NCBI GenBank assembly: GCA_016928415.1
Contig: JAFGKU010000131.1
Span: 1-64,000 of the forward strand
Direction: 5' to 3'
Source of the DNA: Spirochaetales bacterium
Lineage (GTDB): Bacteria; Spirochaetota; Spirochaetia; SZUA-6; JAFGRV01
Length of the DNA stretch: 64,000 nt
The notes under the pieces are model-generated. The model was not told the origin of the DNA and made no database searches. It worked only from the letters and a program-made list of their open reading frames with translations. Below are positions 1 to 64,000 of the stretch, piece after piece. The position numbers and the translations under genes were made by a program. How positions within the stretch are numbered: the stretch's first letter is position 1; each line of letters begins with the position of its first letter.

Positions 1-207
1 AACTCTCCATGATATATAGCTAATTACTCTTGCGAGTAATTAAACTCTTCTCAAAGGACTCAATCCACTCCCCTTCCCGTTTACTGTTAAAGAACATCTC
101 TTCTATTGATAATTCTATTATTTTGCAGATAAATCATTTATCTGCGTAACGCAGTCCGCAATATATAAGATATTTCACGATTACGTCAATACGCAAATTA
201 GTATTTT
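1..207. other. Non-coding window edge with a hairpin
   Basis: No convincing gene is seen here. A perfect 9-bp inverted repeat (arms at 21-29 and 34-42, TAATTACTC and its complement, loop TTGC) forms a hairpin downstream of pgsA, which ends at 208 on the minus strand. It has no adjoining T-run, so a terminator role is only possible. Confidence 0.4.
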
Positions 208-783
208 TTAGTTTTTTTTCTTTAAAAGAACAAATAAATAGTCAAGTAAAGAAACAACTGCCACTAAAATACACAAATAGAAGCCAATTTGAACTACAAG
301 GTTAAAGATATCATAAATTGGTAATGTTGGCAATAGCCTTTTCATCGAAAAATAGGCTATCCCGATAAAGGCAAAAATCGCATAAAGCCACGCCTTGATT
401 TTACCACTCCACTTGGCTCCCTGAACTACCCCTTTTTTGACCAAAAGAAGACGTATAAAAGACACGGAAATATCCCTGTAAATAAAAATGAGCAGCATCC
501 ACAATGGTAAGATACCCACCCCCATGAGACAGATAAAATAGGTTAAACGGCTTATAGAGTCGGCAAAAGGATCAAGCACTTTACCCAGGTCACTGACAGC
601 ATTGTTCCTGCGTGCTATCAGACCATCCAGAAGGTCACTCAACTCGATAATGAAAAAAAGCACCCAGCAGGTAATTAAATACGGTAAACAGGGTAAATTA
701 AACCATTCGGGAATGAAAAAAGAGATAAAAAAAATCGGTGAAAAGAAGATCCGGCTCAGAGAAATGGCATTCGGTAAATTCAT
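208..783 (-). CDS. pgsA: CDP-alcohol phosphatidyltransferase, probable phosphatidylglycerophosphate synthase
   Basis: Integral membrane enzyme that most likely joins CDP-diacylglycerol and glycerol-3-phosphate to make phosphatidylglycerophosphate, the first committed step to phosphatidylglycerol and cardiolipin. The family signature is complete: D-G-x2-A-R-x8-G-x3-D-x3-D, read as DGLIARR, then G, then DPFAD, around residues 53-76. The protein has several hydrophobic helices, and 191 residues is a normal PgsA length. The N-terminus MNLPNAISLSRI matches the usual PgsA start. It stands alone on this strand; the preceding 277 bases hold a degenerate dispersed repeat. Phosphatidylserine or cardiolipin synthases share the motif, so the exact acceptor alcohol is inferred from length and N-terminus. 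Confidence 0.88.
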   Translation of the reverse strand: MNLPNAISLSRIFFSPIFFISFFIPEWFNLPCLPYLITCWVLFFIIELSDLLDGLIARRNNAVSDLGKVLDPFADSISRLTYFICLMGVGILPLWMLLIFIYRDISVSFIRLLLVKKGVVQGAKWSGKIKAWLYAIFAFIGIAYFSMKRLLPTLPIYDIFNLVVQIGFYLCILVAVVSLLDYLFVLLKKKN

Positions 784-897
784 AAGAACCTGAGCTTATT
801 ATAAGACATGTAAAAAATCAACTAGGCAATTCTAAAAACACCCCATGACAGGGAAACTTCCTTAAAAAAACCCTTATTTTATGATTTTTAACATCAG

Positions 898-1001
898 GGC
901 ACCTTTAAAAACCCCTGCTTTTTAAGAGTTTTGATTGCCGACGCACAGCCCAAACGCAATAGCGTTTTTAATATGCCCCATATGGTGGTTTTTAGAGGTG
1001 T
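898..1001. repeat. Dispersed element copy A, degenerate
   Basis: About 104 bp bounded by inverted ends GGCACCTTTAAAAACC and GGTTTTTAGAGGTG. The ends match the copies near 30.6 and 61.1 kb. The interior carries a related stretch (TTTTGATTGCCGA) that reads as the reverse complement of the GCCGAATCAAAAC core of those copies, so the inside appears inverted or rearranged. It lies between pgsA and the M48 peptidase gene. The rest of the 784-1060 gap shows no gene. Confidence 0.6.
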
Positions 1002-1060
1002 TTATTAATTAATGAAAAAAACCTTCTATTTTATCGTATCTGATGGATGATGGCTATATT

Positions 1061-2098
1061 TCATTCCTTTTTTGGAGGTGGTGGCGGGGGCGGCGGCCCC
1101 TTAAAGAGGTTGTCCAAAAAATTCTGTAAATTTTTTCCGGCCTCGTTCATGCCGTCCATGATATTGGAAAAAGCATTGGAAAGCGGGTCCTCCGCTTTTG
1201 ACATATCTTCCTTATATTGATTGGCCGCATTCTCAAAATCCTTGCCGACATCCTCCTTGGAATGCCCCGTTTTTCTCTCGTAATTACCGTCCAGAATCTT
1301 CTGGTATTGCCCGCTGTCCACCCAGGTTTTTAATTCGGTGAGCCTGAGAACGGGAAAAGGATGGCTTTGGCCCATTAAATTCAGGAGTTTATGCACACTG
1401 TCCACAATATCGCTGCTTTTTTCATATTCCTGTGCCTGTTTAAAAAATTCATTGATATCCAGCTGGGAGACATCCGTACCGCCCGAAAGCTTCATAAACG
1501 TGTTGTAGCAGAATTGCGGGTCCTGGACGACAAGCAGTCCGGCCCTGTCCGCGCTCAATTCACTTTTACGGCTCCATTCGTTCAATGCGGCAACGATGGC
1601 ATAAATGGCTATCCCGGCTATGGGTATGTTGAGAAGGGAAATCGAGGCCTGCAGAAGAACAACCAGTAAAGTTCTATACAAGGCATGCCCGCTTATGCAA
1701 TGCCCGACTTCATGCCCGATAACAGATAAAATTTCTTCTTGTGACAGTTTTTCTACTATGGATGAATTAAGCATGATAAACGGTTTTTCAACCCCTATGG
1801 CGCCGGCATTCATGATGGGATTCTGGGAAATATACAATTCCGGGATTTGCTTCACGTCCAAAATGGAGCAGGCCTCCATGTGCAGGCTCCAGATTTTCGG
1901 ATATTGCCTTTCAGAGATCCTGACCGATGAAGCCAAAGCTATCAATCGCAGCGACCTGTCCGTCAAAATTCCCAGGAATTTCTGTAAAAGGACATCCAAT
2001 CCCGGAATTTGTTTCAGAGCGCTTAACGCGGCCCTGTCAGCAGGGTGCTCCCAGCTTCTCGGGTTTATTTCATTGAGGATTTTCTTTTGTTTATTCAT
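1061..2098 (-). CDS. M48 family zinc metallopeptidase
   Basis: Membrane-associated zinc peptidase of the M48 (HtpX/Ste24-like) family, probably acting in envelope protein quality control. The zinc motif HEVGH lies at about residues 129-133, with the third ligand in the SELSADRAG segment near residue 180. Hydrophobic segments lie between them, as in HtpX. The start chosen (MNKQKK) has GGAG five bases upstream; a start 10 codons earlier lacks one. The C-terminus ends in eight consecutive prolines followed by KKE, an odd tail that may be a flexible or protein-binding end. Substrate is unknown. Confidence 0.85.
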   Translation of the reverse strand: MNKQKKILNEINPRSWEHPADRAALSALKQIPGLDVLLQKFLGILTDRSLRLIALASSVRISERQYPKIWSLHMEACSILDVKQIPELYISQNPIMNAGAIGVEKPFIMLNSSIVEKLSQEEILSVIGHEVGHCISGHALYRTLLVVLLQASISLLNIPIAGIAIYAIVAALNEWSRKSELSADRAGLLVVQDPQFCYNTFMKLSGGTDVSQLDINEFFKQAQEYEKSSDIVDSVHKLLNLMGQSHPFPVLRLTELKTWVDSGQYQKILDGNYERKTGHSKEDVGKDFENAANQYKEDMSKAEDPLSNAFSNIMDGMNEAGKNLQNFLDNLFKGPPPPPPPPKKE

Positions 2099-2252
2099 AC
2101 CAGCTCCACTCTTTCTAAAATTATCCATCGGGCATTAATTTTTAAAATTCACATTGGGCAATTGATGTCCGCAATTAACCACAATGTTTTAAGTTACTGA
2201 TAGAAAGAATAGTTAAATTTCTATAAATTTTCAAGAGTACCTCTTTATATGA

Positions 2253-2281
2253 TTGACGGGAACCTGTATTCGTTTTAAAAT
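2253..2281 (+). promoter_or_regulatory. Sigma-70-like promoter of the REC-GGDEF gene
   Basis: TTGACG at 2253-2258 and TAAAAT at 2276-2281 are separated by 17 bases. The leader of about 95 nt contains an imperfect hairpin (TTATCGGG/CCCGGTAA) before the start codon at 2381. Confidence 0.5.
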
Positions 2282-2380
2282 TACCTGAACATACATTAGA
2301 ACAATAAGATTTATCGGGGGTATTCTGAATGATCCCGGTAAATCCATACATTTTTAAAGACCATTCAAAAAAGGTGCAGG

Positions 2381-3349
2381 ATGGAAAAAACAAGGCTTTT
2401 AATCGTTGATGACGAAGAAGATGATCTCAACATCATGTCCCACATTCTCAAAAAGGATGTGGACGAATGCTATGTTGCCAAATCGGGCCAGGAAGCCTTT
2501 TCCATAATCGCCGAAAAGAAAATAAACATCGTTTTGGTGGATATTCTCATGCCCAATATGACAGGTTTCGAGGTCTGCAAGGAAATCAGGCGGTCATACA
2601 TCGAATGGCCGCTGCAGATCGTCGTTATATCGGGGCTCACGAACGATCATTTTCTTGAACAGGCCATCGAAGTGGGAGGTGACGATTTCATCACAAAACC
2701 CATCGTGGCCCTGGAATTAAAAAGACGTATAAAGGTGGCTACCATCAGGTTGAAATCGCAGTTAAAAATGCATAATGAAGCCATAACCCTGAAAGAAACG
2801 GTGGCGCAAAAAGATAAATTATACGAAGAGCTTTCAAGCACCAATGAAGAACTCAAGGTAATGGCCAATTTCGATACACTTACCGGATTGATGAACCGGG
2901 CATCGTTATTTTCGACCATAGACAATGAGCTGGCCCGGTCTCAGCGGACTGGCGCCCCCTTAACGGGGATCATGCTTGATTTGGACCATTTCAAGCGGGT
3001 GAATGATAATTACGGCCATCAAACGGGGGACTGTATTTTAACGAAACTGGGTACCCGCCTTAAAAAATACTTGAGGCGCTACGATTACGCGGGCAGGTAC
3101 GGCGGCGAAGAATTCTATATTGTCCTGACCAATGCCTCCCTGCAGCAGGGTTTCGTTATCGGAGAACGTTTCAGGGAACACCTGGATAAAAACGATTTCC
3201 TGTGTGAGGATAAAAAAATAAAGGTAACCGTATCGATGGGTATTGCCCAATACAGGGAAAACGAATCAAGGGATGACTGGATTGCCAGGGCCGACAAAGC
3301 GCTTTATCATGCCAAGGAAAACGGAAGAAACAGGATCTGCCTGGAATAA
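2381..3349 (+). CDS. Response regulator with GGDEF diguanylate cyclase output
   Basis: Cytoplasmic REC-GGDEF protein expected to make cyclic di-GMP when phosphorylated. Residues 1-120 are a receiver domain with acidic pocket DDEED, phospho-acceptor Asp54 (LVDILMP) and the switch Lys in ITKPI. A coiled-coil linker follows at about 130-160. The cyclase domain has the catalytic motif GGEEF at 241-245 and a complete product-inhibition I-site, RRYD at 232-235, exactly five residues before it. The enzyme should therefore be active and feedback-inhibited. No histidine kinase is adjacent; candidates lie elsewhere in the window. A promoter is visible about 100 bases upstream. Confidence 0.93.
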   Translation: MEKTRLLIVDDEEDDLNIMSHILKKDVDECYVAKSGQEAFSIIAEKKINIVLVDILMPNMTGFEVCKEIRRSYIEWPLQIVVISGLTNDHFLEQAIEVGGDDFITKPIVALELKRRIKVATIRLKSQLKMHNEAITLKETVAQKDKLYEELSSTNEELKVMANFDTLTGLMNRASLFSTIDNELARSQRTGAPLTGIMLDLDHFKRVNDNYGHQTGDCILTKLGTRLKKYLRRYDYAGRYGGEEFYIVLTNASLQQGFVIGERFREHLDKNDFLCEDKKIKVTVSMGIAQYRENESRDDWIARADKALYHAKENGRNRICLE

Positions 3350-3362
3350 TTGATCAGGATTT

Positions 3363-5120
3363 TTAACCCCTTTTTAAAACCTTTTCGAATTCTTTACTGA
3401 AAATCCTGAATGCATCATCCTCCAGAAGAGTAAGGTACCCTTTTCTCTCAAGGCCATCCGCATGGTAATCATCACAGGTAACTTTTTCCCCGTTCATTAC
3501 CTTTAACATTACTTCTTTTTCTTCCGGAAGCAGATTTTCCAGGATGTATTCATAATGCGGTTCCACTTCTTCCCGGAAAATATCCAGGACGCCTTTCGGC
3601 GCCGACCGGGAGGCAAATTCGCCGGCATCCTGTCCCTCGCTCTCCAGGTATTCATACCAGGCGGAGCAGGCTATCTGGATAAAGAACGGGTAAAATCCCG
3701 CCATGGAAACAATGGATTGGGATACGGGTTTCAATGGAATCGATGCACGTTCCGAAGGCTCTGATATCAGGGCCAAAGCCTCCTTTTCCCTGAACGCGCC
3801 CAGATACTGCACGGTGAATATATTGAAAAACGGGGAATCGGAAATGGCATGCGAGGCGCACATCTCCTTCAAATTTTTACCGGAGGCCGTTATGAACGCA
3901 ATGGGAAGCGTATTGGCGAGGGAACGGAAAATGGAATAAAATTCAGGCCCTATTTTTTCGTTCTTCGTGACCGCTTCAAATTCATCGAAAAGCATGATCA
4001 GCCTGTAGCCGTTAGATGCTATCGCCTCGCATAGACGCCCCAACCCGTCGTAATTTTCCGGCAGATTAATTTCTATCCTGTTTTCCGTTTGTCTTGTGAG
4101 TTCCGAATAAATGACCCCTATAAGTTCCTCCGGACTTTTCAGCCTGAACTGCTGAAAATCAATGAAGAGGAATATATATTGCTCCGGCTTTTCCATGTGT
4201 TTGAGGCGCGTTACCGGGCTGTTGATAAAATTGAGCATTGAGGATTTCCCGATCCGTCTCTCGCCTACAATGGATATCGACTGCGGCCGTTCCGAAGAAA
4301 TACGGCTGAAAATCCGTTTAACAATCGATTCACGGCCGTAAAACAATTCAGGATGCGGGATCATGACCCGGTTAAGGTAAGGATTGCCCCTGTAAGAAAC
4401 GGGCTTCAGGGCCGCAGCGCCGGTTTTCAGGTCTATGTTGCCCTTGATGACGACGCCTTCTTTCTTGGATTCGGTCCTTCCGGAGAAACTTACTTTTTTG
4501 GACTTCCACTTTTCAATAATCGAATTCTGGTCCGTATTGTTCCAATTGATAAAATAAAAATTTATCTTTTCTTCTTTACCCTTCACCGCTTCGCTTCCGA
4601 GAAAAACAAAGGAAACATTGGGGTCCTGGACTTTTTCCTTCAGGGCGGAAGATATGAGAATTTCCTCGCCATCCGCCTTGGATTCCACCCGGGCAGCCGT
4701 ATTCACCATGTCACCGAACAGGTCCTTGCCTTCCACAACGGCACGTCCGTAATGAAGCCCCATCCTCACCCGTATTCTCTGCTTATCGGACTTCCCGCTG
4801 TTATATTCTTTAAGGGCATGCTGCATCTCCACGGCGCATCGAACGCTGTTAGTCGGGTCCTCGAAGCTGGCCATGATGGAATCCCCGATGGTTTTTATTA
4901 TCTTCCCGTCATACTTTTCAATAACCTTGAACAGCAAATCATTATGCACCTGGATCATCTGGCGGCCCGCGATGTCGCCGAATTTCTCGAAATACTGTGT
5001 TGACCCGACAATATCGGTAAAAAGGAGAGTCACGGATTTGGTGTGGCCGTCCATGATCTGCCTGTCGATCTCTTCCAGGACTTCCTTTCGCTTCCTCAAT
5101 AAATCTTCGATATTACCCAT
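3363..5120 (-). CDS. Class III nucleotide cyclase fused to an AAA-type ATPase
   Basis: The N-terminal 190 residues form a class III adenylate/guanylate cyclase homology domain with the catalytic set intact: metal-binding Asp36 (FTDIVGS) and Asp80 (GDSIMASF), transition-state Asn140 and Arg144 (NTAAR). After a linker comes a P-loop ATPase of the STAND/ATPase_2 kind with Walker A GERRIGKSS (286-294) and Walker B-like IMLFDEFEA. The C-terminus resembles the winged-helix end of such ATPases. It probably makes cAMP (or cGMP) under control of the ATPase module. It is the last gene of a four-gene operon with two further ATPases of the same kind. A Crp-like protein encoded near 16.5 kb is a plausible receiver. 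No membrane segment is seen. Confidence 0.88.
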   Translation of the reverse strand: MGNIEDLLRKRKEVLEEIDRQIMDGHTKSVTLLFTDIVGSTQYFEKFGDIAGRQMIQVHNDLLFKVIEKYDGKIIKTIGDSIMASFEDPTNSVRCAVEMQHALKEYNSGKSDKQRIRVRMGLHYGRAVVEGKDLFGDMVNTAARVESKADGEEILISSALKEKVQDPNVSFVFLGSEAVKGKEEKINFYFINWNNTDQNSIIEKWKSKKVSFSGRTESKKEGVVIKGNIDLKTGAAALKPVSYRGNPYLNRVMIPHPELFYGRESIVKRIFSRISSERPQSISIVGERRIGKSSMLNFINSPVTRLKHMEKPEQYIFLFIDFQQFRLKSPEELIGVIYSELTRQTENRIEINLPENYDGLGRLCEAIASNGYRLIMLFDEFEAVTKNEKIGPEFYSIFRSLANTLPIAFITASGKNLKEMCASHAISDSPFFNIFTVQYLGAFREKEALALISEPSERASIPLKPVSQSIVSMAGFYPFFIQIACSAWYEYLESEGQDAGEFASRSAPKGVLDIFREEVEPHYEYILENLLPEEKEVMLKVMNGEKVTCDDYHADGLERKGYLTLLEDDAFRIFSKEFEKVLKRG

Positions 5121-5162
5121 ATCTTCACCTATCTATTAATTGAATATGCCTTAACGCACTTT

Positions 5163-6161
5163 TCATTCACTGAAAACACCCTTGAGCATTTTATTCGAAA
5201 GTTTACTCTTTAAAAAGAGCGTAAATGCAGGGGAAAACGACTGGAGCGTATCCTCGTATTCCTCCAAAAAACCGTACCGGACCAAAGGCCGCAGTAAATG
5301 AAGCTCTTTTTCGGCAGGGGCTTTACCTGCACCAAGGTTCTTCAATGGTTTATACGATTCGTTATCCAGGATGGAAATAATCTGCTCAAAATAAGGTGAA
5401 ATCAGAGGGAGGAAAAGCGATTCATAATTCTTTTCAATGATTTTTCCCTTATCGATTTTCCGTTCCAGAATTTCATTTCCCACCAGTTTCAAGAGGTACG
5501 GGGAAGGACCCAGCCATTCCACTAGAGATTTACCCACCTCGGGATTAAACGCGGGTTCCAGGATCTTTTCAGCCGCGCTTTTAGAGATCAAACCCAATGA
5601 AAGGTTTGTGAAAATATTAAAAAACGGAGATTCCTCAATGTCTTTGACCACGCAGAGTTTCTGTAATTCCAAAAATGACGTCGTTACATAAGCCACATTA
5701 TAATTGTTCGCCAGCGAACGGAGGAAAGAAAAAAATTCAAGTGGAAAGGACTCGCTGCTTGTTATGAGGTGAAAATCATCCAAAAGCAGTACCAGTATCT
5801 TGCCGCCGGAATGAAGGGCTTCCACTTTTTTCTGCAGCCCGGTATAGGGATTTTCTTCACCGTTTTTCTCATTGAAGAGACACTTGATAACCTTGTCAAT
5901 AAAATCCTTTATCGAGGTAAAGGCCTCTTCCCGTATATTGATTTGACAGAAATAATATTTATCCAATTCATCAAGATACTGTGACCTCACCGTTTCATTC
6001 ATCACGTAATTGACGAGTGATGTTTTGCCGCTTTTTATGCTGCCGATGACAGCCACCGATTGCGGTCTTTCGGCGCCGATACGGGAAAATATCCGTTTAA
6101 TAATACCCCGCTGGCCGAAAAAATCAGCCGGGGCCGTCACAGGTGTGTCTGCAAAATCCAT
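5163..6161 (-). CDS. AAA/STAND-type ATPase, stand-alone
   Basis: P-loop ATPase of 332 residues related to the C-terminal part of the neighbouring cyclase fusion: both begin with a block of the form FFGQRGIIKRIFSRI followed by ERPQS. Walker A is GSIKSGKTS at 40-48, and Walker B is VLLLDDFHL. The start at MDFADTP is preceded by AAGGAG five bases upstream; a longer reading would run back into the upstream gene. There is no signal peptide or membrane segment. Of the three ATPases in the operon this is the smallest, lacking any fused output domain, so it may be an adaptor or partner of the other two. Function unknown beyond nucleotide binding. Confidence 0.75.
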   Translation of the reverse strand: MDFADTPVTAPADFFGQRGIIKRIFSRIGAERPQSVAVIGSIKSGKTSLVNYVMNETVRSQYLDELDKYYFCQINIREEAFTSIKDFIDKVIKCLFNEKNGEENPYTGLQKKVEALHSGGKILVLLLDDFHLITSSESFPLEFFSFLRSLANNYNVAYVTTSFLELQKLCVVKDIEESPFFNIFTNLSLGLISKSAAEKILEPAFNPEVGKSLVEWLGPSPYLLKLVGNEILERKIDKGKIIEKNYESLFLPLISPYFEQIISILDNESYKPLKNLGAGKAPAEKELHLLRPLVRYGFLEEYEDTLQSFSPAFTLFLKSKLSNKMLKGVFSE

Positions 6162-6199
6162 AAAGTCTCCTTGATTGAAGGCATCAACGTTATCGTATA

Positions 6200-7093
6200 T
6201 TAAAATGTGTAAAACAGGCCGAAATTTATATTCGCGTAACCTATCCTGAGAAAACCCGGCAGAATAGGCCACTCACCATACGCGGGCAATTCAAAAGTAC
6301 TCCCGCCGCTGTAATACAAATCTATACGGATAATCTCCGCCCGGACAAAAATTCCCAGTCCAAGACGGGTATTTATTTCCGCCTGCCCGGCTATTGACAT
6401 GGTATGAATATACTTTAAATCATTAACCATGATTCCGTTTAATTCAAAACGGTAAAAACCGGCCAAAGCAAAAATTATCTGTTCCAGGTTCCAGGTGGGA
6501 TACCAGACCGCACCTATTTGTCCGCTCAACTTATCGAGAATGGCGGGTTCCTCAATAAAGGGAGACCTGAAGGGGAACCCTATCTCTGCGGTAATTGACC
6601 AGGAATCCGAAAGATTTATTGAATAATAAAGACCAAGATTAATAAAAACAGTCGAGTATAACCCGATATTGTTTCTCCTGGTTTCCCGCGTAAAGCGTTT
6701 AATATAGGCATCCCTCGTTGAAGTGAATAAATCGTATAAAAATGGGGGTATCTGTGATGGCTTCCCCGGCGTAAGATTAATATCCAGCTCAATAGCCTTT
6801 TGAAATAACCCCTGGATTTCGTCCCTGTAAGGCTTTCCCTCTTCCCGAAACGCATAGACCAAAAAACCCTTTATCCTGTAAAGCCTGGCCAGGAAGTAAT
6901 TGGGGAAGCGATCATCCCCCGTTGCCTGGAGATACACCTCTACTAATTTCCGGCAATCCTCATATTGACCTGAGGCATAAAGGCTCTCCACTTCCTCAAA
7001 TTTTTTCCTGGCCGCCTCCGTGGGTGATTCTTCCTGTGCATAAAGAACCGGCAGGCAAACCAAAAAAAATAAAATCCCGTATAATGCTTTCAT
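6200..7093 (-). CDS. Secreted protein, TPR-like N-terminus and beta-strand-rich C-terminus
   Basis: I do not recognise a named family. A cleavable signal peptide is clear (MKALYGILFFLVCLPVLYAQ). Residues about 25-120 are helical and resemble TPR repeats (FEEVESLYASGQYEDC, then FLVYAFREEGKPYRDEI). The remainder alternates aromatic and polar residues in beta-strand style and ends in GLFYTF, a terminal Phe typical of outer-membrane barrels. It could be a small outer-membrane or periplasmic sensor. Its ATG overlaps the stop of the upstream PEGA-ATPase gene by four bases (ATGA), so the two are translationally coupled and probably work together. Confidence 0.6.
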   Translation of the reverse strand: MKALYGILFFLVCLPVLYAQEESPTEAARKKFEEVESLYASGQYEDCRKLVEVYLQATGDDRFPNYFLARLYRIKGFLVYAFREEGKPYRDEIQGLFQKAIELDINLTPGKPSQIPPFLYDLFTSTRDAYIKRFTRETRRNNIGLYSTVFINLGLYYSINLSDSWSITAEIGFPFRSPFIEEPAILDKLSGQIGAVWYPTWNLEQIIFALAGFYRFELNGIMVNDLKYIHTMSIAGQAEINTRLGLGIFVRAEIIRIDLYYSGGSTFELPAYGEWPILPGFLRIGYANINFGLFYTF

Positions 7094-9120
7094 TCAATTA
7101 TCTCCACTATTTTTACCGTGTCTTCCTCTAAAACCTCCACCCATATCTTTTTATTGAAATTGAGACTTTCATTGACTATTTGAATTTCATGATTTCCGGT
7201 GGGAACTTTTACCGGCTTGACATAAGGAGTATCGGCGAGATGGACGCCGTCCATGTAAATGGATGCTCTCGGTCTTACATCAAGCTGAAGATAACCGAAT
7301 GTCTCGATTAAATCCACTGTTTTGGGCGTAACCTTGTCCCCTTCCACCGTTACGGTCATCTTTTCATGCCTGTATCCCGGCAAAATCAATTCCAGCGAAT
7401 GCTTACCCGCTTTCAAGCCCTCTAGATTGAGAGGCGATACACCGGCAGGGTCGCCATCCAGCAGGATTTGCGCGCCCTGGGGCTTTGTAACGATGAAAAG
7501 CGACCCCTTATTTGTTTTTGAGGCGATTTGTGTCTTTTGGGAGGAATCGCTGTTACTGCTTTCAGCAACTACTTTCCTGGTAAATTCTACTCCTAAACCC
7601 TTGTTTTCCATCGAAACAACTGCCTGGAGACTTATCTTTTCGCCTGTTTCAGGATTCAGGAATTCAAACGCGTGTTCGCCGGTTTTCAGGGAAGGAATGA
7701 GTATCGTTTTCTCATCCTTCAAACCTTCATTGGTAAGACTCAAGCTGCCGTCGACCACCACGCGGAACGGACCCGTATTGGCCGTTATGGCATAATCCTT
7801 GACTTCATCCGCTGTTGGTTTTACAGAACCGCCGTTAAAATTAAAAATGCCGGGAAATCCATTTTTACCCACGGGAAGAAACAGCAAGGCACCGGCTGCC
7901 AGCAGGATGACGACGATTGAAGCGGCAGTAATAATCAAGGCCTTTTTGGAAGCAGGCTTTAATTTAATATCAACTTCTTTTAAAACCTTCCAGATGGAAT
8001 GTTCTTTTTTGATCCAGCGCCTGTAAAGGTCCATGCGGAACTGGTAATTCAATTCGGCATTCTTGACAAGGAATTCATTGTGGTACGCTTCTTCGACAAA
8101 AATGTTGATTTTTTCCCTGTTCAAAGGCAGTCTTATCTTTTCCTTCTTTAAAAACTGCCTGATTCTGGATGCGCTGGTCCATTCATCGGGTTTTTTAAGC
8201 AGGCTTCCCAGGCAGGAGAGTACAAGTTTCACTTCATCGGACAAGCTGTCCCAGAAATATATCATCTGCGGCAAAGGGTTGGCAACAATGTCACCGGCAA
8301 CATGGTCCAGGTCTTTATTCTTCACATCATTTCTTTCTTCTTCTACAAGTATGTCGACAATATTCTGACAAACCACCTGGGTATAAAAAGGCTGTCCTCC
8401 TGTTAACCTGAAAATTCTGGAAATTACTTCATCCGGATATTCTATAAAATCTTTTAAAGGCTCCTTGATCAGCCGCGCCGTATCGTTAAATGACAAGGTG
8501 GAAATCTTCTTGTAAATGGATTTCCCAAGCAATGATTTCCAGTAATCTACCTTCCTGTTCTCAAGATTCGTGGACCCGGTGAAGATAAAAGACACTTTAT
8601 AGGGACTTTCAAGTATACCGGCCAGATAATGAATCGTCGACAGGCTCAAGGAACCATCCCTTATTTTCGCTTCAATCAATTCATATTCATCCAGCAGAAA
8701 TAAAAGTATTTTCTCCGGGAAACGGGTTTCTATTAATTTCAAAAAGGACTCGAAAAGGGATTCCACGGTGTTTTTATCAGATTCCATCAGCATTTCGACT
8801 GTGATATCTTCCGAATTTAATCCCTGGCAGGCAACCTTTAATATCGATTTAAAAAAATCATAATCGCTCTTAATGCCGGCTAATATTTGCATATCGATAA
8901 GAATGGGAAGAAAATTCGGTCCCAGCCTGCCGGTAAGAATTTGAAAAAGAATGGAAGTTTTACCGGAACGCCTTTCCCCGCAGAGTATAATAATCTGATT
9001 CGATTTACCCTCACTGATTTTCCTGGTAACAAAAAGGAAATCATCTTCCCTGCCAAAGAACATATCACTTGATTTAATGGGATTCCCTACAATATAAGGG
9101 TTAAAAGGTATTTTTTTCAT
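7090..9120 (-). CDS. Membrane-anchored AAA/STAND ATPase with C-terminal PEGA domains
   Basis: Residues 1-390 are a cytoplasmic P-loop ATPase with Walker A CGERRSGKTS (47-56), Walker B-like LLFLLDEYEL and a sensor-like block (FIFTGSTN). A single transmembrane helix follows at about 393-415. The extracytoplasmic part holds at least two PEGA-type beta domains (about 540-610 and 610-676). The PEGA signature is visible in PQGAQILLDGDPAG and in PRASIYMDGVHLAD. The layout suggests signal transfer across the membrane, outside PEGA domains to an inside NTP switch, or the reverse. It is the first gene of the operon ending with the cyclase-ATPase fusion. No strong ribosome site is visible before the ATG. 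Confidence 0.8.
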   Translation of the reverse strand: MKKIPFNPYIVGNPIKSSDMFFGREDDFLFVTRKISEGKSNQIIILCGERRSGKTSILFQILTGRLGPNFLPILIDMQILAGIKSDYDFFKSILKVACQGLNSEDITVEMLMESDKNTVESLFESFLKLIETRFPEKILLFLLDEYELIEAKIRDGSLSLSTIHYLAGILESPYKVSFIFTGSTNLENRKVDYWKSLLGKSIYKKISTLSFNDTARLIKEPLKDFIEYPDEVISRIFRLTGGQPFYTQVVCQNIVDILVEEERNDVKNKDLDHVAGDIVANPLPQMIYFWDSLSDEVKLVLSCLGSLLKKPDEWTSASRIRQFLKKEKIRLPLNREKINIFVEEAYHNEFLVKNAELNYQFRMDLYRRWIKKEHSIWKVLKEVDIKLKPASKKALIITAASIVVILLAAGALLFLPVGKNGFPGIFNFNGGSVKPTADEVKDYAITANTGPFRVVVDGSLSLTNEGLKDEKTILIPSLKTGEHAFEFLNPETGEKISLQAVVSMENKGLGVEFTRKVVAESSNSDSSQKTQIASKTNKGSLFIVTKPQGAQILLDGDPAGVSPLNLEGLKAGKHSLELILPGYRHEKMTVTVEGDKVTPKTVDLIETFGYLQLDVRPRASIYMDGVHLADTPYVKPVKVPTGNHEIQIVNESLNFNKKIWVEVLEEDTVKIVEIIE

Positions 9121-9181
9121 AGCTACTTAATAGTATAATATATCACTCATTTTTAATTCAACAAAAGCACATTAAAAAATC

Positions 9182-9232
9182 GGGGGTTTTTACGGTTGCC
9201 AAGGATAAATTGATAGTTGATTAGAGGTCCCC
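9182..9232. repeat. Remnant of the dispersed element at a gene end
   Basis: The stretch GGGGGTTTTTACGGTTGCC, then a TAAATTGATAGTT core, then TTAGAGGTCCCC, follows the right half of the intact copies at 30.6 and 61.1 kb. A degenerate left end (GCACATTAAAAAATC) directly precedes it from about 9168. The terminal TTAGAGGTCCCC encodes, on the minus strand, the last three residues and the stop codon of the lipoprotein gene that ends at 9221. Confidence 0.6.
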
Positions 9233-10114
9233 GATTAATATTTGAATACCACGCGACAGGTCCTCTGATGAAAGTGATAATCCATCAATATATAAGTAAT
9301 TATCCATTATTTTAATATTAATTTCCTTTATGATTTGCGAAATATTCCCCACTTTGATCTCCTTAAACCACCATAAAAGGAAAGTCTTGAATGATGTTTG
9401 AAAGAGTCTGGCGTTCTTTTCCCCCTGACAATTGAAAAAGCAATCCAGGCAGAGCCGGCCGGCTTTTTTATATAAATATACACCCGTTTCTTTTATGGGA
9501 ATTCTCTTTCTGTTCAACGGAATACGTTCGGGGAGTCCTTCCCTGGAAAAAAACGGAAAATAGAAGGCAGCCATGCTTTTTTTGAAATCGGCGCTCAATC
9601 TTTCCGGCAGGGAGAAACGGCGCTCATCATGACTTTTTTTGATATTCATCGGAAAAGACCTGTCTTCGTTCGTTATAAACAAAGAATAGGATTCAGGCAA
9701 TGACAGGGAAATGCCGCTGTTCCTGTTTTCCCAGAAAGCGCCGCCACCGGCCGTCTTTTTTATCCATTCAGGCCTGGAAGTCAATTCATTTACAATATAA
9801 TCCGCAGGATATTGCCCCAATAACAGCAGGAACATACCGGAGCCGCCACCAGAGACAAACTTTGAAGTACCATAAATTGAATAAGTTCTGTCAATTAACG
9901 GTTTGATCTGACGATAGTCCTGGTGGAATGTCTGTGATAAAATATCAAGCAGGAAAGCGGTTTTAGATTCATTTTTCACATAAAAATAAACGGACTGCCC
10001 GGCCGGTAGAAAGGACATCCATTCAGTATGTTCCCTATGCGGCGGCAGATTAGCACACCCGGAGAAAATTAATAGCAATATAATTAAAAGAAGATAAAAC
10101 CGCTTCATTCCCAT
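9221..10114 (-). CDS. Putative lipoprotein of unknown function
   Basis: I do not recognise the family. The N-terminus is a lipoprotein signal peptide with lipobox LIFSGC, so the mature protein should be lipid-anchored through that cysteine. The rest is a soluble domain of about 270 residues with FFSREGLPERIPLNRKR-like charged segments and no repeats. The start could also be two codons downstream (MKRFYLL). Its last codons (Gly-Asp-Leu, stop) come from a remnant of the dispersed repeat, so the original C-terminus may have been longer or different. It is probably a single-gene unit, divergent from glgP. Confidence 0.6.
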   Translation of the reverse strand: MGMKRFYLLLIILLLIFSGCANLPPHREHTEWMSFLPAGQSVYFYVKNESKTAFLLDILSQTFHQDYRQIKPLIDRTYSIYGTSKFVSGGGSGMFLLLLGQYPADYIVNELTSRPEWIKKTAGGGAFWENRNSGISLSLPESYSLFITNEDRSFPMNIKKSHDERRFSLPERLSADFKKSMAAFYFPFFSREGLPERIPLNRKRIPIKETGVYLYKKAGRLCLDCFFNCQGEKNARLFQTSFKTFLLWWFKEIKVGNISQIIKEINIKIMDNYLYIDGLSLSSEDLSRGIQILIGDL

Positions 10115-10147
10115 TACTATACACCAGCTGGAATGGATTTTTGATCC

Positions 10148-10181
10148 TATAAATAAAAAAAAAGTAATTTTTTTATTTATA
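10148..10181. repeat. Perfect AT-only palindrome
   Basis: Two perfect 14-base arms, TATAAATAAAAAAA and its complement, separated by AAGTAA. It sits between the divergent lipoprotein and glgP genes. It would form a weak AT-only hairpin. A terminator role is unlikely because neither flanking gene ends here; a protein-binding or bending site is possible. Confidence 0.5.
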
Positions 10182-10226
10182 CGGTTACCAAAGAGGAGGA
10201 GAAAACGTATCCCGTTTTACCGGCTA

Positions 10227-10255
10227 TTGATTTCATTGAATAAAATTACTATGTT
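10227..10255 (+). promoter_or_regulatory. Probable promoter of the glucan phosphorylase gene
   Basis: TTGATT at 10227-10232 and TATGTT at 10250-10255 with 17-base spacing, about 75 bases before the ATG. The ribosome site AGGAAAGAGAG lies just before the start codon. Confidence 0.4.
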
Positions 10256-10328
10256 AATCTCATCGTTATCCCTATAGCAGGTGACGGTTTGGTTTATTGG
10301 AAAGTGAGTTAGGAAAGAGAGAATTTGA

Positions 10329-12866
10329 ATGAAAATAATACCATTTAATGTCAAGCCCTGCATCCCGGAAAAATTAATGCCCTTGACGGAATTAGCCAAT
10401 AATCTGTGGACTACCTGGAATTACGAAGCAACAAACCTTTTTCTAAGGCTTGATTATGATTCTTGGATTGCTTCAAACCAGAATCCGGTAAAGATGCTCG
10501 GGCTTGTCTCCCAGAAAAAACTGGAACAAATGGCAATGGACGACTCATACCTTGCCGCCCTGGAAACGGTTTACGGTAAATTCACCAGATACATGACGGG
10601 TGAAAGATGGTATAAGGATTCCCATTCCAATGTAATTGCGTATTTCTCCATGGAATACGGGCTGGATATAAGTCTCCCCATCTACTCCGGCGGCCTGGGA
10701 GTTTTGTCCGGGGACCATCTCAAAACCTGTTCGGATCTGGGGCTGCCTGTCGTCGGGATAGGCCTGTTGTACAGGCAGGGATATTTTCATCAATACTTCA
10801 ACAGGGATGGTTTTCAACAGGAATCGTATCCTGAAAACGACTGGTATACAATGCCGGTAACCCGGCGGACCGATGAAAAGGGAAATCCCATTGTTATCAA
10901 AATTACACTCGGATCTTCTGCCGTGACCGCCCAGATTTGGGAAGTTAAAATAGGCAGGAATTCTTTATATCTATTAGATACCAATATTCCTGAAAACAAT
11001 CCGGAAGACAGAAACATTACGGCGACGCTTTACGGGGGCGGCAGGGAGACTAGAATCAAGCAGGAAATATTGCTCGGGATAGGAGGTATCCGTGCCCTGA
11101 GGGCATTGGGCATAAACCCGGCCGTCACGCATATGAACGAGGGCCATTCCGCCTTCCTGGCCCTTGAAAGAATAAGGGAACTGATAGAACAGCATAAACT
11201 CACGTTCGATGAAGCAAGACAGCTGGTATGGGTAACCAATGTGTTCACAACCCATACGCCTGTGCCGGCGGGAAACGAACGTTTTCCGATGGAATTGATG
11301 GAAAAATATTTTAAAAACTATATCAAGGGACTGAACATTACCTGGGATGAATTTATCTCCCTGGGGCTCGAAAACCCCTTTGACTCGCATGAGCAATTCT
11401 GCCTCACAATTCTAGCGCTTAAACTTTCGGCATATAACAATGGGGTGAGCCGGCTTCACGGCAGGGTATCCCGAAAAATGTGGTGTAGTATCTGGGAAGA
11501 ACTGCCTGACGAAGAGATCCCCATTTCCCATATCACCAACGGCGTTCATCCCAAAACGTGGCTGGCACCCGCCATGAGTAACCTGCTGGATAAATATTTT
11601 GGCCCGCGTTTTATAGACGAACCTACCAACCTGGATATCTGGGACAGGATAGAACGAATTTCCGATGAGGAATTATGGCGGACACACGAAATAAGAAGGG
11701 AAGAACTCGTAGTTTATGCGCGTGAACGGCTTAAAAATCAATTTATCCGTCAGGGGAAACCCGACTCGGAAATCGCCGTAGCGGAAGACGTCCTGTCACC
11801 GTATTATCTCACAATAAGCTTTGCCCGCAGGTTCGCCACGTATAAAAGGGGGAACCTGCTGCTCAAGGACCCTGACAGATTGATCCAATTGCTCTCAAAT
11901 AAAGAACATCCCATCCAGCTCATCTTTGCGGGGAAGGCACATCCGGACGATATGCCTGGCAAGGAGATGATCAAGGAAATAATTCATTTTGCCAGTGATC
12001 CCCAGGTAAGGAGCAAGATCATATTCCTGGAAAATTACGATTTGTCGCTCGCCCATTACCTGATTTCAGGCAGCGATATCTGGCTCAATACACCCAGGCG
12101 TCCATTGGAAGCAAGCGGGACAAGTGGAATGAAGGCGGCGATTAATGGCGTACTGAATGTTTCGGTTCTGGACGGATGGTGGGATGAAGCCTATAATCCG
12201 GACATCGGCTGGGCCATCGGTAAGGGTGAGGAATATGAAAACCATGACCTCCATGATGAGATTGAAAGCAAGGCGCTTTACGATCTTCTGGAAAGGGAAA
12301 TTATACCCCTTTTCTACAGCCGGGGCAGGGATAATCTCCCCCACGCCTGGATAAAGCGGATGAAAGCTTCCATAAAACAAATAGGTCATCGATTCTGCAG
12401 TCCACGAATGCTGGTTGAATACTCGGAGAGTTTTTATTTTCCGGCACTCAGCAACTATTTAAAATATACGGAAAATGATTATAAAAATGCTAAGGAATTA
12501 TCGAAATATTTGTCTTCTCTGTTTAAGTATTGGAAAAATATAAAAATTAAAACGGTACATACTCAATTCGATAAAATTTTAACCGTGGGAGAAAAATTCA
12601 CTGTTAACGCCAAAATAACGCTTGGAGAACTGAAACCGGAAGATGTCAAGGCGGAAATTTACTACGGGCATTTAAGCTCAACGGGAATCATCGAAGAAGC
12701 GCAAAAACTTGAAATGAATTGCACCGGCTTTTCGAATCAGGTTGGCGAATATTCTGTTGAAGTGCCATGCACTTTCCCGGGCAGGCTGGGATTTTCCCTC
12801 AGGGTTATCCCCAACCATCCGCTGTTAGTTCATCCCTTTATTCCCGGTCAGGTTATCTGGAGTTAA
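10329..12866 (+). CDS. glgP: Alpha-glucan phosphorylase (GT35 family)
   Basis: Cytoplasmic pyridoxal-phosphate enzyme that releases glucose-1-phosphate from glycogen or maltodextrin with phosphate. The PLP region is intact: TSGMKAAINGVLNVS, with the PLP lysine at about residue 602. The active-site block THMNEGHSAFLALER is also present. The N-terminal 90 residues match the DUF3417 extension found in the short alpha-glucan phosphorylase branch (Thermotoga type), and 845 residues suits that branch. The gene stands alone on the plus strand with its own promoter. A carbohydrate reserve fits the fermentative picture from the hydrogenase genes. Confidence 0.93.
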   Translation: MKIIPFNVKPCIPEKLMPLTELANNLWTTWNYEATNLFLRLDYDSWIASNQNPVKMLGLVSQKKLEQMAMDDSYLAALETVYGKFTRYMTGERWYKDSHSNVIAYFSMEYGLDISLPIYSGGLGVLSGDHLKTCSDLGLPVVGIGLLYRQGYFHQYFNRDGFQQESYPENDWYTMPVTRRTDEKGNPIVIKITLGSSAVTAQIWEVKIGRNSLYLLDTNIPENNPEDRNITATLYGGGRETRIKQEILLGIGGIRALRALGINPAVTHMNEGHSAFLALERIRELIEQHKLTFDEARQLVWVTNVFTTHTPVPAGNERFPMELMEKYFKNYIKGLNITWDEFISLGLENPFDSHEQFCLTILALKLSAYNNGVSRLHGRVSRKMWCSIWEELPDEEIPISHITNGVHPKTWLAPAMSNLLDKYFGPRFIDEPTNLDIWDRIERISDEELWRTHEIRREELVVYARERLKNQFIRQGKPDSEIAVAEDVLSPYYLTISFARRFATYKRGNLLLKDPDRLIQLLSNKEHPIQLIFAGKAHPDDMPGKEMIKEIIHFASDPQVRSKIIFLENYDLSLAHYLISGSDIWLNTPRRPLEASGTSGMKAAINGVLNVSVLDGWWDEAYNPDIGWAIGKGEEYENHDLHDEIESKALYDLLEREIIPLFYSRGRDNLPHAWIKRMKASIKQIGHRFCSPRMLVEYSESFYFPALSNYLKYTENDYKNAKELSKYLSSLFKYWKNIKIKTVHTQFDKILTVGEKFTVNAKITLGELKPEDVKAEIYYGHLSSTGIIEEAQKLEMNCTGFSNQVGEYSVEVPCTFPGRLGFSLRVIPNHPLLVHPFIPGQVIWS

Positions 12867-12983
12867 AACCCGGGAAACAGGTAAAGTAAATGAGCCTAAT
12901 TTGGGTCAGGCACTTGAAATTTCTCCAAATTTTAATAAAAATATTCTTGTTGAGATTGGTTTTGTCAAGTACCATATTCACTG

Positions 12984-13012
12984 TTGACAATCCATCGATT
13001 AATCACTATATT
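12984..13012 (+). promoter_or_regulatory. Strong sigma-70-like promoter
   Basis: A perfect -35 TTGACA (12984-12989), a 17-base spacer and -10 TATATT (13007-13012). The downstream start at 13035 has an AAAGGAGGT ribosome site. This placement rules out a longer reading that would start at 12984 itself. Confidence 0.72.
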
Positions 13013-13034
13013 TATCGTCAAAAAGGAGGTATAT

Positions 13035-13376
13035 ATGGTAGAAGCACTGAAGACAATGGCAACAGATGAAAAAGACATCGATGAAGACACCGAAGGTGAC
13101 AATGACTTTGATAACAAGATCTATTGTGCAAACTGTAAACATTGCAAGCTTGTACGTATACCAACGGAAAACGGCATTAAATTTCTTCTGCGGGTAAGAT
13201 GTGATGCCGGGAAATGGCGTAAAAAACTGGGGGAGGAAAAATTCTACAAGTATTTTACAGTTGCCCGCCGTAATCTTGATTTGTGTGAAACCTATGAACC
13301 CATGGGGGAAGCCAAAACATTTTTAAAGGATTTGAAAAAAACATTACCAATTAAAGATGAAATATATAACTACTAA
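13035..13376 (+). CDS. Small cysteine-containing protein of unknown function
   Basis: A 113-residue acidic-then-basic protein. The N-terminal 25 residues are strongly acidic. They are followed by YCANCKHCKL, giving C-x2-C-x2-C, with two more cysteines downstream (RVRCDAG, DLCETYEP). A zinc-ribbon-like or metal-binding fold is likely. The start is fixed by the strong AAAGGAGGT site and the promoter before it. It overlaps the next lipoprotein gene by 20 bases, so the two form an operon. I cannot assign a function; the strong promoter and ribosome site suggest substantial expression. Confidence 0.75.
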   Translation: MVEALKTMATDEKDIDEDTEGDNDFDNKIYCANCKHCKLVRIPTENGIKFLLRVRCDAGKWRKKLGEEKFYKYFTVARRNLDLCETYEPMGEAKTFLKDLKKTLPIKDEIYNY

Positions 13377-13800
13377 AATAAAAAACATTACTGTTTCTAT
13401 CCCTCTTTTTATACTGGGCTTGCTGATATTTTCCGGATGTTCCAGTACCGCCGACCCGTATAATGAAGACCTTACCGCAAAAATATTTTTCCAGAAAGCC
13501 CACGAGGCAAGTGATTCACAAAACTACAGTCTTGCCCTTGATTATTACAAGGCTTTCCAGCAAAAATATCCGGAAGATATCAAAGGAAATTTATGGGCGA
13601 AATTTGAAATCGCCTTTATATACCACAAACAGGGGAATGATACAGAAGCTGTAAAACTGTTTGAAGCTTTACTGGATGAGTACAAGGCGGGGGATTCAAA
13701 AGATTATCCTGAAGCTCCCAAAATCCTGACTGAAAAAGTATTAGCGGAAATTAATCAAAAAACCACGCCCAGGGAAGATGCTCCTCCGGAAAAATCCTGA
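13357..13800 (+). CDS. TPR-containing lipoprotein
   Basis: A 147-residue protein with a signal peptide and lipobox LIFSGC, so it is probably anchored to a membrane. The mature part contains two to three TPR-like helical repeats (FQKAHEASDSQNYSLALDYY, then FEIAFIYHKQGNDTEAVKLF) and a short acidic/proline tail. It resembles small outer-membrane assembly or scaffolding lipoproteins in layout, but nothing identifies a partner. It overlaps the preceding small Cys-protein gene and ends at a hairpin terminator shared with the convergent CHAD gene. Confidence 0.75.
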   Translation: MKYITTKIKNITVSIPLFILGLLIFSGCSSTADPYNEDLTAKIFFQKAHEASDSQNYSLALDYYKAFQQKYPEDIKGNLWAKFEIAFIYHKQGNDTEAVKLFEALLDEYKAGDSKDYPEAPKILTEKVLAEINQKTTPREDAPPEKS

Positions 13801-13811
13801 TTGAGGATTTT
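13791..13811. terminator. Bidirectional hairpin terminator between convergent genes
   Basis: Arms AAAATCCT (13791-13798) and AGGATTTT (13804-13811), an 8-bp perfect stem with a 5-base loop and A/T flanks on both sides. It sits between the ends of the TPR lipoprotein gene and the CHAD gene. Confidence 0.5.
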
Positions 13812-13819
13812 AATGGATC

Positions 13820-14812
13820 TTACCCGGATATTGGCGGGCTGCCGTTTATTTTTTTCTTAAGAACCTCTACAAGATGCTCCCAGACACCTTCTTTGACAAT
13901 CCTGTTCCAAAACTTAACAAAATCTTCATAAAGAAGTACCCTTTTTTTAACCCTGTCCTGTTGAAACCTGTTTATACCTTTTTTAACGCTCCCGAAACCT
14001 CTTAAACTCCCCAGGTATTCCCTGGTAAAGTCATGTTCACTTTCCAGGAATTCAGGTAAAAACCCGATCCAGACATCACAGTCATGGAGGTCGCCGAGCA
14101 ATGACTGAATCTTTTTGGCTGTTTTTAGCGGCAAAACAAGTTCTTCCCCGTATAATGGCTGGAATATTTCCAGTTCATATCTTAGAAATTTACAGGCAAT
14201 CCTCATTTCATGATGTTCCTTCACGGCTGATTCATTCATGACAAAGGCTTCATAGGTCAGTAGATTCTTCAGCATGAGAAGGATCCGTTCACGCGCCATC
14301 ACATAAAGCATGGTCCTGTCGTATTCCGAATTTAAAATTTTCAGTTCAGCGGTAATTTGTCCCAATGTATACTCCATGGCGCCCAATACATTTTTCCTGT
14401 CCACCTTTGCAAACACCTTCTCAATTTCCTTCTGCTCCTGCTTGCGGCGCTGCGACAATCGTAATTTTAATCTTCTGATACCCCGTTCATATTCTTTTTT
14501 ATCTTCTCCCGCCTTACCCAGAAATTTATCCAGGAAATCAATCTGCACATCGATATCCCTGGCCCGGCCCAGGCTCCTTGTCAGCATTCTCAGGGTTTTC
14601 ATCCAGCCATTCTTTTCCTGGCCTGAAAAGCTTTGACCGAAAACGGACAACGCTCTCCTGAGCCTTCGGGAAGCCACTCTCATTCTATGAAGGCATTCAG
14701 GGTCTTTATTTTCTAGCACGCCATCTTTTTCTTTCTTGAGTTCTATCAGGCGGGTTAAAAGACATTCCGCACCGAAAAGGCGGCAGCCGTGATTGTCTAT
14801 TGCATATTCCAT
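13820..14812 (-). CDS. CHAD domain protein
   Basis: Helical protein with the conserved histidine/arginine-rich signature of CHAD domains (HRMRVASRRLRRALSVF at about residues 42-58, and a second basic helical repeat with HHEMRIACKFLRYELEIF). CHAD proteins bind inorganic polyphosphate and often sit beside polyphosphate enzymes; none is adjacent here. At 330 residues it is CHAD-only, without the CYTH domain seen in some relatives. It begins 32 bases after the VWA gene and may be the last gene of an operon with it. The ribosome site is AAAGGA upstream of the ATG. Confidence 0.88.
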   Translation of the reverse strand: MEYAIDNHGCRLFGAECLLTRLIELKKEKDGVLENKDPECLHRMRVASRRLRRALSVFGQSFSGQEKNGWMKTLRMLTRSLGRARDIDVQIDFLDKFLGKAGEDKKEYERGIRRLKLRLSQRRKQEQKEIEKVFAKVDRKNVLGAMEYTLGQITAELKILNSEYDRTMLYVMARERILLMLKNLLTYEAFVMNESAVKEHHEMRIACKFLRYELEIFQPLYGEELVLPLKTAKKIQSLLGDLHDCDVWIGFLPEFLESEHDFTREYLGSLRGFGSVKKGINRFQQDRVKKRVLLYEDFVKFWNRIVKEGVWEHLVEVLKKKINGSPPISG

Positions 14813-14844
14813 ATGTTAAATTCCTTTATCCCAACCAGCCCGGG

Positions 14845-15951
14845 TTATTGCGGTAAAATGATGGCATTGATTTCTATATTCAATTCCAATGCCTTGTCTT
14901 TCACCATTGTGGAAGTTATTTTTCCCCGGGGTACGGGATGGGGAGGCGCATCCCCCACAAGTATAATCATCCGTGTATCAGCTTTCCAGTCGAAGCCCCG
15001 TTCCGCCTCGTACAATGCCTCGTATACCGCTTCAGGAATATCCCTGCCGCCGAATACGCCGACCTTGTCAATAATACGCTGAATGGCATCCATATCGGAG
15101 GTAAAATCGAATTTATAAGTAATGTAGTCATCCAGGTAATCCCTGTAAAGTACTATTCCCAGTCTGAATGTTTTAAAATGGGTTGTATGTTCCTTGAGCA
15201 GGGGAACAAGATTCTTTTTAACAAAGGGAATATCGTCCTCCATACTTTTCGTGGTGTCAAGCGCCACGACCAGGTCCAGGTTCTCACCCTTTGTATCATC
15301 CAGAATTTCACCTATTTTATCCACAAGGTCATCTTTCCCCGTTGTGTACGTCAAGTCTCCCCTGTTCTGTCTGGAGATTTTTTCATATGTCTCTACCGCT
15401 TCCGGCATAAAATTCTCTTCTTTAGGACCTTTTAATGGTTCCTGGCGAATGACCATCCTGAAGGGATTATCCCTCTGCCGGCCGGACCAGTCCGCGAAAG
15501 GCTTTGAATAAGCCTTTATATTCAGGAATGTTCCATCCTGTACGTAGATTTCCCCGTTTCTCTGGCCCGGATACCCGTAGATGACAATGTAAGGGATGAA
15601 TATATGAAAAGCTTCCCCCAGGACTGGATGAATTTCCGGCGTGGAATCCATCAATGAATAATGACCGGTTTTCAGGAACTTGCCGCTTAACAGACGCTTT
15701 TCATCTCCATTAATGGGATTGTATTTTTTGGCCCGCATTGAATAGATGTGGATCTTTTTATCCGGATCATTCGTGGATTCCGTGATGAGAACAGATCTTA
15801 TATCCTTGTTTTTCCTGATCCACAGGTTGTAGCCGCTTTCCTTGTCACCCTCAATATAAAGGTCATCCTGGGTTATTTCCAGATCAAGTGCCATACAGAA
15901 CCTGGCGATAAAAATAAATATTATAAACAGAAAAAGTCTTTTTTTACCCAT
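14845..15951 (-). CDS. Secreted von Willebrand factor A domain protein
   Basis: A signal peptide (MGKKRLFLFIIFIFIARFCM) leads into a beta-rich region. A C-terminal VWA domain follows from about residue 225, with MIDAS motif DTTKSM and the expected downstream Thr/Asp positions (IVLYRDYLDDY, then ILVGDAPPHP). The VWA fold binds metal and protein ligands, so a periplasmic or surface adhesion/assembly role is likely. The segment GGRDIPEAVYEALYEAERG is typical of bacterial VWA proteins. The partner is unknown. It lies between the small basic reading frame and the CHAD gene, all on the minus strand. Confidence 0.82.
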   Translation of the reverse strand: MGKKRLFLFIIFIFIARFCMALDLEITQDDLYIEGDKESGYNLWIRKNKDIRSVLITESTNDPDKKIHIYSMRAKKYNPINGDEKRLLSGKFLKTGHYSLMDSTPEIHPVLGEAFHIFIPYIVIYGYPGQRNGEIYVQDGTFLNIKAYSKPFADWSGRQRDNPFRMVIRQEPLKGPKEENFMPEAVETYEKISRQNRGDLTYTTGKDDLVDKIGEILDDTKGENLDLVVALDTTKSMEDDIPFVKKNLVPLLKEHTTHFKTFRLGIVLYRDYLDDYITYKFDFTSDMDAIQRIIDKVGVFGGRDIPEAVYEALYEAERGFDWKADTRMIILVGDAPPHPVPRGKITSTMVKDKALELNIEINAIILPQ

Positions 15952-15986
15952 TTTTCTTCATTATCGGCTAAACAACCAATATTTAT

Positions 15987-16145
15987 CTACGTTTTACGCG
16001 GTTTAGTGCTATCCCGGAACAGTCTTTGCTCAAGGCTTTGAATGCTTTTCCGCAGGATCCGCTTCTCTTCCCCTGTTTTCTGGTCAAGGATGGAAAGCAG
16101 CCTGAGTCTCAGTGCCTTTAAATGCTTTTCAAGTGCAGACGGCAT
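15987..16145 (-). CDS. Possible small basic coiled-coil protein
   Basis: A 52-residue reading frame starting 17 bases inside the end of the Crp-like gene, with GGCGGAAC just before its ATG. The sequence is one long amphipathic, basic helix (EKHLKALRLRLLSIL, then LRKSIQSLEQRLF). The arrangement suits translational coupling within the Crp-VWA-CHAD run. No family is recognised, and a chance frame cannot be excluded. Confidence 0.4.
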   Translation of the reverse strand: MPSALEKHLKALRLRLLSILDQKTGEEKRILRKSIQSLEQRLFRDSTKPRKT

Positions 16146-16758
16146 GTTCCGCCAGTTCCGTAAGTTTACCGGCATCGAGTAGAAGCAGCGTATTTCCTTT
16201 GATATTGATTATTCCATCTTTCTGCAGGGAATCAAAAAGTGATTCAACGAGTTCAAGGGGAAGTTCCAGATTCTCCGACATATCGGCCAGGATTTTATCA
16301 TAGGGAAGTTCGGTTTTATCACTGTTTATGCCCTTGAACATGTGTATAAGATTCATGGCAACCAGGGCTGATTTATTTTTCCTGACCAACAGGCGCACCT
16401 GCTGATTGGCGCTCCACAACCGCCGGCATAATTTATCTATTATGTTCAGGGCAATCTTCGAATTCTTTTTAATCATGCTTTCGAATCCGTCCCTGTCGAA
16501 ACCGAGCACTTCCACCTTTGTCACGGCTATGGCTGACGCCGTCCGTTTATCTTTCATCACAATGGCCATTTCACCAAAGAAATTACCCTTTTCCAGAATT
16601 GATAAAACATATTCCTTTTCGCCGAATTTCCTGACTATTTTTACTTTCCCGCTCTGGATGATATACATCATGTCACCCTTCTCGCCTTCAATGAATATAG
16701 AATCCCCCGGATTGAAAATTGAACCGAAATTCTTGAACAATGAAGAATCATCCGACAT
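16129..16758 (-). CDS. Crp/Fnr-like cyclic-nucleotide-binding protein
   Basis: The N-terminal half is a cyclic-nucleotide-binding domain: glycine turns in NPGDSIFIEGEKGDMMY, and a phosphate-binding cassette FGEMAIVMKDKRTASAIA with the Glu and Arg that hold the cyclic phosphate. The C-terminal 70 residues look like a winged-helix domain (DKILADMSENLELPLELVE) but are weakly conserved as DNA-binding. The start (MSDDSS) has AAGGAG six bases upstream; an in-frame extension to 16860 has no ribosome site. It is a candidate receiver for the class III cyclase encoded near 4 kb. No FeS-type cysteine cluster of Fnr is present, so cAMP or cGMP is the likely ligand. Confidence 0.85.
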   Translation of the reverse strand: MSDDSSLFKNFGSIFNPGDSIFIEGEKGDMMYIIQSGKVKIVRKFGEKEYVLSILEKGNFFGEMAIVMKDKRTASAIAVTKVEVLGFDRDGFESMIKKNSKIALNIIDKLCRRLWSANQQVRLLVRKNKSALVAMNLIHMFKGINSDKTELPYDKILADMSENLELPLELVESLFDSLQKDGIINIKGNTLLLLDAGKLTELAEHAVCT

Positions 16759-16923
16759 ATCTGGCTCCTTCCGTTGAGTCAAAGGCATATTTTTAAAATA
16801 ACCGCCTGAAATGAATATATAAAAAAAACCGGCTTCAATCAATTCAAAGGGAAAAATCAAGGCCGGAATTTCACGAAAGGTGCTTATCTATAATAGACAC
16901 AGGTTAAAAGAAAGGAGCATTTT

Positions 16924-17943
16924 ATGCCAATTAAATCTCTCTGCACATTATCACTGATTATGTTTATTTCCTGCGGTCCATTACCTGACGGCCGCGCATT
17001 TCTAAAATCTGATTTTCTTCCCCCTGTTTTCCAGTCCATACAACAGGATGAAAACTCATGCATTGAATTGATATTCAATGAAAAAGTAAGGGTTAAGGCG
17101 GAAACCCTGGCGATTGAACCGGCTATTGCCGTCAATGAAATCAATTACAAGGAAACCTCTGTTATTATAAACACGGGCAACCAGGAACCGGGCAAGGCGT
17201 ATATACTGTCCGCCTGTTTTGAAGATTTAAGCGGTAACAGTACGGTAATTATGTATAAATTTTACGGGTATAACCCGGATGTGCCCAAAATCCTTATCAA
17301 CGAATTCATTACAAACGGCAGTAAAACGCACCCGGATATTGCTGAATTAAAAATAATGAAAGGAGGCAACATGGGTGGAATTGCTTTTTACCAGGGCACC
17401 CCGGCGGATTATGCCGACAGGCTGATATTCCCGCCCTTCCATGTGCAGGACGGCGACTTTATTCTTGTTCATTTCAAACCGGAGGGGTTGGCCACGGAAA
17501 TAAACGAAACGGAAAACAAATCGCAGGCAACAGGCATCGATGCCAAAGACTCCGCATACGATTTCTGGTTGAAAGACAGCCGGGGCATTTCCGGAAATAA
17601 CGGTGTTTTGAGCCTCTACACCAATCCTGCCGGAACGGTGATTGACGGGATCCTTTATTCGAACCGGAATTCCGGCTCGGATGAAAATTACCTGGGGTTC
17701 GGGACGCGATATACCATGGAAAGGGCCATTAATCTGGTGAAAGATCATGGCTGGGTTATTCAAGAAGAGGAAGTGAGGCCGGAAGACGGTTTTAATCCTG
17801 ACGGAAGCACGAGCACACGTTCAATCTGCCGCACCGTTAGGGGGACTGATACAGACAGTAAAAAAGACTTTCATATAGTACCGACCGGGAAATCATCCTT
17901 CGGGGAAGAGAATTCGGATGAAATATTTGAACCGGACAACTAA
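16924..17943 (+). CDS. Lipoprotein with Ig-like and lamin-tail-like domains
   Basis: The N-terminus carries a short lipoprotein signal (lipobox IMFISC). Residues about 40-115 resemble a bacterial Ig-like (Big_5) beta domain. Residues from about 120 (KILINEFITNG, then GGNMGGIAFYQGTP) match the lamin-tail domain pattern. The distal segment (NLVKDHGWVIQEEEVRPEDG) continues that domain, and the C-terminus is polar. Such proteins are surface or periplasmic and often partner nucleases or phosphodiesterases, but no enzyme motif is seen here. The ribosome site AAAGGAGC precedes the ATG, and a TATAAT lies about 30 bases upstream. It overlaps the end of the convergent acetyltransferase gene by 4 bases. 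Confidence 0.65.
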   Translation: MPIKSLCTLSLIMFISCGPLPDGRAFLKSDFLPPVFQSIQQDENSCIELIFNEKVRVKAETLAIEPAIAVNEINYKETSVIINTGNQEPGKAYILSACFEDLSGNSTVIMYKFYGYNPDVPKILINEFITNGSKTHPDIAELKIMKGGNMGGIAFYQGTPADYADRLIFPPFHVQDGDFILVHFKPEGLATEINETENKSQATGIDAKDSAYDFWLKDSRGISGNNGVLSLYTNPAGTVIDGILYSNRNSGSDENYLGFGTRYTMERAINLVKDHGWVIQEEEVRPEDGFNPDGSTSTRSICRTVRGTDTDSKKDFHIVPTGKSSFGEENSDEIFEPDN

Positions 17944-18458
17944 CAATTTATATCTTTCTGAAATATAATAACATCCAGAAGCCGGTTGAACTTTTTACCG
18001 ACTTTCTTGAAGTGGGCGCATTTTTTATATCCGTTCTTGCGGAACAATCTCATACTGGCCTTGTTTTCCTCTGAAACAACGGCCAGCAATACATTGATGC
18101 CCTTTTTATTGGCATAATCTTCCAGAAATTTGATTGCCTGCCCGCCGACCCCCCTTTTCGTATATTCAGGTTTCAGGTAAATGGTAATTTCCGCCGTAAT
18201 GTCGTAGGCCTCACGGTGAGAATACCTGCTGAGAATACAGTAGCCGCAGAATTGATCCTCATCATATATAAGGAAAGTCTTATACCGGCCATCATCAAAC
18301 AGGACTATGCCCCGCATTTCTTCATGCGTCAGGGGGCGTACATGAAATGTATAGGTGGTGTTTTCGATATAATAATTATATAGTTCAAGAACTTCGTCTA
18401 TATCGCTTGTTTTCAATTCCGAGAATTTGCAGGCTACACTTTCTTTGTGCAATTCCAT
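17940..18458 (-). CDS. GNAT N-acetyltransferase, phosphinothricin acetyltransferase-like
   Basis: A 172-residue GNAT-fold enzyme using acetyl-CoA. The pyrophosphate-binding loop is KRGVGGQAIKFLE, and the order of blocks (TTYTFHVRPLTHEEM at the N-terminus, then VVSEENKASMRLFRKNGY) follows the Pat/Bar and methionine sulfoximine acetyltransferase subgroup. The substrate could be an amino-acid-like amine; drug detoxification is only one possibility. It converges on the lamin-tail lipoprotein gene with a 4-base overlap. No signal peptide. Confidence 0.82.
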   Translation of the reverse strand: MELHKESVACKFSELKTSDIDEVLELYNYYIENTTYTFHVRPLTHEEMRGIVLFDDGRYKTFLIYDEDQFCGYCILSRYSHREAYDITAEITIYLKPEYTKRGVGGQAIKFLEDYANKKGINVLLAVVSEENKASMRLFRKNGYKKCAHFKKVGKKFNRLLDVIIFQKDINC

Positions 18459-18496
18459 TTAGTTAATGATAATTATACGCCATGAAGAAGTATTTT

Positions 18497-20131
18497 TCAA
18501 AGTGTTTTGTCTATGGACTGGGCTGGTTTCCCGAAGTAATAACCCTGGGAATAATTTATCTTCAGTTCTTTTACCTTTTCATAAATGGCCTTTGAATGAA
18601 CAAATTCCGCGATAATTTCCGTTTCTATGCTTTTACCGAATTCCGAGATAGCATGAGAAATTTTATAACTCTGGCCGTTAATATCCAGGTACTTGATGAA
18701 ACTCCCGTCGATCTTGATAAAATCCGCCTTGAATTCCAGGAGCCGTGAAAAATTCGAATAACCGGTACCAAAATCATCAAAGGCAATCTTGATTCCCAGT
18801 TCCTTCAGCCTGAGAATTTGCAGTACCTCATCCTGTATATTGGATGACTGTATGTCTTCCGAGATTTCAATAATGAACCTGTCCGGCCTGATATTATATT
18901 CAACAAGTTTTTCCTGTAAAAAATCGACAAGGTAATTATATTTCAAATCAATATCGGAAATATTGATGGAAAAATCATATTCGTTTTTTTCAAAAACACT
19001 GAAACACTTGATTATCATCACCTTGGTAAGATGAGGTAACAGGCCGCTCCTTTTCGCCGGCTCCAGGAACTGGTCAGGTGTGATGACGGCGCCTTCGTAA
19101 ATCATCCGGGCAAGGCATTCGTACTTCTCGATCTTTTGCGTTTTGTTGTTGAAAATGGGCTGAAAATAGGGAACAAAACAGTCTTCATCCAAAGCTCTTT
19201 TTATCCGGTTGGCCCAAATGAGATTTTGTTTCTGTTTTTCCTCTAAAAGACTGTCATAGTAATATTCTTCATACCGGTTTTTACTTATTTTTCTTGCCCT
19301 TCTCAACGCAACGTCCGCATCACGCAATAAATGGGACGAATCACCCCTCGCTACACCGATGGTAACACTGACTTTCAATTCAAGTGTTTCATAAGCAAAA
19401 GTGGTCATTGAGAAAAGCTGTATTACTTTTTCAGCAATAACCTTCTCTTCATTGGGTTTGGGATCATCTATCAGTATAATGAATTCATCGCCTGCAATCC
19501 TGAAAACGTCCATTGCTTCCTTCATATTTTCTTTAAGCAGGGATGCCATTGATTTAAGGATATAATCACCCACTTCGATCCCGTAAGCCAGATTTATAAG
19601 GTTAAAATCATCAATATCCACGAGCAGGATGGATTTCATCCTGCCATTAATGAGATGTTTCAGGAATTCCTGACGGTTCAGTAAACCGGTCGTTGCATCA
19701 AATTTGACATCAAGACCGTTTTTCGGATGGGATTCTTCATTTTGCCTTGTAAAAAGTATCTTGGAGCGTATAAAATTCAATTTCCGTTTTATAAATGCCT
19801 TCTCTTCTTTTTCCAGGATAAAATCAAACCCTCCCAATTCCACTACACGGGAAATAATGTCCTCATCGTCTACTTCTAAAATGGGAATAAAGGGTACGGC
19901 TATATCTTCCATCTTCAGGTTGATGATTTGATCCAGCCCCGATTTGTGATCGCAGTTTTCACTAATTATTACCAGGTCAACATTCCAGTTTAAAAGGGTA
20001 TTATAAAATGTTTCGGTTTCAGACACCTCAAGAAGATTGAAATCGGAAAAAACGGATTTAATCTGATCATTTATGAATGAACCGGCGTGTTTTTCGTTTA
20101 AAAAAGAAATAATATTGATCTCTTTTTTCAT
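18497..20131 (-). CDS. Degenerate receiver-GGDEF-EAL protein
   Basis: Three domains. The N-terminal receiver-like domain lacks the phospho-acceptor Asp (LVIISENC where LVLLD is usual), so it is probably not phosphorylated. The GGDEF domain has AGDEF in place of GGDEF, and the I-site position is not RxxD, so cyclase activity may be reduced. The EAL domain looks functional: ECLAR for EALxR keeps the catalytic Glu, with DDFGTGYSNFSRL, the KIDGSFIK lysine and QGYYFGKP all present. The likely role is c-di-GMP hydrolysis with a regulatory GGDEF domain. The ribosome site is weak. It sits near the PilZ gene, linking it to c-di-GMP control. Confidence 0.88.
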   Translation of the reverse strand: MKKEINIISFLNEKHAGSFINDQIKSVFSDFNLLEVSETETFYNTLLNWNVDLVIISENCDHKSGLDQIINLKMEDIAVPFIPILEVDDEDIISRVVELGGFDFILEKEEKAFIKRKLNFIRSKILFTRQNEESHPKNGLDVKFDATTGLLNRQEFLKHLINGRMKSILLVDIDDFNLINLAYGIEVGDYILKSMASLLKENMKEAMDVFRIAGDEFIILIDDPKPNEEKVIAEKVIQLFSMTTFAYETLELKVSVTIGVARGDSSHLLRDADVALRRARKISKNRYEEYYYDSLLEEKQKQNLIWANRIKRALDEDCFVPYFQPIFNNKTQKIEKYECLARMIYEGAVITPDQFLEPAKRSGLLPHLTKVMIIKCFSVFEKNEYDFSINISDIDLKYNYLVDFLQEKLVEYNIRPDRFIIEISEDIQSSNIQDEVLQILRLKELGIKIAFDDFGTGYSNFSRLLEFKADFIKIDGSFIKYLDINGQSYKISHAISEFGKSIETEIIAEFVHSKAIYEKVKELKINYSQGYYFGKPAQSIDKTL

Positions 20132-20152
20132 TTCACCACCCGTCTATATCAT

Positions 20153-20192
20153 AATACATTTCTTCGATTTATTCAAATCGTAGAAATGCATT
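20153..20192. terminator. Near-perfect hairpin after the RHH gene
   Basis: Arms AATACATTTCTTCGATTT and AAATCGTAGAAATGCATT around a 4-base loop, with two mismatches, followed by TTTTTT on the plus strand. It lies between the end of the RHH gene and the start of the GGDEF-EAL gene. On the minus strand there is no downstream T-run, so it may be a processed 3' end rather than a classical terminator. Confidence 0.45.
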
Positions 20193-20252
20193 TTTTAAAG
20201 ATTTTAGGGAAATTTTGCCGGGAACAATAACTGAACGAATTACAGCAGTGCA

Positions 20253-20534
20253 TTAATGTTTTATGGCCTCAATCAGACGTGAAACTAAAATATTTTCGAG
20301 TTTTGCAGAGGAGACTTTATCAGCTATTTCCTTTTTATCATTATCACGAATGTTCTGTAAATTAATTTTGATCTTACTTTCCTTGACAGCGCGTATAAAA
20401 GCCCTCACAATAAGTGTTCTGGGCAATTTGAAGCCGCCGGCATCTTTTATTACCTGCCGGAAATGATGCAGCCAGTCATTCAAGTCTTTAGGAAGGGTAA
20501 GACTCAAGCGGTCATAGTCCGATTTATCAGCCAA
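20253..20534 (-). CDS. Small ribbon-helix-helix-like protein
   Basis: A 93-residue protein beginning RLSLTLPKDLNDWL after a short lead, which resembles the beta strand and first helix of ribbon-helix-helix DNA-binding proteins. It continues with a basic helical tail. The start appears to be TTG, with AGAGGT upstream, one base after the stop of the PilZ gene, so it is tightly coupled to it. It might be a small regulator of the operon, but no operator can be pointed to, and it could equally be a non-DNA-binding helical adaptor. Confidence 0.6.
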   Translation of the reverse strand: MADKSDYDRLSLTLPKDLNDWLHHFRQVIKDAGGFKLPRTLIVRAFIRAVKESKIKINLQNIRDNDKKEIADKVSSAKLENILVSRLIEAIKH

Positions 20535-20535
20535 A

Positions 20536-21144
20536 TTACAACCTCTTCTTTAATTCATCTTTTAAAAAAGAAACTAAATCCTGTTCGGATTCTATCTTTT
20601 TATTTACTTTTAAATCAAGCCCTTTAAAAAAACGGCTTAACCCGGTAATTATCGCCCTTTTTTCATCTTCATCTTCCGAAAGACCATTTAAAAAGGCAAG
20701 TTCCTCCCGGCTCAGGTATACGGTTAATTGTCTCTCGGGGTCCATACTTTCGATGTATTCTGCCATCTGCTCCCGGCTTTGAGGCAATATACTCAGGCCT
20801 GAAAAATAACCTTTCGAATGCGAATGCATTTTATTGTAAATCACCTTTGCCTTGACGGGAATCACTCTTCCATCACCCAGGGTCATGTTGAGGGTTAAAA
20901 GAGAATCGGGTTCAAGCAGTTTCTCCGTTCTGATGCAGATTCCATCCGGAGTGATGTTAACCGCGGTTGCATCCCCGCCCTGTTCCCTGTTTTCATACTT
21001 CAGGACTTCTTTCCATTCATGACGTTGATTTTTTCTTTTTTCGTTTTCCATATCCAATCCAATACTTGATAAGACACCTTTGTGCCGGATAGGTACATTA
21101 TCGGTAGCTTTGCATTCATCAATCATTATTTTTTTGGAACACAA
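20536..21144 (-). CDS. PilZ domain protein, c-di-GMP receptor
   Basis: The PilZ signature is clear: RKNQR (RxxxR), then NITPDGICIRT (D/N-x-S/T-xx-G), about 25 residues apart. The fold ends near residue 140, and the C-terminal 60 residues are helical and charged. It should bind c-di-GMP and relay it to a partner. The start is uncertain: TTG at 21144 has AAAGG six bases upstream, and an ATG at 21051 lies just before the PilZ domain. It follows the uncharacterised 399-residue gene by 9 bases and precedes the RHH gene by one base, so all three are one operon. It senses the signal made or destroyed by the GGDEF and EAL proteins in this region. Confidence 0.85.
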   Translation of the reverse strand: MCSKKIMIDECKATDNVPIRHKGVLSSIGLDMENEKRKNQRHEWKEVLKYENREQGGDATAVNITPDGICIRTEKLLEPDSLLTLNMTLGDGRVIPVKAKVIYNKMHSHSKGYFSGLSILPQSREQMAEYIESMDPERQLTVYLSREELAFLNGLSEDEDEKRAIITGLSRFFKGLDLKVNKKIESEQDLVSFLKDELKKRL

Positions 21145-21153
21145 CGCATACCT

Positions 21154-22353
21154 TTATATTTTCAGGACATACTGGGGAATGAGTTTACCCACAATATTAA
21201 CAAGACCCATCTCCAAAGTACGAAGAACGACTATCTTTCCCCTGTAATCATAGGGAAGCTCATTGACATCCGAGATTATCTTTTTTCCCCTGTCATTCTG
21301 CATCTCGATTTCAAAAAAACGTTCATGATCAATTTCAATGACCTTGTTAACGCTCAGTGAATCCGGCAGGTTGTACCCCCCGCCGTGAGGAAATATGTTA
21401 AGATTAGTGAGCCGGTGATAGACATTATTCTCCTTTGCCCGCTTCTCGAACCCAAGAATGTCTATTGTTTCAGGGGCAAGATTCTTCTTCCCGGTGGCAA
21501 GGTATGCCGGCAGGTCTCCCCTTAGGGTAATGGGGTATATATGGTTTTCATCAGAGAAGAAATTACACCCCAATGCCATTTCATTCATTGAAATCATCCC
21601 CTGGTGGTTTTCATTGGAGATGGTCCGGTAATCGCCAAAAAGTTCTTTGGCAGCCATGGCGCGTTTCTTCCTGGCAAATTCATCCGCGTATCGGTAAAGC
21701 TCATAATATTTCTTAGCATTCTCACCCGTCAGGAAAAGGAACTCACCGAACGGTGTTTGAAGTTTCTCGGCCATTTCACAGAGCCGGGCGCTCTTGTCAT
21801 AGTACAGGCCGAATCCCCATGGCGTGTCATCCGTCCTCAATTCCCCGGCGGAACCATGAATAATGAAGGCATAGGGGGGTAAATCTGAAGTCATCTTCGC
21901 CAAAGGCTTCAGGATAAAAAGATCAATAAAATGATTCCCTTTGTAAAAATCCCAAACGAGATCAATCCCGTCAATCTCGAATTTTTTATTCTTGAAACCA
22001 TGTATTTTCTTTATAAGGTGTCCTGCATCCGGCAGTTCATACAACCCCCCGACCAGCATTCCGCATGCATTGGGCTTTGCATTCAAAATGATGAATTCTT
22101 CCTCGCCGGACCCCCATGTTATCTTGCCCCCGTATCCGAAACCGCTTCTCCAGCGTGTTGAATTCCGGGTGATAGTCATATCCGGCGTGGTGATAAATGT
22201 TGCGTCCGGTTTTATGCCGATAGCTTCCTGCACGAGATGTATACCGGCCATACCGTATTTCGAATTGGCCTTGCATAATTCCGCCCCGCAGTCGTTAACA
22301 CCAATAAAAAAACAATGCTGCTGCGCTCGTTTTAAAATATCTTGATTTGTCAT
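21154..22353 (-). CDS. Conserved-looking protein of unknown function
   Basis: I do not recognise this family. It is a 399-residue soluble protein with no signal peptide or membrane helix, and the N-terminus contains NDCGAELCKANSKYGMAGIH. The text is rich in Gly, His and aromatic residues (GFGYGGKITWGSGEEEF, then FPHGGGYNLPDSLS) as in alpha/beta enzymes, but no standard catalytic motif is visible. The start is fixed by AAGGAG six bases before MTNQDIL; a longer frame to 22380 lacks such a site. It is first in an operon with PilZ and RHH genes, which suggests c-di-GMP-linked regulation or that it is the target of that PilZ protein. Confidence 0.6.
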   Translation of the reverse strand: MTNQDILKRAQQHCFFIGVNDCGAELCKANSKYGMAGIHLVQEAIGIKPDATFITTPDMTITRNSTRWRSGFGYGGKITWGSGEEEFIILNAKPNACGMLVGGLYELPDAGHLIKKIHGFKNKKFEIDGIDLVWDFYKGNHFIDLFILKPLAKMTSDLPPYAFIIHGSAGELRTDDTPWGFGLYYDKSARLCEMAEKLQTPFGEFLFLTGENAKKYYELYRYADEFARKKRAMAAKELFGDYRTISNENHQGMISMNEMALGCNFFSDENHIYPITLRGDLPAYLATGKKNLAPETIDILGFEKRAKENNVYHRLTNLNIFPHGGGYNLPDSLSVNKVIEIDHERFFEIEMQNDRGKKIISDVNELPYDYRGKIVVLRTLEMGLVNIVGKLIPQYVLKI

Positions 22354-22467
22354 TCCCTTCTCCTTTTTCCTGGGTTGCATGGTTGATTCAGGATTCCAAT
22401 AAAATTATAAAAATATGGGCCCCCATTAACAAGAGAATTTTTTAAGCAGAGTACAAGAAATATCTTA

Positions 22468-22496
22468 TTGATAAAACATTAAAAAATCCCTATGAT
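22468..22496 (+). promoter_or_regulatory. Promoter of the GNAT gene
   Basis: TTGATA (22468-22473), a 17-base spacer, TATGAT (22491-22496), 22 bases before the ATG at 22518. Its orientation is divergent from the 399-residue unknown gene. Confidence 0.5.
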
Positions 22497-22517
22497 CGAG
22501 CCAGAAAGGATTTTCCC

Positions 22518-22988
22518 ATGCCTGATATGTTAGTTAAGCTGTATGACCTGCCCGATCCGGGGCCCCTTTACAATCAGTTGAAGGAAAAAGGAATTATCAT
22601 TAAACGCGCCATTTCCCCTGAAATGCATAAAATCGTTGACTGGGTAAAGAAATATTTTCATTCCGGTTGGGCCAGTGAATGCGAGGTCTGTTTCTCAAAC
22701 AAACCTGTGTCCTGTTTCATTGCCGTAAAAAATAATAAAATACTGGGATTTGCCTGTTATGAATCATCCAGCAGGAATTTTTTCGGGCCAACAGGGGTGG
22801 ATAAACGGAAGAGAGGTTTGGGAATCGGCAAGGCATTGCTTTTAAGAAGCCTGTATGCGATGAAGGAAGAAGGCTATGCTTATGCCATTATCGGGGGTGT
22901 CGGGCCGAGCCAATTCTATGCTAAAACCGCAAATGCCGTACTGATCGAAGGCTCGGTACCCGGGATCTACAGAAATATGGTGGAATAA
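22518..22988 (+). CDS. GNAT N-acetyltransferase
   Basis: A 156-residue enzyme with the acetyl-CoA binding loop in KRKRGLGIGKALLLRSL and the following beta-alpha block IIGGVGPSQFYAKT. The C-terminal strands are typical of GNAT. The substrate is unknown; CEVCFSNKPVSCF before the fold core holds two cysteines but is not a metal motif I recognise. RBS GAAAGGA and a good promoter lie just upstream. It lies between two unrelated genes and is probably transcribed alone. Confidence 0.8.
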   Translation: MPDMLVKLYDLPDPGPLYNQLKEKGIIIKRAISPEMHKIVDWVKKYFHSGWASECEVCFSNKPVSCFIAVKNNKILGFACYESSSRNFFGPTGVDKRKRGLGIGKALLLRSLYAMKEEGYAYAIIGGVGPSQFYAKTANAVLIEGSVPGIYRNMVE

Positions 22989-23034
22989 ATACATGCATTT
23001 ATTTAGATACTTTTGGCTTGAACTATAAAATTGT

Positions 23035-24936
23035 TTGAATACAATATTATATGTGGGTCAAATACTCATTAAAACTTTCATTATATCATACTTAATTATC
23101 GCCATTCCCTATTTACACGCCGATGACGGAGATGACGGTTCCTCTTCGGGAAACATGATAACATTATTGCGTAATACCAATCAGGACATAGAAAAGCCGC
23201 CCCTTGCACTAGAATATTTTGTGCGAATTCTGAAGCCGAATACCCATTATTTTGATGTCAGCTTGAAGATAAACAATATTACCCAGGATTATCTCGATTT
23301 TGCCCTCCCCTCCTGGTCCCCCGGTATTTACCTCCTTTATGATTTTGCCAAGAATTTAAAAAATATGAGGGCCTATGATTCGGTCCAGCTGACTAATCTC
23401 CCGCTCAAACGGCTGGACAAGCAGACATTCAGGATTAAAACGGCCAATATCCCATCGGTTGCCCTTAATTATAGAATTTATGCCAATCACATCTCATCCG
23501 TTCACAGTTATCTGGCGTCCGACGGGGCAATCATAAACGGCGCCTCCGTTTTCCTGTATCCCAAATTGCACGAGGACAAATCCATTTCCCTGACGATTGT
23601 GCTTCCCCCCGGAAAAAAATGGGAGATCGCCACCGGCCTGCCTAAAAACGGGACCTCCTTCCAGTTCCAGGCAGCGGATTATCACCAGTTGATCGATTGC
23701 CCCATAATGATGGGTAAACTGAGTATTTACCGTTTCATAAGTTACGGAAAACCAATTCATATCGTGTTTTACAACACCCAAATATCCAGGTCATTCAAGA
23801 ACAGGCTCATCACAAACTGTAAAAAGACGTGCTACGAGGCCGGAAAATTCTTCAATGGATATCCGTTCAAGGAATATTACTTCATGCTGTCGTTCGGGAA
23901 TACGCCTGGACATTGGGATGCCCTGGAGCACGCCAATTCCTGCATGATAACGGATCCCAATAAACTTAAAACATACTGGCAACTGGGTGATAAAAGCAGG
24001 CTACTGGCCCATGAATTCTTCCATGTCTGGAACGGGAAATCAATGCACCCCAGGGAATTCGACAATATAGACTTTACAAGGGAGAATTACACACAATGCC
24101 TGTGGATCGTGGAAGGCATGACCAAATACTATGACAATGTCATGCGGCTAAGAAGCGGGGTTTACAGCCGAGGGACTTTCAGGAATACGTTTAAATCCTT
24201 TATAACTAAATACGAACTGAATCCCGGCCGAAACATCATGACTCTGGAAGAGTCATCCTTTCTGACCTGGTTTAGATACAACAGCAAATTCGATACGGAT
24301 GAAGACAATACCTCGATCAATTACTACACAAAGGGATGCATTATCGGATTGCTCCTTGACATGAAAATCAGAAGCAGCACAAAGGGGAAAAAGGGCCTGG
24401 ACGATGTAATGAAAACCATGTACAAGAATTATCTGGCAAATCCAAAGGGTTATACGGAAGAGGAATTCTACAGGATCTGTTCCGATATCGCCGGAAGGCC
24501 GTTATACGATTTCTTTGAAATCTGCGCATCCGGAACGGAACCGCTTCCCTATACTGAAATAGCCGCGGCCTGCGGATTCAGGATAGAGCAAAGGAAAAAA
24601 CCCCTGATTCACGATATAGGCGTCGAAATGTACAAGAAAACCATCATAAATATACTGCCGGGTTCCAATGCCGAAAAGGCCGGGCTGCAGAAAAAAGATA
24701 AAATCCTCTATGTAAACAGGAAATATTTTTACGGGAATTTAAAAAAGGTCCTCTCCCGCTTCAAAGCGGGAAGCGTTAAAATTTTCACCGTCATCCGGAA
24801 AGAAAAGGTATATTCCATTCCGGTTGTCATCGGATTGAAACAGCCGGTAGCCTACCTTTTTGAAGAAATAAAGAATGTAAAAAAAGAAACACTGAAAATC
24901 AGAGAAGCTTTTTACACCGGTAAATATAAAAATTAA
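23035..24936 (+). CDS. M61 glycyl aminopeptidase-like zinc peptidase with PDZ domain
   Basis: The zinc motif HEFFHVWNGK lies at about residue 326, and the surrounding order (N-terminal beta domain, peptidase core, C-terminal PDZ from about residue 525) is that of family M61. The M61-type E/K-rich block DEDNTSINYYTKG and helix motifs follow the zinc site. A signal peptide is likely at the very N-terminus, so it probably acts in the periplasm. The start is doubtful: TTG at 23035 or GTG at 23053, neither with a strong ribosome site. It is followed 14 bases later by another exported protein gene, so the two probably form an operon. Confidence 0.82.
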   Translation: MNTILYVGQILIKTFIISYLIIAIPYLHADDGDDGSSSGNMITLLRNTNQDIEKPPLALEYFVRILKPNTHYFDVSLKINNITQDYLDFALPSWSPGIYLLYDFAKNLKNMRAYDSVQLTNLPLKRLDKQTFRIKTANIPSVALNYRIYANHISSVHSYLASDGAIINGASVFLYPKLHEDKSISLTIVLPPGKKWEIATGLPKNGTSFQFQAADYHQLIDCPIMMGKLSIYRFISYGKPIHIVFYNTQISRSFKNRLITNCKKTCYEAGKFFNGYPFKEYYFMLSFGNTPGHWDALEHANSCMITDPNKLKTYWQLGDKSRLLAHEFFHVWNGKSMHPREFDNIDFTRENYTQCLWIVEGMTKYYDNVMRLRSGVYSRGTFRNTFKSFITKYELNPGRNIMTLEESSFLTWFRYNSKFDTDEDNTSINYYTKGCIIGLLLDMKIRSSTKGKKGLDDVMKTMYKNYLANPKGYTEEEFYRICSDIAGRPLYDFFEICASGTEPLPYTEIAAACGFRIEQRKKPLIHDIGVEMYKKTIINILPGSNAEKAGLQKKDKILYVNRKYFYGNLKKVLSRFKAGSVKIFTVIRKEKVYSIPVVIGLKQPVAYLFEEIKNVKKETLKIREAFYTGKYKN

Positions 24937-24950
24937 CAGTGGAGAGACAA

Positions 24951-26108
24951 ATGAAAAAAATATATATTCTTATCCTGGCCATTGGCGCACTGGCCGCCCT
25001 CCATGCAAACATTGCACAGCCGGCCCAGGAGCCGCCCTACACGGGTGATATTTTCTCGGAGGGAAAGACGAATCCCATAAGGATTGAAAATGAAAACCTG
25101 TTCCTCGATTTTACCCCCGGATACAAGGCATCCCCGACAAGTTACGCCGAATACACCTTGTTGAATCCCACACCAAATACCGTGGGAACCCGCCTGGTCT
25201 TTTTGACTCACCTGGCACAGGATATAACCGTTTTTATCGATGAAATCAAGGTGCCGTCAACAAAATTCCAGCTTCAAACCGATTCGATACCGTGGGTTAC
25301 CGAGGAGACGAAATTCCTTTTTAAAGTATATGATGCCGCGGGTTTTTCCATATCGTTTGGACCGGGAGAAAACCACGTCGTCAAGGTGGCCTTCTATCTT
25401 CCTCCCGGTTATAATACCATATTTACTGAAATGGGCCCCACTTATCCGCAGGCGGCCCATGCCCTCAATATGGACAAATTGAGTGAAGGGACTGCGTGGT
25501 ATATCTACGACCTGAAAGCCGCCTCAACGTTCCAGGGCGGATTCGGTGAATTGAACGTAACGGTAAAAGTGAAAAAAGGGACTGAACTTCATCCCAATAT
25601 TGAACTGTCCAGGCAAAAAGAAGAAGCGGATACGGAATATTATTCGGGCCGTTTCCAGGGAATTCCCGCACCCGTAATCGATATAAAAACGATAAAAAGG
25701 TCTGATTTCAATTCATTGGGTTTCACCGTAGGAGCCGGTACCGGTATTCCACTCAACCCGGTAACAGCCAAATTTATTGTTAAGGGAATGATGGATATCT
25801 GCATCGATCAACACCAGATTTCCCTGGGTGCTGAAGGCGACATTTTTTATCCCGGCCTTTCGCTCGTTCTCCAGTACACGCTGTTCCCGGGAGGGAAAAC
25901 CGGTAGAGGTTACGGTTGGATGTATGACGTTCGGGCGGGGGGAAGCGTCATCTTCGAGGTCTTCCCGCAGTACAGCCTTGGCTTCAGGGTTTTCGCCGGC
26001 TTCAGGGCTATACTCCTCACTGTTGAAATCGGCTATGAAATAACGCCGATTACGCATGACAATCAATTACGCCATGCCCTCTCTATAATGGTTCCTGTTT
26101 CCTTTTAA
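24951..26108 (+). CDS. Exported protein, possible outer-membrane beta-barrel
   Basis: No named family is recognised. A signal peptide is clear (MKKIYILILAIGALAALHA). Residues about 35-215 form a beta-sandwich-like domain, and the C-terminal 170 residues alternate aromatic and small polar residues in strands (VRAGGSVIFEVFPQYSLGFRV), ending in MVPVSF with terminal Phe. This suggests a barrel in the outer membrane. The start chosen (ATG with GGAG upstream) is 12 bases inside a longer GTG frame. It is transcribed with the M61 peptidase gene just upstream. Confidence 0.6.
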   Translation: MKKIYILILAIGALAALHANIAQPAQEPPYTGDIFSEGKTNPIRIENENLFLDFTPGYKASPTSYAEYTLLNPTPNTVGTRLVFLTHLAQDITVFIDEIKVPSTKFQLQTDSIPWVTEETKFLFKVYDAAGFSISFGPGENHVVKVAFYLPPGYNTIFTEMGPTYPQAAHALNMDKLSEGTAWYIYDLKAASTFQGGFGELNVTVKVKKGTELHPNIELSRQKEEADTEYYSGRFQGIPAPVIDIKTIKRSDFNSLGFTVGAGTGIPLNPVTAKFIVKGMMDICIDQHQISLGAEGDIFYPGLSLVLQYTLFPGGKTGRGYGWMYDVRAGGSVIFEVFPQYSLGFRVFAGFRAILLTVEIGYEITPITHDNQLRHALSIMVPVSF

Positions 26109-26115
26109 GCCCTAT

Positions 26116-26349
26116 TCAATTCATATTGAAAAAAACGGGCAAAACAGGTGTCACATTCTCTTCCTTCTCGTCTTTCATCGTTTCCAACGACATGTATACC
26201 GCGTCAAAACCGTGTTCTTCAATGAGTGGAGCAAGAATTTCGTCAAGAAGCATACAGGCATCCTGCTCGGGGATGTACCCGCGGGACATCGCCATATAAA
26301 TACCCAGAATTTTTGATTTGAGCTCTTCAGTTATGATTCCTTTATACAT
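26116..26349 (-). CDS. Small hypothetical protein
   Basis: A 77-residue, acidic, helix-rich protein (EELKSKILGIYMAMSRG, then DACMLLDEILAPLIEEH) with no membrane segment. A strong ribosome site AAAGGAGGAG precedes the ATG, which supports it as a real gene. No family is recognised. A perfect hairpin lies upstream, within about 50-75 bases of its start. Confidence 0.65.
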   Translation of the reverse strand: MYKGIITEELKSKILGIYMAMSRGYIPEQDACMLLDEILAPLIEEHGFDAVYMSLETMKDEKEENVTPVLPVFFNMN

Positions 26350-26649
26350 TCATGCACTCCTCCTTTTGCAACTCGTATCTCGTTTCAACAAGGGGTAATG
26401 CCCGCCCTTTCTTTTGCGGGCATTAATCATTCAGCCATAAGACATATATAATATAATGAAAAAAAAATAAATCTCCACTAAAAAAAATAAAAAAATGAAG
26501 TTTTAGAGATTTTAGACAACAGCCATATGCCCTGCTTTATACAGTAAAATTCATAAACAGGGACATAATACCTTTCCAGGGAAGCCCCAATTGATTAAAT
26601 ATCCGAATTTCAGTAAATTTAACCTGAGGATATTGAATAAGGAGGAAGA
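26350..26649. other. Intergenic region with a perfect GC-rich hairpin
   Basis: Contains an inverted repeat TAATGCCCGC (26396-26405) and GCGGGCATTA (26416-26425) with a 10-base loop CCTTTCTTTT. It lies upstream of the minus-strand 77-residue gene and downstream of no plus-strand gene, so it is not a plain terminator. The rest is very AT-rich, with A-runs around 26458-26510, and ends in the strong ribosome site of the next gene. Confidence 0.5.
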
Positions 26650-27264
26650 ATGAATCCAGAGGAAAAAAAGGAATATGTTGAAAAACTGGTCACATCAGGT
26701 AATTATTTAGCCGCCATTATATGCATTAAGGAATTTCCCGACGATTTGATCAAAGCGGAAATAATCGGTAATTTAACCACACGCATAATAGAGGAGATGA
26801 ACAGCTATCCCATGAGAAGAAACCAGGAAAAAACCCTCTATTTGCGGTCTCTCCTTTTATGGCTGTTCCGCGATTACCCGTATCTTGCCAGGATTTACAA
26901 GGAACAGGTGAGCGCAGCCCAGCAGCCACCATCCTTATACAATCTTTTAAGAGGTCTCCAGACCCTGGGAACAACGCCCATGAGTCAACAGGAAGTCAGG
27001 GAGAATCTGGAAGATACCATGGATACAATTAAACAGAATATAGAGGATGCGACGGAGTCGGTAAAAAACGGAGAAATAGAGGACAGGATCAATGATTTCT
27101 TTTATCGGGCGGAAGACGGCATAAAAAAGGGATTAAATCAATTGTCAGACTTCTTCCAGGACATGAGTAAAAATACGGAAGCGAAAAAAACGGAAAAAAA
27201 TCCTGAAGTTACGGATAAAAAGGATGACTCTGAACCGGAAAAAAAGAAAAACACGTCTTCCTGA
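26650..27264 (+). CDS. Hypothetical protein, helical and charged
   Basis: A 204-residue cytoplasmic-looking protein with an AAGGAGGAAG ribosome site directly before the ATG, so it is real. The first half is helical and rich in Arg/Leu (RRNQEKTLYLRSLLLWLF). The second half is heavily acidic/lysine with repeated short helices (EEDTMDTIKQNIEDATES-type) and ends in a long Lys/Glu tail, suggesting a coiled-coil. No family is recognised. Confidence 0.6.
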   Translation: MNPEEKKEYVEKLVTSGNYLAAIICIKEFPDDLIKAEIIGNLTTRIIEEMNSYPMRRNQEKTLYLRSLLLWLFRDYPYLARIYKEQVSAAQQPPSLYNLLRGLQTLGTTPMSQQEVRENLEDTMDTIKQNIEDATESVKNGEIEDRINDFFYRAEDGIKKGLNQLSDFFQDMSKNTEAKKTEKNPEVTDKKDDSEPEKKKNTSS

Positions 27265-27289
27265 AATACCGGCAATTTAAAAATTGATT

Positions 27290-28903
27290 TTAATTCTCAT
27301 TCACTCCCAGTATTTTCAATGCCTTGATAGTTGTGCTGTCATCACTTGAATACTCCAGGGCTTTCTGCAGGTCGGCGATTCCTTCTTTCTTCCTGCCCAT
27401 GACCGCCTTGATAACGCCCCGGTTGTTATACAGCATATCTTTAAACTCATCAGGGACGGTCTTTTCAAGCTCTTCAAGGATTTCCAGGGCTTTACCGGGG
27501 TCATTACCCAGCAGATAACAGCTGGAAAGCGTGATCAGGGAAAGACTGTGATCAGGATCCAGCTTTAGCGCTTTATCCGTATATTCTTTCATTTTCCGTA
27601 ATAATTCCTCCCGCTTCTTTTCATCCGCGTGTTTTATTTCCTTCAAACAGAATCCGGCCAGGGAAGAATAATCATCCGGTGCCCCCCCTGCCTTTGCCAG
27701 CTTTTCCGCCAATATATCGCTGAGGACAGACAGCAGATCATCCAGTTTTTCCGTCCCGGAGGATAGAACCGGCATGGCTACCGTCGTAATCAAGGCATCA
27801 TACGCTTCCCTTGCCTTCGGCCGCAATGCAATGGCCTTCCGGGCAAAAGATTCTGCCGTTTTAAAATCCGCGGAGACCAGGTAATACATGGCCAGGCCGA
27901 GAAAAACCTGGATATCCTCTTCAGGCTTCAATTCAAGTGCTTTCAGGAGATAGGTACGCGCGTCGTTTAATCCCGCTTCATCCACCACTTTAAAAACTTC
28001 CAGGATATTTTCATCATCTATATCAACAGTCTGCGCCTTGGTCATCATGGAAGTGTAAAAAAGCACCATGGTTTTAAATACACCGGCAGCAAGATTGTAT
28101 CGATAGCTCTCTGGAGCCAGCTTCACCGCTTTCTCGATGTCCGGGACACTTAAATTCTGATTGAGCCTGATAAAATAGTATTCCATGAATTCACCCAGAT
28201 TTTCCCTGCTTAATTTCGATATTCCTTTTTTGGCATAGTAATCGGAAGCAGCCGCATTCATCATATACGAGACAATACCGTACATGCTTTTGGCAAAAAC
28301 ATTGATAAACCGCTGGTAGTACGGTTCCGGGTCATCCGGGTAGACGGCGATATAGGCATCCGCGATCCGGGTTGCCAGGTTAAAATCCAGCACAGCCACA
28401 CGCATTGAGATGGCTAATTCATACATTCTCGGGGACGCCCTGCCCGATTCAAGATACGGCTGCAGCAAGCGGTAAGCTTCTTCATTATTTTTATCATCCA
28501 TGTCATTGATCAGCGCCTTGGCATACCAATATATTGAATCCTCATTTTTCTTTTCGGTGTAATCTTTTTTGAAGTATTTCATGGATTCGCTCATTAATTC
28601 TTTCGCTTCCCTGTCCCTGTCGTTTTCACTGTAATAATCATACAGGGTAATTCTCAGATCAAGATCAACCGGTTTTTCATTAATCAATGTGGTCAGCTCC
28701 TCTGTCCTTTTCTGAAACTCTTCAGGGGGAACATCCTCTTTCAGCCTGATTCCGTCCATGTTCACCTTGATACTGTAATTGACCTGTCCCAGTTTCAAAT
28801 ATTCATAGCAATTCCCGGCGTTAATTCCGGTTACGCCTTCTGCAGCGGCGGCGAAAACGGCGACTGAAAATAAACAGGCATAAATATACTTTCTTGTCCG
28901 CAT
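27290..28903 (-). CDS. Exported TPR-repeat protein
   Basis: A 537-residue protein with a signal peptide (MRTRKYIYACLFSVAVFAAAAEG) and many TPR-like repeats through the whole length (for example LYNNRGVIKAVMGRKKEG, AMYYLVSADFKTAESFARKA and SSCYLLGNDPGKALEILEEL). The layout fits a periplasmic or lipid-associated scaffold that assembles protein complexes. No enzymatic motif is visible. It is separated by about 40 bases from the HD-GYP gene. Confidence 0.78.
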   Translation of the reverse strand: MRTRKYIYACLFSVAVFAAAAEGVTGINAGNCYEYLKLGQVNYSIKVNMDGIRLKEDVPPEEFQKRTEELTTLINEKPVDLDLRITLYDYYSENDRDREAKELMSESMKYFKKDYTEKKNEDSIYWYAKALINDMDDKNNEEAYRLLQPYLESGRASPRMYELAISMRVAVLDFNLATRIADAYIAVYPDDPEPYYQRFINVFAKSMYGIVSYMMNAAASDYYAKKGISKLSRENLGEFMEYYFIRLNQNLSVPDIEKAVKLAPESYRYNLAAGVFKTMVLFYTSMMTKAQTVDIDDENILEVFKVVDEAGLNDARTYLLKALELKPEEDIQVFLGLAMYYLVSADFKTAESFARKAIALRPKAREAYDALITTVAMPVLSSGTEKLDDLLSVLSDILAEKLAKAGGAPDDYSSLAGFCLKEIKHADEKKREELLRKMKEYTDKALKLDPDHSLSLITLSSCYLLGNDPGKALEILEELEKTVPDEFKDMLYNNRGVIKAVMGRKKEGIADLQKALEYSSDDSTTIKALKILGVNEN

Positions 28904-28942
28904 AGATGCTCCTTTTATATAAATATAAATGATGAAAATGGA

Positions 28943-30517
28943 TCAGGACCGGATATCTTTCAGTGAATCCCGTATTTTTATGATTTCATCCAGGTTTTCA
29001 AAGAAAATATCCAGTAATTTGGGCTCGAATATCTTTCCCCGTTCGCTTTTGAAATATTCCATGATTTTATCAAATTCCCAGGCTTTCTTGTACACCCTGA
29101 TACTGCCCAGGGCATCAAAAATATCGGCAACACAGGTGATGCGTCCGTAAATATGGATCTCTTCTCCTTTCAAACCACAGGGATATCCCGTCCCGTCCCA
29201 TCTTTCATGATGCTGTAACGCTATAATGGCCGCTGCCTTAAGAATTCTTCGGCTCGATGTTTTTAATATATTGTAGCCTATCGAGGAATGGGTTTTCATC
29301 AGTTCAAATTCCTCCGCAGTCAGTTTGGAATCCTTGTTCAGTACGGAATCAAAAATGCCCACTTTCCCGATATCGTGCAGGGGGGAGGCGAGTTTGATCA
29401 GTTCCGCTTCATCCTCTGAAAGACCGTATTTCAAGGCTAAAAGCTTGGAATACTCGGCTACCCTTTTTACATGGAAACCTGTTTCATTGGAACGGGTTTC
29501 CACCACTTCACCGAGTTTATAGATGATTTCCTTCTGCGTTTCATCAATTTCCCGGTTCAAATACAAATTTTCATAAACCATGGCAATATAGGAACTCAGT
29601 ATTTCAATCAGGTATTTATCAGACTGGTTAAAATCATTCGAACGTTCCAGGTATAAAAAACTGTCGAATCCCAGGTGACTTTTATATGTGCTGATATAAC
29701 GGTTGGGACTCAGATACTTGTACCCGTTTCCATCCCCATTGGCCTTTAAAAAATTACGGATTTCAGAGATGATTATCTGATACGATTTTGATTCCAGGCA
29801 ATCCAGGTCAAACCGTCCGATAGCGGAAGAAACCTCGTAATCATCATCTTTTTTCGTGGCAAAAAACGCCGAAAAACTGTCGGCATCAGGGTTGTCCGCA
29901 TTCAGTATCGCTTTGAACTGCAGCAATACTTCCGAAACGAATTTATCCATTGACTGCTGTTTAAATAGGCTTTCCGACGCCTGGATGATTTTTTCAAGCC
30001 CGCGGCGGGTTGTATCAATCGTACTGATGTTCTCATAGGACCTCAGGGAGGATATGAGCATGGTAAACAATTTCTGGGAAGTGAGCTCCGATTTCTCCTT
30101 GTAATCATTGATATCATAATCAACAATCACTTTCTTTTCCGGAGCTTCCCCCGGCTGTCCTGTCCTTATAACAATGCGGACAAATTCGTTTTTCAATTCC
30201 TCCCTGATTTTCTTGATGATTTTAAGCCCCGTGTCATCCTCTTCCATGACGACATCGAGTAAAATCAGGGCAGTATCGGGATTATCCTTGACAAGCTGAA
30301 GCACTTCATTGCCTGAATAAGCGTTCATGAACAAAATGCTTTTACCGTTATACGATATGTCGCCCAGGGCCATTTTAGTGACAGTATGGACCTCTTCTTC
30401 ATCATCCGCAATGATTACTTTCCATGCACCCCGGGTTTCATTGTTTTTATCAGGCTGATCCTCTTCCGCGAATACTAGAAATTCATCTGGATTAGTCTCT
30501 TGTGACTGCTTTTCCAT
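28943..30517 (-). CDS. Response regulator with HD-GYP c-di-GMP phosphodiesterase
   Basis: The N-terminal receiver carries the acidic pocket ADDEEE, the acceptor Asp in LILLDVVMEEDD, and the DYKEKSE switch region. A middle DUF3369-like region links to a C-terminal HD-GYP domain with HDIGK, HHERWDGTGYP and the flanking histidines. This is a predicted phosphodiesterase that cleaves c-di-GMP to GMP, controlled by phosphorylation. The start at MEKQSQ has GGGAG upstream; the frame continuing back to 30601 overlaps the repeat flank. It stands next to the LacI-sensor kinase gene on the same strand, and so is a good candidate partner of that kinase. Confidence 0.92.
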   Translation of the reverse strand: MEKQSQETNPDEFLVFAEEDQPDKNNETRGAWKVIIADDEEEVHTVTKMALGDISYNGKSILFMNAYSGNEVLQLVKDNPDTALILLDVVMEEDDTGLKIIKKIREELKNEFVRIVIRTGQPGEAPEKKVIVDYDINDYKEKSELTSQKLFTMLISSLRSYENISTIDTTRRGLEKIIQASESLFKQQSMDKFVSEVLLQFKAILNADNPDADSFSAFFATKKDDDYEVSSAIGRFDLDCLESKSYQIIISEIRNFLKANGDGNGYKYLSPNRYISTYKSHLGFDSFLYLERSNDFNQSDKYLIEILSSYIAMVYENLYLNREIDETQKEIIYKLGEVVETRSNETGFHVKRVAEYSKLLALKYGLSEDEAELIKLASPLHDIGKVGIFDSVLNKDSKLTAEEFELMKTHSSIGYNILKTSSRRILKAAAIIALQHHERWDGTGYPCGLKGEEIHIYGRITCVADIFDALGSIRVYKKAWEFDKIMEYFKSERGKIFEPKLLDIFFENLDEIIKIRDSLKDIRS

Positions 30518-30621
30518 ATTTCTCCCATAAATTTCAGGACGCCACTGCAATAAAACCCGGAAATTAAACCCTATATATACTATTAATATATCCTGGGGCA
30601 ATAATCAAGAAATTTTATATA

Positions 30622-30728
30622 GGCACCTCTAAAAACCACCTTTTAGAACCGTTTGCCGAATCAAAACCCTTAAAAAAACGGGGTTTTTAGAGGTTGCCCG
30701 GGAAAAATCAATAGTTTTAAGAGGTGCC
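30622..30728. repeat. Dispersed inverted-repeat element copy B
   Basis: A 107-bp element with inverted ends GGCACCTCTAAAAACC and (left to right at the far end) TTTTAAGAGGTGCC. The interior includes TTTGCCGAATCAAAACCC and CGGGGTTTTTAGAGGTTGCC. It closely matches copy C at 61.05 kb. Its right end provides the last residues and the stop codon of the kinase gene ending at 30717. Confidence 0.75.
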
Positions 30729-33341
30729 CAAATTCTTGTCAGTATTCGGTTCTAAAACGTTAAGAGGCAGAATAATGACAAAGGTGGTTCCTTTTCCCGG
30801 CTCACTTTTACAATAAATGTGGCCGGAAAGGGTCTGATTCACTATATTGTAAACCAAATGTAAACCCAGACCCGTACCCCCTTCATTGCGTTTGGTCGTG
30901 AAAAAAGGATTAAATATCTTGTCTACATATTTTTTTTCAATACCCATTCCATTGTCCGTATAGGTAAAAAAAAGGTCAGTATCCAAAACAGCAAAACTGA
31001 ATGAAATTTCTCCCTGGTCTATTTCACTGAAGGCATGTGAGAGTGAATTCATGACCAGATTGGTAATTATCTGCGAAAAAGCCCCCGGATAACTCAGTAA
31101 AACCAGATTATCCGGGCATTCGATGGTAATCCTGTGGTTTGTTTTTTTCAATTTAGGCTGCAGGCTTAATAACACGTCATGCACATATTCCTTGACATTA
31201 AACGATCTTTTTTCTTCCGTTGATTGATCCACGGATATATTCTTGAAACTTCTTATAAGGTCGGAAGCACGTTTAAGGTTTGCAAGGACTATCGCGGAAA
31301 TCTCCTTAACCGAATCCGTATATTTTTCAAAATCGGAGCGTTTCATGCCGTCTTTTTTATATATCTCAAATATCTCCCCCGTCATTTTCTGTAAATGAGA
31401 AATGGCCGTTACCCCGATGCCTACCGGGGTGTTGATTTCATGGGCAACGCCTGCAACCAACCCTCCCAATGCCGCCATTTTCTCGGACTGGATCAGTTCC
31501 TGCTGGGTAAATTTGAGGTTGTCAAGGGCCTGTTTTAATTCATTATTGGCCAGGCTTATCTGGGAAGCATTGCCCTGCAGCTGTCTGACGAAAATATAGG
31601 CATTGAGCGCGTTATTCATGAATGTGCGGTACGAGAACAGGAGATACATATCCTTATGCACATCCGCCTCGAAAAAGGTCAACCCGTAATGCTCGGATTC
31701 AAAATAGAGGGGTTCTATCACCATCTGGTAAGACCTGTCCTCGGGGAAAAAACCGTCCGGCAGCAGTTTTTTTGTGGGATAAAGTATGTTCTCCCTTACA
31801 GGAACGGGGAACCTCTTGCTGTCATAGGCCAGTTCCAGAATCGAATGAGAATCCATTATCGTGTTCAGATTATTGTTCTCATACAAGGTAAAATAAAATC
31901 CCTTGAACCCTATGCCCGGGATATTTTCCGCCAGGTTTTTAATTAATTCATCGAAAGTGGGATTTTCTATGGGAAACATGGTAATTTCATCGTAAGCGTA
32001 TACCCTTTCCTTAGATTGCACCGACCACAAATCCTCGAGCTTCTGGTTATAATCGATTATAAAACAACGGGCCGCATCCACCATGTCTGAAATGTTGTTA
32101 TGAATGTTCGGATACTCATTGGCTCTCAACAGGTGATTCCGGATGATGGTCAGGGCGTCCTGCCAGATGGTTACCTTCTGTTGTATAAAGAGGGTTTTTT
32201 CAGCCACATCATCAAATTTCTTCATGAACGAATCAAGCTTGCCATCAAACAATGCCATAAAAAATTGCCTTATGAATGTTTCAACCACAAAGTCCGGAAG
32301 GTTTGAAATTTTAGCGGACAGGCGGGCTTTTGTTTCATTTATCACGGCATCCTCATGCGCCGACAGAATTTGTTTGAGCGTTAATCCCTTTCCGTTTTTA
32401 TCCATGTTTACGGCAGAATTGACTTCCTTTGTTTTCTGCACGTACCCGTAAGGCGTATTGGCGCAACCGCAGGATTCCCGGATAATGAGCTGGGTGGGTA
32501 CGTATTGTTTTTCTTCCACCTTTTTACCGTCCAGGATGGCCACCATATTCTCCACCGCGTACTGGCCCATTACGTAAAACTGCTGCCTCACCGTCGTCAG
32601 GGACGGCTTTCTCAGACGGCTTAAGTCCGTGTCGTCAAATCCCGCCACCAGAACATCTTCAGGCACCCTGTAACCTCTTTCAAGCAGAAGGTCCAAAGCC
32701 TTTAACGCCATATTGTCATTCGCGCCCACCAGGGCGTCGAACTTTACATCTCTTTCATCAAGCAGGGTTTTGAGGGCCGAATCGGCCGAAGATACCATGA
32801 AATTCCCCTTGACGACAAGGTCGGGATTAAACGGTATATTGTATTTCTCAAGCGCACCCTTATAGACAGCCAATCGTTCATCGGAATCGGTAATCCCGTC
32901 TGGACCGGAGATATACGCAATATTCCGGCAATGATGGTGTTCAATCAGGTGGTCAAAAAGATCGTAGAATCCTTTGGTGTTCTCCACCATTATGGAGCAC
33001 TTGTTTTCCAGATAATGGGAAATGGAAACTATGGGCAGATCGGAGAATTCACGGCAGAAATCTGCGAATCTTTCATTCCCACAGAAAATTGACATGGACC
33101 CGGAACTCATGATAATCCCGTCAACCGATTCCCTGGTAGCATAGGAATATATCAAATTTCTGGGTAATTCGTATTTACGGGGAGAATAGAGATGCCCGCC
33201 GACAAAAATAAGAAGGTTGACATCATGGACAACCGCGCTGTCGATGACACCCGAGGTAATATTGAGATGATAGGGAGTACTGAGCCAGTCGATGAACAAC
33301 GCTATGGTGCGCCGTTTCCTCCTGTTCCTGGTTGTCTGCAT
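30717..33341 (-). CDS. Histidine kinase with a LacI-type sugar-binding sensor domain
   Basis: The N-terminal 300 residues are a LacI/PBP1 effector-binding domain (NRRKRRTIALFIDWLS start, GANDNMALKALDLL, AGFDDTDLSRL, TTVRQQFYVMGQYAVENM) but with no helix-turn-helix before it. A cytoplasmic linker follows. The C-terminal kinase has the phospho-His H in VAGVAHEINTPVG and ATPase boxes NLVMNSLSH, DNGMGIE and GGTGLGLHL. No transmembrane segment or signal peptide is seen, so it would sense a cytoplasmic sugar-like ligand. The final Gly-Thr-Ser and stop come from the dispersed element. The start has CAGGAAG upstream and a TTGACA-17-AATAAT promoter. Confidence 0.9.
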   Translation of the reverse strand: MQTTRNRRKRRTIALFIDWLSTPYHLNITSGVIDSAVVHDVNLLIFVGGHLYSPRKYELPRNLIYSYATRESVDGIIMSSGSMSIFCGNERFADFCREFSDLPIVSISHYLENKCSIMVENTKGFYDLFDHLIEHHHCRNIAYISGPDGITDSDERLAVYKGALEKYNIPFNPDLVVKGNFMVSSADSALKTLLDERDVKFDALVGANDNMALKALDLLLERGYRVPEDVLVAGFDDTDLSRLRKPSLTTVRQQFYVMGQYAVENMVAILDGKKVEEKQYVPTQLIIRESCGCANTPYGYVQKTKEVNSAVNMDKNGKGLTLKQILSAHEDAVINETKARLSAKISNLPDFVVETFIRQFFMALFDGKLDSFMKKFDDVAEKTLFIQQKVTIWQDALTIIRNHLLRANEYPNIHNNISDMVDAARCFIIDYNQKLEDLWSVQSKERVYAYDEITMFPIENPTFDELIKNLAENIPGIGFKGFYFTLYENNNLNTIMDSHSILELAYDSKRFPVPVRENILYPTKKLLPDGFFPEDRSYQMVIEPLYFESEHYGLTFFEADVHKDMYLLFSYRTFMNNALNAYIFVRQLQGNASQISLANNELKQALDNLKFTQQELIQSEKMAALGGLVAGVAHEINTPVGIGVTAISHLQKMTGEIFEIYKKDGMKRSDFEKYTDSVKEISAIVLANLKRASDLIRSFKNISVDQSTEEKRSFNVKEYVHDVLLSLQPKLKKTNHRITIECPDNLVLLSYPGAFSQIITNLVMNSLSHAFSEIDQGEISFSFAVLDTDLFFTYTDNGMGIEKKYVDKIFNPFFTTKRNEGGTGLGLHLVYNIVNQTLSGHIYCKSEPGKGTTFVIILPLNVLEPNTDKNLGTS

Positions 33342-33358
33342 ATCTCTTCCTGACTTAA

Positions 33359-33387
33359 ATTATTGTAATCCAGGATACAGATGTCAA
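33359..33387 (-). promoter_or_regulatory. Promoter of the LacI-sensor kinase gene
   Basis: On the minus strand, TTGACA (33382-33387) and AATAAT (33359-33364) with 17-base spacing, directly before the kinase start. Confidence 0.5.
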
Positions 33388-33432
33388 TAAAGGTGCATGG
33401 AAATCCGGAAAGATAACGGGGATATTTTCAAA

Positions 33433-33906
33433 TCAGGAATAATGTAATCCCAGTTCCGCGCAAATCTCTCTTAAATAAAGAGATATCCGGGAACGGAGGG
33501 AAGGGGAAAGGCCTTCACCATAGTCCACCTTTTCCGGTTGAATACCAAAAATAACGGTTTGTACAGGCAGGCTTCCCGTGTTCTTTGCCAGGGCCAGAGT
33601 TTTCAGCAGGTCAGAATCATGGAAAGACAGGGAGGAAATTTCCTTTTTTGTTTTTATATCATCAAACAGGAAACGCCTTATGGTTCCCGGTTTGCATCCC
33701 ATGAACGCGCAATCCAGGAAAACGGCTTTTTCCCTTTTTGAAATATAATGGATAACGCTAAATGAAAAAGTACCGGCGTCCACCCATTCCAGGTCAGGCC
33801 GGCCGGTATTCCTTTTTTTAAGTTCATTAAGCAGGAAAATCCCTATTCCGTCATCCATTAAAAAGGGATTCCCCAGTCCTATAACAACCGTCTTACACAA
33901 AATCAA
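33433..33906 (-). CDS. [NiFe] hydrogenase C-terminal maturation protease
   Basis: A 157-residue endopeptidase of the HycI/HyaD family. It carries the nickel-binding block IGLGNPFLMDDGIG and a downstream WVDAGTFSFS, as expected for the site that senses Ni in the large subunit before cutting off its C-terminal tail. The start is TTG and overlaps the end of the large-subunit gene by 14 bases, so it is translationally coupled. The last gene of the hydrogenase operon, it should mature the alpha subunit encoded just upstream. Confidence 0.87.
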   Translation of the reverse strand: MILCKTVVIGLGNPFLMDDGIGIFLLNELKKRNTGRPDLEWVDAGTFSFSVIHYISKREKAVFLDCAFMGCKPGTIRRFLFDDIKTKKEISSLSFHDSDLLKTLALAKNTGSLPVQTVIFGIQPEKVDYGEGLSPSLRSRISLYLREICAELGLHYS

Positions 33907-35191
33907 TATTCAAAAAATGTGTTGAACAGGAAATACAGGGGTCGTACGACCTGACGAGCATTTCCATGATGAGTTTCAATTCGTCCTGGCCTCTGTCCAT
34001 GAATTGGGGCACCAACACCTCGAAATCCTTCTGGATGTTGGCATGGTTCTGCCCCGTCGGGATGCAGATGTTGGCCCTGGTGCAATTGCCCCTGGCATCG
34101 AACGCGTACCGGTGGAAAAGAATTCCCCTTGGAGCTTCCACGCAGCCGACGCCTTCTCCGGCCTTCGGTCTGGAAACGGGTTTCTCCGGTTTAATGGAAG
34201 CGGTGAGAACCTCATCTATGAGCTGAAGCCCGTGCTCGGCCACCTGGTAAAGCTCCAAGAGCTGCGCCACGTTGTTCATATAGGGATTACAGCATCCTTT
34301 TTTAAGGCCGAATTCTTTCGCAACGTCCTTTGCCATTGGAAGCAGAAGGTCCGCGTTTACATTAAACCTGGCAAGGGCACCCACAGCATAAGAGTCCCTG
34401 TGCCATTTGGTCCACTTGGCCGTGGATTGCGGGGAAACATATTCGTTGACACAGCTTTCAAAGTTATGCACATCCTCCGTTTTTTCAATATCCGTACTGG
34501 CAATGTCTCCGTGGTAGAAGGAATACACACTTTTATCTTTCACAGCCACATACTCGGTAGGCCTGTCAAAGGCGGGAAGCCTGGAGGCGAGACTTAAAAT
34601 CACATCTTTCAACGTGTTCAGCGCGGGAATGCCCTCTTTTATTTTCTTTTGGAGGCCCCGTAATTCAGCTTCGGTGGGCAGTTTAGTGAATCCTCCCGGC
34701 ACGATTGTTACTGGATGCGTCATTCTGCCGGTCAACAGTTCCATCCATTGATTACCCAGCTTGTGAAGACTGATAACCGTCTTCACCACATCGGGATGGG
34801 AAGCAACAAGCGGGACGACGGAATTGACACCCAATAAATCCGGTGCAACCAGGTAACCGAGGTGAAGGCTGTGGCTCTCCACCTGTTCGGAATAATGCGC
34901 TAAAATTCTTAACTTGTCCGTTTGCGGGGAGACTTCTATTTCCAGGGCGTCCTCGACCCCCTTTATGGCGGCAAGCGAATGCGTTACCGAGCAGATGCCG
35001 CATATCCGGCTTACGATCGTCTGGATATCCAGATAATTCCGCCCGCGCACCATCGCTTCAAAGAACCGGGGCGCTTCGGGAACCTGCCACTCCACCTTTT
35101 CTATTTTACCGTCCTGAGCCTTGACAAGTATATTCCCATGCCCTTCAACGCGTGTTACGTGATGCACATTGATATCTATGGATTTTCCCAT
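33893..35191 (-). CDS. hydA: [NiFe] hydrogenase large subunit, group 3b type
   Basis: Catalytic subunit that holds the Ni-Fe centre. The ligand motifs are complete: RICGIC at residues 62-67 (Cys64/67) and DPCISC at 417-422 (Cys419/422). After the final His425 only a 7-residue tail remains (FLNIDFV), which the neighbouring protease probably removes. Subunit order and family of the flanking genes (beta, gamma, delta, then this alpha) are those of cytoplasmic NADP-linked sulfhydrogenases. At 432 residues it has the usual group 3 size. The complex likely interconverts H2 and NADPH, and may also reduce polysulfide. Confidence 0.93.
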   Translation of the reverse strand: MGKSIDINVHHVTRVEGHGNILVKAQDGKIEKVEWQVPEAPRFFEAMVRGRNYLDIQTIVSRICGICSVTHSLAAIKGVEDALEIEVSPQTDKLRILAHYSEQVESHSLHLGYLVAPDLLGVNSVVPLVASHPDVVKTVISLHKLGNQWMELLTGRMTHPVTIVPGGFTKLPTEAELRGLQKKIKEGIPALNTLKDVILSLASRLPAFDRPTEYVAVKDKSVYSFYHGDIASTDIEKTEDVHNFESCVNEYVSPQSTAKWTKWHRDSYAVGALARFNVNADLLLPMAKDVAKEFGLKKGCCNPYMNNVAQLLELYQVAEHGLQLIDEVLTASIKPEKPVSRPKAGEGVGCVEAPRGILFHRYAFDARGNCTRANICIPTGQNHANIQKDFEVLVPQFMDRGQDELKLIMEMLVRSYDPCISCSTHFLNIDFV

Positions 35192-35195
35192 TGCA

Positions 35196-35939
35196 TTACT
35201 CCTCTTTCCTTCCGGTATTGAATAAAACTATTCTGTGCATAAGATCTTCAACTGTTTTGCCGTATTTTTCCAGAATCTCCCTGCCGGCATTCATGTTGGG
35301 GTCATCCACAAAGCCCCGGCACCCGAAGCACCAGGCCCCGTTGGACGGGCAGCGCGCATCGCATCCGGCGCGGGTTATGGGACCCAGACAAATCTCCCCG
35401 TATTCAAACCGGCAGACGTTTTCCTTTTCCTTGCATTCCACGCACACCGGGTAATACGGGATTACCGGTTCTTTCCCTGTGGCAATGCATTTGACGATAT
35501 AGGCGAATTCCCTGTTGTCGATGGGACAGCCGTGCACCTTGTAATCAACCTTTACAATTTCATCGGCAGCCTTCGTCGGATACGTGGAAAGGTGCGGCAT
35601 ATCCCTGGCCTCTCCGTAAACGCTGGATTTCACATCGTCCATCCCGAAATTGTTCTTCAGCTTGTTTACTCCGCCAATGGTTGCGCAGGCGCCCAGGGCA
35701 ATCAGGACCTTGGCCCTGTCCCTGATGGTTTTCAACCTTTCCTCGTCTTCCGGACGTGTAATCGAGCCTTCTATGATCGCGATATCGTATTCCGTACTCT
35801 GGTCGGAAATGGCTTCGCGCCATTCCACCGGGGTCACGACGGATAATAAATCTATAATTTCCTCTTCCATGTTCACAATTTGAAGCTGGCAGCCTTCACA
35901 GCAGGCAAAATCAAAAATAGCTACGCGCGGTTTACTCAT
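35196..35939 (-). CDS. hydD: [NiFe] hydrogenase small subunit, group 3b delta
   Basis: Electron-transfer subunit with the proximal-cluster motifs ACCEGCQLQIV near the N-terminus and IALGACATIGGV. Further cysteines (HGCPIDNREF, CVECKEKENVCR, GPITRAGCDARCPS) fit three FeS clusters. The start at MSKPRVAIFDF has AAGGAGG upstream, and the ATG shares one base with the stop of the gamma gene. It lies 4 bases before the large-subunit gene, so pairing with hydA is assured. Confidence 0.92.
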   Translation of the reverse strand: MSKPRVAIFDFACCEGCQLQIVNMEEEIIDLLSVVTPVEWREAISDQSTEYDIAIIEGSITRPEDEERLKTIRDRAKVLIALGACATIGGVNKLKNNFGMDDVKSSVYGEARDMPHLSTYPTKAADEIVKVDYKVHGCPIDNREFAYIVKCIATGKEPVIPYYPVCVECKEKENVCRFEYGEICLGPITRAGCDARCPSNGAWCFGCRGFVDDPNMNAGREILEKYGKTVEDLMHRIVLFNTGRKEE

Positions 35940-36775
35940 TAAATGGCCTCCTTCACATCTGCGATTTCCGAATATTTGAACACGGGACCGTCCTGGCAGG
36001 CGTACAATCCATTGATCTGGCAATGCCCGCACTTCCCCACCCCGCACTTCATATGACGTTCCAGTGACATGTAGATATTCTCGTTGGACATTTCCATTTT
36101 TCTCAGTTCAAGCAGAACGAATTTGTACATGATGGGAGGACCGCAGACCAATGCAACCGTCTTATGAGGATCAATCGAAATACCGGGCATGAGTTTTGTG
36201 ATCACGCCGACATTTCCCTTCCAGGAGTCGTCTCCCCTGTCCACCGTCTCAAGAAAAGCAATGTCTTTCCTTTTTCCCCAGTTTTCCAACTCGTCGGTGA
36301 ACAATCTTTCGGAGGGGGACTTTGTCCCGTAGCAGATGGTGATTTCACCGTAATCATCCCTGTGGTCCAGCGTGTATTGTATGACGCTCCGCATGGGTAC
36401 CAGCCCCATGCCGCCGCAGATATAGAGCAGATCCTTTCCCTTCATAACGTCATTAACCGGGAAGGAGGTTCCAAAAGGACCGCGGATGCCCACCCTATCC
36501 CCGTCTTTCAGGGTTCGCAGCGCACGCGTCAAGTTGCCGACGTTCCTTATCACCATTTCGAAATGGTCCGTCTTCACCGGACTGGATGAAATGGATATGG
36601 GAGCCTCACCGATCCCGGCGAGTGAAATTTCGGCAAACTGCCCCGGCTTATGGCCAAGCGGCCTGCCCGAATCCAGTTTTATCCTGTAATAAGTTTCCAT
36701 TTCAGTGAACGGTTTGACCTCAAGCAATGTTGCCGGTTCCGGCAGGTAAATATCTTTCATCGTTCTGGCATCCAT
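35939..36775 (-). CDS. hydG: Hydrogenase gamma subunit, FAD/NAD(P) oxidoreductase
   Basis: A 278-residue ferredoxin-NADP reductase-type subunit with FAD motif RPLGHKPGQFAEISLAG region, NAD(P) region LLYICGGMGLVPMR, and a C-terminal [2Fe-2S] group CGVGKCGHCQINGLYAC. It resembles anaerobic sulfite reductase subunit B as well as the gamma subunit of sulfhydrogenase. The hydrogenase context decides for the latter. It passes electrons between the FeS proteins and NAD(P)H. Its start follows the beta gene directly and its end overlaps the delta start. Confidence 0.9.
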   Translation of the reverse strand: MDARTMKDIYLPEPATLLEVKPFTEMETYYRIKLDSGRPLGHKPGQFAEISLAGIGEAPISISSSPVKTDHFEMVIRNVGNLTRALRTLKDGDRVGIRGPFGTSFPVNDVMKGKDLLYICGGMGLVPMRSVIQYTLDHRDDYGEITICYGTKSPSERLFTDELENWGKRKDIAFLETVDRGDDSWKGNVGVITKLMPGISIDPHKTVALVCGPPIMYKFVLLELRKMEMSNENIYMSLERHMKCGVGKCGHCQINGLYACQDGPVFKYSEIADVKEAI

Positions 36776-36776
36776 A

Positions 36777-37796
36777 TCAATCCTCCTTCAACCTGTTATA
36801 AACCTCGCAGGGATTGGCAATACCCGGCACGCAGGCCGATACGCAACGGCCGCAGCCGACGCATGATATTTCCCCGACCTTTTCGGCGACATACTTGCCT
36901 TTCCTGTAGTACCGGTGCCTGTACCTTTCCTCTTTTGTCTTCCTGAAGTTATGGCCTCCCGCCACAAGCGCAAACCTCTCCAGCATGCATCCATCCCAGG
37001 ACCTGATTCTTTTTCCCGAGGACAAGTCCCATTCCGCCTCATCCTGTACGTCGAAGCAATAGCAGGTGGGACAAACCATGACGCAGGAGCCGCAGGAAAA
37101 ACAGAGTTCGGCTTTTTCCGCCCAAACGGGATGTTCCCTGCTTTTATCCAGAAGCCCGGGTATTTCTGACAGGGACGGTTTCAACGGATAGGCCCTTAAA
37201 CGGGACTTATTCTCTTCCCAGACCTTGTGGCGGCTGTCTACCAACGCCATTTCAGCGGTCACCAGCCCGCTCATGCCCTTGATCAATTCCTTGCCCTTTC
37301 CCGTTCTCACATCCACAACATAGGATGAGTCCACTTTGGTCAGGAGAATATCGTATTCTCCCTCAATTACCGCCGTATTCATGTTTCCCGAAAAATTATG
37401 CGCGGACGGTGTCTGGACATCCAAAGCCACAATCGTCGCGTTATTTCTCCTCGTCATGTAATGGATGTCATTATTATCACTGGAAAAAATTTTGTCCATC
37501 TGGCGGATGGCCGCAAGATCATAGGGATGAACGCCAAAAAGAACAAACGGCTTTTCATCAACCACGCTGTCATATTTCTGCCCCTTGTAGGAAAGTAATG
37601 TTTCCTTCGGGGGAAGAAAATATTTTTTGGGGGGCAGGATCGTAACATCGTAATCCAGCCGCAGGGAAGAGGAATCGTTTAACGCATTAAAAGCAAAACG
37701 GTCTCCCTTCGCCTGAACCCCATAGACGGTGACCTTGGAAAGCAAGTGGTCGACCCATTGCCGTAAATCTTCCTCGCTCATCTTGTAATAACTCAT
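36777..37796 (-). CDS. hydB: Hydrogenase beta subunit, 4Fe-4S protein
   Basis: A 339-residue subunit with two C-terminal [4Fe-4S] motifs: CFSCGSCVMVCPTCYC and CVGCGRCVSACVPGIANPC. It resembles anaerobic sulfite reductase subunit A and the sulfhydrogenase beta subunit. It is first in the operon, one base before the gamma gene. It links the FAD subunit with the hydrogenase core, and in relatives it is implicated in polysulfide reduction. Confidence 0.9.
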   Translation of the reverse strand: MSYYKMSEEDLRQWVDHLLSKVTVYGVQAKGDRFAFNALNDSSSLRLDYDVTILPPKKYFLPPKETLLSYKGQKYDSVVDEKPFVLFGVHPYDLAAIRQMDKIFSSDNNDIHYMTRRNNATIVALDVQTPSAHNFSGNMNTAVIEGEYDILLTKVDSSYVVDVRTGKGKELIKGMSGLVTAEMALVDSRHKVWEENKSRLRAYPLKPSLSEIPGLLDKSREHPVWAEKAELCFSCGSCVMVCPTCYCFDVQDEAEWDLSSGKRIRSWDGCMLERFALVAGGHNFRKTKEERYRHRYYRKGKYVAEKVGEISCVGCGRCVSACVPGIANPCEVYNRLKED

Positions 37797-38123
37797 TCTT
37801 TTAGCCCCTCCTGTTTCAATACCCGTTTCATGGGAAAAATATATTGGCGTTTCATTTAAAATAACTCCACCGGATGTTCGCGATATGGTACCGGACCAGC
37901 GATATATTTTTAATCCATAGTGCCCTTAATACGTTAATCTTGTGATCGAATACCGGTAAAAATAAGAATAACTGCCTGTTCGATGGACAATTAAACATGC
38001 CATTCAACAACCATCCAATGCCTCATTATATTCATAATTAAAAAATTGTACAAGTAGGTTTGGAAATTTATAGCCAATAATAACCAATTCCCCCTAATCC
38101 TGCTGTTTCAATCAAAATTCATA
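37797..38123. other. Non-coding region with a hydrogenase promoter
   Basis: No gene is seen in 327 bases. The visible signal is a minus-strand promoter for the hydrogenase operon (see separate entry), which would give a leader of about 220 nt. A TGTGA half site (TTGTGATCGAATACC, near 37939) resembles a half Crp site, but no partner half is present at the right distance. Confidence 0.4.
38025..38053 (-). promoter_or_regulatory. Promoter of the [NiFe] hydrogenase operon
   Basis: On the minus strand TTGTAC (38048-38053), 17 bases, TATAAT (38025-38030). The -10 is perfect. The long leader before hydB leaves room for extra regulation. Confidence 0.5.
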
Positions 38124-39602
38124 TTATTCCTGAATTTCCGCCGCCCTCATCAATGGGAACAATACAACTTCCCTCAGGTTTTCCTGATTTGTAAGCAGGG
38201 CAATGAAACGGTCAATGCCCATTCCCCAGCCGGAAATAGGGGGCATGCCGTACTCCATGCATTGAATGAAATCCTCTTCCATGATCATGGCTTCTTCATC
38301 TCCCTTTAACCTTGCTTCGGCCTGCTTAAGGAGCCTTTCCCGCTGGTCCACCGGGTCTATCAGTTCGGAATACGCATTGACGATTTCCCAGGAATTAACG
38401 ACCAGCTGAAAGCGGTCGGTGACAAGAGGATTTTCATCATTTTTCCTGGCGAGCGGAGACAATTCAATCGGATGATGGATCAGGAACTGCGGATTTATCA
38501 TCTCGGGCCTGGCCACTTTTTTATAAAGCTGGTCAATAAGGTTTCCCCTTCCTATTTTTTTGAAATCCACTTCCTCGAGAACGATATTCTTGTCCTTGAT
38601 CGCCTGAACGAGCTGGTCCTTTTCAGGGCAGCTGTTAATATCAATATCCGCATGCTTTATAATTAATTCCCTGAAGCTGTGGACCGGCCACTCCCCGGAA
38701 AAATCAATTTTTACACCGCCGTATTCAATTTGAAGCGAACCGGTAACATTCTGCAGAACCTGTTTGACAAGTTTTTCGGTGAACGCCATATTGTCCCGGT
38801 AGTTCCAGAAAGCGGCGTAAAATTCAAGCAATGTAAATTCCTGCAGGTGGCTTGCGTCTATCCCTTCGTTTCGGAAACAACGTGCAAACTCGTATACCCG
38901 TTCAAATCCTCCCGCGATACACCTTTTCAAATACGTTTCCGGCGCTATCCTTAAATAAAAATCGGCATCCAGGGCATTATGATGGGTTTTAAAAGGCTTG
39001 GCCATCGCACCCGAAGGTTTGGCCTGCAAGACCGGGGTTTCCACTTCAACAAAATCATTGGATTCCAGGAAATTACGTATTTCCTTCATCACCTTCATTC
39101 TTTTCCTGAAGCGGTCCCTGGTATCCTCGTTCATGATCAGGTCCAGGTACCTCTGACGGGACTTTGATTCCAGGTCTGTAAGTCCATGGAATTTTTCAGG
39201 CAAAGGCCTTATTGACTTGGACAGCAGCTTGTAGGATTCAACCCGCAGGGTCATCTCCCCCTTTTCGGTTTTGAAAATTTCTCCCTTGACCCAGATAAAA
39301 TCACCGACATCAATCATCTTTTTGAAAAAATTATATGTTTCCTCACCGAGATCATTTTTTGTGAGCGCAATTTGAAATTTAGTGTCAAAGTCCTGGATGG
39401 TGGCAAAAATAAGCTTTCCGAAAACCCTTTTCAACATCAATCTTCCAGCCAGCTCGACATATTTCGTGCCGACTTCCAGGGCCGTCGCCTGCCTGATCGT
39501 GTGTGTTTTATCGGCCTTATCTAAATACGGATTGATACTCTGGCCCCTGATTGACGTGATTTTTTCGATTCTGATATCTCTTTCGTCCGTAGTGCTTGAC
39601 AT
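38124..39602 (-). CDS. lysS: Lysyl-tRNA synthetase, class II
   Basis: Charges tRNA-Lys with lysine. An N-terminal OB-fold anticodon domain precedes a class II catalytic core with motif 2 FRNEGIDASHLQEFT and motif 3 GMGIDRFIALLTNQENLREVV. Length (492 residues) is normal for class II LysS, and the ending GIDRFIA...FPLMR is characteristic. It stands between the hydrogenase operon and the WD40 gene, transcribed on the minus strand. No tRNA gene is near. Confidence 0.96.
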   Translation of the reverse strand: MSSTTDERDIRIEKITSIRGQSINPYLDKADKTHTIRQATALEVGTKYVELAGRLMLKRVFGKLIFATIQDFDTKFQIALTKNDLGEETYNFFKKMIDVGDFIWVKGEIFKTEKGEMTLRVESYKLLSKSIRPLPEKFHGLTDLESKSRQRYLDLIMNEDTRDRFRKRMKVMKEIRNFLESNDFVEVETPVLQAKPSGAMAKPFKTHHNALDADFYLRIAPETYLKRCIAGGFERVYEFARCFRNEGIDASHLQEFTLLEFYAAFWNYRDNMAFTEKLVKQVLQNVTGSLQIEYGGVKIDFSGEWPVHSFRELIIKHADIDINSCPEKDQLVQAIKDKNIVLEEVDFKKIGRGNLIDQLYKKVARPEMINPQFLIHHPIELSPLARKNDENPLVTDRFQLVVNSWEIVNAYSELIDPVDQRERLLKQAEARLKGDEEAMIMEEDFIQCMEYGMPPISGWGMGIDRFIALLTNQENLREVVLFPLMRAAEIQE

Positions 39603-39672
39603 CTTATAATCCTTAAATATAGTGTGATGCGGCTATCTTATACAATTTCAGCAGGTTAAGTCAAGATGCATG

Positions 39673-42600
39673 CTAATGCACGGGAAAACCGAACTTCTGA
39701 TATATGTTGTCTCGGTCGACGGTAGGATGTTGAAGATAACCGCTGGCAGTGGGGACCGCTTTAATGACAAACTCCCTTAATTCATCGACGGAGACAAGAC
39801 CGTCTTTATCATAATCCGCTCTCCCGTCCGTCAATCCGTTCAATATTTCCTCCGTAAATATCCCGTTTTTAAACTCCCTGTTTTCATAGGAGAATTCCCC
39901 GCCCCGGGAGGATGAAAAAACGATGGCACCGGACCGGCGCAATAAATCATTATAAATATAACGCTCTTTTTCATACAGGTAATCCCTTTTGTCCTTGTTT
40001 GGGGCGGCACTATCCTTCGGTATCACTTTAAGCCCTCTCGTCGTCCTCGGTTTTATACCGCGGGCACCTGCGGATTCATAATACCGGTCCGCAACACGGT
40101 CCTCAACTTCTCCCGATTCGCACGTGTCCATTAAAAAAAGCTTGTTCCTCGGCGCTATTCCCTGTAGAAGTCCTTCGATCAGCTCGAAATCGGCCGCGGT
40201 GTTCCCAAGGTCTTTGATATCACTCCCATAAGTAAGGTAATAGTAAGTGGCCTGAGGGTCACTGTCGTGAACTCCGTGCCCGGCTATAAAAAGAACCAGG
40301 GTATCATCCACCCTCGAACCATCCAGAAACGACTTGACGGATTTTATATTATTTACCGTAACATCCTCATTTATGAAAATTTTAGTGAATACGTTGTCGA
40401 AATAATGACCCGGTATTTTCCTGAAATAATTGTCGAGGTCCTTGACGTCCTGGTGGGCATATTCCAGATTCAGCGTCTTATCCTTGTATTCGGATACCCC
40501 GAACCCGATGAAATAAAGGTTCCTTTTCGCCTTCTTTTTATTCACCGCATACGTGACATCACGGAAAGATTCCGCTCCCTTTGCATTGAAACAGGAAACT
40601 TCCACCTTGTTATTCCCGGATTGCAGCGTGATTTTTTCCGTGATTGTGCTTTTATTACCGCTTGCCGTCTTTCCGGCTGCGCCGAACTCGGGAACATCGT
40701 TGACATAAATATTATAGCTTGCAAGGCCGTACTTCGCATCCGAAAGGGTAAATGTCAGCTCCATTTCACTTTCATCCTGTTTCGCGGTATTGATTTCGGC
40801 GGACGGTACGTGGTATTCATTCATATTCCCGTCACCGGAAAGGCCAAACCGCTTAAGCCGTTTCCCGTGCATGTTGGCATAATGTTCGATCAAAACATTG
40901 TTCGACGGGTCGATCTTTTCCAGGATGAGGTCAGGCCTGTTGTTCATCACGGCAAATTGATCTATGTTCCAGACATTGTTCCCCTGCACCATGGCGACAA
41001 TCTCGCCGCCGTTCGCCGAGGCGTCCCAAAAGCCGCCGCTGTTGTAAATCATCCATTCGGAATCATGCTTGTCGACCGAGAACGCGGTCCATTCGCCGGA
41101 ATCCACGTCCCATACTCTCAGGGTACCGTCCATGGAACCGGTTATGATTGATTTGCCGGATTTCGCAAACGCTATTTTATCCACCAGCGAATCCAGGTGG
41201 CCTGAAAATGTTTTCAATACCCTGCCGGTACTGAAATCGATAATACTGAACGTGTTATTCATGTATCCCACCGCCACGGTTTTCCCGTCCGGGCTGAAAG
41301 CCACCGTGTCGGTAAAATTTCCGGTCATGGTTTTCATGCATGCGCCGCTGCCCAGGTCCCAGAACTGCAGGAATCCGTACCTGGAACCGGTGACGGCGAA
41401 TTTACTGTCAGGAGAGAAATCGATGGAATTAATAACGACATACTCATGGTCCTGCAGTGTTTTCAATTCCTTCCCTGAGGCGGCATCCCACAATATCAGT
41501 TTCCTGTCCCAGCCGGCGGACAGAACCAGGGCGCCGTCTTTTGAATAAGCGACGCTCGATATGGCGGATGTATGGCCCCGTAATGTTTTAACCGGTATTT
41601 TCGAATCGATGTCCCATATCCTGATCGTTTTGTCCGACGAACCGGAAAGGAAATTCCTGTTATTTGGATGAAGGTCCACACCGGTTACCCGGTCCGTATG
41701 ACCGGAAAAAACCTTCTTCTGCTCCCCCGTTTCAATGTCCCACAATATTATGCTCTTATTCCACGAACCGGATAAGACGAACGTGTTGTCGCTTGAAATG
41801 GATAGACCACCGATCCTGTCCTTGTGTCCGGAAAATGTCCGTACCTTTTTCAGCAGTTTAAGGTCCCACAGGGTGATCGATTTATTTTGACTCGCAACGG
41901 CGGCAAACCTGCCATCACTGGAAACGGCTGTTTTTTCAATCCAGCCGCTATGACCGGTGAATTCCTTCTCAAACTCCTTATCCATGACATTCCAGAGTTT
42001 GATTGTATGATCGTAGGAAGCGGAGACAAAGGATTGACCGTCACCGAAGAAGGCGCTGGAGAACACCGTTCCCTCATGGCCCTTGTATGTCCCGATTATT
42101 TTACCGGTAATAAAATCCCATGTTTTCAAGGTATTATCATTGGAGCCGGAAAGTATTAAGGCGGAATCCTTTGATAGCTTTACCGTATTTACCCAGTTCA
42201 AATGGCCTCTATAGGTTTTTATCAGTTTACCCGTCCCGACATCCCAGGCCTTTACCATTTTATCACGGGACCCGGAAACGAGTGTCTTTCCATCCGGGGA
42301 AAGGTCCACCGAGGTTACCTGGTCCATATGGCCTGTAAAGGTTTTCAGTTCTTTGCCGGACCCGACATCCCAGAGCCTGATCGTTTTATCCATTGAACCC
42401 GATGCAATCATGCTGTCATCCCCGGATATATCAACAGACATCACACCGCCCGTATGCCCTTCAAATACGCGGATCTGTTTACCTGAACCGGTTTCCCATA
42501 ACCTGATCGTTTTATCCAATGATGCGGATATTATGTATTTTCCATCGGAAGAAAAGACGGCCCGCCTTATATCGAATGTATGCCCCTTGAATGAACGGAC

Positions 42601-43014
42601 CAGCGTGCCGCTGTCATCGTCCCAGAGCCTCAAGACACCGCCCGTACCGCCGGAAACGATGAACCTGCCGTCCCTGGAGAACGCAACGGACATGACAGGG
42701 CTATTATCCTCATTTTGCTTTCCCGTAATATGTTTGAAGGTTCTTATCTCTTTTCCCGATTTGATGTCCCAGAGCTTTATCGTGGTATCGTTCGATCCCG
42801 ATACGATATACTTTTCGTCCGGAGATATATCGACCGAGTAAACGCCGCCCGAATGCCCCAGTTGGACATAGATATACGGTGTATTCCCGTTGCTGAGTAT
42901 ACTTGAAACCTGGCCCTCGGATTGCCCGGTCCCCTTATCCACGGAAATACAACTTAGCAGGAAAAAAAGTATAACAAGCAATGGAATAAGTGTATTAATA
43001 AAAAAAGTTTTCAT
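39673..43014 (-). CDS. Lipoprotein with 14 WD40 repeats and caspase-like protease domain
   Basis: A 1113-residue protein with a lipoprotein signal (lipobox LLSC). Residues to about 665 hold 14 consecutive WD40-type repeats, each ending in the W-D signature such as TIKLWD and TIRIWD, enough for two 7-bladed propellers. A beta linker and a C-terminal caspase-like (C14/metacaspase) domain follow, with catalytic His913 (FIAGHGVHD) and Cys965 (LMDTCESGE). Near the end, DYDKDGLVSVDEL resembles an EF-hand. Such proteins may act as proteolytic switches controlled by propeller-bound partners. The start MKTFFINT lies immediately after a promoter and has no ribosome site; a longer frame would begin inside the -35 region. 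Confidence 0.88.
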   Translation of the reverse strand: MKTFFINTLIPLLVILFFLLSCISVDKGTGQSEGQVSSILSNGNTPYIYVQLGHSGGVYSVDISPDEKYIVSGSNDTTIKLWDIKSGKEIRTFKHITGKQNEDNSPVMSVAFSRDGRFIVSGGTGGVLRLWDDDSGTLVRSFKGHTFDIRRAVFSSDGKYIISASLDKTIRLWETGSGKQIRVFEGHTGGVMSVDISGDDSMIASGSMDKTIRLWDVGSGKELKTFTGHMDQVTSVDLSPDGKTLVSGSRDKMVKAWDVGTGKLIKTYRGHLNWVNTVKLSKDSALILSGSNDNTLKTWDFITGKIIGTYKGHEGTVFSSAFFGDGQSFVSASYDHTIKLWNVMDKEFEKEFTGHSGWIEKTAVSSDGRFAAVASQNKSITLWDLKLLKKVRTFSGHKDRIGGLSISSDNTFVLSGSWNKSIILWDIETGEQKKVFSGHTDRVTGVDLHPNNRNFLSGSSDKTIRIWDIDSKIPVKTLRGHTSAISSVAYSKDGALVLSAGWDRKLILWDAASGKELKTLQDHEYVVINSIDFSPDSKFAVTGSRYGFLQFWDLGSGACMKTMTGNFTDTVAFSPDGKTVAVGYMNNTFSIIDFSTGRVLKTFSGHLDSLVDKIAFAKSGKSIITGSMDGTLRVWDVDSGEWTAFSVDKHDSEWMIYNSGGFWDASANGGEIVAMVQGNNVWNIDQFAVMNNRPDLILEKIDPSNNVLIEHYANMHGKRLKRFGLSGDGNMNEYHVPSAEINTAKQDESEMELTFTLSDAKYGLASYNIYVNDVPEFGAAGKTASGNKSTITEKITLQSGNNKVEVSCFNAKGAESFRDVTYAVNKKKAKRNLYFIGFGVSEYKDKTLNLEYAHQDVKDLDNYFRKIPGHYFDNVFTKIFINEDVTVNNIKSVKSFLDGSRVDDTLVLFIAGHGVHDSDPQATYYYLTYGSDIKDLGNTAADFELIEGLLQGIAPRNKLFLMDTCESGEVEDRVADRYYESAGARGIKPRTTRGLKVIPKDSAAPNKDKRDYLYEKERYIYNDLLRRSGAIVFSSSRGGEFSYENREFKNGIFTEEILNGLTDGRADYDKDGLVSVDELREFVIKAVPTASGYLQHPTVDRDNIYQKFGFPVH

Positions 43015-43021
43015 AACAAAA

Positions 43022-43050
43022 ATGATAATCCAATACAGAGTCCGCGTCAA
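43022..43050 (-). promoter_or_regulatory. Promoter of the WD40-caspase gene, probably leaderless
   Basis: Minus strand TTGACG (43045-43050), 17 bases, TATCAT (43022-43027). The ATG at 43014 follows the -10 by 7 bases, so transcription would begin at or within a base or two of the start codon. Confidence 0.5.
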
Positions 43051-43154
43051 ATATTTATAGTGACCTGCCGCCTTGAAGGCGGGGGAAATCCCGTTATTCT
43101 CGGCACTTGTCTTTTTGGTGCAATATGGCCGCTTATTGAATCGCCAGTTTTGTT

Positions 43155-43889
43155 TTATACCGTTACCGCCTCATCCTCTTCAAGGATAAGCAGTATTTTG
43201 GGGTCCAGCTTAAGATGCAGGTCCCCGATTGACCGGATGTCATGATCTTTAAGCAGTTCCAGTCTGATAAGGCCTTTTTCGGGCTTAAGAATAATGACGA
43301 TGCTGATGTGGTCTAAATACGGCTGCAATACCTCGGGGACTTCACCTTTACCGGCGGGGAGTTCATCATCCTGCAGGGTGGCACTGAACCAGATTTCCAG
43401 ACCCAATTCCTCTGCAAAATCTTTTATGCCCTTCAGGTCTTCAACGGTACTTTTCCTGAAATCATACCCGTCGATAATGATGCAATCCGCGGCAAAGGCG
43501 CCGTCCCTGATCATGGAGCGGATGCTTCGTGTCACCTGTCCCGTTGTTACACCATTCTGGTTGAAATTCATGATGACACGGCGCCTTATGATTTCATCGT
43601 GAATATCCATTGCGTCGGCAAGTTTTTTTCTTCTCGATATTTCGGAAAAAATGTCCTCATACCAGGCGATGATGTGCTGTGTGCTGCTGGCAAAGGATAC
43701 ATGGATTATATGCTTCCCCTGGAACAGCTGGTCCGTTGCCAGATGCACCAGGCACGCCGTTTTACCGATCCCTTTTTTGGCGGCGATCACGCCGATATTG
43801 CCTTTCCCCACGCCGCCGTGCGTGGATTTTTCCAGGATCCTCAATGGACTTCTTTTTATTAATTCCGCCTTCAACATATGCTTGGACAC
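43155..43889 (-). CDS. RecA/DnaB-like P-loop ATPase of unknown role
   Basis: A 244-residue protein with Walker A AAKKGIGKTACLVHL and a Walker B-like CIIIDGYDF. The overall pattern (IGVIAAKKGIGKTA, HIIHVSF, DCIIIDGYD) is that of a RecA-fold ATPase like KaiC or DnaB. The GTG start with AAAGGA directly before it is close to the ribosome site; an ATG 12 bases further on is also possible. The gene follows the EF-G stop by 4 bases, so it is co-transcribed with fusA. Function unknown. Confidence 0.75.
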   Translation of the reverse strand: MSKHMLKAELIKRSPLRILEKSTHGGVGKGNIGVIAAKKGIGKTACLVHLATDQLFQGKHIIHVSFASSTQHIIAWYEDIFSEISRRKKLADAMDIHDEIIRRRVIMNFNQNGVTTGQVTRSIRSMIRDGAFAADCIIIDGYDFRKSTVEDLKGIKDFAEELGLEIWFSATLQDDELPAGKGEVPEVLQPYLDHISIVIILKPEKGLIRLELLKDHDIRSIGDLHLKLDPKILLILEEDEAVTV

Positions 43890-43893
43890 TCCT

Positions 43894-45963
43894 TTATTTC
43901 TGTTTTTGATATTCCTTGATTAAATTCTCGGAAAGACCTGCCGGAACCCGGCCGTATTTGGCAAATTCCATGGTGAACTCGGCTTTCCCCTGCGTGATCG
44001 ACCTCAACGCGGTGGAATAACCGAACATTTCCTGAAGGGGAACTTCCGCTTCAATTCGTGAAAAATGCGTATCTTCGATTGTACTGACTATTAATCCCCG
44101 TCTCTGGTTGAGGCTCGAAAAAACATTGCCCTGGAATTCGGAAGGGGTTTCGACACTTACTTTCATGACCGGTTCCAGGATTTCCGGTTTGGCTTTGAAA
44201 TACACTTCACGGAAAGCGCCGATGGCCGCCATCTGGAACGCCAGGTCCGAAGAATCCACCGGGTGGTGCGTCCCGTCATTGATTGTCACTTTAACACCTA
44301 CAATGGGGAACCCGATCAGTGTCCCTTTATCAAGGCATTTACGGAATCCCTTCTCACAGGAGGGAATGAATTCACGCGGGATGACGCCTCCCTTGGTAGC
44401 ATCCGCAAACTCGAAATCGGCATCTTTTGTCGGTTCCAGTATGCCGGCAATCCGTGCGTACTGGCCCTGTCCGCCGGACTGCTTCTTGTGCGTATAATCG
44501 AAGGATACCTGCTGCGTGATCGATTCACGGTAGGCAACCTGCGGTCTTCCCACGTCCAGTTCAACCTTGTATTCGCGTCGCATTCTTTCTATATAAACAT
44601 CGAGATGGAGTTCTCCCATTCCCCTGATGATCGTTTCATTCGATTCATCGTCAACGTATGTCTGAAAGGTGGGATCTTCCCTCGTGAAACGGGTCAATGC
44701 CTTGGCAAGATTGTCCTCCGACTTTTTATCCTTGGTTTTGACAGCCAATGAAATAACAGGCTGGGGCACGAACATCGAGGTCATGGCATAGTTCAGCTTT
44801 TCACCGGTAAACGTGTCCCCTGAATTGCATTCAACACCAAAGAGGGCAATGATATCACCGCATTCGGCCGTATCGATCTCTTCCATGTTATCCGCATGCA
44901 TTCTCACAAGGCGGCCGACCCTGATCTTTCGCTGAGCCCTCGTGTTGTACAGTTCCATTCCTTTTTTGATCATGCCCTGGTATATCCTCAAGTAGGTTAA
45001 CTGGCCGTACTGGCCGTCTTCAAGCTTGAAGGCGAGTGAAATGGTGGGAAGGTCGTTTTCCGGTTTCAGGGCAACCTTTTCCTCGTTCTTATCCAGATTA
45101 AATGCCTCGTACTCCGTATCCAGCGGCGAAGGCAGGTATTTCACCACCGCGTCCATCAGCAACTGGACTCCCTTGTTTTTAAACGCCGTTCCCAGGAATA
45201 CGGGGGTGAGTTTCCTGGCAAGCACGCCTGAACGGACTGCGGAATATATCTGCTCAGCCGTTTCCTTTCCCTCAAGGAAGTGTTCGGCCAGTTCATCGCA
45301 AAACATGGAAACGGCATCCACCAGCTCTTCCCTCCTGGCCGTTGCCTCGGGAACAAGTTCCGCCGGTATCTCCTCCTCACGGATGATATCACCGCCCGGC
45401 CCGTCAAAATAAACCGCTTTCATCGTAATCAGGTCCACGATGCCCTCGAATTTATCCTCCAGGCCGATGGGAATCTGCATTAAAACGGCATTATGCCCCA
45501 ACTTGTCGTAAAGCTGCTCTTTTACCTTGTACGGATCGGCTCCAACCCTGTCGCATTTGTTGATAAAGGCGAGATTGGGAACCCCGTACCTCTTCAGCTG
45601 CCTGTCAACCGTGATTGACTGGGACTGAACACCTCCCACGGCACAGAGCACCAGGATAGCCCCGTCAAGAACACGGAGGGCCCTTTCCACCTCAATCGTG
45701 AAATCGACATGGCCCGGGGTATCTATGATATTGATGGAACAGTCCTTCCAGGTTACATTGGTTGCCGCGGACGCGATTGTAATTCCCCTTTCCTTTTCCA
45801 GTTCCATGGAATCCATTGTGGCGCCGACGCCGTCCTTGCCACGCACCTCGTGCATGGCATGTATTTTCTTGCAATAATAAAGCATTCTCTCCGTCAGGGT
45901 GGTTTTTCCGGAGTCTATGTGGGCGCTGATCCCGATATTTCTCATATTTTTTGTGGCACTCAT
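43894..45963 (-). CDS. fusA: Elongation factor G, mitochondrial/spirochaete-like type
   Basis: A translational GTPase that moves tRNA and mRNA through the ribosome and may aid ribosome recycling. G1 is [16 protein letters not shown]3 DTPGHVDF and G4 NKCD. Domains II-V follow ([19 protein letters not shown], and [21 protein letters not shown]). The S in AHIDSGKT and the overall form are closer to the mitochondrial EF-G1/spd-type EF-G subgroup (known from spirochaetes, planctomycetes and deltaproteobacteria) than to typical bacterial FusA. The start [11 protein letters not shown] has AGGTAA upstream; a longer frame has no support. Promoter TTGACT-17-TAAATT lies about 70-95 bases upstream. Confidence 0.93.
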
Positions 45964-46030
45964 AATATTACCTGTTTTACCTCTTTTTCGAAATAATAGT
46001 TGTTGCATTAATTATTATACGTGAGTGGAG

Positions 46031-46059
46031 AATTTAATAATAAAAATCAAGAAAGTCAA
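46031..46059 (-). promoter_or_regulatory. Promoter of the fusA unit
   Basis: Minus strand TTGACT (46054-46059), 17 bases, TAAATT (46031-46036). It lies just after the end of the NuoG-like gene. Confidence 0.45.
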
Positions 46060-46117
46060 GAAAATAGATGTAAATAAATTCAAGTTGTCACATATATTGG
46101 ATACAAACCCCTGCCGA

Positions 46118-46723
46118 TTATTCCGCTTCTTCGACGGTGATTGTTTTCGTGGGGCAGACGTAAGCGCAGGACCCGCACCCTATGCATTTGCTGGCCACCT
46201 TTCTGAACGGACTGGTTACCACCCGCTGGACACCCCTTGTTTCAAAACTGAGCGCGTGGCGTTCGGTAATTTCGGCGCACACACGCACGCAGAGCCCGCA
46301 GAGCACGCAGTTCGTCTCCTTTACCCGGGGAGCGCGATTAAGCAGGTAGTCCCTCACCACATCGTCATTTTCCCCGGAAAAAACGCCGTACTCTTCAGCC
46401 ATCCGCCTGATGACTTCGGAATCGGGGCACCTGGATAGCATCAATTCAATAATGAATACCCTGGCCTTTTTAACGGTTTCCGATTCCGTATCGACGACCA
46501 TGTTGTCATCGATAATGGTTGAACAGGCCGGCATCAGCCGCGGGGGCGCCTTTGACTCCCTGTGCGACACCTCCACAAGGCAGACCCGGCATCCGGAGTA
46601 TGCCGAAAGCATTTTATGGTAACAAAGCGTGGGAATCCTGACTCCCGCCTTTTGAGCGCAGGTCAATACGGTAGTGTTCTCCTCCGCCTCAACGGGATTT
46701 CCGTTCAATATAATTGTCTTCAT
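46118..46723 (-). CDS. Short NuoG/HoxU-like iron-sulfur protein lacking the H-cluster domain
   Basis: A 201-residue electron-transfer subunit. An N-terminal plant-type [2Fe-2S] domain uses the cysteines in LCYHKMLSAYSGCRVCLVE plus a later ACS. Two C-terminal [4Fe-4S] motifs follow: CVLCGLCVRVCAE and CIGCGSCAYVCPTKT. In NuoG and HndD a His-Cys3 cluster (H-x3-C-x2-C-x5-C) normally lies between; here the region reads MLSRCPDSEVIRRM and does not have it. The catalytic domain that follows in HndD-type [FeFe] hydrogenases is also absent, and the protein ends right after the ferredoxin part. The start is the ATG sharing one base with the upstream NuoF-like gene's stop. It is the last gene of the 16-gene run. 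Confidence 0.85.
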   Translation of the reverse strand: MKTIILNGNPVEAEENTTVLTCAQKAGVRIPTLCYHKMLSAYSGCRVCLVEVSHRESKAPPRLMPACSTIIDDNMVVDTESETVKKARVFIIELMLSRCPDSEVIRRMAEEYGVFSGENDDVVRDYLLNRAPRVKETNCVLCGLCVRVCAEITERHALSFETRGVQRVVTSPFRKVASKCIGCGSCAYVCPTKTITVEEAE

Positions 46724-48519
46724 TATTCCACCTCCACGGCATCGAAGCGGCAGACACTCTTGCAGATGCCGCATTTGATGCAGCCGGACTGATCGATTAC
46801 ATGCACGGCCTTCCGCTCTCCCGTGATTACCTTCGACGGGCAGTTCTTGGCGCAAAGAGTACAGCCGGTGCACTTTTCCTTTGAAATGGTATAGGTTATC
46901 AAAGCCTTGCACACCTTTGCCGGGCATTTCTTGTCCCTGATATGCGCTTCATACTCGTCTCGGAAATGTTTAATGGTCGTGAGAACGGGGTTGGGGGCCG
47001 TGTTGCCGAGGCCGCAGAGGGCCGTCTGCTTGATGAGGGTTCCCATCTTTTCAAGCAGTTCGATATCCTCTTCCCTGCCCTTTCCTTTTGTAATGTTCTC
47101 CAGTATTGTATGCATGTGGTACGTTCCCTCGCGGCAGGGACTGCATTTGCCGCATGATTCGCCCAATGTAAAGGAAAGGAAATACCGGGCCACTTCCACC
47201 ATGCACGTTTCCTCGTCCATCACGATCATACCGCCCGACCCCATGATGGAACCGATTTCCTTGAGGGATTCATAATCGACCGGTATATCCAGGAGGGATG
47301 CGGGAATACAGCCGCCCGAAGGGCCGCCGGTCTGAACGGCCTTCAGCTTTTTGTTATCCGGGATACCTCCCCCGATGTCGTAAATGATTTCCCGAAGCTT
47401 GATGCCCATGGGCACTTCCACCAAACCCGTGTTGTTCACCTTGCCGACGAGGCTGAAAACCTTGGTCCCCTTGCTCGTCTCCGTTCCTATTCCGGAAAAC
47501 CATTTTGCCCCCCGTGCTATGATATGGGGAACATTGCCCCAGGTTTCCACGTTGTTGATGTTGGTGGGAGACCCCTTATACCCGGAAACGGCGGGATACG
47601 GGGGTCTTGTCCGCGGTTCGGGAACCATGCCTTCCAGCGAACCGATGAGTGACGTCTCTTCGCCGCATACAAAGGCGCCTGCCCCCCTGTTCACCGAAAT
47701 GGTAAAATCGAATCCCGTTCCCAGGATGTCTTCGCCTAAAAGACCGTACTCGGTGGCCTGGTCAATGGCCTTCAATACCCTTTCAAGGGCAAGGGGGTAT
47801 TCATCCCTCAGGTAAATAAATCCGTGCTTGGCGCCTATGGCCCTGGCGCCGATGACCATGCCTTCCAGGACCTCATGGGGGTCGGATTCCATCACGGACC
47901 TGTCCATGAAGGCTCCGGGATCTCCCTCGTCGCAGTTGCAGATAATATATTTTTCATCGCCTTTCGCATTGCGGCAGAATTCCCATTTCTTTCCCGTCGG
48001 GAAGCCGGCGCCTCCCCTCCCCCTCAGTCCGGAGGCTTTAATCTCCTCGATTATCTGTTCCGGCGTCATTTCCGTGAGCGCTTTTGCCGCTCCCTTGTAC
48101 CCGCCGCGGGCTATGTATTCGTCGATATTCTCGGGATCGATGATGCCCCTGTTGGAAAGAACAATGAGCATCTGCTTTTTAAAGAACCCGATCTCACTCA
48201 TGGTCGGTACGGGATTCTTTGTTTCGGGCGGCGTGTACATCAGTTTCTGTACCGGCCGGCCTTTCAGCAGGTGCTCTTCCACTAGAAGAGGGATATCCTC
48301 CTCGCTCACGAGCTGATAAAAGATTTCTTCCGGGTGAACGACGATAATGGGGCCATTGGCGCAAAAGCCATTGCAGCCGGTGGGTATCACCTGCACCTCT
48401 TCGGCAAGCCCATTGGCTTCAATCTCCCTGTTGAGAGCGTCTATGATGTTCAATGATTTGTTTGATACGCATCCCGTACCGGTACAAACCATCAGGTTCA
48501 TTCTGTATTGTGATGCCAT
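46723..48519 (-). CDS. NuoF/HndC-like NADH-binding flavoprotein subunit
   Basis: A 598-residue subunit in three parts. The N-terminal about 90 residues are a thioredoxin-like [2Fe-2S] domain (CTGTGC with the CNGFCANGP second pair). The core is the FMN/NADH domain: FMN block GRGGAGFPTGKKW, NADH block GAGAFVCGEETSLIGSLEG, and [4Fe-4S] ligands SCGKCSPCREG. The C-terminus adds two ferredoxin-like [4Fe-4S] motifs, CTGCTLCAKNCPSKV and CIKCGICKSVC. This domain set is that of HydB/HndC in electron-bifurcating hydrogenases. It oxidises or reduces NAD(P)H and should exchange electrons with ferredoxin-type partners. It sits one base after the HndB-like gene. Confidence 0.93.
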   Translation of the reverse strand: MASQYRMNLMVCTGTGCVSNKSLNIIDALNREIEANGLAEEVQVIPTGCNGFCANGPIIVVHPEEIFYQLVSEEDIPLLVEEHLLKGRPVQKLMYTPPETKNPVPTMSEIGFFKKQMLIVLSNRGIIDPENIDEYIARGGYKGAAKALTEMTPEQIIEEIKASGLRGRGGAGFPTGKKWEFCRNAKGDEKYIICNCDEGDPGAFMDRSVMESDPHEVLEGMVIGARAIGAKHGFIYLRDEYPLALERVLKAIDQATEYGLLGEDILGTGFDFTISVNRGAGAFVCGEETSLIGSLEGMVPEPRTRPPYPAVSGYKGSPTNINNVETWGNVPHIIARGAKWFSGIGTETSKGTKVFSLVGKVNNTGLVEVPMGIKLREIIYDIGGGIPDNKKLKAVQTGGPSGGCIPASLLDIPVDYESLKEIGSIMGSGGMIVMDEETCMVEVARYFLSFTLGESCGKCSPCREGTYHMHTILENITKGKGREEDIELLEKMGTLIKQTALCGLGNTAPNPVLTTIKHFRDEYEAHIRDKKCPAKVCKALITYTISKEKCTGCTLCAKNCPSKVITGERKAVHVIDQSGCIKCGICKSVCRFDAVEVE

Positions 48520-48520
48520 A

Positions 48521-48907
48521 TCATATGATCCTTTCGTTTCCTATTGCCAGGGCCAGTTCCTTAACCATTTTCCGGCCCATGACGTGTTCATCGAAAATCC
48601 TGCCCACCTTTTCCTCGGTGAGTTCCGCGTACTTGACAGGCGGCTCCCCTTCCAGCTGGATTGTCGCCATGGGTTCATGACTGCAGAGCCCCGCACATCC
48701 GGAGGTGGTGACAAGGACATCATCCGCCCTGTTTTCCTCTTTTTTGGCGAGGAAGGCCTTTAAAATCCCCCTCGCTCCCGTCGCGATCCCGCAGGTTCCC
48801 ATGTGAACCGTTATTTTAGCGCGGCAGGCTCCTTCCCGAAGCGCCGTTGATGAGCGCATTCTTTCTGTTATCTTATCCAGATCTTCCGGTTTTAATTTCA
48901 TTACCAT
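48521..48907 (-). CDS. HndB-like [2Fe-2S] thioredoxin-fold subunit
   Basis: A 128-residue protein with a C-terminal thioredoxin-like [2Fe-2S] domain: cysteines in MGTCGIATGA and TSGCAGLCSHEP. The N-terminal helix begins MVMKLKPEDLDKITERM. It is the usual companion of HndC in NADP-reducing [FeFe] hydrogenases and probably passes electrons to it. It overlaps the preceding small-ATPase gene by 7 bases and is followed one base later by the NuoF-like gene. Confidence 0.88.
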   Translation of the reverse strand: MVMKLKPEDLDKITERMRSSTALREGACRAKITVHMGTCGIATGARGILKAFLAKKEENRADDVLVTTSGCAGLCSHEPMATIQLEGEPPVKYAELTEEKVGRIFDEHVMGRKMVKELALAIGNERII

Positions 48908-49320
48908 ACCTCCTCATACGTGTAATTAAACTCAATCTCCGGATGAGAGGCTTTCAGCACATAAATTGTTTCATCCATGTCGCCGATCTTTTTACAATCC
49001 GGATGGTCAAGCATAAATACGGCCGTGATTTTCGTTCCCGAGCCGGTCCCACTTTCTATCGAGAACGTTCCGCCGCATTCGCGGACCGATTGTGCGTACA
49101 ATGGCAATCCAAGTCCGATACGTTTCCCCTCCTTAGTGGTATAAAAGGGATCAAGGGTCCTGTTCACCTCATCATGGACCATGCCATTTCCATTATCCGT
49201 TATCACTATCGTAAGGGTCTTCCTTGAAGAATCCTTGACGAGCGCAATTCCTATTTGCGTGGCATTTGCATTGATGGAATTTTCAACGATGTCCAGAATA
49301 TGCAATGCTATCTCCTCCAT
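48901..49320 (-). CDS. Small histidine-kinase-type ATPase
   Basis: A 139-residue GHKL-type ATP-binding protein with N-box LHILDIVENSINANAT and G-boxes DNGNGM and LGLPLYAQSV. No phospho-histidine domain is present, so it is not a complete kinase; anti-sigma-like or regulatory phosphotransfer roles are possible. It is placed within the redox operon and overlaps the neighbours by 1 and 7 bases. Comparable small ATPases appear beside clostridial and thermotogal hydrogenase genes, suggesting control of the complex. Mode of action unknown. Confidence 0.85.
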   Translation of the reverse strand: MEEIALHILDIVENSINANATQIGIALVKDSSRKTLTIVITDNGNGMVHDEVNRTLDPFYTTKEGKRIGLGLPLYAQSVRECGGTFSIESGTGSGTKITAVFMLDHPDCKKIGDMDETIYVLKASHPEIEFNYTYEEVW

Positions 49321-50048
49321 TAAGCCGTCACCCGCCTTCCGTCCATTCCGTGCAATGCCTTCCTCACTTCATCCAGGGTCATTGTCTCCATTACAAACCC
49401 TGTATGCGCACGCCCTATCTCCTCAGGAAAATGGGCATCGGAAAAGGTCACGAAGGCAAAATCCCTCCTGATATCCTCGATTTCAGGACGCACCCGGTAA
49501 TTCGGGGATACTTCCACGGCGTCAAGCCCCAGGTGCGGCGGCACAAACCCAAGCTGGCTGACCAGGCTGAAGGCCTGCCTGTCCACGTGCGACGCGATGG
49601 CTATCCCGTTCCTGTCCCGGATCTCCGCAATCAGCTCTTCGATGGACATCGTGGTTGCGCCGATCAGAAGGCGGTTGTTCCTGCCGGCGATCGTGCCGTC
49701 AGGATTGACAATCCATTGTTCCCCGAACGTATCCGCCGAATTTTCACCCGGCAAATGCGAATATACCATCTCCTGAAAATCCATGATCGCCCCGCCTTCC
49801 ATCATACAAAGAACGTGTATTTCCTCCTGGGAGCAGACCTCCATGCCTTCAAGCACGGGGAATCCCCGTCTGGCTCCTTCCTCCTTCACCGCCATGACAT
49901 TTTCCGCGGAATTATGATCGGCAATCATGATGCCGTCCAGACCGCGTTCAATCGCCGCATCCACGATCCCGGGAGGAATCATCCTGCTGTCGCCGCAGGG
50001 AGACAGGCACGTATGGATATGCAGGTCGAGTCTGTATTCATTCAGCAT
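49320..50048 (-). CDS. PHP domain metallophosphoesterase
   Basis: A 242-residue protein with the PHP signature: HIHTCLSPCGDS near the N-terminus, GIMIADHNSAEN, and further His/Asp near VTFSDAHFPEEIG. PHP domains hydrolyse phosphoesters using bound metals. The substrate is unknown; in related redox operons this gene accompanies DRTGG and CBS proteins and is thought to have a regulatory role. Its stop shares one base with the next gene's start, and its start overlaps the preceding DRTGG gene by 11 bases. Confidence 0.9.
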   Translation of the reverse strand: MLNEYRLDLHIHTCLSPCGDSRMIPPGIVDAAIERGLDGIMIADHNSAENVMAVKEEGARRGFPVLEGMEVCSQEEIHVLCMMEGGAIMDFQEMVYSHLPGENSADTFGEQWIVNPDGTIAGRNNRLLIGATTMSIEELIAEIRDRNGIAIASHVDRQAFSLVSQLGFVPPHLGLDAVEVSPNYRVRPEIEDIRRDFAFVTFSDAHFPEEIGRAHTGFVMETMTLDEVRKALHGMDGRRVTA

Positions 50049-50394
50049 CTTCGGAAATCCCGGGAATGCCCAGTGAATAAAGACGGCCTATCAATTCAAA
50101 CGCCGGCAATTCGCTGACGAGAAGCGGTACGCCCTCCGCTTCAGCTTTCTCGAGTGTCTCTTTCTCGGGTTCACGGTTGTTTATCAGTACAATGGCTGCA
50201 ATACCTGTCATACAGGCAACGGCAACGATATTCAGGTGCACCTGGAGGGTAATCCAGATATCCCCTTCCCTTGAATGGGCCATAACGTCGCTCATCAGGT
50301 CGCTCGCATAACCCCTGGCAATCTCCCTGTCAAGCTGGGAACCGCCGCAGCGGACCTTCAACTTTAATTTCTCAATCAATTCCTTAATCTTCAT
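50038..50394 (-). CDS. DRTGG-domain protein (first)
   Basis: A 118-residue protein resembling the DRTGG domain found in phosphotransacetylase and in CBS-containing regulators (GYASDLMSDVMAHSREGDIW, then AIVLINNREPEKETLEKAEAEG-type pattern). It is one of two such genes in this operon; a similar one lies near 51.5 kb. The two share the pattern SDLMSDV, so a duplication is likely. Probable nucleotide- or metabolite-sensing regulator. It overlaps the CBS-ATPase gene by 4 bases and the PHP gene by 11. Confidence 0.78.
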   Translation of the reverse strand: MKIKELIEKLKLKVRCGGSQLDREIARGYASDLMSDVMAHSREGDIWITLQVHLNIVAVACMTGIAAIVLINNREPEKETLEKAEAEGVPLLVSELPAFELIGRLYSLGIPGISEDAE

Positions 50395-51338
50395 GCTGCT
50401 CCAATCGGTATTCCAAAATTCAAAACGGTTCCCTGGCCTTTTTCAGAGGCGATGGAAAAGGTCTGGGCGCAGTTCCTTATGTTGATCAATCCCATGCCGG
50501 CGCCGAACCCCAGTTCCCTCACCCAGTCCGGTGCCGTGGAAAAACCGGGACTCATTGCCTCTTCTATATTCTCTATTCCAGGTCCCGAATCCTTTACCTT
50601 GACGTTCACTTCGTCTTTATGGATGGAGACGGTAATCTCCCCCGCCCCGGCATACAATATTATGTTCATCTCCGCCTCGTAAATGGCGATGCAGGTCCGC
50701 CTGATCACCGTTGGATGGATTCCGAGACGGCGGAGGGTTTTCCTGATCCGGCTTGCCACCCGGCCCCCGTTCTGGACGGCATCCACGTCATGGTTCCTCA
50801 TGGCATCGCAGCCCTTCATGAAGTACTGGAATATAAGGGTGGTTTTGTCCGCGATGATATCCTCGAAAAAATGGCTGGCCCTGTAGCGGTGGATTTCCTC
50901 CTCCTGGTAATCGACCTCCATTTTTTTTAAAAGGCCCTCGATGATATCACCCTTGGTAATGACACCGGTCAATGATTTTTGCCTGCGATTAATGACGGGA
51001 ATCCGCCCGTAGCCGAATTTCTCGATAATGCTTATTGCCTGAACAAGGGGTTCGTCTTCGTATAAGGTCTTCACTTCCCTGTTCATTTTCCCGGCTATCC
51101 TGTTTTCCTGTTGGCCCCCGGCCAGCCAGTTAATGAAATCCTCTATGCTGATGATTCCCACGAGTCTGCCGTCATCGACAACCGGTGTGCCCGAGATCCT
51201 GTTATCCCGGAGTATGGCCCGAAGTTCCATCATCTGCATATTCGAGGAAACGGTGATGACGTCTTTCATCATCACATCGCCCACTTTCAACTCGTAAAAC
51301 AATTCCTGGATTTTCCGGATGGACAGGTCATCTTTCAT
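50391..51338 (-). CDS. CBS-pair protein with GHKL ATPase domain
   Basis: Residues about 15-140 hold two CBS repeats (VGDVMMKDVITVSSNMQ, then GRIPVINRRQKSLTGVITKGD), which usually bind adenine nucleotides. Residues from about 190 form a GHKL ATPase with AIYEAEMNIILYA, DSGPGIENI and FGAGMGLINIRNC. The combination suggests energy-charge sensing linked to an ATPase output. No phospho-His domain is visible. It overlaps both DRTGG genes (4 and 11 bases), so its position is fixed within the regulatory block of the operon. Confidence 0.9.
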   Translation of the reverse strand: MKDDLSIRKIQELFYELKVGDVMMKDVITVSSNMQMMELRAILRDNRISGTPVVDDGRLVGIISIEDFINWLAGGQQENRIAGKMNREVKTLYEDEPLVQAISIIEKFGYGRIPVINRRQKSLTGVITKGDIIEGLLKKMEVDYQEEEIHRYRASHFFEDIIADKTTLIFQYFMKGCDAMRNHDVDAVQNGGRVASRIRKTLRRLGIHPTVIRRTCIAIYEAEMNIILYAGAGEITVSIHKDEVNVKVKDSGPGIENIEEAMSPGFSTAPDWVRELGFGAGMGLINIRNCAQTFSIASEKGQGTVLNFGIPIGAA

Positions 51339-51678
51339 AGCAGTCCCCTAAACCTGCATCAAACAGCCGCCCGCAGGCGCCATACATGGAAAGTCCGGTC
51401 AGTAGAAGGAATATTGAATTCTTTTCAGCAAGCTTTACCGCATCATCCCCCGGTTTTTTCCCATTGACAAAACACACGACTGAAATCTCCGTCATTTCCG
51501 CCGTGCGTACCGTCTGGATATTGGTAAGACTGGTCACCAGGACAGCCCGTGATTTGCTGAAGGAAAGCACGTCGCTCATAAGGTCGCTGGCACAGACCAA
51601 ATCCACTTCTGTTTCACCCACAGGGATCTGCGTTAATATCTCTGCTTTAAGCACCCTGGCGATTTCGTCGATTTTCAT
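51328..51678 (-). CDS. DRTGG-domain protein (second)
   Basis: A 116-residue relative of the first DRTGG protein: it shares SDLMSDV (here CASDLMSDVLSFS) and a similar order of beta strands (VSLVCFVNGKKPGDDAVKLAEKN-type). It overlaps the CBS-ATPase gene by 11 bases and the NuoE-like gene by 4. The two copies flank the CBS-ATPase gene, which suggests heterodimeric or competing sensors. Ligand unknown. Confidence 0.75.
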   Translation of the reverse strand: MKIDEIARVLKAEILTQIPVGETEVDLVCASDLMSDVLSFSKSRAVLVTSLTNIQTVRTAEMTEISVVCFVNGKKPGDDAVKLAEKNSIFLLLTGLSMYGACGRLFDAGLGDCYER

Positions 51679-52148
51679 TCCGGGCTTCCGTCTTCATCCT
51701 TTTTTTTCAGGCCTTTAATAAGCTTCGTAACAATTTTTTGATCGGATTTTCCGTGGTATTCGTCATCAACCACGATCAATGGGCTCAATGCGCAGGCACC
51801 GAGGCAGTTTACCGTCTCCAATGTAACCTGCTTATCTTCCGTTGTTTCCCCCGCCTTGACATTCAGGTCCCTTTCAAATATGTCCAGCAGCTTCTGGGCA
51901 CCTTTGACGTGGCAGGCGGTTCCCATGCAGACACAGACATGGTGCTTTCCCCTCGGTTCAAGCCTGAATGAATTATAAAACGTTGCCAGGCTGTACAGCC
52001 TGCTCAACGGGACATCCAGTTTGTCCGAAATCTCGACAAGCGCCTCTTCCGGCAGATAGCCGAATTCCGAGGAAACATCCTGCAGCAATCCGATGAGCTG
52101 CTCCTTGTCTTCCTTGTATTTATCTATGATTTTATCAAGTCCTTCCAT
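51675..52148 (-). CDS. NuoE/HndA/HoxE-like [2Fe-2S] subunit
   Basis: A 157-residue thioredoxin-like [2Fe-2S] protein. Helical N-terminus FGYLPEEALVEISDKLDVPL, then cluster ligands CMGTACHVKG and NCLGACALSP, the classic C-x4-C ... C-x3-C spacing. It is the small partner of the NuoF-type flavoprotein. It starts 14 bases after the truncated NqrF gene, which ties the NADH module to the membrane pump in one transcript. It overlaps the second DRTGG gene. Confidence 0.93.
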   Translation of the reverse strand: MEGLDKIIDKYKEDKEQLIGLLQDVSSEFGYLPEEALVEISDKLDVPLSRLYSLATFYNSFRLEPRGKHHVCVCMGTACHVKGAQKLLDIFERDLNVKAGETTEDKQVTLETVNCLGACALSPLIVVDDEYHGKSDQKIVTKLIKGLKKKDEDGSPE

Positions 52149-52162
52149 AAGACTCCCTTAAT

Positions 52163-52615
52163 TTACCTGATCGTTACCTTCCACCGTTTCTTCGGATCGA
52201 ATTTCTTCTGCACCACTATTTCCCTCACAACGGAGAGGAAGTCGGGAATGGCCGCTTCCATGTCCTCCTTTACCTTGACCTGGCAGGCAAGCCGCATGTT
52301 CTCCCTCTTCTCCCTGGTGCTCATGAAAATTTCCTCGGTGGGAAGAATCTGTCCTCCCCCCTTCGTCACCCGGATTTTACAGTAGCCGCAGCTGCCTTTT
52401 CCGCCGCAGGACGATGATATTTCCACATGGTTTTCTATCAAGGCGTTCAGGAGGGTGTTGCCCCCATCAACGACAAATTCATCCACCTTATCATCCTGCC
52501 GGACGGTAACCCGGCATTTGCCGTAGGTTATCAGCAGCCGGTCCGCAATAACGAGCAGGATCGTGATGACGAATAAAATACCGTTCATGACCAGGACAGG
52601 CATAAAATTAATCAT
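52163..52615 (-). CDS. Truncated NqrF: membrane anchor and [2Fe-2S] domain only
   Basis: A 150-residue protein with one N-terminal transmembrane helix, then a plant-type [2Fe-2S] domain: CGGKGSCGYC and, later, RLACQVKVK. The match to NqrF continues to the point where NqrF's FAD- and NADH-binding reductase domain would begin (around W in KKRWKVTIR), and the protein stops there. The missing part is about 260 residues, so it is not a random frameshift tail. It sits where rnfB or nqrF would be in the rnfCDGEAB/nqrABCDEF order. Its start is fixed by the ATG two bases after the nqrE-type stop. Electron input probably comes from another subunit. Confidence 0.88.
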   Translation of the reverse strand: MINFMPVLVMNGILFVITILLVIADRLLITYGKCRVTVRQDDKVDEFVVDGGNTLLNALIENHVEISSSCGGKGSCGYCKIRVTKGGGQILPTEEIFMSTREKRENMRLACQVKVKEDMEAAIPDFLSVVREIVVQKKFDPKKRWKVTIR

Positions 52616-52617
52616 GA

Positions 52618-53196
52618 TTACACCACCCCCGTAAATCCCATGATGGCGAGCGCCAGGATACCCGCCGATACCATGATGATTCCCGGGCCCTTCATGCCGC
52701 CCGGTATATCGCCGACCAGTTTCAGTTTCTCGTTTATACCCGCCGTTACAATTATGGCACCCGTCCAACCGCATGCGGAACCGAAGGCGAATACGACCGA
52801 ATCAATGAAACCGTACTCGCGGATAACCATGAAAAGCGAGACCGCCAGGACGATGCAATTTACCGTGATGAGGGGAAGGAAAATGCCGAAGGCAGCCTGT
52901 AATGCGGGGAAAAACCTTTCCATTATCATTTCAACGAGCTGCACCGTTGCGGCGATCACGATGATGAAAATGATGTAATAGAGAATTTCACTTCCCGTCA
53001 TGAGTAAAAGCCGGTAAATGGGCCAGTTGATGGCGGCGGTGAGCGTTACGACAAAAATAACGGCCACCCCCATGCCTATGGCGGTATTGAGGCTCCGCGA
53101 CAGGGAAATGAAGGGGCACATCCCGAGAAGGTACGTCAGTGCCATGTTATAGGTAACAATGGACGATACGAAAACGATCAATAAATGTATGGCCAT
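52618..53196 (-). CDS. nqrE: NqrE/RnfA integral membrane subunit
   Basis: A 192-residue protein with six predicted membrane helices. The family region YLLGMCPFISLSRSLNTAIGM and a second conserved Cys block (GSACGWTGA) are present, matching the cysteine pair that NqrE and NqrD are thought to use for a membrane [2Fe-2S] cluster. It lies between the nqrD-type gene (5 bases before) and the truncated nqrF (2 bases after). Confidence 0.9.
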   Translation of the reverse strand: MAIHLLIVFVSSIVTYNMALTYLLGMCPFISLSRSLNTAIGMGVAVIFVVTLTAAINWPIYRLLLMTGSEILYYIIFIIVIAATVQLVEMIMERFFPALQAAFGIFLPLITVNCIVLAVSLFMVIREYGFIDSVVFAFGSACGWTGAIIVTAGINEKLKLVGDIPGGMKGPGIIMVSAGILALAIMGFTGVV

Positions 53197-53201
53197 GACC
53201 G

Positions 53202-53846
53202 CTACCCCATATCCTTTGTTTCAATTTTGGCCAGGGTCCGTGAAATCCAGATAAACACCGCCAGGAGGAAAAACGCTCCGGGCGCCATGGCCATGACCAC
53301 CCAGTTCTGCCACCAGCTGTCCAGCCAGGCGGCCGGTATCACATTGACACCCAGAAGGGTCCCGAAACCGAGGATTTCCCTCACCACCGATATGATGACA
53401 AGCGTATAGGTATAGGCGAACCCGTTTGAAAGGGCATCGAGCACGGAATAATACGGGTTATTCTGTATGAAGAACGCCTCCGCCCTGCCCATGACGATGC
53501 AGTTGGTTATGATAAGGCCCACGTAGGGCCCGATGGATTCGCTTATGCCCGGAAAAAACGCCTTTAAGAAACGATCGACAATGATAACGAAGGACGCTAT
53601 GGTGATCATGTAAGTGATCATCCTGATCCGGTTCGGGATCATCTTCCTCAGGGAGGAAATGATAATGGCCGTGGAAACAAGAACGAACGTGAGACTGGCT
53701 CCCATCGCTATGGCATTGGCGACCCTGTTGGAAACGGCCAGCGCCGAACAAATTCCGAGTAACATTGAGAAAACGGGATGGTCACGCCAGATGCCGTCAA
53801 GAATCGTTTTGGCTGTCCTGGATTTTAATAGACCCTGTGAACCCAT
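53202..53846 (-). CDS. nqrD: NqrD/RnfE integral membrane subunit
   Basis: A 214-residue membrane protein with six helices and the family motif LLGICSALAVSNRVANAI. A second conserved region IITNCIVMGRAEAF carries the other cysteine. With NqrE it forms the heart of the ion-translocating membrane part. Its start shares one base with the nqrC-type stop, and it precedes the nqrE-type gene by 5 bases. The long C-terminal helix region (NWVVMAMAPGAFFLLAVFIW) is typical. Confidence 0.9.
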   Translation of the reverse strand: MGSQGLLKSRTAKTILDGIWRDHPVFSMLLGICSALAVSNRVANAIAMGASLTFVLVSTAIIISSLRKMIPNRIRMITYMITIASFVIIVDRFLKAFFPGISESIGPYVGLIITNCIVMGRAEAFFIQNNPYYSVLDALSNGFAYTYTLVIISVVREILGFGTLLGVNVIPAAWLDSWWQNWVVMAMAPGAFFLLAVFIWISRTLAKIETKDMG

Positions 53847-54427
53847 CAGTTTCCTCCTGTAATTTTTTCAATTTTAGGACCCAGCTCGCCGTTGAGTATT
53901 TTCACGAACGCCTTACTGGAGAGGGTCGCACCCGTTATCGCGTCAACCTCGTTGTCCTTTTTTGCCGGGGACCTGGTGATAACGATGGACGGGGAAAACG
54001 CCTTGTTCCGGAACTGGTCCAGGTACGGCTTCTCGGCAATCCGGCTTCCCAGGCCGGGGGTCTCTTCCTGGAACGAGATGGTCACATTTTTAATGGTTTT
54101 AAAATCGGGGTTCAGGGCGATGACGCCACGTATGGGCCCCCATAACCCTTTTCCCTTGTATTCGAAAGCCGTTTCGTTATTTTCGGAAACGTAATAATCC
54201 ATCTCATTACCGGAATCCCTTCTAACGGTGACCTTTTGCTGAAAAACGGAATCCATATCGTCTTCCGTAAAGGGAATTTCCAGGGCCATCAATATATTCG
54301 TCTTCAGCTTCTTTTCCTCATTTGCCTTGATGATGGGAGCCGTAAAATAATTCACGGAAATGATTGCCGATGAAAGGATGCCGCCCATTATCAATATGAA
54401 AAGAAGCATCAGGACCACCTTTTTCAT
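53846..54427 (-). CDS. nqrC: NqrC/RnfG FMN-binding subunit
   Basis: A 193-residue protein with one N-terminal transmembrane helix (VLMLLFILIMGGILSSAI) and an extracytoplasmic FMN domain. The covalent FMN attachment motif is DAITGATLSS, where Thr takes the flavin. The start is the ATG that overlaps the nqrB-type stop by 4 bases. An FMN transferase (ApbE) is required for this attachment and is not in the window. Confidence 0.92.
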   Translation of the reverse strand: MKKVVLMLLFILIMGGILSSAIISVNYFTAPIIKANEEKKLKTNILMALEIPFTEDDMDSVFQQKVTVRRDSGNEMDYYVSENNETAFEYKGKGLWGPIRGVIALNPDFKTIKNVTISFQEETPGLGSRIAEKPYLDQFRNKAFSPSIVITRSPAKKDNEVDAITGATLSSKAFVKILNGELGPKIEKITGGN

Positions 54428-55452
54428 TTCTTCACCGCCTTGTACTTGATTGACAGGATGGCGGTATCCAGTACCGGCGTCAGGGCATTCACGAGGATGA
54501 TGCTGAACATGACCCCCTCGGTGTATCCCGAAAAGGTGCGGATCAGGACGGTGAAAATGCCGCAGAGAATACCCGCTATCCACTTGCCCGAGTTCGTCAT
54601 TGGCGATGTGACCGGGTCGGTGGCCATGAAAAAGGCGCCGTATAACAGCCCGCCAGTCAAGAGCTGGAGTAGCGGGGGAGCAAATACATTGGGCGCAAAA
54701 AAGCCGCCGATGAACGCGAATAACGCCACGGTTCCCAGGTAGGCAATGGGAATCCTGAAATTACTCACTTTTATAAACATGAGGAACAGCCCGCCGGCTA
54801 TTATGCCGAGACGGAACACCTCGCCCAGGCTTCCCGCGGACATTCCCAGAAGAAGGTCCCACACGGGAGTGATGACATGGTCGGCCTTGAACAATCCCAG
54901 GGGCGTTGCCGATGTTATCGCATCGGAAAGCGGCATCTTGTAGACACCTGACATTACCCCGGGAAAGGCTATCGTGATGAAAAGCCTCCCGACAAGAGCC
55001 GGGTTGAAGATATTCCTGCCCGTTCCGCCGAACACTTCCTTGCCGAATAACACGCCGAAGAACGCGCCGACGGCGACTATCCAGAGAGGCGTTGCCGGGG
55101 GAAGGGTCAGGGGAAAGATGATCCCGGTAACGAGGAATCCCTCCTCGATGTCCTTCTTCCTGATGACGGCGAAACTCACCTCTACAAGGCCGCCGACAAC
55201 ATAAGAGACGGCTATGATCGCGAGCACATAGAGCCCGTGAAAATAAATGGCCGCCAGCGCAGCGGGCATAAGCGCGATGATGACGCAGGACATGTAGCGT
55301 TTGATTTCAATATTATCACGGATATGCGGGGCGCCGACGGAAATTTCCTGGACGCCGTAAACAATGCCCTTCAATGTACTGAATATGGTGGCGAACCGCT
55401 TTAATCCTCTTATCCTTGACAGTTTGTCAAAAATGTTGTCGGACCCCTTCAT
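54424..55452 (-). CDS. nqrB: NqrB/RnfD membrane subunit
   Basis: A 342-residue multi-helix membrane protein that anchors a covalent FMN and, in NQR, is the probable sodium-channel subunit. The flavin site is DAITSATPLG (the Thr of TSAT), and the region ATDPVTSPM, with GTGRNIFNPALVGR, is family-typical. It overlaps the nqrC-type gene by 4 bases and directly follows the NqrA/RnfC gene. Confidence 0.92.
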   Translation of the reverse strand: MKGSDNIFDKLSRIRGLKRFATIFSTLKGIVYGVQEISVGAPHIRDNIEIKRYMSCVIIALMPAALAAIYFHGLYVLAIIAVSYVVGGLVEVSFAVIRKKDIEEGFLVTGIIFPLTLPPATPLWIVAVGAFFGVLFGKEVFGGTGRNIFNPALVGRLFITIAFPGVMSGVYKMPLSDAITSATPLGLFKADHVITPVWDLLLGMSAGSLGEVFRLGIIAGGLFLMFIKVSNFRIPIAYLGTVALFAFIGGFFAPNVFAPPLLQLLTGGLLYGAFFMATDPVTSPMTNSGKWIAGILCGIFTVLIRTFSGYTEGVMFSIILVNALTPVLDTAILSIKYKAVKK

Positions 55453-56916
55453 TTACACACGCTCCTTTTCGGGATTCGAATCTTTGCCGGATCCGGTCTC
55501 GCCCGGTTCCTGTATCAACCCGTCCGCAGCGAGCTTTTCCTTCCCTTTCTTGATCAACGCGGCAACCGGAATCTTGGAGGTGCAGACATACGTGCAGAGG
55601 TTACAGTCCACGCAGTCTTCAATACGGTACTGCACGAGCTTTTCATTGATGATGTTCCTTTCCGCATACCTGTGTAAAAGCTGCGGCAGCAGCCGTGAAG
55701 GACACACGTCGGCGCAAAAACCGCAGGAAATGCATGCCCTTTCCTCACCATTGATATTCGTATCCAGTTTTTTGCCGAACGGCAGGAAAGAGGCTACAAA
55801 CACGGGTGTTATGGAATCCTTTCTCATACCGGGACGGGCGAAAGCCAGCAGTTCGCCTTCATGATTCTCCGGGACGGCTATTATCTGGTGCATCTTTTCC
55901 GTCAGGGGCCGGTCCAGGTCATCCAGGGCCTTCCCGTTCAAAACGCTGTTCATGATGAAGCGGACACTCTTCGGCACGGCCGTTTTCCCCTTGAGAATAT
56001 CTTCCAGCAGGGTGCCCAACCTCAGCCGGTAATGGCGGTTCTGCTCAAACCCGCTGCCGCTGAAGGCAACAACCCGCTCCACGAGAGGTTTCTTTTTTAC
56101 CACCGCTTCGTAGATGTGAACAATATCCTGAAGGTTAAAAACAGGGATATTCCGCGTGTGAGTGTTTATGCCCGGGATCGAAGAAATGAGAATGTTCCTG
56201 TTATCCTGCGGATACTTCGGTTTTACCCCGTATACTGAAATCTTTTGATCGGAAGAAAAATTTGAGGCCAGTTCTTTTATTATTTTTTTTTGGTTTCTGC
56301 TCAATACCACATGAACCCGGGCCCCTTGAAATGCGACTCCCAAAATCTTTAATCCCGTGATGACGGATTCCATTCCCGCATCACCAAGGAGAGCCTGAAT
56401 GGAAACATTAAAAACATCGGAATCCGTATGAGCCACGATGATGTCTTTTACATCCTTCTTCCCGATTCGCGAACTGTTGAACCGTGTCGGTATACCATTG
56501 GATCCCAACGAGCTCACACCTGAAATGTATAAAATCTCATCCAATTCATCTTCCGTCATTTTATCCCAGGCGGACGGGGAATTATGGGCAGGGGCCCACT
56601 CCTCTGACTGCCCGGGTTTAATGATGACGGCAGCCGTCTTAACACCATTAAGCGTAATTTTTTTTACGGATTCCACCATTCCCGAAATGGAAGAATGAAT
56701 GGGGCTTGAGAGCGAATTATCGTCCCTGGCGATAAGCTGTCCGGTCAATACCTTCTGCCCCACTTCCACGCAAGGCATTGCTTCCTCGAATCCGTCTCTC
56801 TTCAGCGGCAGGATAACCTTATCAGGAAGAGGCAGTGTAACGGTTTCCTCCCGCGGCTGCCCCTTGAACCGTTTAAAACGGTACCCGCCCCTGAAAGTTA
56901 TGCTTTTAATTTTCAT
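55453..56916 (-). CDS. NqrA/RnfC-type subunit with two 4Fe-4S motifs
   Basis: A 487-residue subunit whose N-terminal half resembles NqrA and the flavin/NADH-binding part of RnfC (FRGGYRFKRFKGQP, then SSISGMVESVKKI). The C-terminus carries two [4Fe-4S] motifs typical of RnfC and absent from NqrA: CISCGFCADVCPSRLL and CVDCNLCTYVC. The neighbours (nqrB, C, D, E and an NqrF-type end) look like NQR, so this first subunit gives the system a mixed character. It starts 28 bases after the triheme cytochrome gene and abuts the NqrB gene with no gap. Confidence 0.9.
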   Translation of the reverse strand: MKIKSITFRGGYRFKRFKGQPREETVTLPLPDKVILPLKRDGFEEAMPCVEVGQKVLTGQLIARDDNSLSSPIHSSISGMVESVKKITLNGVKTAAVIIKPGQSEEWAPAHNSPSAWDKMTEDELDEILYISGVSSLGSNGIPTRFNSSRIGKKDVKDIIVAHTDSDVFNVSIQALLGDAGMESVITGLKILGVAFQGARVHVVLSRNQKKIIKELASNFSSDQKISVYGVKPKYPQDNRNILISSIPGINTHTRNIPVFNLQDIVHIYEAVVKKKPLVERVVAFSGSGFEQNRHYRLRLGTLLEDILKGKTAVPKSVRFIMNSVLNGKALDDLDRPLTEKMHQIIAVPENHEGELLAFARPGMRKDSITPVFVASFLPFGKKLDTNINGEERACISCGFCADVCPSRLLPQLLHRYAERNIINEKLVQYRIEDCVDCNLCTYVCTSKIPVAALIKKGKEKLAADGLIQEPGETGSGKDSNPEKERV

Positions 56917-56944
56917 AGCCTACAATAAATGATATTTCTTTTTT

Positions 56945-57388
56945 TTACCAATTCTTACTACCGGTCTTAACAGGCATGCTGCCCGTTTTCTCATCAAATG
57001 AATGACAATTCAGGCACGCGCCATTATAATTGGAAATAAAATGATTATCTTTCGGGTTATGGAAATGAGCTTTATGCAGAATGAGTTCCAGCTTTCCGGC
57101 TTTTGCCCCTTCCTTATGGCACATAAAACAATCCTTGGGCACATTTTTCACGATTTTATCGATTTTAGGATGCCCTTCCAGCTTGCCCAATGAAACATTG
57201 AGCCTGTAATCCAGCTTGTCGTTTATCTTTTTATGGCAGTCCACACACCCATTGGGATGGTCGTCTTTTACCGTGATTCCAGGTAAAAAAGGCGGCTCTT
57301 TTTTGGTAGCGCTCATTAATAACAATGCGGCCCCCGATATAACCACGAAAAATACGATAAAAAACAATACCCGCGTTATCTTTTTCAT
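56945..57388 (-). CDS. Triheme cytochrome c
   Basis: A 147-residue exported protein anchored by an N-terminal hydrophobic helix (IVFFVVISGAALLLM). Three heme-attachment motifs are visible: CVDCH (48-52), CFMCH (87-91) and CLNCH (125-129). Extra histidines (44, 73, 105, 108, 110, 116) could serve as axial ligands. It resembles small c7/NapC-type carriers. It is the first gene of the 16-gene run and 28 bases before the NqrA/RnfC gene. In Methanosarcina a multiheme cytochrome (MmcA) similarly precedes rnf, which is a useful analogy, not proof of the same role. Confidence 0.88.
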   Translation of the reverse strand: MKKITRVLFFIVFFVVISGAALLLMSATKKEPPFLPGITVKDDHPNGCVDCHKKINDKLDYRLNVSLGKLEGHPKIDKIVKNVPKDCFMCHKEGAKAGKLELILHKAHFHNPKDNHFISNYNGACLNCHSFDEKTGSMPVKTGSKNW

Positions 57389-57509
57389 CTTCTTCTCATC
57401 TCCTTATATCTATGGAATTAATAATGACATAAGGGAAACCACTACTCATTTCCCTTTACATTAACCGTATTGTAATCATAATGAAAAAAAAGCAAAAAAT
57501 CAATATTTC

Positions 57510-57540
57510 TTGACAAAATTGATATAATATTCGATATAAA
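57510..57540 (+). promoter_or_regulatory. Promoter of the monoheme membrane protein gene (upstream candidate)
   Basis: TTGACA at 57510-57515 with GATATA (57533-57538) at 17 bases or TATAAA (57535-57540) at 19. A second candidate (57543-57571) lies just downstream. Confidence 0.35.
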
Positions 57541-57542
57541 AT

Positions 57543-57571
57543 TTGACTTTACCCAAGGTAAGAAATAATAT
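57543..57571 (+). promoter_or_regulatory. Promoter of the monoheme membrane protein gene (downstream candidate)
   Basis: TTGACT at 57543-57548 and TAATAT at 57566-57571, 17 bases apart. The spacer contains the inverted repeat TTACC-CAA-GGTAA, a possible operator overlapping the promoter. Confidence 0.45.
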
Positions 57572-57627
57572 ATAATTTATTTTATGGGTATTCCAGATTA
57601 CCCAGGTACCCAGAAAGGAATAAACTT

Positions 57628-58362
57628 ATGTTTTTCAAGAATGTTGAAGGTTTGAAGAGAATTCCATTAAGCTCAAAACTGGGCTTAACGGCTTTTCTTC
57701 TTATTGCCGGCATCGGCTATCTCTTTGGTTTTTTAAATATCTACCTTACTTACAGCCCGGTAGACCGGCAGCCCGGCCTTTCATTAGAAGATATCAGCCT
57801 TTCCTTTTACGGCGCGAGGGAAACTACCAAGCTTGAAAAAGCGATAGACGGAACCATGAAAGACTACTTTGAGTCTGATAATGATTACAATGCCGTGAAG
57901 GAATGGATCCAGTCAGGAGCGGACGGGAGCACATTTGAACTGGTCCAGAAAATATTTGATTCAAGCTGCACAACGTGTCATTCCAAAGAATCGGAAGTTG
58001 CCGGCATTGTAACGGCTAACTATGATGATGTTAAGGAATTACTCATCCAGGATACGGGGAAATCACCGGTAAGGCTGGTTTCATTAAGCCACACGCATAT
58101 ACTGGCTACCCTGGCCATCATTTTCGCATTGGCCCTGGTATTCTCCTTTACATCCTTCAAGGAAATCTGGAAAATCATTGTTATCGTGGGCTCATTTCTT
58201 TCCATTGTTTTAGATGTGGGGTCCTGGTGGCTCGCCAAATTATCACCCGCATTTTCTATCCTTGTAATTGCAGGAGGTGTATCATTGGCCCTTTCTTTCC
58301 TCGTTCTTATCCTGCTTTCACTTTACGATATATGGCTGAAAAAGGAAAAAGCAGGCGCCTGA
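57628..58362 (+). CDS. Heme-binding membrane protein with one CxxCH motif
   Basis: A 244-residue protein with an N-terminal transmembrane helix, a periplasmic domain with one heme motif CTTCH (114-118), and three further helices (LVSLSHTHILATLAIIFALA with two histidines near the membrane face, then IWKIIVIVGSFLSIVLDVG, and the last). The histidines could hold a b-type heme as well. It is divergent from the triheme-Nqr operon and may be its electron partner or regulator. I do not recognise a named family. Ribosome site AGAAAGGAA precedes the start. Confidence 0.7.
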   Translation: MFFKNVEGLKRIPLSSKLGLTAFLLIAGIGYLFGFLNIYLTYSPVDRQPGLSLEDISLSFYGARETTKLEKAIDGTMKDYFESDNDYNAVKEWIQSGADGSTFELVQKIFDSSCTTCHSKESEVAGIVTANYDDVKELLIQDTGKSPVRLVSLSHTHILATLAIIFALALVFSFTSFKEIWKIIVIVGSFLSIVLDVGSWWLAKLSPAFSILVIAGGVSLALSFLVLILLSLYDIWLKKEKAGA

Positions 58363-58394
58363 AACAAAGGTAGGAAAAAATAACGGGATAGAGT

Positions 58395-58443
58395 CCTCGA
58401 AAAACCCCTGGCATTCATAATGAATAAAAGAGGTTTTTAGAGG
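58395..58443. terminator. Hairpin terminator, derived from the dispersed repeat
   Basis: Arms CCTCGAAAAACCCCT (58395-58409) and AGAGGTTTTTAGAGG (58429-58443), two mismatches, with a perfect inner ATTCAT/ATGAAT extension. The sequence of the arms is like the ends of the dispersed element. It lies between the convergent heme-protein and response-regulator genes, so it can stop transcripts from both sides. Confidence 0.6.
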
Positions 58444-58447
58444 CGGT

Positions 58448-58816
58448 CTATATATAATTTTTTATCAATGCAACAAGTTTATCCGTTTCCACGGGTTTAT
58501 TGATGAATTCCTCGGCACAGATATCATCTTTATTGAAATCAAAGGCATATTCCCTGTTGATGGCGGTAAAAACGAATATGGGCAGTTCGGGGTTCTTTTC
58601 CTTAATTTCCCCCGCCGCCTCAAAACCGCGGGTTTTTTTCTCCGGGAACATGACATCCAGCAGAACAAGATCAGGAGATACTTCATCAATCATCGCCTTC
58701 CCCTTTTCAACCGTATCGGCAGAATGGATTTCGTATCCTTCATGACTTAATAAAGCGCCGACGGTTTCAAGAATATCCTCATCATCGTCGATAATCAGGA
58801 TTTTTTGCTTGTCCAT
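58448..58816 (-). CDS. Single-domain response regulator (receiver only)
   Basis: A 122-residue receiver with acidic pocket DDDEDILETV, acceptor Asp in LVLLDVMFPEKK, Thr in FVFTAINRE and the switch Lys in INKPVET. No output domain, so it may act by phosphotransfer or protein binding, as CheY-like and Spo0F-like proteins do. The start MDKQKILIID has GAGGAGG upstream; a longer frame to 58855 lacks one. It directly follows the kinase gene and ends at the hairpin terminator. It is the natural partner of that kinase. Confidence 0.92.
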   Translation of the reverse strand: MDKQKILIIDDDEDILETVGALLSHEGYEIHSADTVEKGKAMIDEVSPDLVLLDVMFPEKKTRGFEAAGEIKEKNPELPIFVFTAINREYAFDFNKDDICAEEFINKPVETDKLVALIKNYI

Positions 58817-58867
58817 TTTTTCCTCCTCTTCATGATGTCCCGTTATAGACTGCAATTTTTTACTGTT

Positions 58868-60226
58868 TTAGTCAATATTACTTTCGACTTCACCCCTTTT
58901 GCATGGATGGTAAATATGAAAAGACGTACCCCGGTCCTGCTCTGAATAAACGGAGATACTCCCGCCAAGAGCCTCAACAGCCCGCTTGATAATGGAAAGT
59001 CCCAGTCCGGTACCATCGCGTTCAATCTTCCGCGCCCTTTGCGTCCTGTAGAATTCCTCGAATATTTTATCCATTTCTTCGGGCAGAATTCCGATTCCCT
59101 CGTCCTGCACCGTAATGTGTACCATGGCATTTTTTTGCTCAGCAATGATTGAAATGGTACCGCCTTCCCGGGAATATTTAATCGAATTTGAAATGAGATT
59201 GCCAAGAATAATATTAAGCAGGTCCCTGTTGGAAGTCAGGACAATATCATTATAACAATTCACGGAAAACTTCATCTTCCTGTCCCTGGCCCTGGCAGTA
59301 AAAAGATCGATATTATAATCTATAATTTCACGCAGATTGATTTCCTGGCTTATATATTTCGCGTCTTCTTCCGACTTCATATACGCGTAATCGATCATTT
59401 CATCTATTATTGTCAGTAGATTATCGATCCGCCGGTTGGCTTTTCTCAAAATCTCGTCAGTTTTATCCGGGATTTCCCCCGTGATGCGTTTAAGCACCAT
59501 TTCAATAAAACCTTTTAAAGCCGCGATGGGGCCGCGAATTTCGTGTGTTACCTGCAGGATGAAATTCGACTTGATCTTGTCCAGGCTTTTATAGCGGTTC
59601 AACTCAACTTCCACGCTCTTACCGCGCTGTTCAATCCTCGATTTAATGCTTGTACTGAGATAACCCGTTATGACAAGGGTCGAAATAAGCCCGAAGGCCC
59701 GGACAGGTGTCAGGTCATGATAAGCCTGTTGTGAAACCGGATACAACCCAAAATGGGGCAGCAGGGAAAAATATTCCGCAAAGGTAACGGAAATAAAGGC
59801 GACAAGCAGAACACTGAGGTAAAAAATAACAACCCTGCGTGAGAAAATGAAGGCGGTGAGCATGATGTGGAATACGAAAAAATAAATGAAGGGATTTTCA
59901 AGGTAGCCTGTAAAAAATATAAGGAGGAACAAAAGAATATAATCACAGATTACCTGTACGTGAAAGAGAACATTCATTTCCTGCCGGGAAAGTATTTTCT
60001 TTTTTAAAACAAAAAAGTAAACGGTAAAAAAAAGATTGAGCAGGAACAGAATGCTGTTCAGGATATACAGATTCAGAAACGGAATATCGTACTTAAGTGA
60101 AAAAAATACCGTCAGAAGGGCGATAAAGACACCGAAACAGGCAATCCACCGTAATATGATAAACCAGCTTAACAGCCTGTTAATATCGGTGAATTGTTTT
60201 AATACCTTTGTTTTAGGATTCATCAT
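58868..60226 (-). CDS. Sensor histidine kinase with multi-helix membrane domain
   Basis: A 452-residue kinase. The first 200 residues hold about six hydrophobic helices without an obvious periplasmic sensor domain. The kinase part has the phospho-His H in THEIRGPIAALKGF, and ATPase boxes NIILGNLISNSIKYS, DEGIGIL and GTGLGLSIIKRAV. It overlaps the ferritin-like gene by 4 bases (ATGA), so sensing may be linked to that protein. The receiver-only gene downstream is the probable target. The signal is unknown. Confidence 0.92.
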   Translation of the reverse strand: MMNPKTKVLKQFTDINRLLSWFIILRWIACFGVFIALLTVFFSLKYDIPFLNLYILNSILFLLNLFFTVYFFVLKKKILSRQEMNVLFHVQVICDYILLFLLIFFTGYLENPFIYFFVFHIMLTAFIFSRRVVIFYLSVLLVAFISVTFAEYFSLLPHFGLYPVSQQAYHDLTPVRAFGLISTLVITGYLSTSIKSRIEQRGKSVEVELNRYKSLDKIKSNFILQVTHEIRGPIAALKGFIEMVLKRITGEIPDKTDEILRKANRRIDNLLTIIDEMIDYAYMKSEEDAKYISQEINLREIIDYNIDLFTARARDRKMKFSVNCYNDIVLTSNRDLLNIILGNLISNSIKYSREGGTISIIAEQKNAMVHITVQDEGIGILPEEMDKIFEEFYRTQRARKIERDGTGLGLSIIKRAVEALGGSISVYSEQDRGTSFHIYHPCKRGEVESNID

Positions 60227-60669
60227 GAATATTCGGACACTATGTTCTTTATATTTTCTATCTGTAATTCCTTGAATTTCACCAATGAGGCGAACAATTC
60301 CTTTTGGGCGGCAGTTACGAGCCTGTCATGGATCGATTGGTAAAAACCTTTTAATTTTTCCTCATAGTCTAAAATTTGAGCGGCAATATCCGAGGGGGTG
60401 GATTCCCTGGTAATTTTCTTCTGCGGCACGATTTCCTCATCCTTATAGCCCAGGGCGTGCAGCATCCACTCGGTCCTGCCGTATTTTTCTATCTGTATAT
60501 TTTCCAAAATGGAAAGCCGTTCTATATGGTTCTCCTTCAACTGGTTAATGATTTGTTTTGATTGCGTATTTTTTAAACCGAATTCCGCAACATCATAAAG
60601 GTCCGTCAATTTTTTTTCCCACGCGACCGTAATTTTCAGGATATCCTTCAAATCAGTGTAAGAAATCAT
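60223..60669 (-). CDS. Ferritin-like four-helix protein
   Basis: A 148-residue helical protein resembling the ferritin/rubrerythrin fold by helix pattern (AWEKKLTDLYDVAEFGLK, ENHIERLSILEN, YEEKLKGFYQSIHDRLV, FKELQIENI). The usual ExxH metal ligands are not complete, so metal binding is uncertain. It might be a sensory partner of the kinase it overlaps by 4 bases. Transcribed from a promoter with a perfect -10 about 90 bases upstream. Confidence 0.6.
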   Translation of the reverse strand: MISYTDLKDILKITVAWEKKLTDLYDVAEFGLKNTQSKQIINQLKENHIERLSILENIQIEKYGRTEWMLHALGYKDEEIVPQKKITRESTPSDIAAQILDYEEKLKGFYQSIHDRLVTAAQKELFASLVKFKELQIENIKNIVSEYS

Positions 60670-60757
60670 TCCGTTCTTACCTCCCCTTTTTCAAAATACC
60701 TGTATGCCGGAACATGATCGCCGGCAACATAATTTCCCGGCTGCCGCAGCATAGCTT

Positions 60758-60786
60758 ATTATAGTATAATTATGCATCAAAGACAA
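60758..60786 (-). promoter_or_regulatory. Promoter of the ferritin-like/kinase/regulator operon
   Basis: Minus strand TTGTCT (60781-60786), 17 bases, TATAAT (60758-60763), about 90 bases before the start. Confidence 0.55.
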
Positions 60787-61049
60787 TAATATACCGTGTG
60801 GACACCTGCCGGGTATTGCGGGAAAATTCGACAATTTACTCCAGAAAAAGACAAAAGTTTCGCATTTCGCAAAACAGGCATACGTATTAAAATGTAGACA
60901 ATGAGTATGAAGGACGGTTACCGCCCTGAAAATTACTCAGTAAAGGGGAATTAAAAAACAAAAGATTAAATCAAGTTTAATTTGAAAAACCAGCGGAGTT
61001 CCCGGGTTTTTCATTGAATTTCCTTTTACATTGCAGGGGTTTATAAAAA

Positions 61050-61157
61050 GGCACCTCTAAAAACCTCCTTATTAGAGCCGATAGCCGAATCAAAACCCTT
61101 TTGAAATTGGGGTTTTTAGAGGTTGCCCAGAATAAATCGTTAGTTTTTAGAGGTGCC
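61050..61157. repeat. Dispersed inverted-repeat element copy C
   Basis: A 108-bp element with perfect ends GGCACCTCTAAAAACC at the left and GTTTTTAGAGGTGCC at the right, closely matching copy B near 30.6 kb in the interior (GCCGAATCAAAACCC and GGGGTTTTTAGAGGTTGCCC). It lies between the promoter region and the GH3 start codon, so it would be transcribed into that gene's leader and can fold into a long hairpin. Confidence 0.78.
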
Positions 61158-61189
61158 TAAAAGTTATTAAAAAAAAACAGGAGGATATG

Positions 61190-64000
61190 ATGAAAAAGCA
61201 AAAGGTCATGACATTGTTACTGACAGCGTTCCTGTCCCTTTTCATCGTTTCAACGGGAATCGCCCAAACAAATCTGGCTTTAAACAAAACAGCTGCCGCC
61301 TCTTCCATAGAAGCGGACTTTACCCCCCAATCAGCCATTGACGGCAACATGAACACGCGCTGGAGCAGCGATTTCAGCGACCCTCAATGGATTTACGTGG
61401 ACCTGGGTGCCGCATATACCATCAACCGGGTTGTTCTATACTGGGAAACGGCGTACGGAAGCTCCTATCAAATTCAGGTTTCCTCGAATGCGTCAACATG
61501 GACGGCGGTATATACAACCACAAGCGGCAACGGTGGAACCGACGACATTTCCTTTGGATCGGCGAGCGCACGTTATGTGAGGATGTACGGCACGGCACGG
61601 GGGACGGGATGGGGCTATTCCCTCTGGGAATTCGAAGTGTACGGATCAACCGCGGCAACGGCTGCACCCACGAACACCCCGCAGCCTACCAATACACAGA
61701 CACCTACGCCCGTAGTAACGAATATAACCTTGACGGATATTACCGACACAGCGGGTACCGTCTCGGCACAGTACACCGATTCACCTTCCGGTGAAGACAT
61801 CACGAAGTTAACCGACAACAACACGTCAACAAAATATCTCACATTTCATGCATCAGGATGGGTTCAGTTCCAGCAGTCCACAACCTCTGTCATCACCCGT
61901 TATACGATGACGTCGGCGAATGACGTTCCCGACAGGGACCCGTATTCATGGACCCTTCAGGGATCGGCTAACGGATCTACCTGGGCCACCCTGGACAGCA
62001 GAAGCGGTGAGGATTTCCCGAACCGGTTCCAGACCCGTGAATTTACCTTTAGTAATTCAACCGCCTACTCCTACTACCGCCTGAACATGAACAACAACAC
62101 GGGAACCATCCTCCAGATTGCCGAATGGGAACTCTATGGCGTCACCGGCGGGACCGTCCCGACGAACACACCGACCCGGACCCCCACTCCCACATTCACT
62201 ACAGCGGTCACCAATACTCCCACACGAACCACGGCAGTCACCAATACTCCCACACGAACCTCGGCAGTCACCAACACTCCCACACGGACGCCAACCCCCA
62301 CCAATACACCGACACCGGGAACCACAGTCAACCTGGCCGTCGGGCGGCCGGGCACTTCTTCCTCCACCGAAGCGGGGCTCCCCCCCGAAGGAGCCTTCGA
62401 CGGAAACATGGGCACACGCTGGGGATCGGATTTCAGCGACCCCCAATGGATCTACTGTGACCTTGGTGCAACGTATACGGTAAGCCGGGTGGTGCTGTAC
62501 TGGGAAACCGCGTACGGGAGCGCCTATCAGATACAGGTTTCCTCGAACGCATCATCATGGACCACGGTCTATTCGACCACTGCCGGCAACGGCGGTACGG
62601 ATGACATTTCCTTCACGGCGGCCAGCGCACGGTACGTCAGAATGTACGGCACGGCACGGGGAACGGCATGGGGGTATTCCCTCTGGGAATTCGAAATATA
62701 CGGTACGGGTTCCGGACCAACCCCGACGCCCACACCGACGAACGGTGGCAATGATACGGAACCGCCGAGCCCGCCCCAGAACCTGACAGCCAATCCCGCC
62801 GTTTACGCCGTGACGCTCTCATGGCAGCACGCCACGGATAACGTCGGCATCGGCAGCTACAGGATATACCTGTCGGGAAATCTCGTGCAGACGGTTGACG
62901 GGGCAAGCACCTCGCAGACGGTAAGCGGCCTGAATCCCGGCACGCAATACACGTTCGTGGTAAGGGCCGTCGATACATCCGGCAATGAATCGGCAGATGC
63001 ATCGGTAACCACGCGGACCCTTACCGTGGCCACACCGACTCCGGGTCCCGGCGGCGGCGTCATCGGAATCGGCAATCTCGCTTCCAAAATGCCGGCGTAT
63101 GCCTCATCGGGAGACCCGTCACTGGCCGTGGATGCCAACCTGAATTCACGGTGGGAAAGCGCCTTCTCCGATCCGCAGTGGATCTACGTGGACCTGGGAT
63201 TGAAATACAGTCTCGGCAGGGTCATTCTCCACTGGGAAACGGCTTCCGCCAGTAATTATGAAATACAGGTATCGGACGACGGCGCTTCATGGTCAACCGC
63301 CTACGTGTTCAACCAGTCCGGGTTGCCCCTCGAACCGAGGACCGATGACCTGACAATATCGGCCGCAGGCAGGTACGTAAGGATGTACGGTACCGGAAGA
63401 AATTCCGACTGGGGTTATTCTCTCTGGGAATTCGAACTTTACAGTCCCGGATACGGACCGGGCAGCGCTCCCGATCCTAACCCGAATCCGAATCCTCCTC
63501 CCGTCCCGCCCGGCGCAGCATCGTTTAACGTAAACTCTCCGGCAAACGGCGCCATGGTGACAAACACCCGGAGGCCCACGCTCTCCTGGAACGGCGTATC
63601 GGCCAACTACTACGAGGTCTGGCTGAACATAACCCGGACCGATTACGATTTTACCCAATGGGGAAGCCTGCTGGACCGCTTCACGAAAATGGCGGAAGTT
63701 TCCGGCACAACCTACACGCTGACACAGGACCTGCCCGACAGATGGACATACAAGTGGTATGTCGTCGCCGTAAACGGAAGCGCAAGGTCCTATTCGAACC
63801 TGGGTATATTCAGTGTATACCTGCCTGCCGTTGAACAGGTGGCGGACGGCATCAACCTGATAAACGGATGCCGTGACCTGAACAGGAACGGCGTCATCGA
63901 GACTTACGAGGACTGGCGGCAGCCGGTTACCTCCCGGGTGAACGACCTTATGTCAAGGATGACGCTTGAGGAAAAAGCATACCAGATGTTCTACAATGCG
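61190..64000 (+). CDS. Secreted multi-discoidin glycoside hydrolase family 3 enzyme, 5' part
   Basis: The frame stays open for 937 codons to the window edge. A signal peptide ends near residue 26 (STGIAQ). Domains in order: discoidin (F5/8 type C) 1 at about 27-150, a Thr/Pro linker, a divergent discoidin-like domain at 175-320, a long Thr/Pro linker with a 3x30-bp tandem repeat, discoidin 3 at 383-507 (a close duplicate of the first), an FN3 domain at about 525-600, discoidin 4 at 620-755, an Ig/FN3-like domain to about 880, an EF-hand/dockerin-like DLNRNGVIETYEDW, then the start of GH3 (MSRMTLEEKAYQM). It is probably a beta-glucosidase or xylosidase held to polysaccharide. AGGAGG is 5 bases before the chosen ATG (61190). 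It looks more GC-rich than its neighbours. The catalytic residues lie outside the window. Confidence 0.85.
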   Translation, partial: MKKQKVMTLLLTAFLSLFIVSTGIAQTNLALNKTAAASSIEADFTPQSAIDGNMNTRWSSDFSDPQWIYVDLGAAYTINRVVLYWETAYGSSYQIQVSSNASTWTAVYTTTSGNGGTDDISFGSASARYVRMYGTARGTGWGYSLWEFEVYGSTAATAAPTNTPQPTNTQTPTPVVTNITLTDITDTAGTVSAQYTDSPSGEDITKLTDNNTSTKYLTFHASGWVQFQQSTTSVITRYTMTSANDVPDRDPYSWTLQGSANGSTWATLDSRSGEDFPNRFQTREFTFSNSTAYSYYRLNMNNNTGTILQIAEWELYGVTGGTVPTNTPTRTPTPTFTTAVTNTPTRTTAVTNTPTRTSAVTNTPTRTPTPTNTPTPGTTVNLAVGRPGTSSSTEAGLPPEGAFDGNMGTRWGSDFSDPQWIYCDLGATYTVSRVVLYWETAYGSAYQIQVSSNASSWTTVYSTTAGNGGTDDISFTAASARYVRMYGTARGTAWGYSLWEFEIYGTGSGPTPTPTPTNGGNDTEPPSPPQNLTANPAVYAVTLSWQHATDNVGIGSYRIYLSGNLVQTVDGASTSQTVSGLNPGTQYTFVVRAVDTSGNESADASVTTRTLTVATPTPGPGGGVIGIGNLASKMPAYASSGDPSLAVDANLNSRWESAFSDPQWIYVDLGLKYSLGRVILHWETASASNYEIQVSDDGASWSTAYVFNQSGLPLEPRTDDLTISAAGRYVRMYGTGRNSDWGYSLWEFELYSPGYGPGSAPDPNPNPNPPPVPPGAASFNVNSPANGAMVTNTRRPTLSWNGVSANYYEVWLNITRTDYDFTQWGSLLDRFTKMAEVSGTTYTLTQDLPDRWTYKWYVVAVNGSARSYSNLGIFSVYLPAVEQVADGINLINGCRDLNRNGVIETYEDWRQPVTSRVNDLMSRMTLEEKAYQMFYNA
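62201..62290 (+). repeat. Tandem 30-bp repeat in the GH3 gene linker
   Basis: Three near-identical 30-base units coding for a TAVTNTPTRT-type decapeptide, within the Thr/Pro-rich linker between discoidin domains 2 and 3. Confidence 0.75.

Follow-up and report, generated by a model that had tools for sequence, protein, structure and literature searches.

Four neighbouring genes on the minus strand of a Spirochaetales contig, here called A, B, C and D, encode a membrane-spanning STAND-type ATPase, a predicted outer-membrane protein, a stand-alone nSTAND2 ATPase and a second nSTAND2 ATPase fused to a class III nucleotide cyclase. Beyond the spirochaetes, the core of this arrangement is an A-type ATPase beside an nSTAND2 protein, and this ATPase pair looks like a modular, largely unstudied route from the envelope into the cell. 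For the spirochaete operon we lean, with modest confidence, towards a reading in which the pair carries a signal from the envelope to the cytoplasm with cAMP as its output. The genes lie within a window of 64,000 nucleotides (the whole stretch of DNA that was analysed), where an earlier sequence-only reading had placed them, and their features are as follows.

7090..9120, minus strand: gene A (P0001, 676 aa), AAA+/STAND-type ATPase with one membrane helix and PEGA-type domains
8953..8979, minus strand: Walker A of A, GERRSGKTS, from the sequence
7882..7947, minus strand: membrane helix of A, residues 392-413, from hydropathy in homologues and a predicted helix
7099..7806, minus strand: three beta-sandwich (PEGA-type) domains of A, residues 439-511, 538-603 and 608-674, from Pfam PEGA (2 stretches) and AlphaFold2 strands
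6200..7093, minus strand: gene B (P0002, 297 aa), signal peptide, TPR-like helical domain and predicted outer-membrane beta-barrel
5163..6161, minus strand: gene C (P0003, 332 aa), stand-alone nSTAND2 ATPase
3363..5120, minus strand: gene D (P0004, 585 aa), class III nucleotide cyclase fused to nSTAND2
4548..5042, minus strand: cyclase domain of D, residues 27-191, with D36, K76, D80, D133, N140 and R144 present
3366..4385, minus strand: nSTAND2 domain of D, residues 246-585, with Walker A GERRIGKSS, Walker B FDEF and a GxxP motif

The genes are tightly packed, with A and B overlapping by 4 bases (ATGA) and gaps of 38 bases between B and C and 42 bases between C and D. The start of C is most likely the ATG at 6161, which is preceded by GGAG and for which a GTG at 6272 was set aside. 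No RNA family was found at the locus, repeats were limited to short chance-like matches, and scans for promoters and terminators gave signals at or below the chance level.

Three related ATPases, a cyclase and a candidate barrel

The ATPase blocks of A, C and D each carry a P-loop Walker A and an acidic Walker B, as is expected of STAND proteins. The block of A opens with FFGREDD and has LLDEY as its Walker B; that of C opens with FFGQRG and combines the Walker A GSIKSGKTS with LLDDF, and that of D opens with FYGRES and has LFDEF. In all three, a GxP-type motif is found in the winged-helix region after the ATPase core (GGQPF in A, GPSPY in C and GFYPF in D). The sequence-only reading had proposed a block common to the three proteins, with FGREDD or FGQRG starts and a GERRxGKTS Walker A. 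The starts hold, with FYGRES in D, while the exact Walker A is confined to A; the relationship itself was confirmed both by BLASTP between A and D (4e-06) and by hhalign, which placed the block of A with those of C and D (99%, E 2.8e-18, over 324 columns that take in the stretch following the ATPase core). Against the nSTAND2 model of Pfam (PF20702), C scored E 3.1e-24 (86.2 bits, cut-off 24) and D 4.2e-35 (121.8 bits, cut-off 24), whereas A found no match and its block scores as ATPase_2 (2e-09). C and D share 31% identity over 332 alignment columns, A being more distant from both, and in a tree the C proteins of spirochaetes, Calditrichota and one Gemmatimonadota genome stand apart from all D proteins with a support of 0.998; judged by their sequences, C and D are old paralogues. 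Moreover, among the sequences compared the Walker B reads DDF in C proteins and DEF in D proteins, a standing difference that suggests a division of labour between them, in which, for example, one member may bind ATP but hydrolyse it poorly.

As the sequence-only reading had it, one of the three ATPases crosses the membrane with PEGA domains outside: this is gene A, with a single helix and a Pfam PEGA match of 4.7e-18. Its Walker A is kept as GxRRSGKTS in 8 of 8 spirochaete and Calditrichota homologues listed, and residues R50, R51, G53, K54, T55 and S56 are invariant across 16 sequences. The AlphaFold2 model (mean pLDDT 81) comprises an AAA+ core, a C-terminal region, the membrane helix and three beta-sandwiches; a Foldseek search with it returned Cdc6/Orc proteins as top matches (E 7.7e-12), spanning the core and the C-terminal region, and listed a plant NLR in 43rd place. 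The N-terminal side of the helix is lysine-rich, which suggests that the ATPase is cytoplasmic and the PEGA part extracytoplasmic. A search for solved structures related by sequence to A, B or C found none of value.

The two remaining ATPases also proved to be as first described, one standing alone (C, which consists of nSTAND2 only) and one carrying an intact cyclase (D, Guanylate_cyc 6.9e-24). The class III set in D is complete, with two metal-binding Asp, a Lys/Asp substrate pair and the transition-state Asn and Arg, and the six residues given above are conserved in 8 of 8 aligned D proteins. We take the K/D pair to predict ATP as the substrate. Among solved structures, the closest relatives of this cyclase are those of Ma1120. 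Walker A and Walker B of D are intact in all homologues checked.

The secreted, beta-rich protein that had been noticed as coupled by ATGA corresponds to B, which has a signal-like N-terminus and a barrel-like model and found no family in a Pfam search. The model (AlphaFold2, mean pLDDT 79) shows a TPR-like helical domain (residues 24-132) followed by a barrel region (residues 141-296) of about 8-10 strands, and Foldseek matched it mostly to small outer-membrane barrels of the OmpA/OmpX/OmpW/AlkL type. None of these matches fell below E 0.001, the best reaching about 2e-3, so that an outer-membrane beta-barrel is a likely, not a proven, assignment from the model. The chain ends in YTF, with TF at the end of 6 of 7 homologues; aromatic-type C-terminal endings such as this are frequent among outer-membrane barrels.

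Conservation of the operon and of the ATPase pair

The sequence-only reading depended on the joint occurrence of the four genes, and this was found: seven more genomes from the order carry A, B, C and D arranged as here, with identities to these relatives of 50-54% for A, 26-35% for B, 47-53% for C and 53-60% for D. The same set in the same order in seven other genomes places the arrangement far beyond chance. The flanks of the relatives' operons are dissimilar, the sampled neighbours being a mixture of metabolic, transport and other genes, and the next gene upstream of the operon has no homologue at the relatives' loci; with neighbours that are mixed and do not match, the conserved unit is the four genes. 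Searches with full-length proteins across the phylum were uninformative, D giving generic cyclase matches only and B a single weak match in the TPR region, and the nSTAND2 domain and the ATPase of A were therefore used as queries. In the source genome nSTAND2 occurs in C and D only, and it is found in 8 of 26 genomes of the order, in exactly two copies (C and D) each, the other 18 having none. It was absent from the 295 other genomes of a 296-genome sample of the phylum, so the gene set looked for in other spirochaetes was recovered within this one order and not elsewhere in the sample.

With one genome taken per species, a scan yielded 25 nSTAND2 loci, many of them on short metagenome contigs and from related genomes, so that the counts are not independent events. 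The pair was seen in Calditrichota, Gemmatimonadota, Glassbacteria, Acidobacteria, Krumholzibacteriota and Latescibacterota, where nSTAND2 is fused to a protein kinase, to a kinase plus cyclase or to a sigma-54 activator. The outputs are distributed over the loci as listed here, those of L044, L049 and L054 having been assigned from sequence, without a Pfam run of their own.

Kinase-cyclase: L040, L055 (Calditrichota)
Zinc-ribbon kinase: L041, L042, L044
Kinase: L045, L046, L049, L053, L054, L140
Kinase at the C-terminus: L043
Sigma-54 activator: L048, L050

All kinases examined retain HRD, and most have DFG (DLG in L053); the sigma-54 domains have GAFTDA instead of GAFTGA. On the side of A, whose identity across phyla is about 38-47%, the inputs vary as well, from PEGA domains to TPRs and to eight membrane helices. 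The Calditrichota locus L040 follows the spirochaete order, with A, a barrel-type protein, C and D, and hhalign did not support homology between that barrel and B, nor between B and the secreted protein of a Gemmatimonadota locus. Since the cyclase is interchangeable with several other outputs, what is conserved at the core outside the spirochaetes is the ATPase pair, not the full set of four genes.

These loci had been chosen by nSTAND2, and A was therefore tested separately. Among the 20 genomes behind the loci, nearly every one that holds an A-type gene has it no more than about 5 kb from nSTAND2, G333 having the two on separate short contigs. Two genomes with nSTAND2 (G328 and G332) have no A-type gene, which indicates that nSTAND2 can work alone; a third, G335, likewise has nSTAND2 without an A-type gene, at a locus that is a short contig. 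In 346 genomes of the phylum of G323, where each family was searched on its own, the A profile found five genomes, two already known and three new, and in all three new ones a zinc-ribbon kinase-nSTAND2 gene adjoins A (in G346 the contig ends partway through this gene, after a portion of the kinase). The nSTAND2 search also found five, four of them in common with the A set and the fifth, G340, with A surviving as a fragment at the contig start. Altogether, the pair occurs side by side in six of the 346 genomes and the other 340 have neither gene. The distance matrices of A and D correlate as well (r 0.88 over 18 loci, 0.72 within spirochaetes), and this correlation, like the joint inheritance, follows from an operon that travels together and speaks for shared history, not for contact.

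A candidate route from the envelope and its alternatives

In the reading that we favour, A would act as the input, its periplasmic PEGA domains and the outer-membrane barrel B sensing the condition of the envelope or of the cell wall. In response, the cytoplasmic ATPase of A would change its nucleotide state and might then co-assemble with the nSTAND2 ATPases of C and D, and D subunits brought together in this way would pair their cyclase domains and produce cAMP. Class III cyclases work only as dimers, which makes assembly a natural switch. The stimulus, the complex of A with C and D, activation through assembly and the cAMP product are all inferred; the mode of ATPase assembly is not readable from sequence. 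In the source genome, 17 matches to class III cyclases were counted, one of which scores under the family cut-off, together with 27 cNMP-binding domains, which makes a cAMP circuit plausible. No cNMP effector is tied to the A-B-C-D operon. Two observations weigh against the reading, namely the genomes that hold nSTAND2 and lack A, and the absence of detectable homology between B and the secreted or barrel proteins at its place in Calditrichota and Gemmatimonadota. In other phyla, the output driven by the A-type/nSTAND2 pair would be a protein kinase, a kinase joined to a cyclase or a sigma-54 activator. The path from envelope to second messenger that the sequence-only reading had drawn is thus retained in so far as the parts span the outer membrane, the inner membrane and the cytoplasm, and it is narrowed in that the cyclase is just one output. 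More tentatively, and with confidence a little short of even, we propose a widespread, unrecognised class in which a membrane STAND passes an envelope signal to nSTAND2 by co-assembly and the output has been swapped in evolution.

Counter-invader defence, where the nSTAND2 pair would sense a phage or an attack on the envelope and the cyclase of D would make an alarm nucleotide, is an unlikely account of the operon. It could draw on the patchy presence within the order and on a weak match of the D cyclase to Pycsar cyclase models (2e-10), but C found no match when searched in phages, A found a single match at 22% and nothing else on plasmids, and the genes around the operon serve ordinary metabolism and transport, with only a few unspecific hits to models of defence genes. 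Although the first description of nSTAND2 came from a mobile operon of two STAND genes predicted to act against invaders (PMC8195603), the effector-bearing STAND of that operon has eroded NTP motifs where those of D are intact, the outputs seen elsewhere are kinases and sigma-54 activators and not toxins or nucleases, and the outer-membrane barrel and the PEGA domains point towards the envelope.

A different proposal, which we regard as quite unlikely, is that A and B use ATP to build or tether a surface structure, on which C and D would only report. PEGA has been described as peptidoglycan-associating (PMC7159879), B joins a TPR-like domain to a barrel, the kinase versions of L046 and L049 are followed by giant proteins with FG-GAP repeats, and one Caldithrix genome has an RND pump fused to nSTAND2; the spirochaete operon, however, has neither secretin nor transporter, and elsewhere the nSTAND2 partner next to A bears a regulatory enzyme. 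It is improbable, finally, that the three ATPases are independent paralogues sharing an operon by chance, with a cyclase that is constitutive or governed by its own nSTAND2. Fusion by itself would be sufficient for regulation, and two or three genomes have nSTAND2 without A, yet the A-type/nSTAND2 linkage is kept across phyla despite varied gene orders and outputs, as would not be expected of a chance operon. Signalling from the envelope through the ATPase pair remains the reading that we prefer.

Comparison with known systems

What is chiefly known of STAND ATPases is that they act as switches within one protein, in immunity and cell death, or activate transcription as single chains. Mycobacterial cyclase-ATPase-HTH proteins and soluble adenylyl cyclase resemble D in that a cyclase is followed by a STAND-type ATPase in one chain; to our knowledge, these are single proteins, without a membrane ATPase partner, and their ATPase belongs to another family.

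The closest published counterpart is the mobile two-gene operon from which the nSTAND2 family was named, where both genes encode STAND NTPases and a counter-invader role was predicted (Kaur et al. 2021, eLife, PMC8195603, Fig. 6C). In that operon, the effector-bearing STAND is eroded and mostly fused to a GT4 glycosyltransferase or a HEPN RNase (PMC8195603). The likeness lies in a constant STAND NTPase core, in the nSTAND2 domain (PF20702), in a variable effector on one STAND and in the asymmetry between the two NTPases. Here, however, the effectors are a cyclase, a kinase or a sigma-54 activator and D is intact, while the partner A is a membrane protein with PEGA domains that belongs to a different STAND branch and not to nSTAND2. 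Neither an eroded effector STAND, nor nSTAND2 in both members of the A-D pair, nor a GT4 or HEPN effector was found, and as to mobility, searches of phages with C and of plasmids with A gave no more than the one 22% match of A on plasmids. With D intact, signalling effectors, a membrane-bound A, no C in phages and a non-defence neighbourhood, the A-B-C-D operon is related to the published system and is not a member of it as defined. What is new here is a membrane-linked signalling variant of the nSTAND2 operon.

The iSTAND ternary systems also place a STAND-like protein near the membrane together with peptidoglycan-binding domains such as PEGA or OmpA (Kaur et al. 2020, eLife, PMC7159879), but they have MoxR and vWA genes, which the A-B-C-D operon lacks, and their STAND is inactive. 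In the literature searched, which mostly covered papers outside subscription, no paper was found that links a PEGA domain, STAND and a cyclase. As a functional analogy only, two-component systems likewise join a membrane input to a cytoplasmic output and exchange their outputs, as is proposed here; unlike them, the operon has no histidine kinase or receiver and the relay would be a co-assembly of ATPases. The pairing of A with D is clear and testable, and the output variants offer a natural set from which the rules of STAND-to-STAND signalling might be learnt. If the proposal is true, bacteria would possess a second modular route for envelope signals besides two-component systems.

Nucleotide-messenger genes around the operon

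Gene D, the class III cyclase fused to an nSTAND2 ATPase, is met by a convergent gene whose end lies 13 bases from its own and which, by its predicted domains, is a second nucleotide-messenger gene adjoining the cyclase.

Features of the window around the operon
2381-3349, +, response regulator-GGDEF fusion, convergent with gene D
9221-10114, -, predicted lipoprotein, close upstream of gene A
16462-16716, -, cNMP-binding domain (E 7.4e-23) within a 252-aa open frame

The lipoprotein gave no match in a Pfam search, and no homologue of it was found in the related loci. Some 7 kb away from the operon, the 252-aa frame encodes a possible cAMP effector. Across the whole 5.1 Mb genome of this spirochaete, matches to class III cyclases number 17 and cNMP-binding domains 27, a predicted signalling set strikingly rich in cAMP genes.

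Other domains joined to nSTAND2

In a Caldithrix MAG, a single open frame (L137:980-5332) comprises a complete RND efflux pump and an nSTAND2 domain, and is, as judged from these domains, a fusion of nSTAND2 to a transporter.

Domains of the L137 frame
5-1013, RND efflux pump part (ACR_tran)
1130-1391, nSTAND2 domain

In the sigma-54 activator domains fused to nSTAND2 at L048:2345-4438 and L050:1462-3681, the sigma-54-contacting loop reads GAFTDA, not GAFTGA. Elsewhere, kinase-nSTAND2 genes are directly followed by a very large protein (L046:5241-9313, L049:9059-14047 and L054:9176-14221); the domain scan, which covered those of L046 and L049, revealed many FG-GAP repeats in both, together with weak secretion-sorting tail matches in the latter, and the L054 protein is of similar size.

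Variants of the A-type ATPase

A 1651-aa protein of a Ktedonobacteraceae MAG (L058:2662-7614), with beta-propeller and HEAT repeats, has an A-like ATPase as its C-terminus, and its gene lies about 0.3 kb from a divergently oriented nSTAND2 gene. In the Acidobacteria version of A (L043:7838-10051), eight predicted membrane helices precede the ATPase, whereas in gene A of the window it is PEGA domains that follow it.

Follow-up and report, generated by a model that had tools for sequence, protein, structure and literature searches.

The window analyzed here, a stretch of 64,000 nucleotides from a Spirochaetales bacterium (contig JAFGKU010000131.1 of assembly GCA_016928415.1), carries an operon in which the genes for the core of an Rnf/Nqr-type pump are followed by a short gene resembling the first part of nqrF, here called sF, and then by a module of the bifurcating (Bfu) type (Table 1). 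The order after sF is bfuC, five small regulatory-looking genes, a gene for an HndB-like protein, bfuB, and bfuA.

Table 1. Features of the operon and its surroundings (window positions, except in the last row)
Feature	Coordinates	Strand	Remarks
Tri-haem c-type cytochrome	56945..57388	-	3 CxxCH; beside the operon, conserved there in L001 and L153
RnfC/NqrA-type subunit	55453..56916	-	487 aa; two 4Fe-4S motifs kept, RnfC FMN/NAD motifs lost
RnfD/NqrB-type subunit	54424..55452	-	342 aa; FMN threonine motif and NqrB Gly140-Gly141 pair
RnfG/NqrC-type FMN subunit	53846..54430	-	194 aa
RnfE/NqrD-type membrane subunit	53202..53846	-	both cluster cysteines
RnfA/NqrE-type membrane subunit	52618..53196	-	both cluster cysteines
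sF	52163..52615	-	150 aa; TM helix, NqrF-type [2Fe-2S] ferredoxin domain, tail FDPKKRW; no FAD/NADH domain
BfuC (HydC/NuoE type)	51675..52148	-	thioredoxin-like [2Fe-2S]
Small protein, working label DRTGG1	51328..51678	-	operon-conserved; no Pfam match
CBS pair and HATPase protein	50391..51338	-	operon-conserved
DRTGG-domain protein	50038..50394	-	operon-conserved
PHP-domain protein	49320..50048	-	operon-conserved
HATPase protein	48901..49320	-	operon-conserved
HndB-like protein	48521..48907	-	thioredoxin fold, [2Fe-2S]
BfuB (HydB)	46723..48519	-	598 aa; N-terminal [2Fe-2S], FMN/NAD 51K domain, NADH_4Fe-4S, C-terminal 2x[4Fe-4S]
BfuA (HydA N-terminal/HoxU type)	46118..46726	-	[2Fe-2S] and two 4Fe-4S motifs; no catalytic hydrogenase domain
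D-G-E-A-F system (L095, contig C56 of genome G000)	7242-11074		full-length NqrF (372 aa); no NqrA/RnfC gene in cluster

The initial annotation described the product of positions 52163 to 52615 as a protein with the membrane helix and [2Fe-2S] motifs of NqrF that ends at the start of the reductase domain. The coordinates are correct, the strand is minus, and the translation bears out the description. The gene starts 2 bases past the end of the rnfA/nqrE-type gene, its product contains the motifs CGGKGSCGYCK and RLACQV, and residues 7 to 127 align with positions 5 to 124 of the 405-position TIGR01941 (nqrF) profile. Vibrio cholerae NqrF aligns with sF over about residues 9 to 130, and an AlphaFold model of sF (pLDDT 79), with a helix at residues 5 to 29 and a ferredoxin fold, has V. 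cholerae NqrF chains as its top PDB matches. The name NqrF holds as far as the N-terminal transmembrane helix and the [2Fe-2S] motif are concerned, but not as a statement of family membership: because the protein scores 112 bits against a cutoff of 295 and lacks the catalytic FAD/NADH reductase domain, it should not be called NqrF.

It had also been claimed that the stop, a 14-base gap, and a new gene mark a designed end rather than a sequencing frameshift. The stop is indeed followed, after 14 bases, by the ATG of the nuoE-like gene bfuC, which has a GGGAG ribosome site. A tblastn search with four NqrF reductase domains as queries recovered no convincing reductase remnant in any frame near sF, the best match there (28 bits) lying on the opposite strand inside the rnfA-like gene, and this rules out a frameshift with a displaced reductase domain. 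As positive controls, the same queries recovered a hydrogenase flavin subunit 16 kb away in the window (E value of 3e-14) and a full-length NqrF elsewhere in the same genome.

Homologues of equal length exist. We use the name sF where the match extends as far as the final residues or nearly so; by this definition 18 loci, on 18 contigs, emerged from 84,980 species genomes scanned, and they come from Spirochaetota, Planctomycetota, and unclassified MAGs. All 18 proteins share a C-terminal tail, [FY][DKN]xx[KRL][RQ]W (FNTKKRW in L009), which occurs in none of 72 full-length NqrFs, a set in which the second tail position was searched for D or K only. Search scores in 61 genomes related to that of the window form two peaks, with ten matches of 246 to 263 bits spanning the whole length of sF and all others at 149 bits or below; full-length NqrF matches in these genomes fade near residue 131. 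Beyond close relatives the gene is rare: a draw across the phylum contained it in 3 of 392 genomes, and a draw around a Sedimentisphaerales genome (G435) contained sF proper in 1 of 392. Given the fixed length, the protein's own conserved tail, the lack of a displaced reductase, and the independent homologues, the end is a designed one. We conclude that sF is a conserved adaptor and not a broken gene, with chance and frameshift excluded.

Judged by its sequence, the pump core upstream of sF is Nqr-like. The cluster cysteines of NqrD and NqrE and the FMN threonines of NqrC and NqrB are all present, but there is no full-length NqrF at the operon. Of 20 sF systems, 19 show a Gly-Gly pair in the RnfD-type subunit at the sites of NqrB residues 140 and 141; this subunit also carries HxxDxxDxKR as in NqrB, whereas nine canonical RnfD proteins have neither. 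The glycine pair has a role in the quinone site. The two glycines are highlighted where NqrB and RnfD are compared in the accessible part of PMC4014512. The FMN/NAD motifs GGAxFPT and ECEP, which 9 of 9 canonical Rnf systems keep, have been lost from the RnfC-type subunit of every sF system examined, whereas both 4Fe-4S motifs are retained. The canonical Rnf complex is ruled out as an identity for the system by the absence of rnfB from the operon, the lost RnfC motifs, and the tree placement.

The system shares with Na+-NQR of the V. cholerae type the B, C, D, and E-type core, the transmembrane and [2Fe-2S] half of NqrF, the NqrB glycine pair, and an NqrA/RnfC subunit without an FMN/NAD motif. 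It differs in having BfuABC instead of an FAD/NADH domain on F, in an NqrA-type subunit that keeps two 4Fe-4S motifs, and in a B subunit of RnfD-like length. With Rnf (ferredoxin:NAD+ oxidoreductase) it has in common the order C-D-G-E-A and the RnfC 4Fe-4S motifs, but its core groups with Nqr-type cores (100/100). This also has a bearing on the origin of Nqr from Rnf, an RnfC-type subunit with 4Fe-4S motifs but no FMN/NAD motifs being intermediate between RnfC and the cofactor-free NqrA. The NqrA/RnfC-type subunits beside full-length NqrF in L170, L173, L023, and L024 also appear to keep their 4Fe-4S motifs (read in the alignment for L023 and deduced from motif counts for the other three), unlike the cofactor-free NqrA of Vibrio.

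The module downstream of sF has the domain content of the Bfu family. BfuB has a 51K FMN domain, SLBB, NADH_4Fe-4S, an extra C-terminal 4Fe-4S domain, and an N-terminal [2Fe-2S] domain, BfuC is of the thioredoxin-like [2Fe-2S] type, and BfuA has 2Fe-2S and 4Fe-4S domains; here we take the Pfam domains in BfuB to be counterparts of the InterPro domains in PMC9304861. BfuB aligns over its full length with HydB of the bifurcating NiFe-hydrogenase 7t2r (E value of 1e-251) and with HydB of 7q4v, and these alignments cover the N-terminal [2Fe-2S], the FMN domain, and the C-terminal dicluster. BfuC matches HydC. According to the available text of PMC9304861, the N-terminal [2Fe-2S] and the C-terminal dicluster are the extra clusters that set bifurcating enzymes apart. 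A plain NuoEF input, as in complex I, is rejected because BfuB has these clusters and its match to NuoF (E value of 1e-117) is much weaker than that to HydB. By analogy with the family, BfuABC would have bifurcating activity with NAD(H) and ferredoxin.

BfuB and BfuC are equivalent over their full length to the subunits of HydABC, HndABCD, and NiFe-HydABCSL, and the HndB-like extra subunit may be likened to HndB of bifurcating hydrogenases. In contrast to those enzymes, the BfuA of the sF system has no hydrogenase domain, and the third partner is sF with the pump. The closest BfuB relatives unlinked to sF (L210, at 4481-12413, L211, L212, and L213) adjoin, by eye, genes for HdrA/HdrB/HdrC-like proteins and NiFe-hydrogenase, apparently an Hdr-linked Bfu module. 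Elsewhere in the window, positions 33433-37796 hold what looks by eye like a group 3-type NiFe hydrogenase cluster, with large, small, FAD/NAD, and 4Fe-4S subunits and a maturation protease.

The same Bfu gene set recurs in the sF loci. Of the 17 with sequence downstream of sF, 16 have BfuC either as the following gene or joined to sF; the exception is L009, where the gene after sF encodes the HndB-like protein. sF and BfuC form a single protein of 305 to 325 aa in L002, L006, L011, L013, and L015 (the last cut at a contig end), on contigs from separate species genomes, although a structure model of the fusion is poor (pLDDT 52). BfuC and BfuB are one protein of about 1,260 aa in L017 and L018. 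The link between the Bfu module and the pump is well supported.

In a tree of the D, E, and A subunits, Rnf stands apart (100/100) from every F-bearing system. Among the latter, the sF systems are divided between a clade of 15 rows (100/100) and, elsewhere, a planctomycete lineage that sits beside spirochaete systems with full NqrF (100/99); a single clade of sF-linked cores is rejected (AU test, P of 0.008), and BfuB shows the same two-way split. These trees therefore indicate at least two origins, or exchanges, of the partnership between an Nqr core and Bfu, a statement that concerns the D+E+A pump cores and BfuB and not the ferredoxin domain of sF itself. The positions of sF-linked cores in two places within the NqrF-bearing cores likewise leave unsupported the idea that sF is one ancestral intermediate between RnfB and NqrF.

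We consider it probable that the operon encodes an Nqr-type pump in which sF is a membrane [2Fe-2S] relay and BfuABC replaces the FAD/NADH domain of NqrF, so that NADH and ferredoxin are confurcated with export of Na+ and reduction of a quinone, most likely menaquinone. We lean, if only slightly, toward the fuller proposal in which confurcation of NADH and reduced ferredoxin to menaquinone drives an Nqr-type Na+ pump that was assembled at least twice by exchange of the NqrF reductase for BfuABC, with sF as adaptor. The physical complex, the use of ferredoxin, the quinone acceptor, the direction, and Na+ as the ion are all features that we infer.

As predicted from the Bfu family, NADH and reduced ferredoxin would be oxidized together at the single FMN and the Fe-S clusters of BfuB and BfuC. 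Electrons would leave through BfuA and/or BfuC for the [2Fe-2S] of sF, a route suggested by the fusion and the co-conservation, and would then pass singly to the cluster, also [2Fe-2S], that lies within the RnfE/RnfA (NqrD/NqrE) pair, a step drawn from Nqr structures as summarized in the accessible part of PMC12174285. From there the covalent FMNs of RnfG (NqrC) and RnfD (NqrB) would deliver them to a quinone, probably menaquinone as motifs and gene neighborhood suggest, and Na+ would presumably be expelled during electron transfer. This path assigns no role to the two 4Fe-4S sites of the RnfC-type subunit, and the direction of the machine could be reversed.

The genes beside the operon bear on the acceptor. 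UbiE and MenA genes, both above family cutoffs, directly follow the operon in L151, MenA and polyprenyl-diphosphate synthase genes do so in L152, and a polyprenyl-diphosphate synthase gene does so in L155, a member of the family to which the window belongs. UbiE passes the cutoff in 10 of 16 genomes that have sF and in none of 4 members of the class that lack it. However, in the 18 genomes searched MqnC was absent from 17 and MenB from all, and MenD gave only below-cutoff matches that are probably other TPP enzymes; the quinone step is weakened by these results, and organisms of this group might take up a naphthoate precursor. In the genome of the window (85% complete), none of MqnC, MenB, MenD, and UbiE is recognizable, and the sole prenyltransferase is a divergent one of the UbiA type; either a quinone is therefore taken up from outside or produced by a pathway that escaped recognition, or something else serves as acceptor. 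Menaquinone is a likely acceptor for the group and a candidate for the organism of the window. A MenA-type prenyltransferase and UbiE without MqnC, MenB, or a convincing MenD were observed in G003, G009, G441-G443, G434, G437, and G438, which suggests salvage of a naphthoate precursor or some other route there.

These incomplete menaquinone genes are among the reasons to weigh a different exit, in which the link from Bfu through sF to the pump is the same and electrons pass to the 4Fe-4S clusters of the RnfC-type subunit, or from periplasmic flavins to neighboring c-type cytochromes. Retention of both 4Fe-4S motifs is consistent with such an exit, and so is the fact that, in the window as well as in relatives, the operon has two haem proteins for neighbors, a tri-haem cytochrome and a membrane protein of the mono-haem type. 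We nevertheless think it unlikely, since the Gly-Gly and HxxD motifs are common to quinone-reducing Nqr, the NAD/FMN motifs are lost, menaquinone genes adjoin the operon in relatives, and some NqrA-type subunits that work beside full NqrF keep 4Fe-4S motifs too. The connection of the tri-haem cytochrome to the complex is putative. The mono-haem membrane protein lies, with a response regulator, a histidine kinase, and a 148-aa protein, at 57628-58362 and 58448-60669 of the window; the first three recur beside the operon in several relatives.

Still less probable is a machine running in the opposite sense, with BfuABC bifurcating quinol electrons, driven by the Na+ gradient, to NAD+ and ferredoxin and so supplying low-potential reductant. 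Bfu enzymes are described as reversible in the available text of PMC9304861, and Rnf as able to run backwards in that of PMC12174285; transfer from menaquinol to ferredoxin is, however, strongly uphill, and the canonical Rnf of the same genome is available for that task. We give little credence to two separate enzymes in one operon, a soluble BfuABC that acts on a different substrate, alongside an Nqr-like pump in which a soluble carrier feeds sF. The Bfu module does bring its own regulatory-looking genes (CBS, DRTGG, PHP, and HATPase), as a movable cassette would, but sF is fused to BfuC in five loci, its tail is absent from NqrF, the operon has no catalytic subunit for a separate Bfu enzyme, and the Nqr-Bfu pairing formed or was exchanged at least twice. 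That sF is a truncated NqrF pseudogene or an assembly error, as its missing catalytic domain might suggest, is practically out of the question, having been refuted by homologues of the same length with the same end and tail, the lack of a remnant, and the good ribosome site of the next gene.

If the confurcating Nqr-type pump is real, a sodium pump joins the known partners of the bifurcating Bfu core, and the electron input of Rnf/Nqr is exchangeable among RnfB, NqrF, and Bfu via sF. The accessible parts of PMC4014512 and PMC12174285 give RnfB as the input of Rnf and NqrF as that of Nqr and mention no third. Nuo-Bfu, a published prediction of complex I with BfuABC as its input, and Mbh-Bfu (PMC9304861, available text) share with the sF system the use of BfuABC as the electron input of an ion-pumping membrane complex, but there the pump is complex I or Mbh and here it is of the Nqr type; the same text names no Nqr- or Rnf-type Bfu partner and mentions Rnf once. 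A search of the open-access literature (subscription papers being outside its reach) returned no description of an Rnf/Nqr-Bfu complex. With potentials of -280 mV for NADH, -500 mV for ferredoxin, and -74 mV for menaquinone (PMC9304861, available text), the driving force per electron toward menaquinone would grow from about 0.21 V to about 0.32 V when the two donors are averaged. This larger drive could explain why an anaerobe keeps the sF system beside a normal Rnf.

The genome of the window has two further pump relatives. One, on contig C7, is a canonical Rnf in which the contig end carries the beginning of RnfB; the other, counted here as the third system, sits on contig C56 and consists of D-G-E-A and a full-length NqrF without an RnfC/NqrA gene (Table 1). 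The presence of three pump relatives with three electron inputs in one cell argues that sF is a specialized input. The layout of the third system (L095) forms a clade (100/100) in Spirochaetota and Clostridia with L019, L020, L027, L171, L172, L174, and L179.
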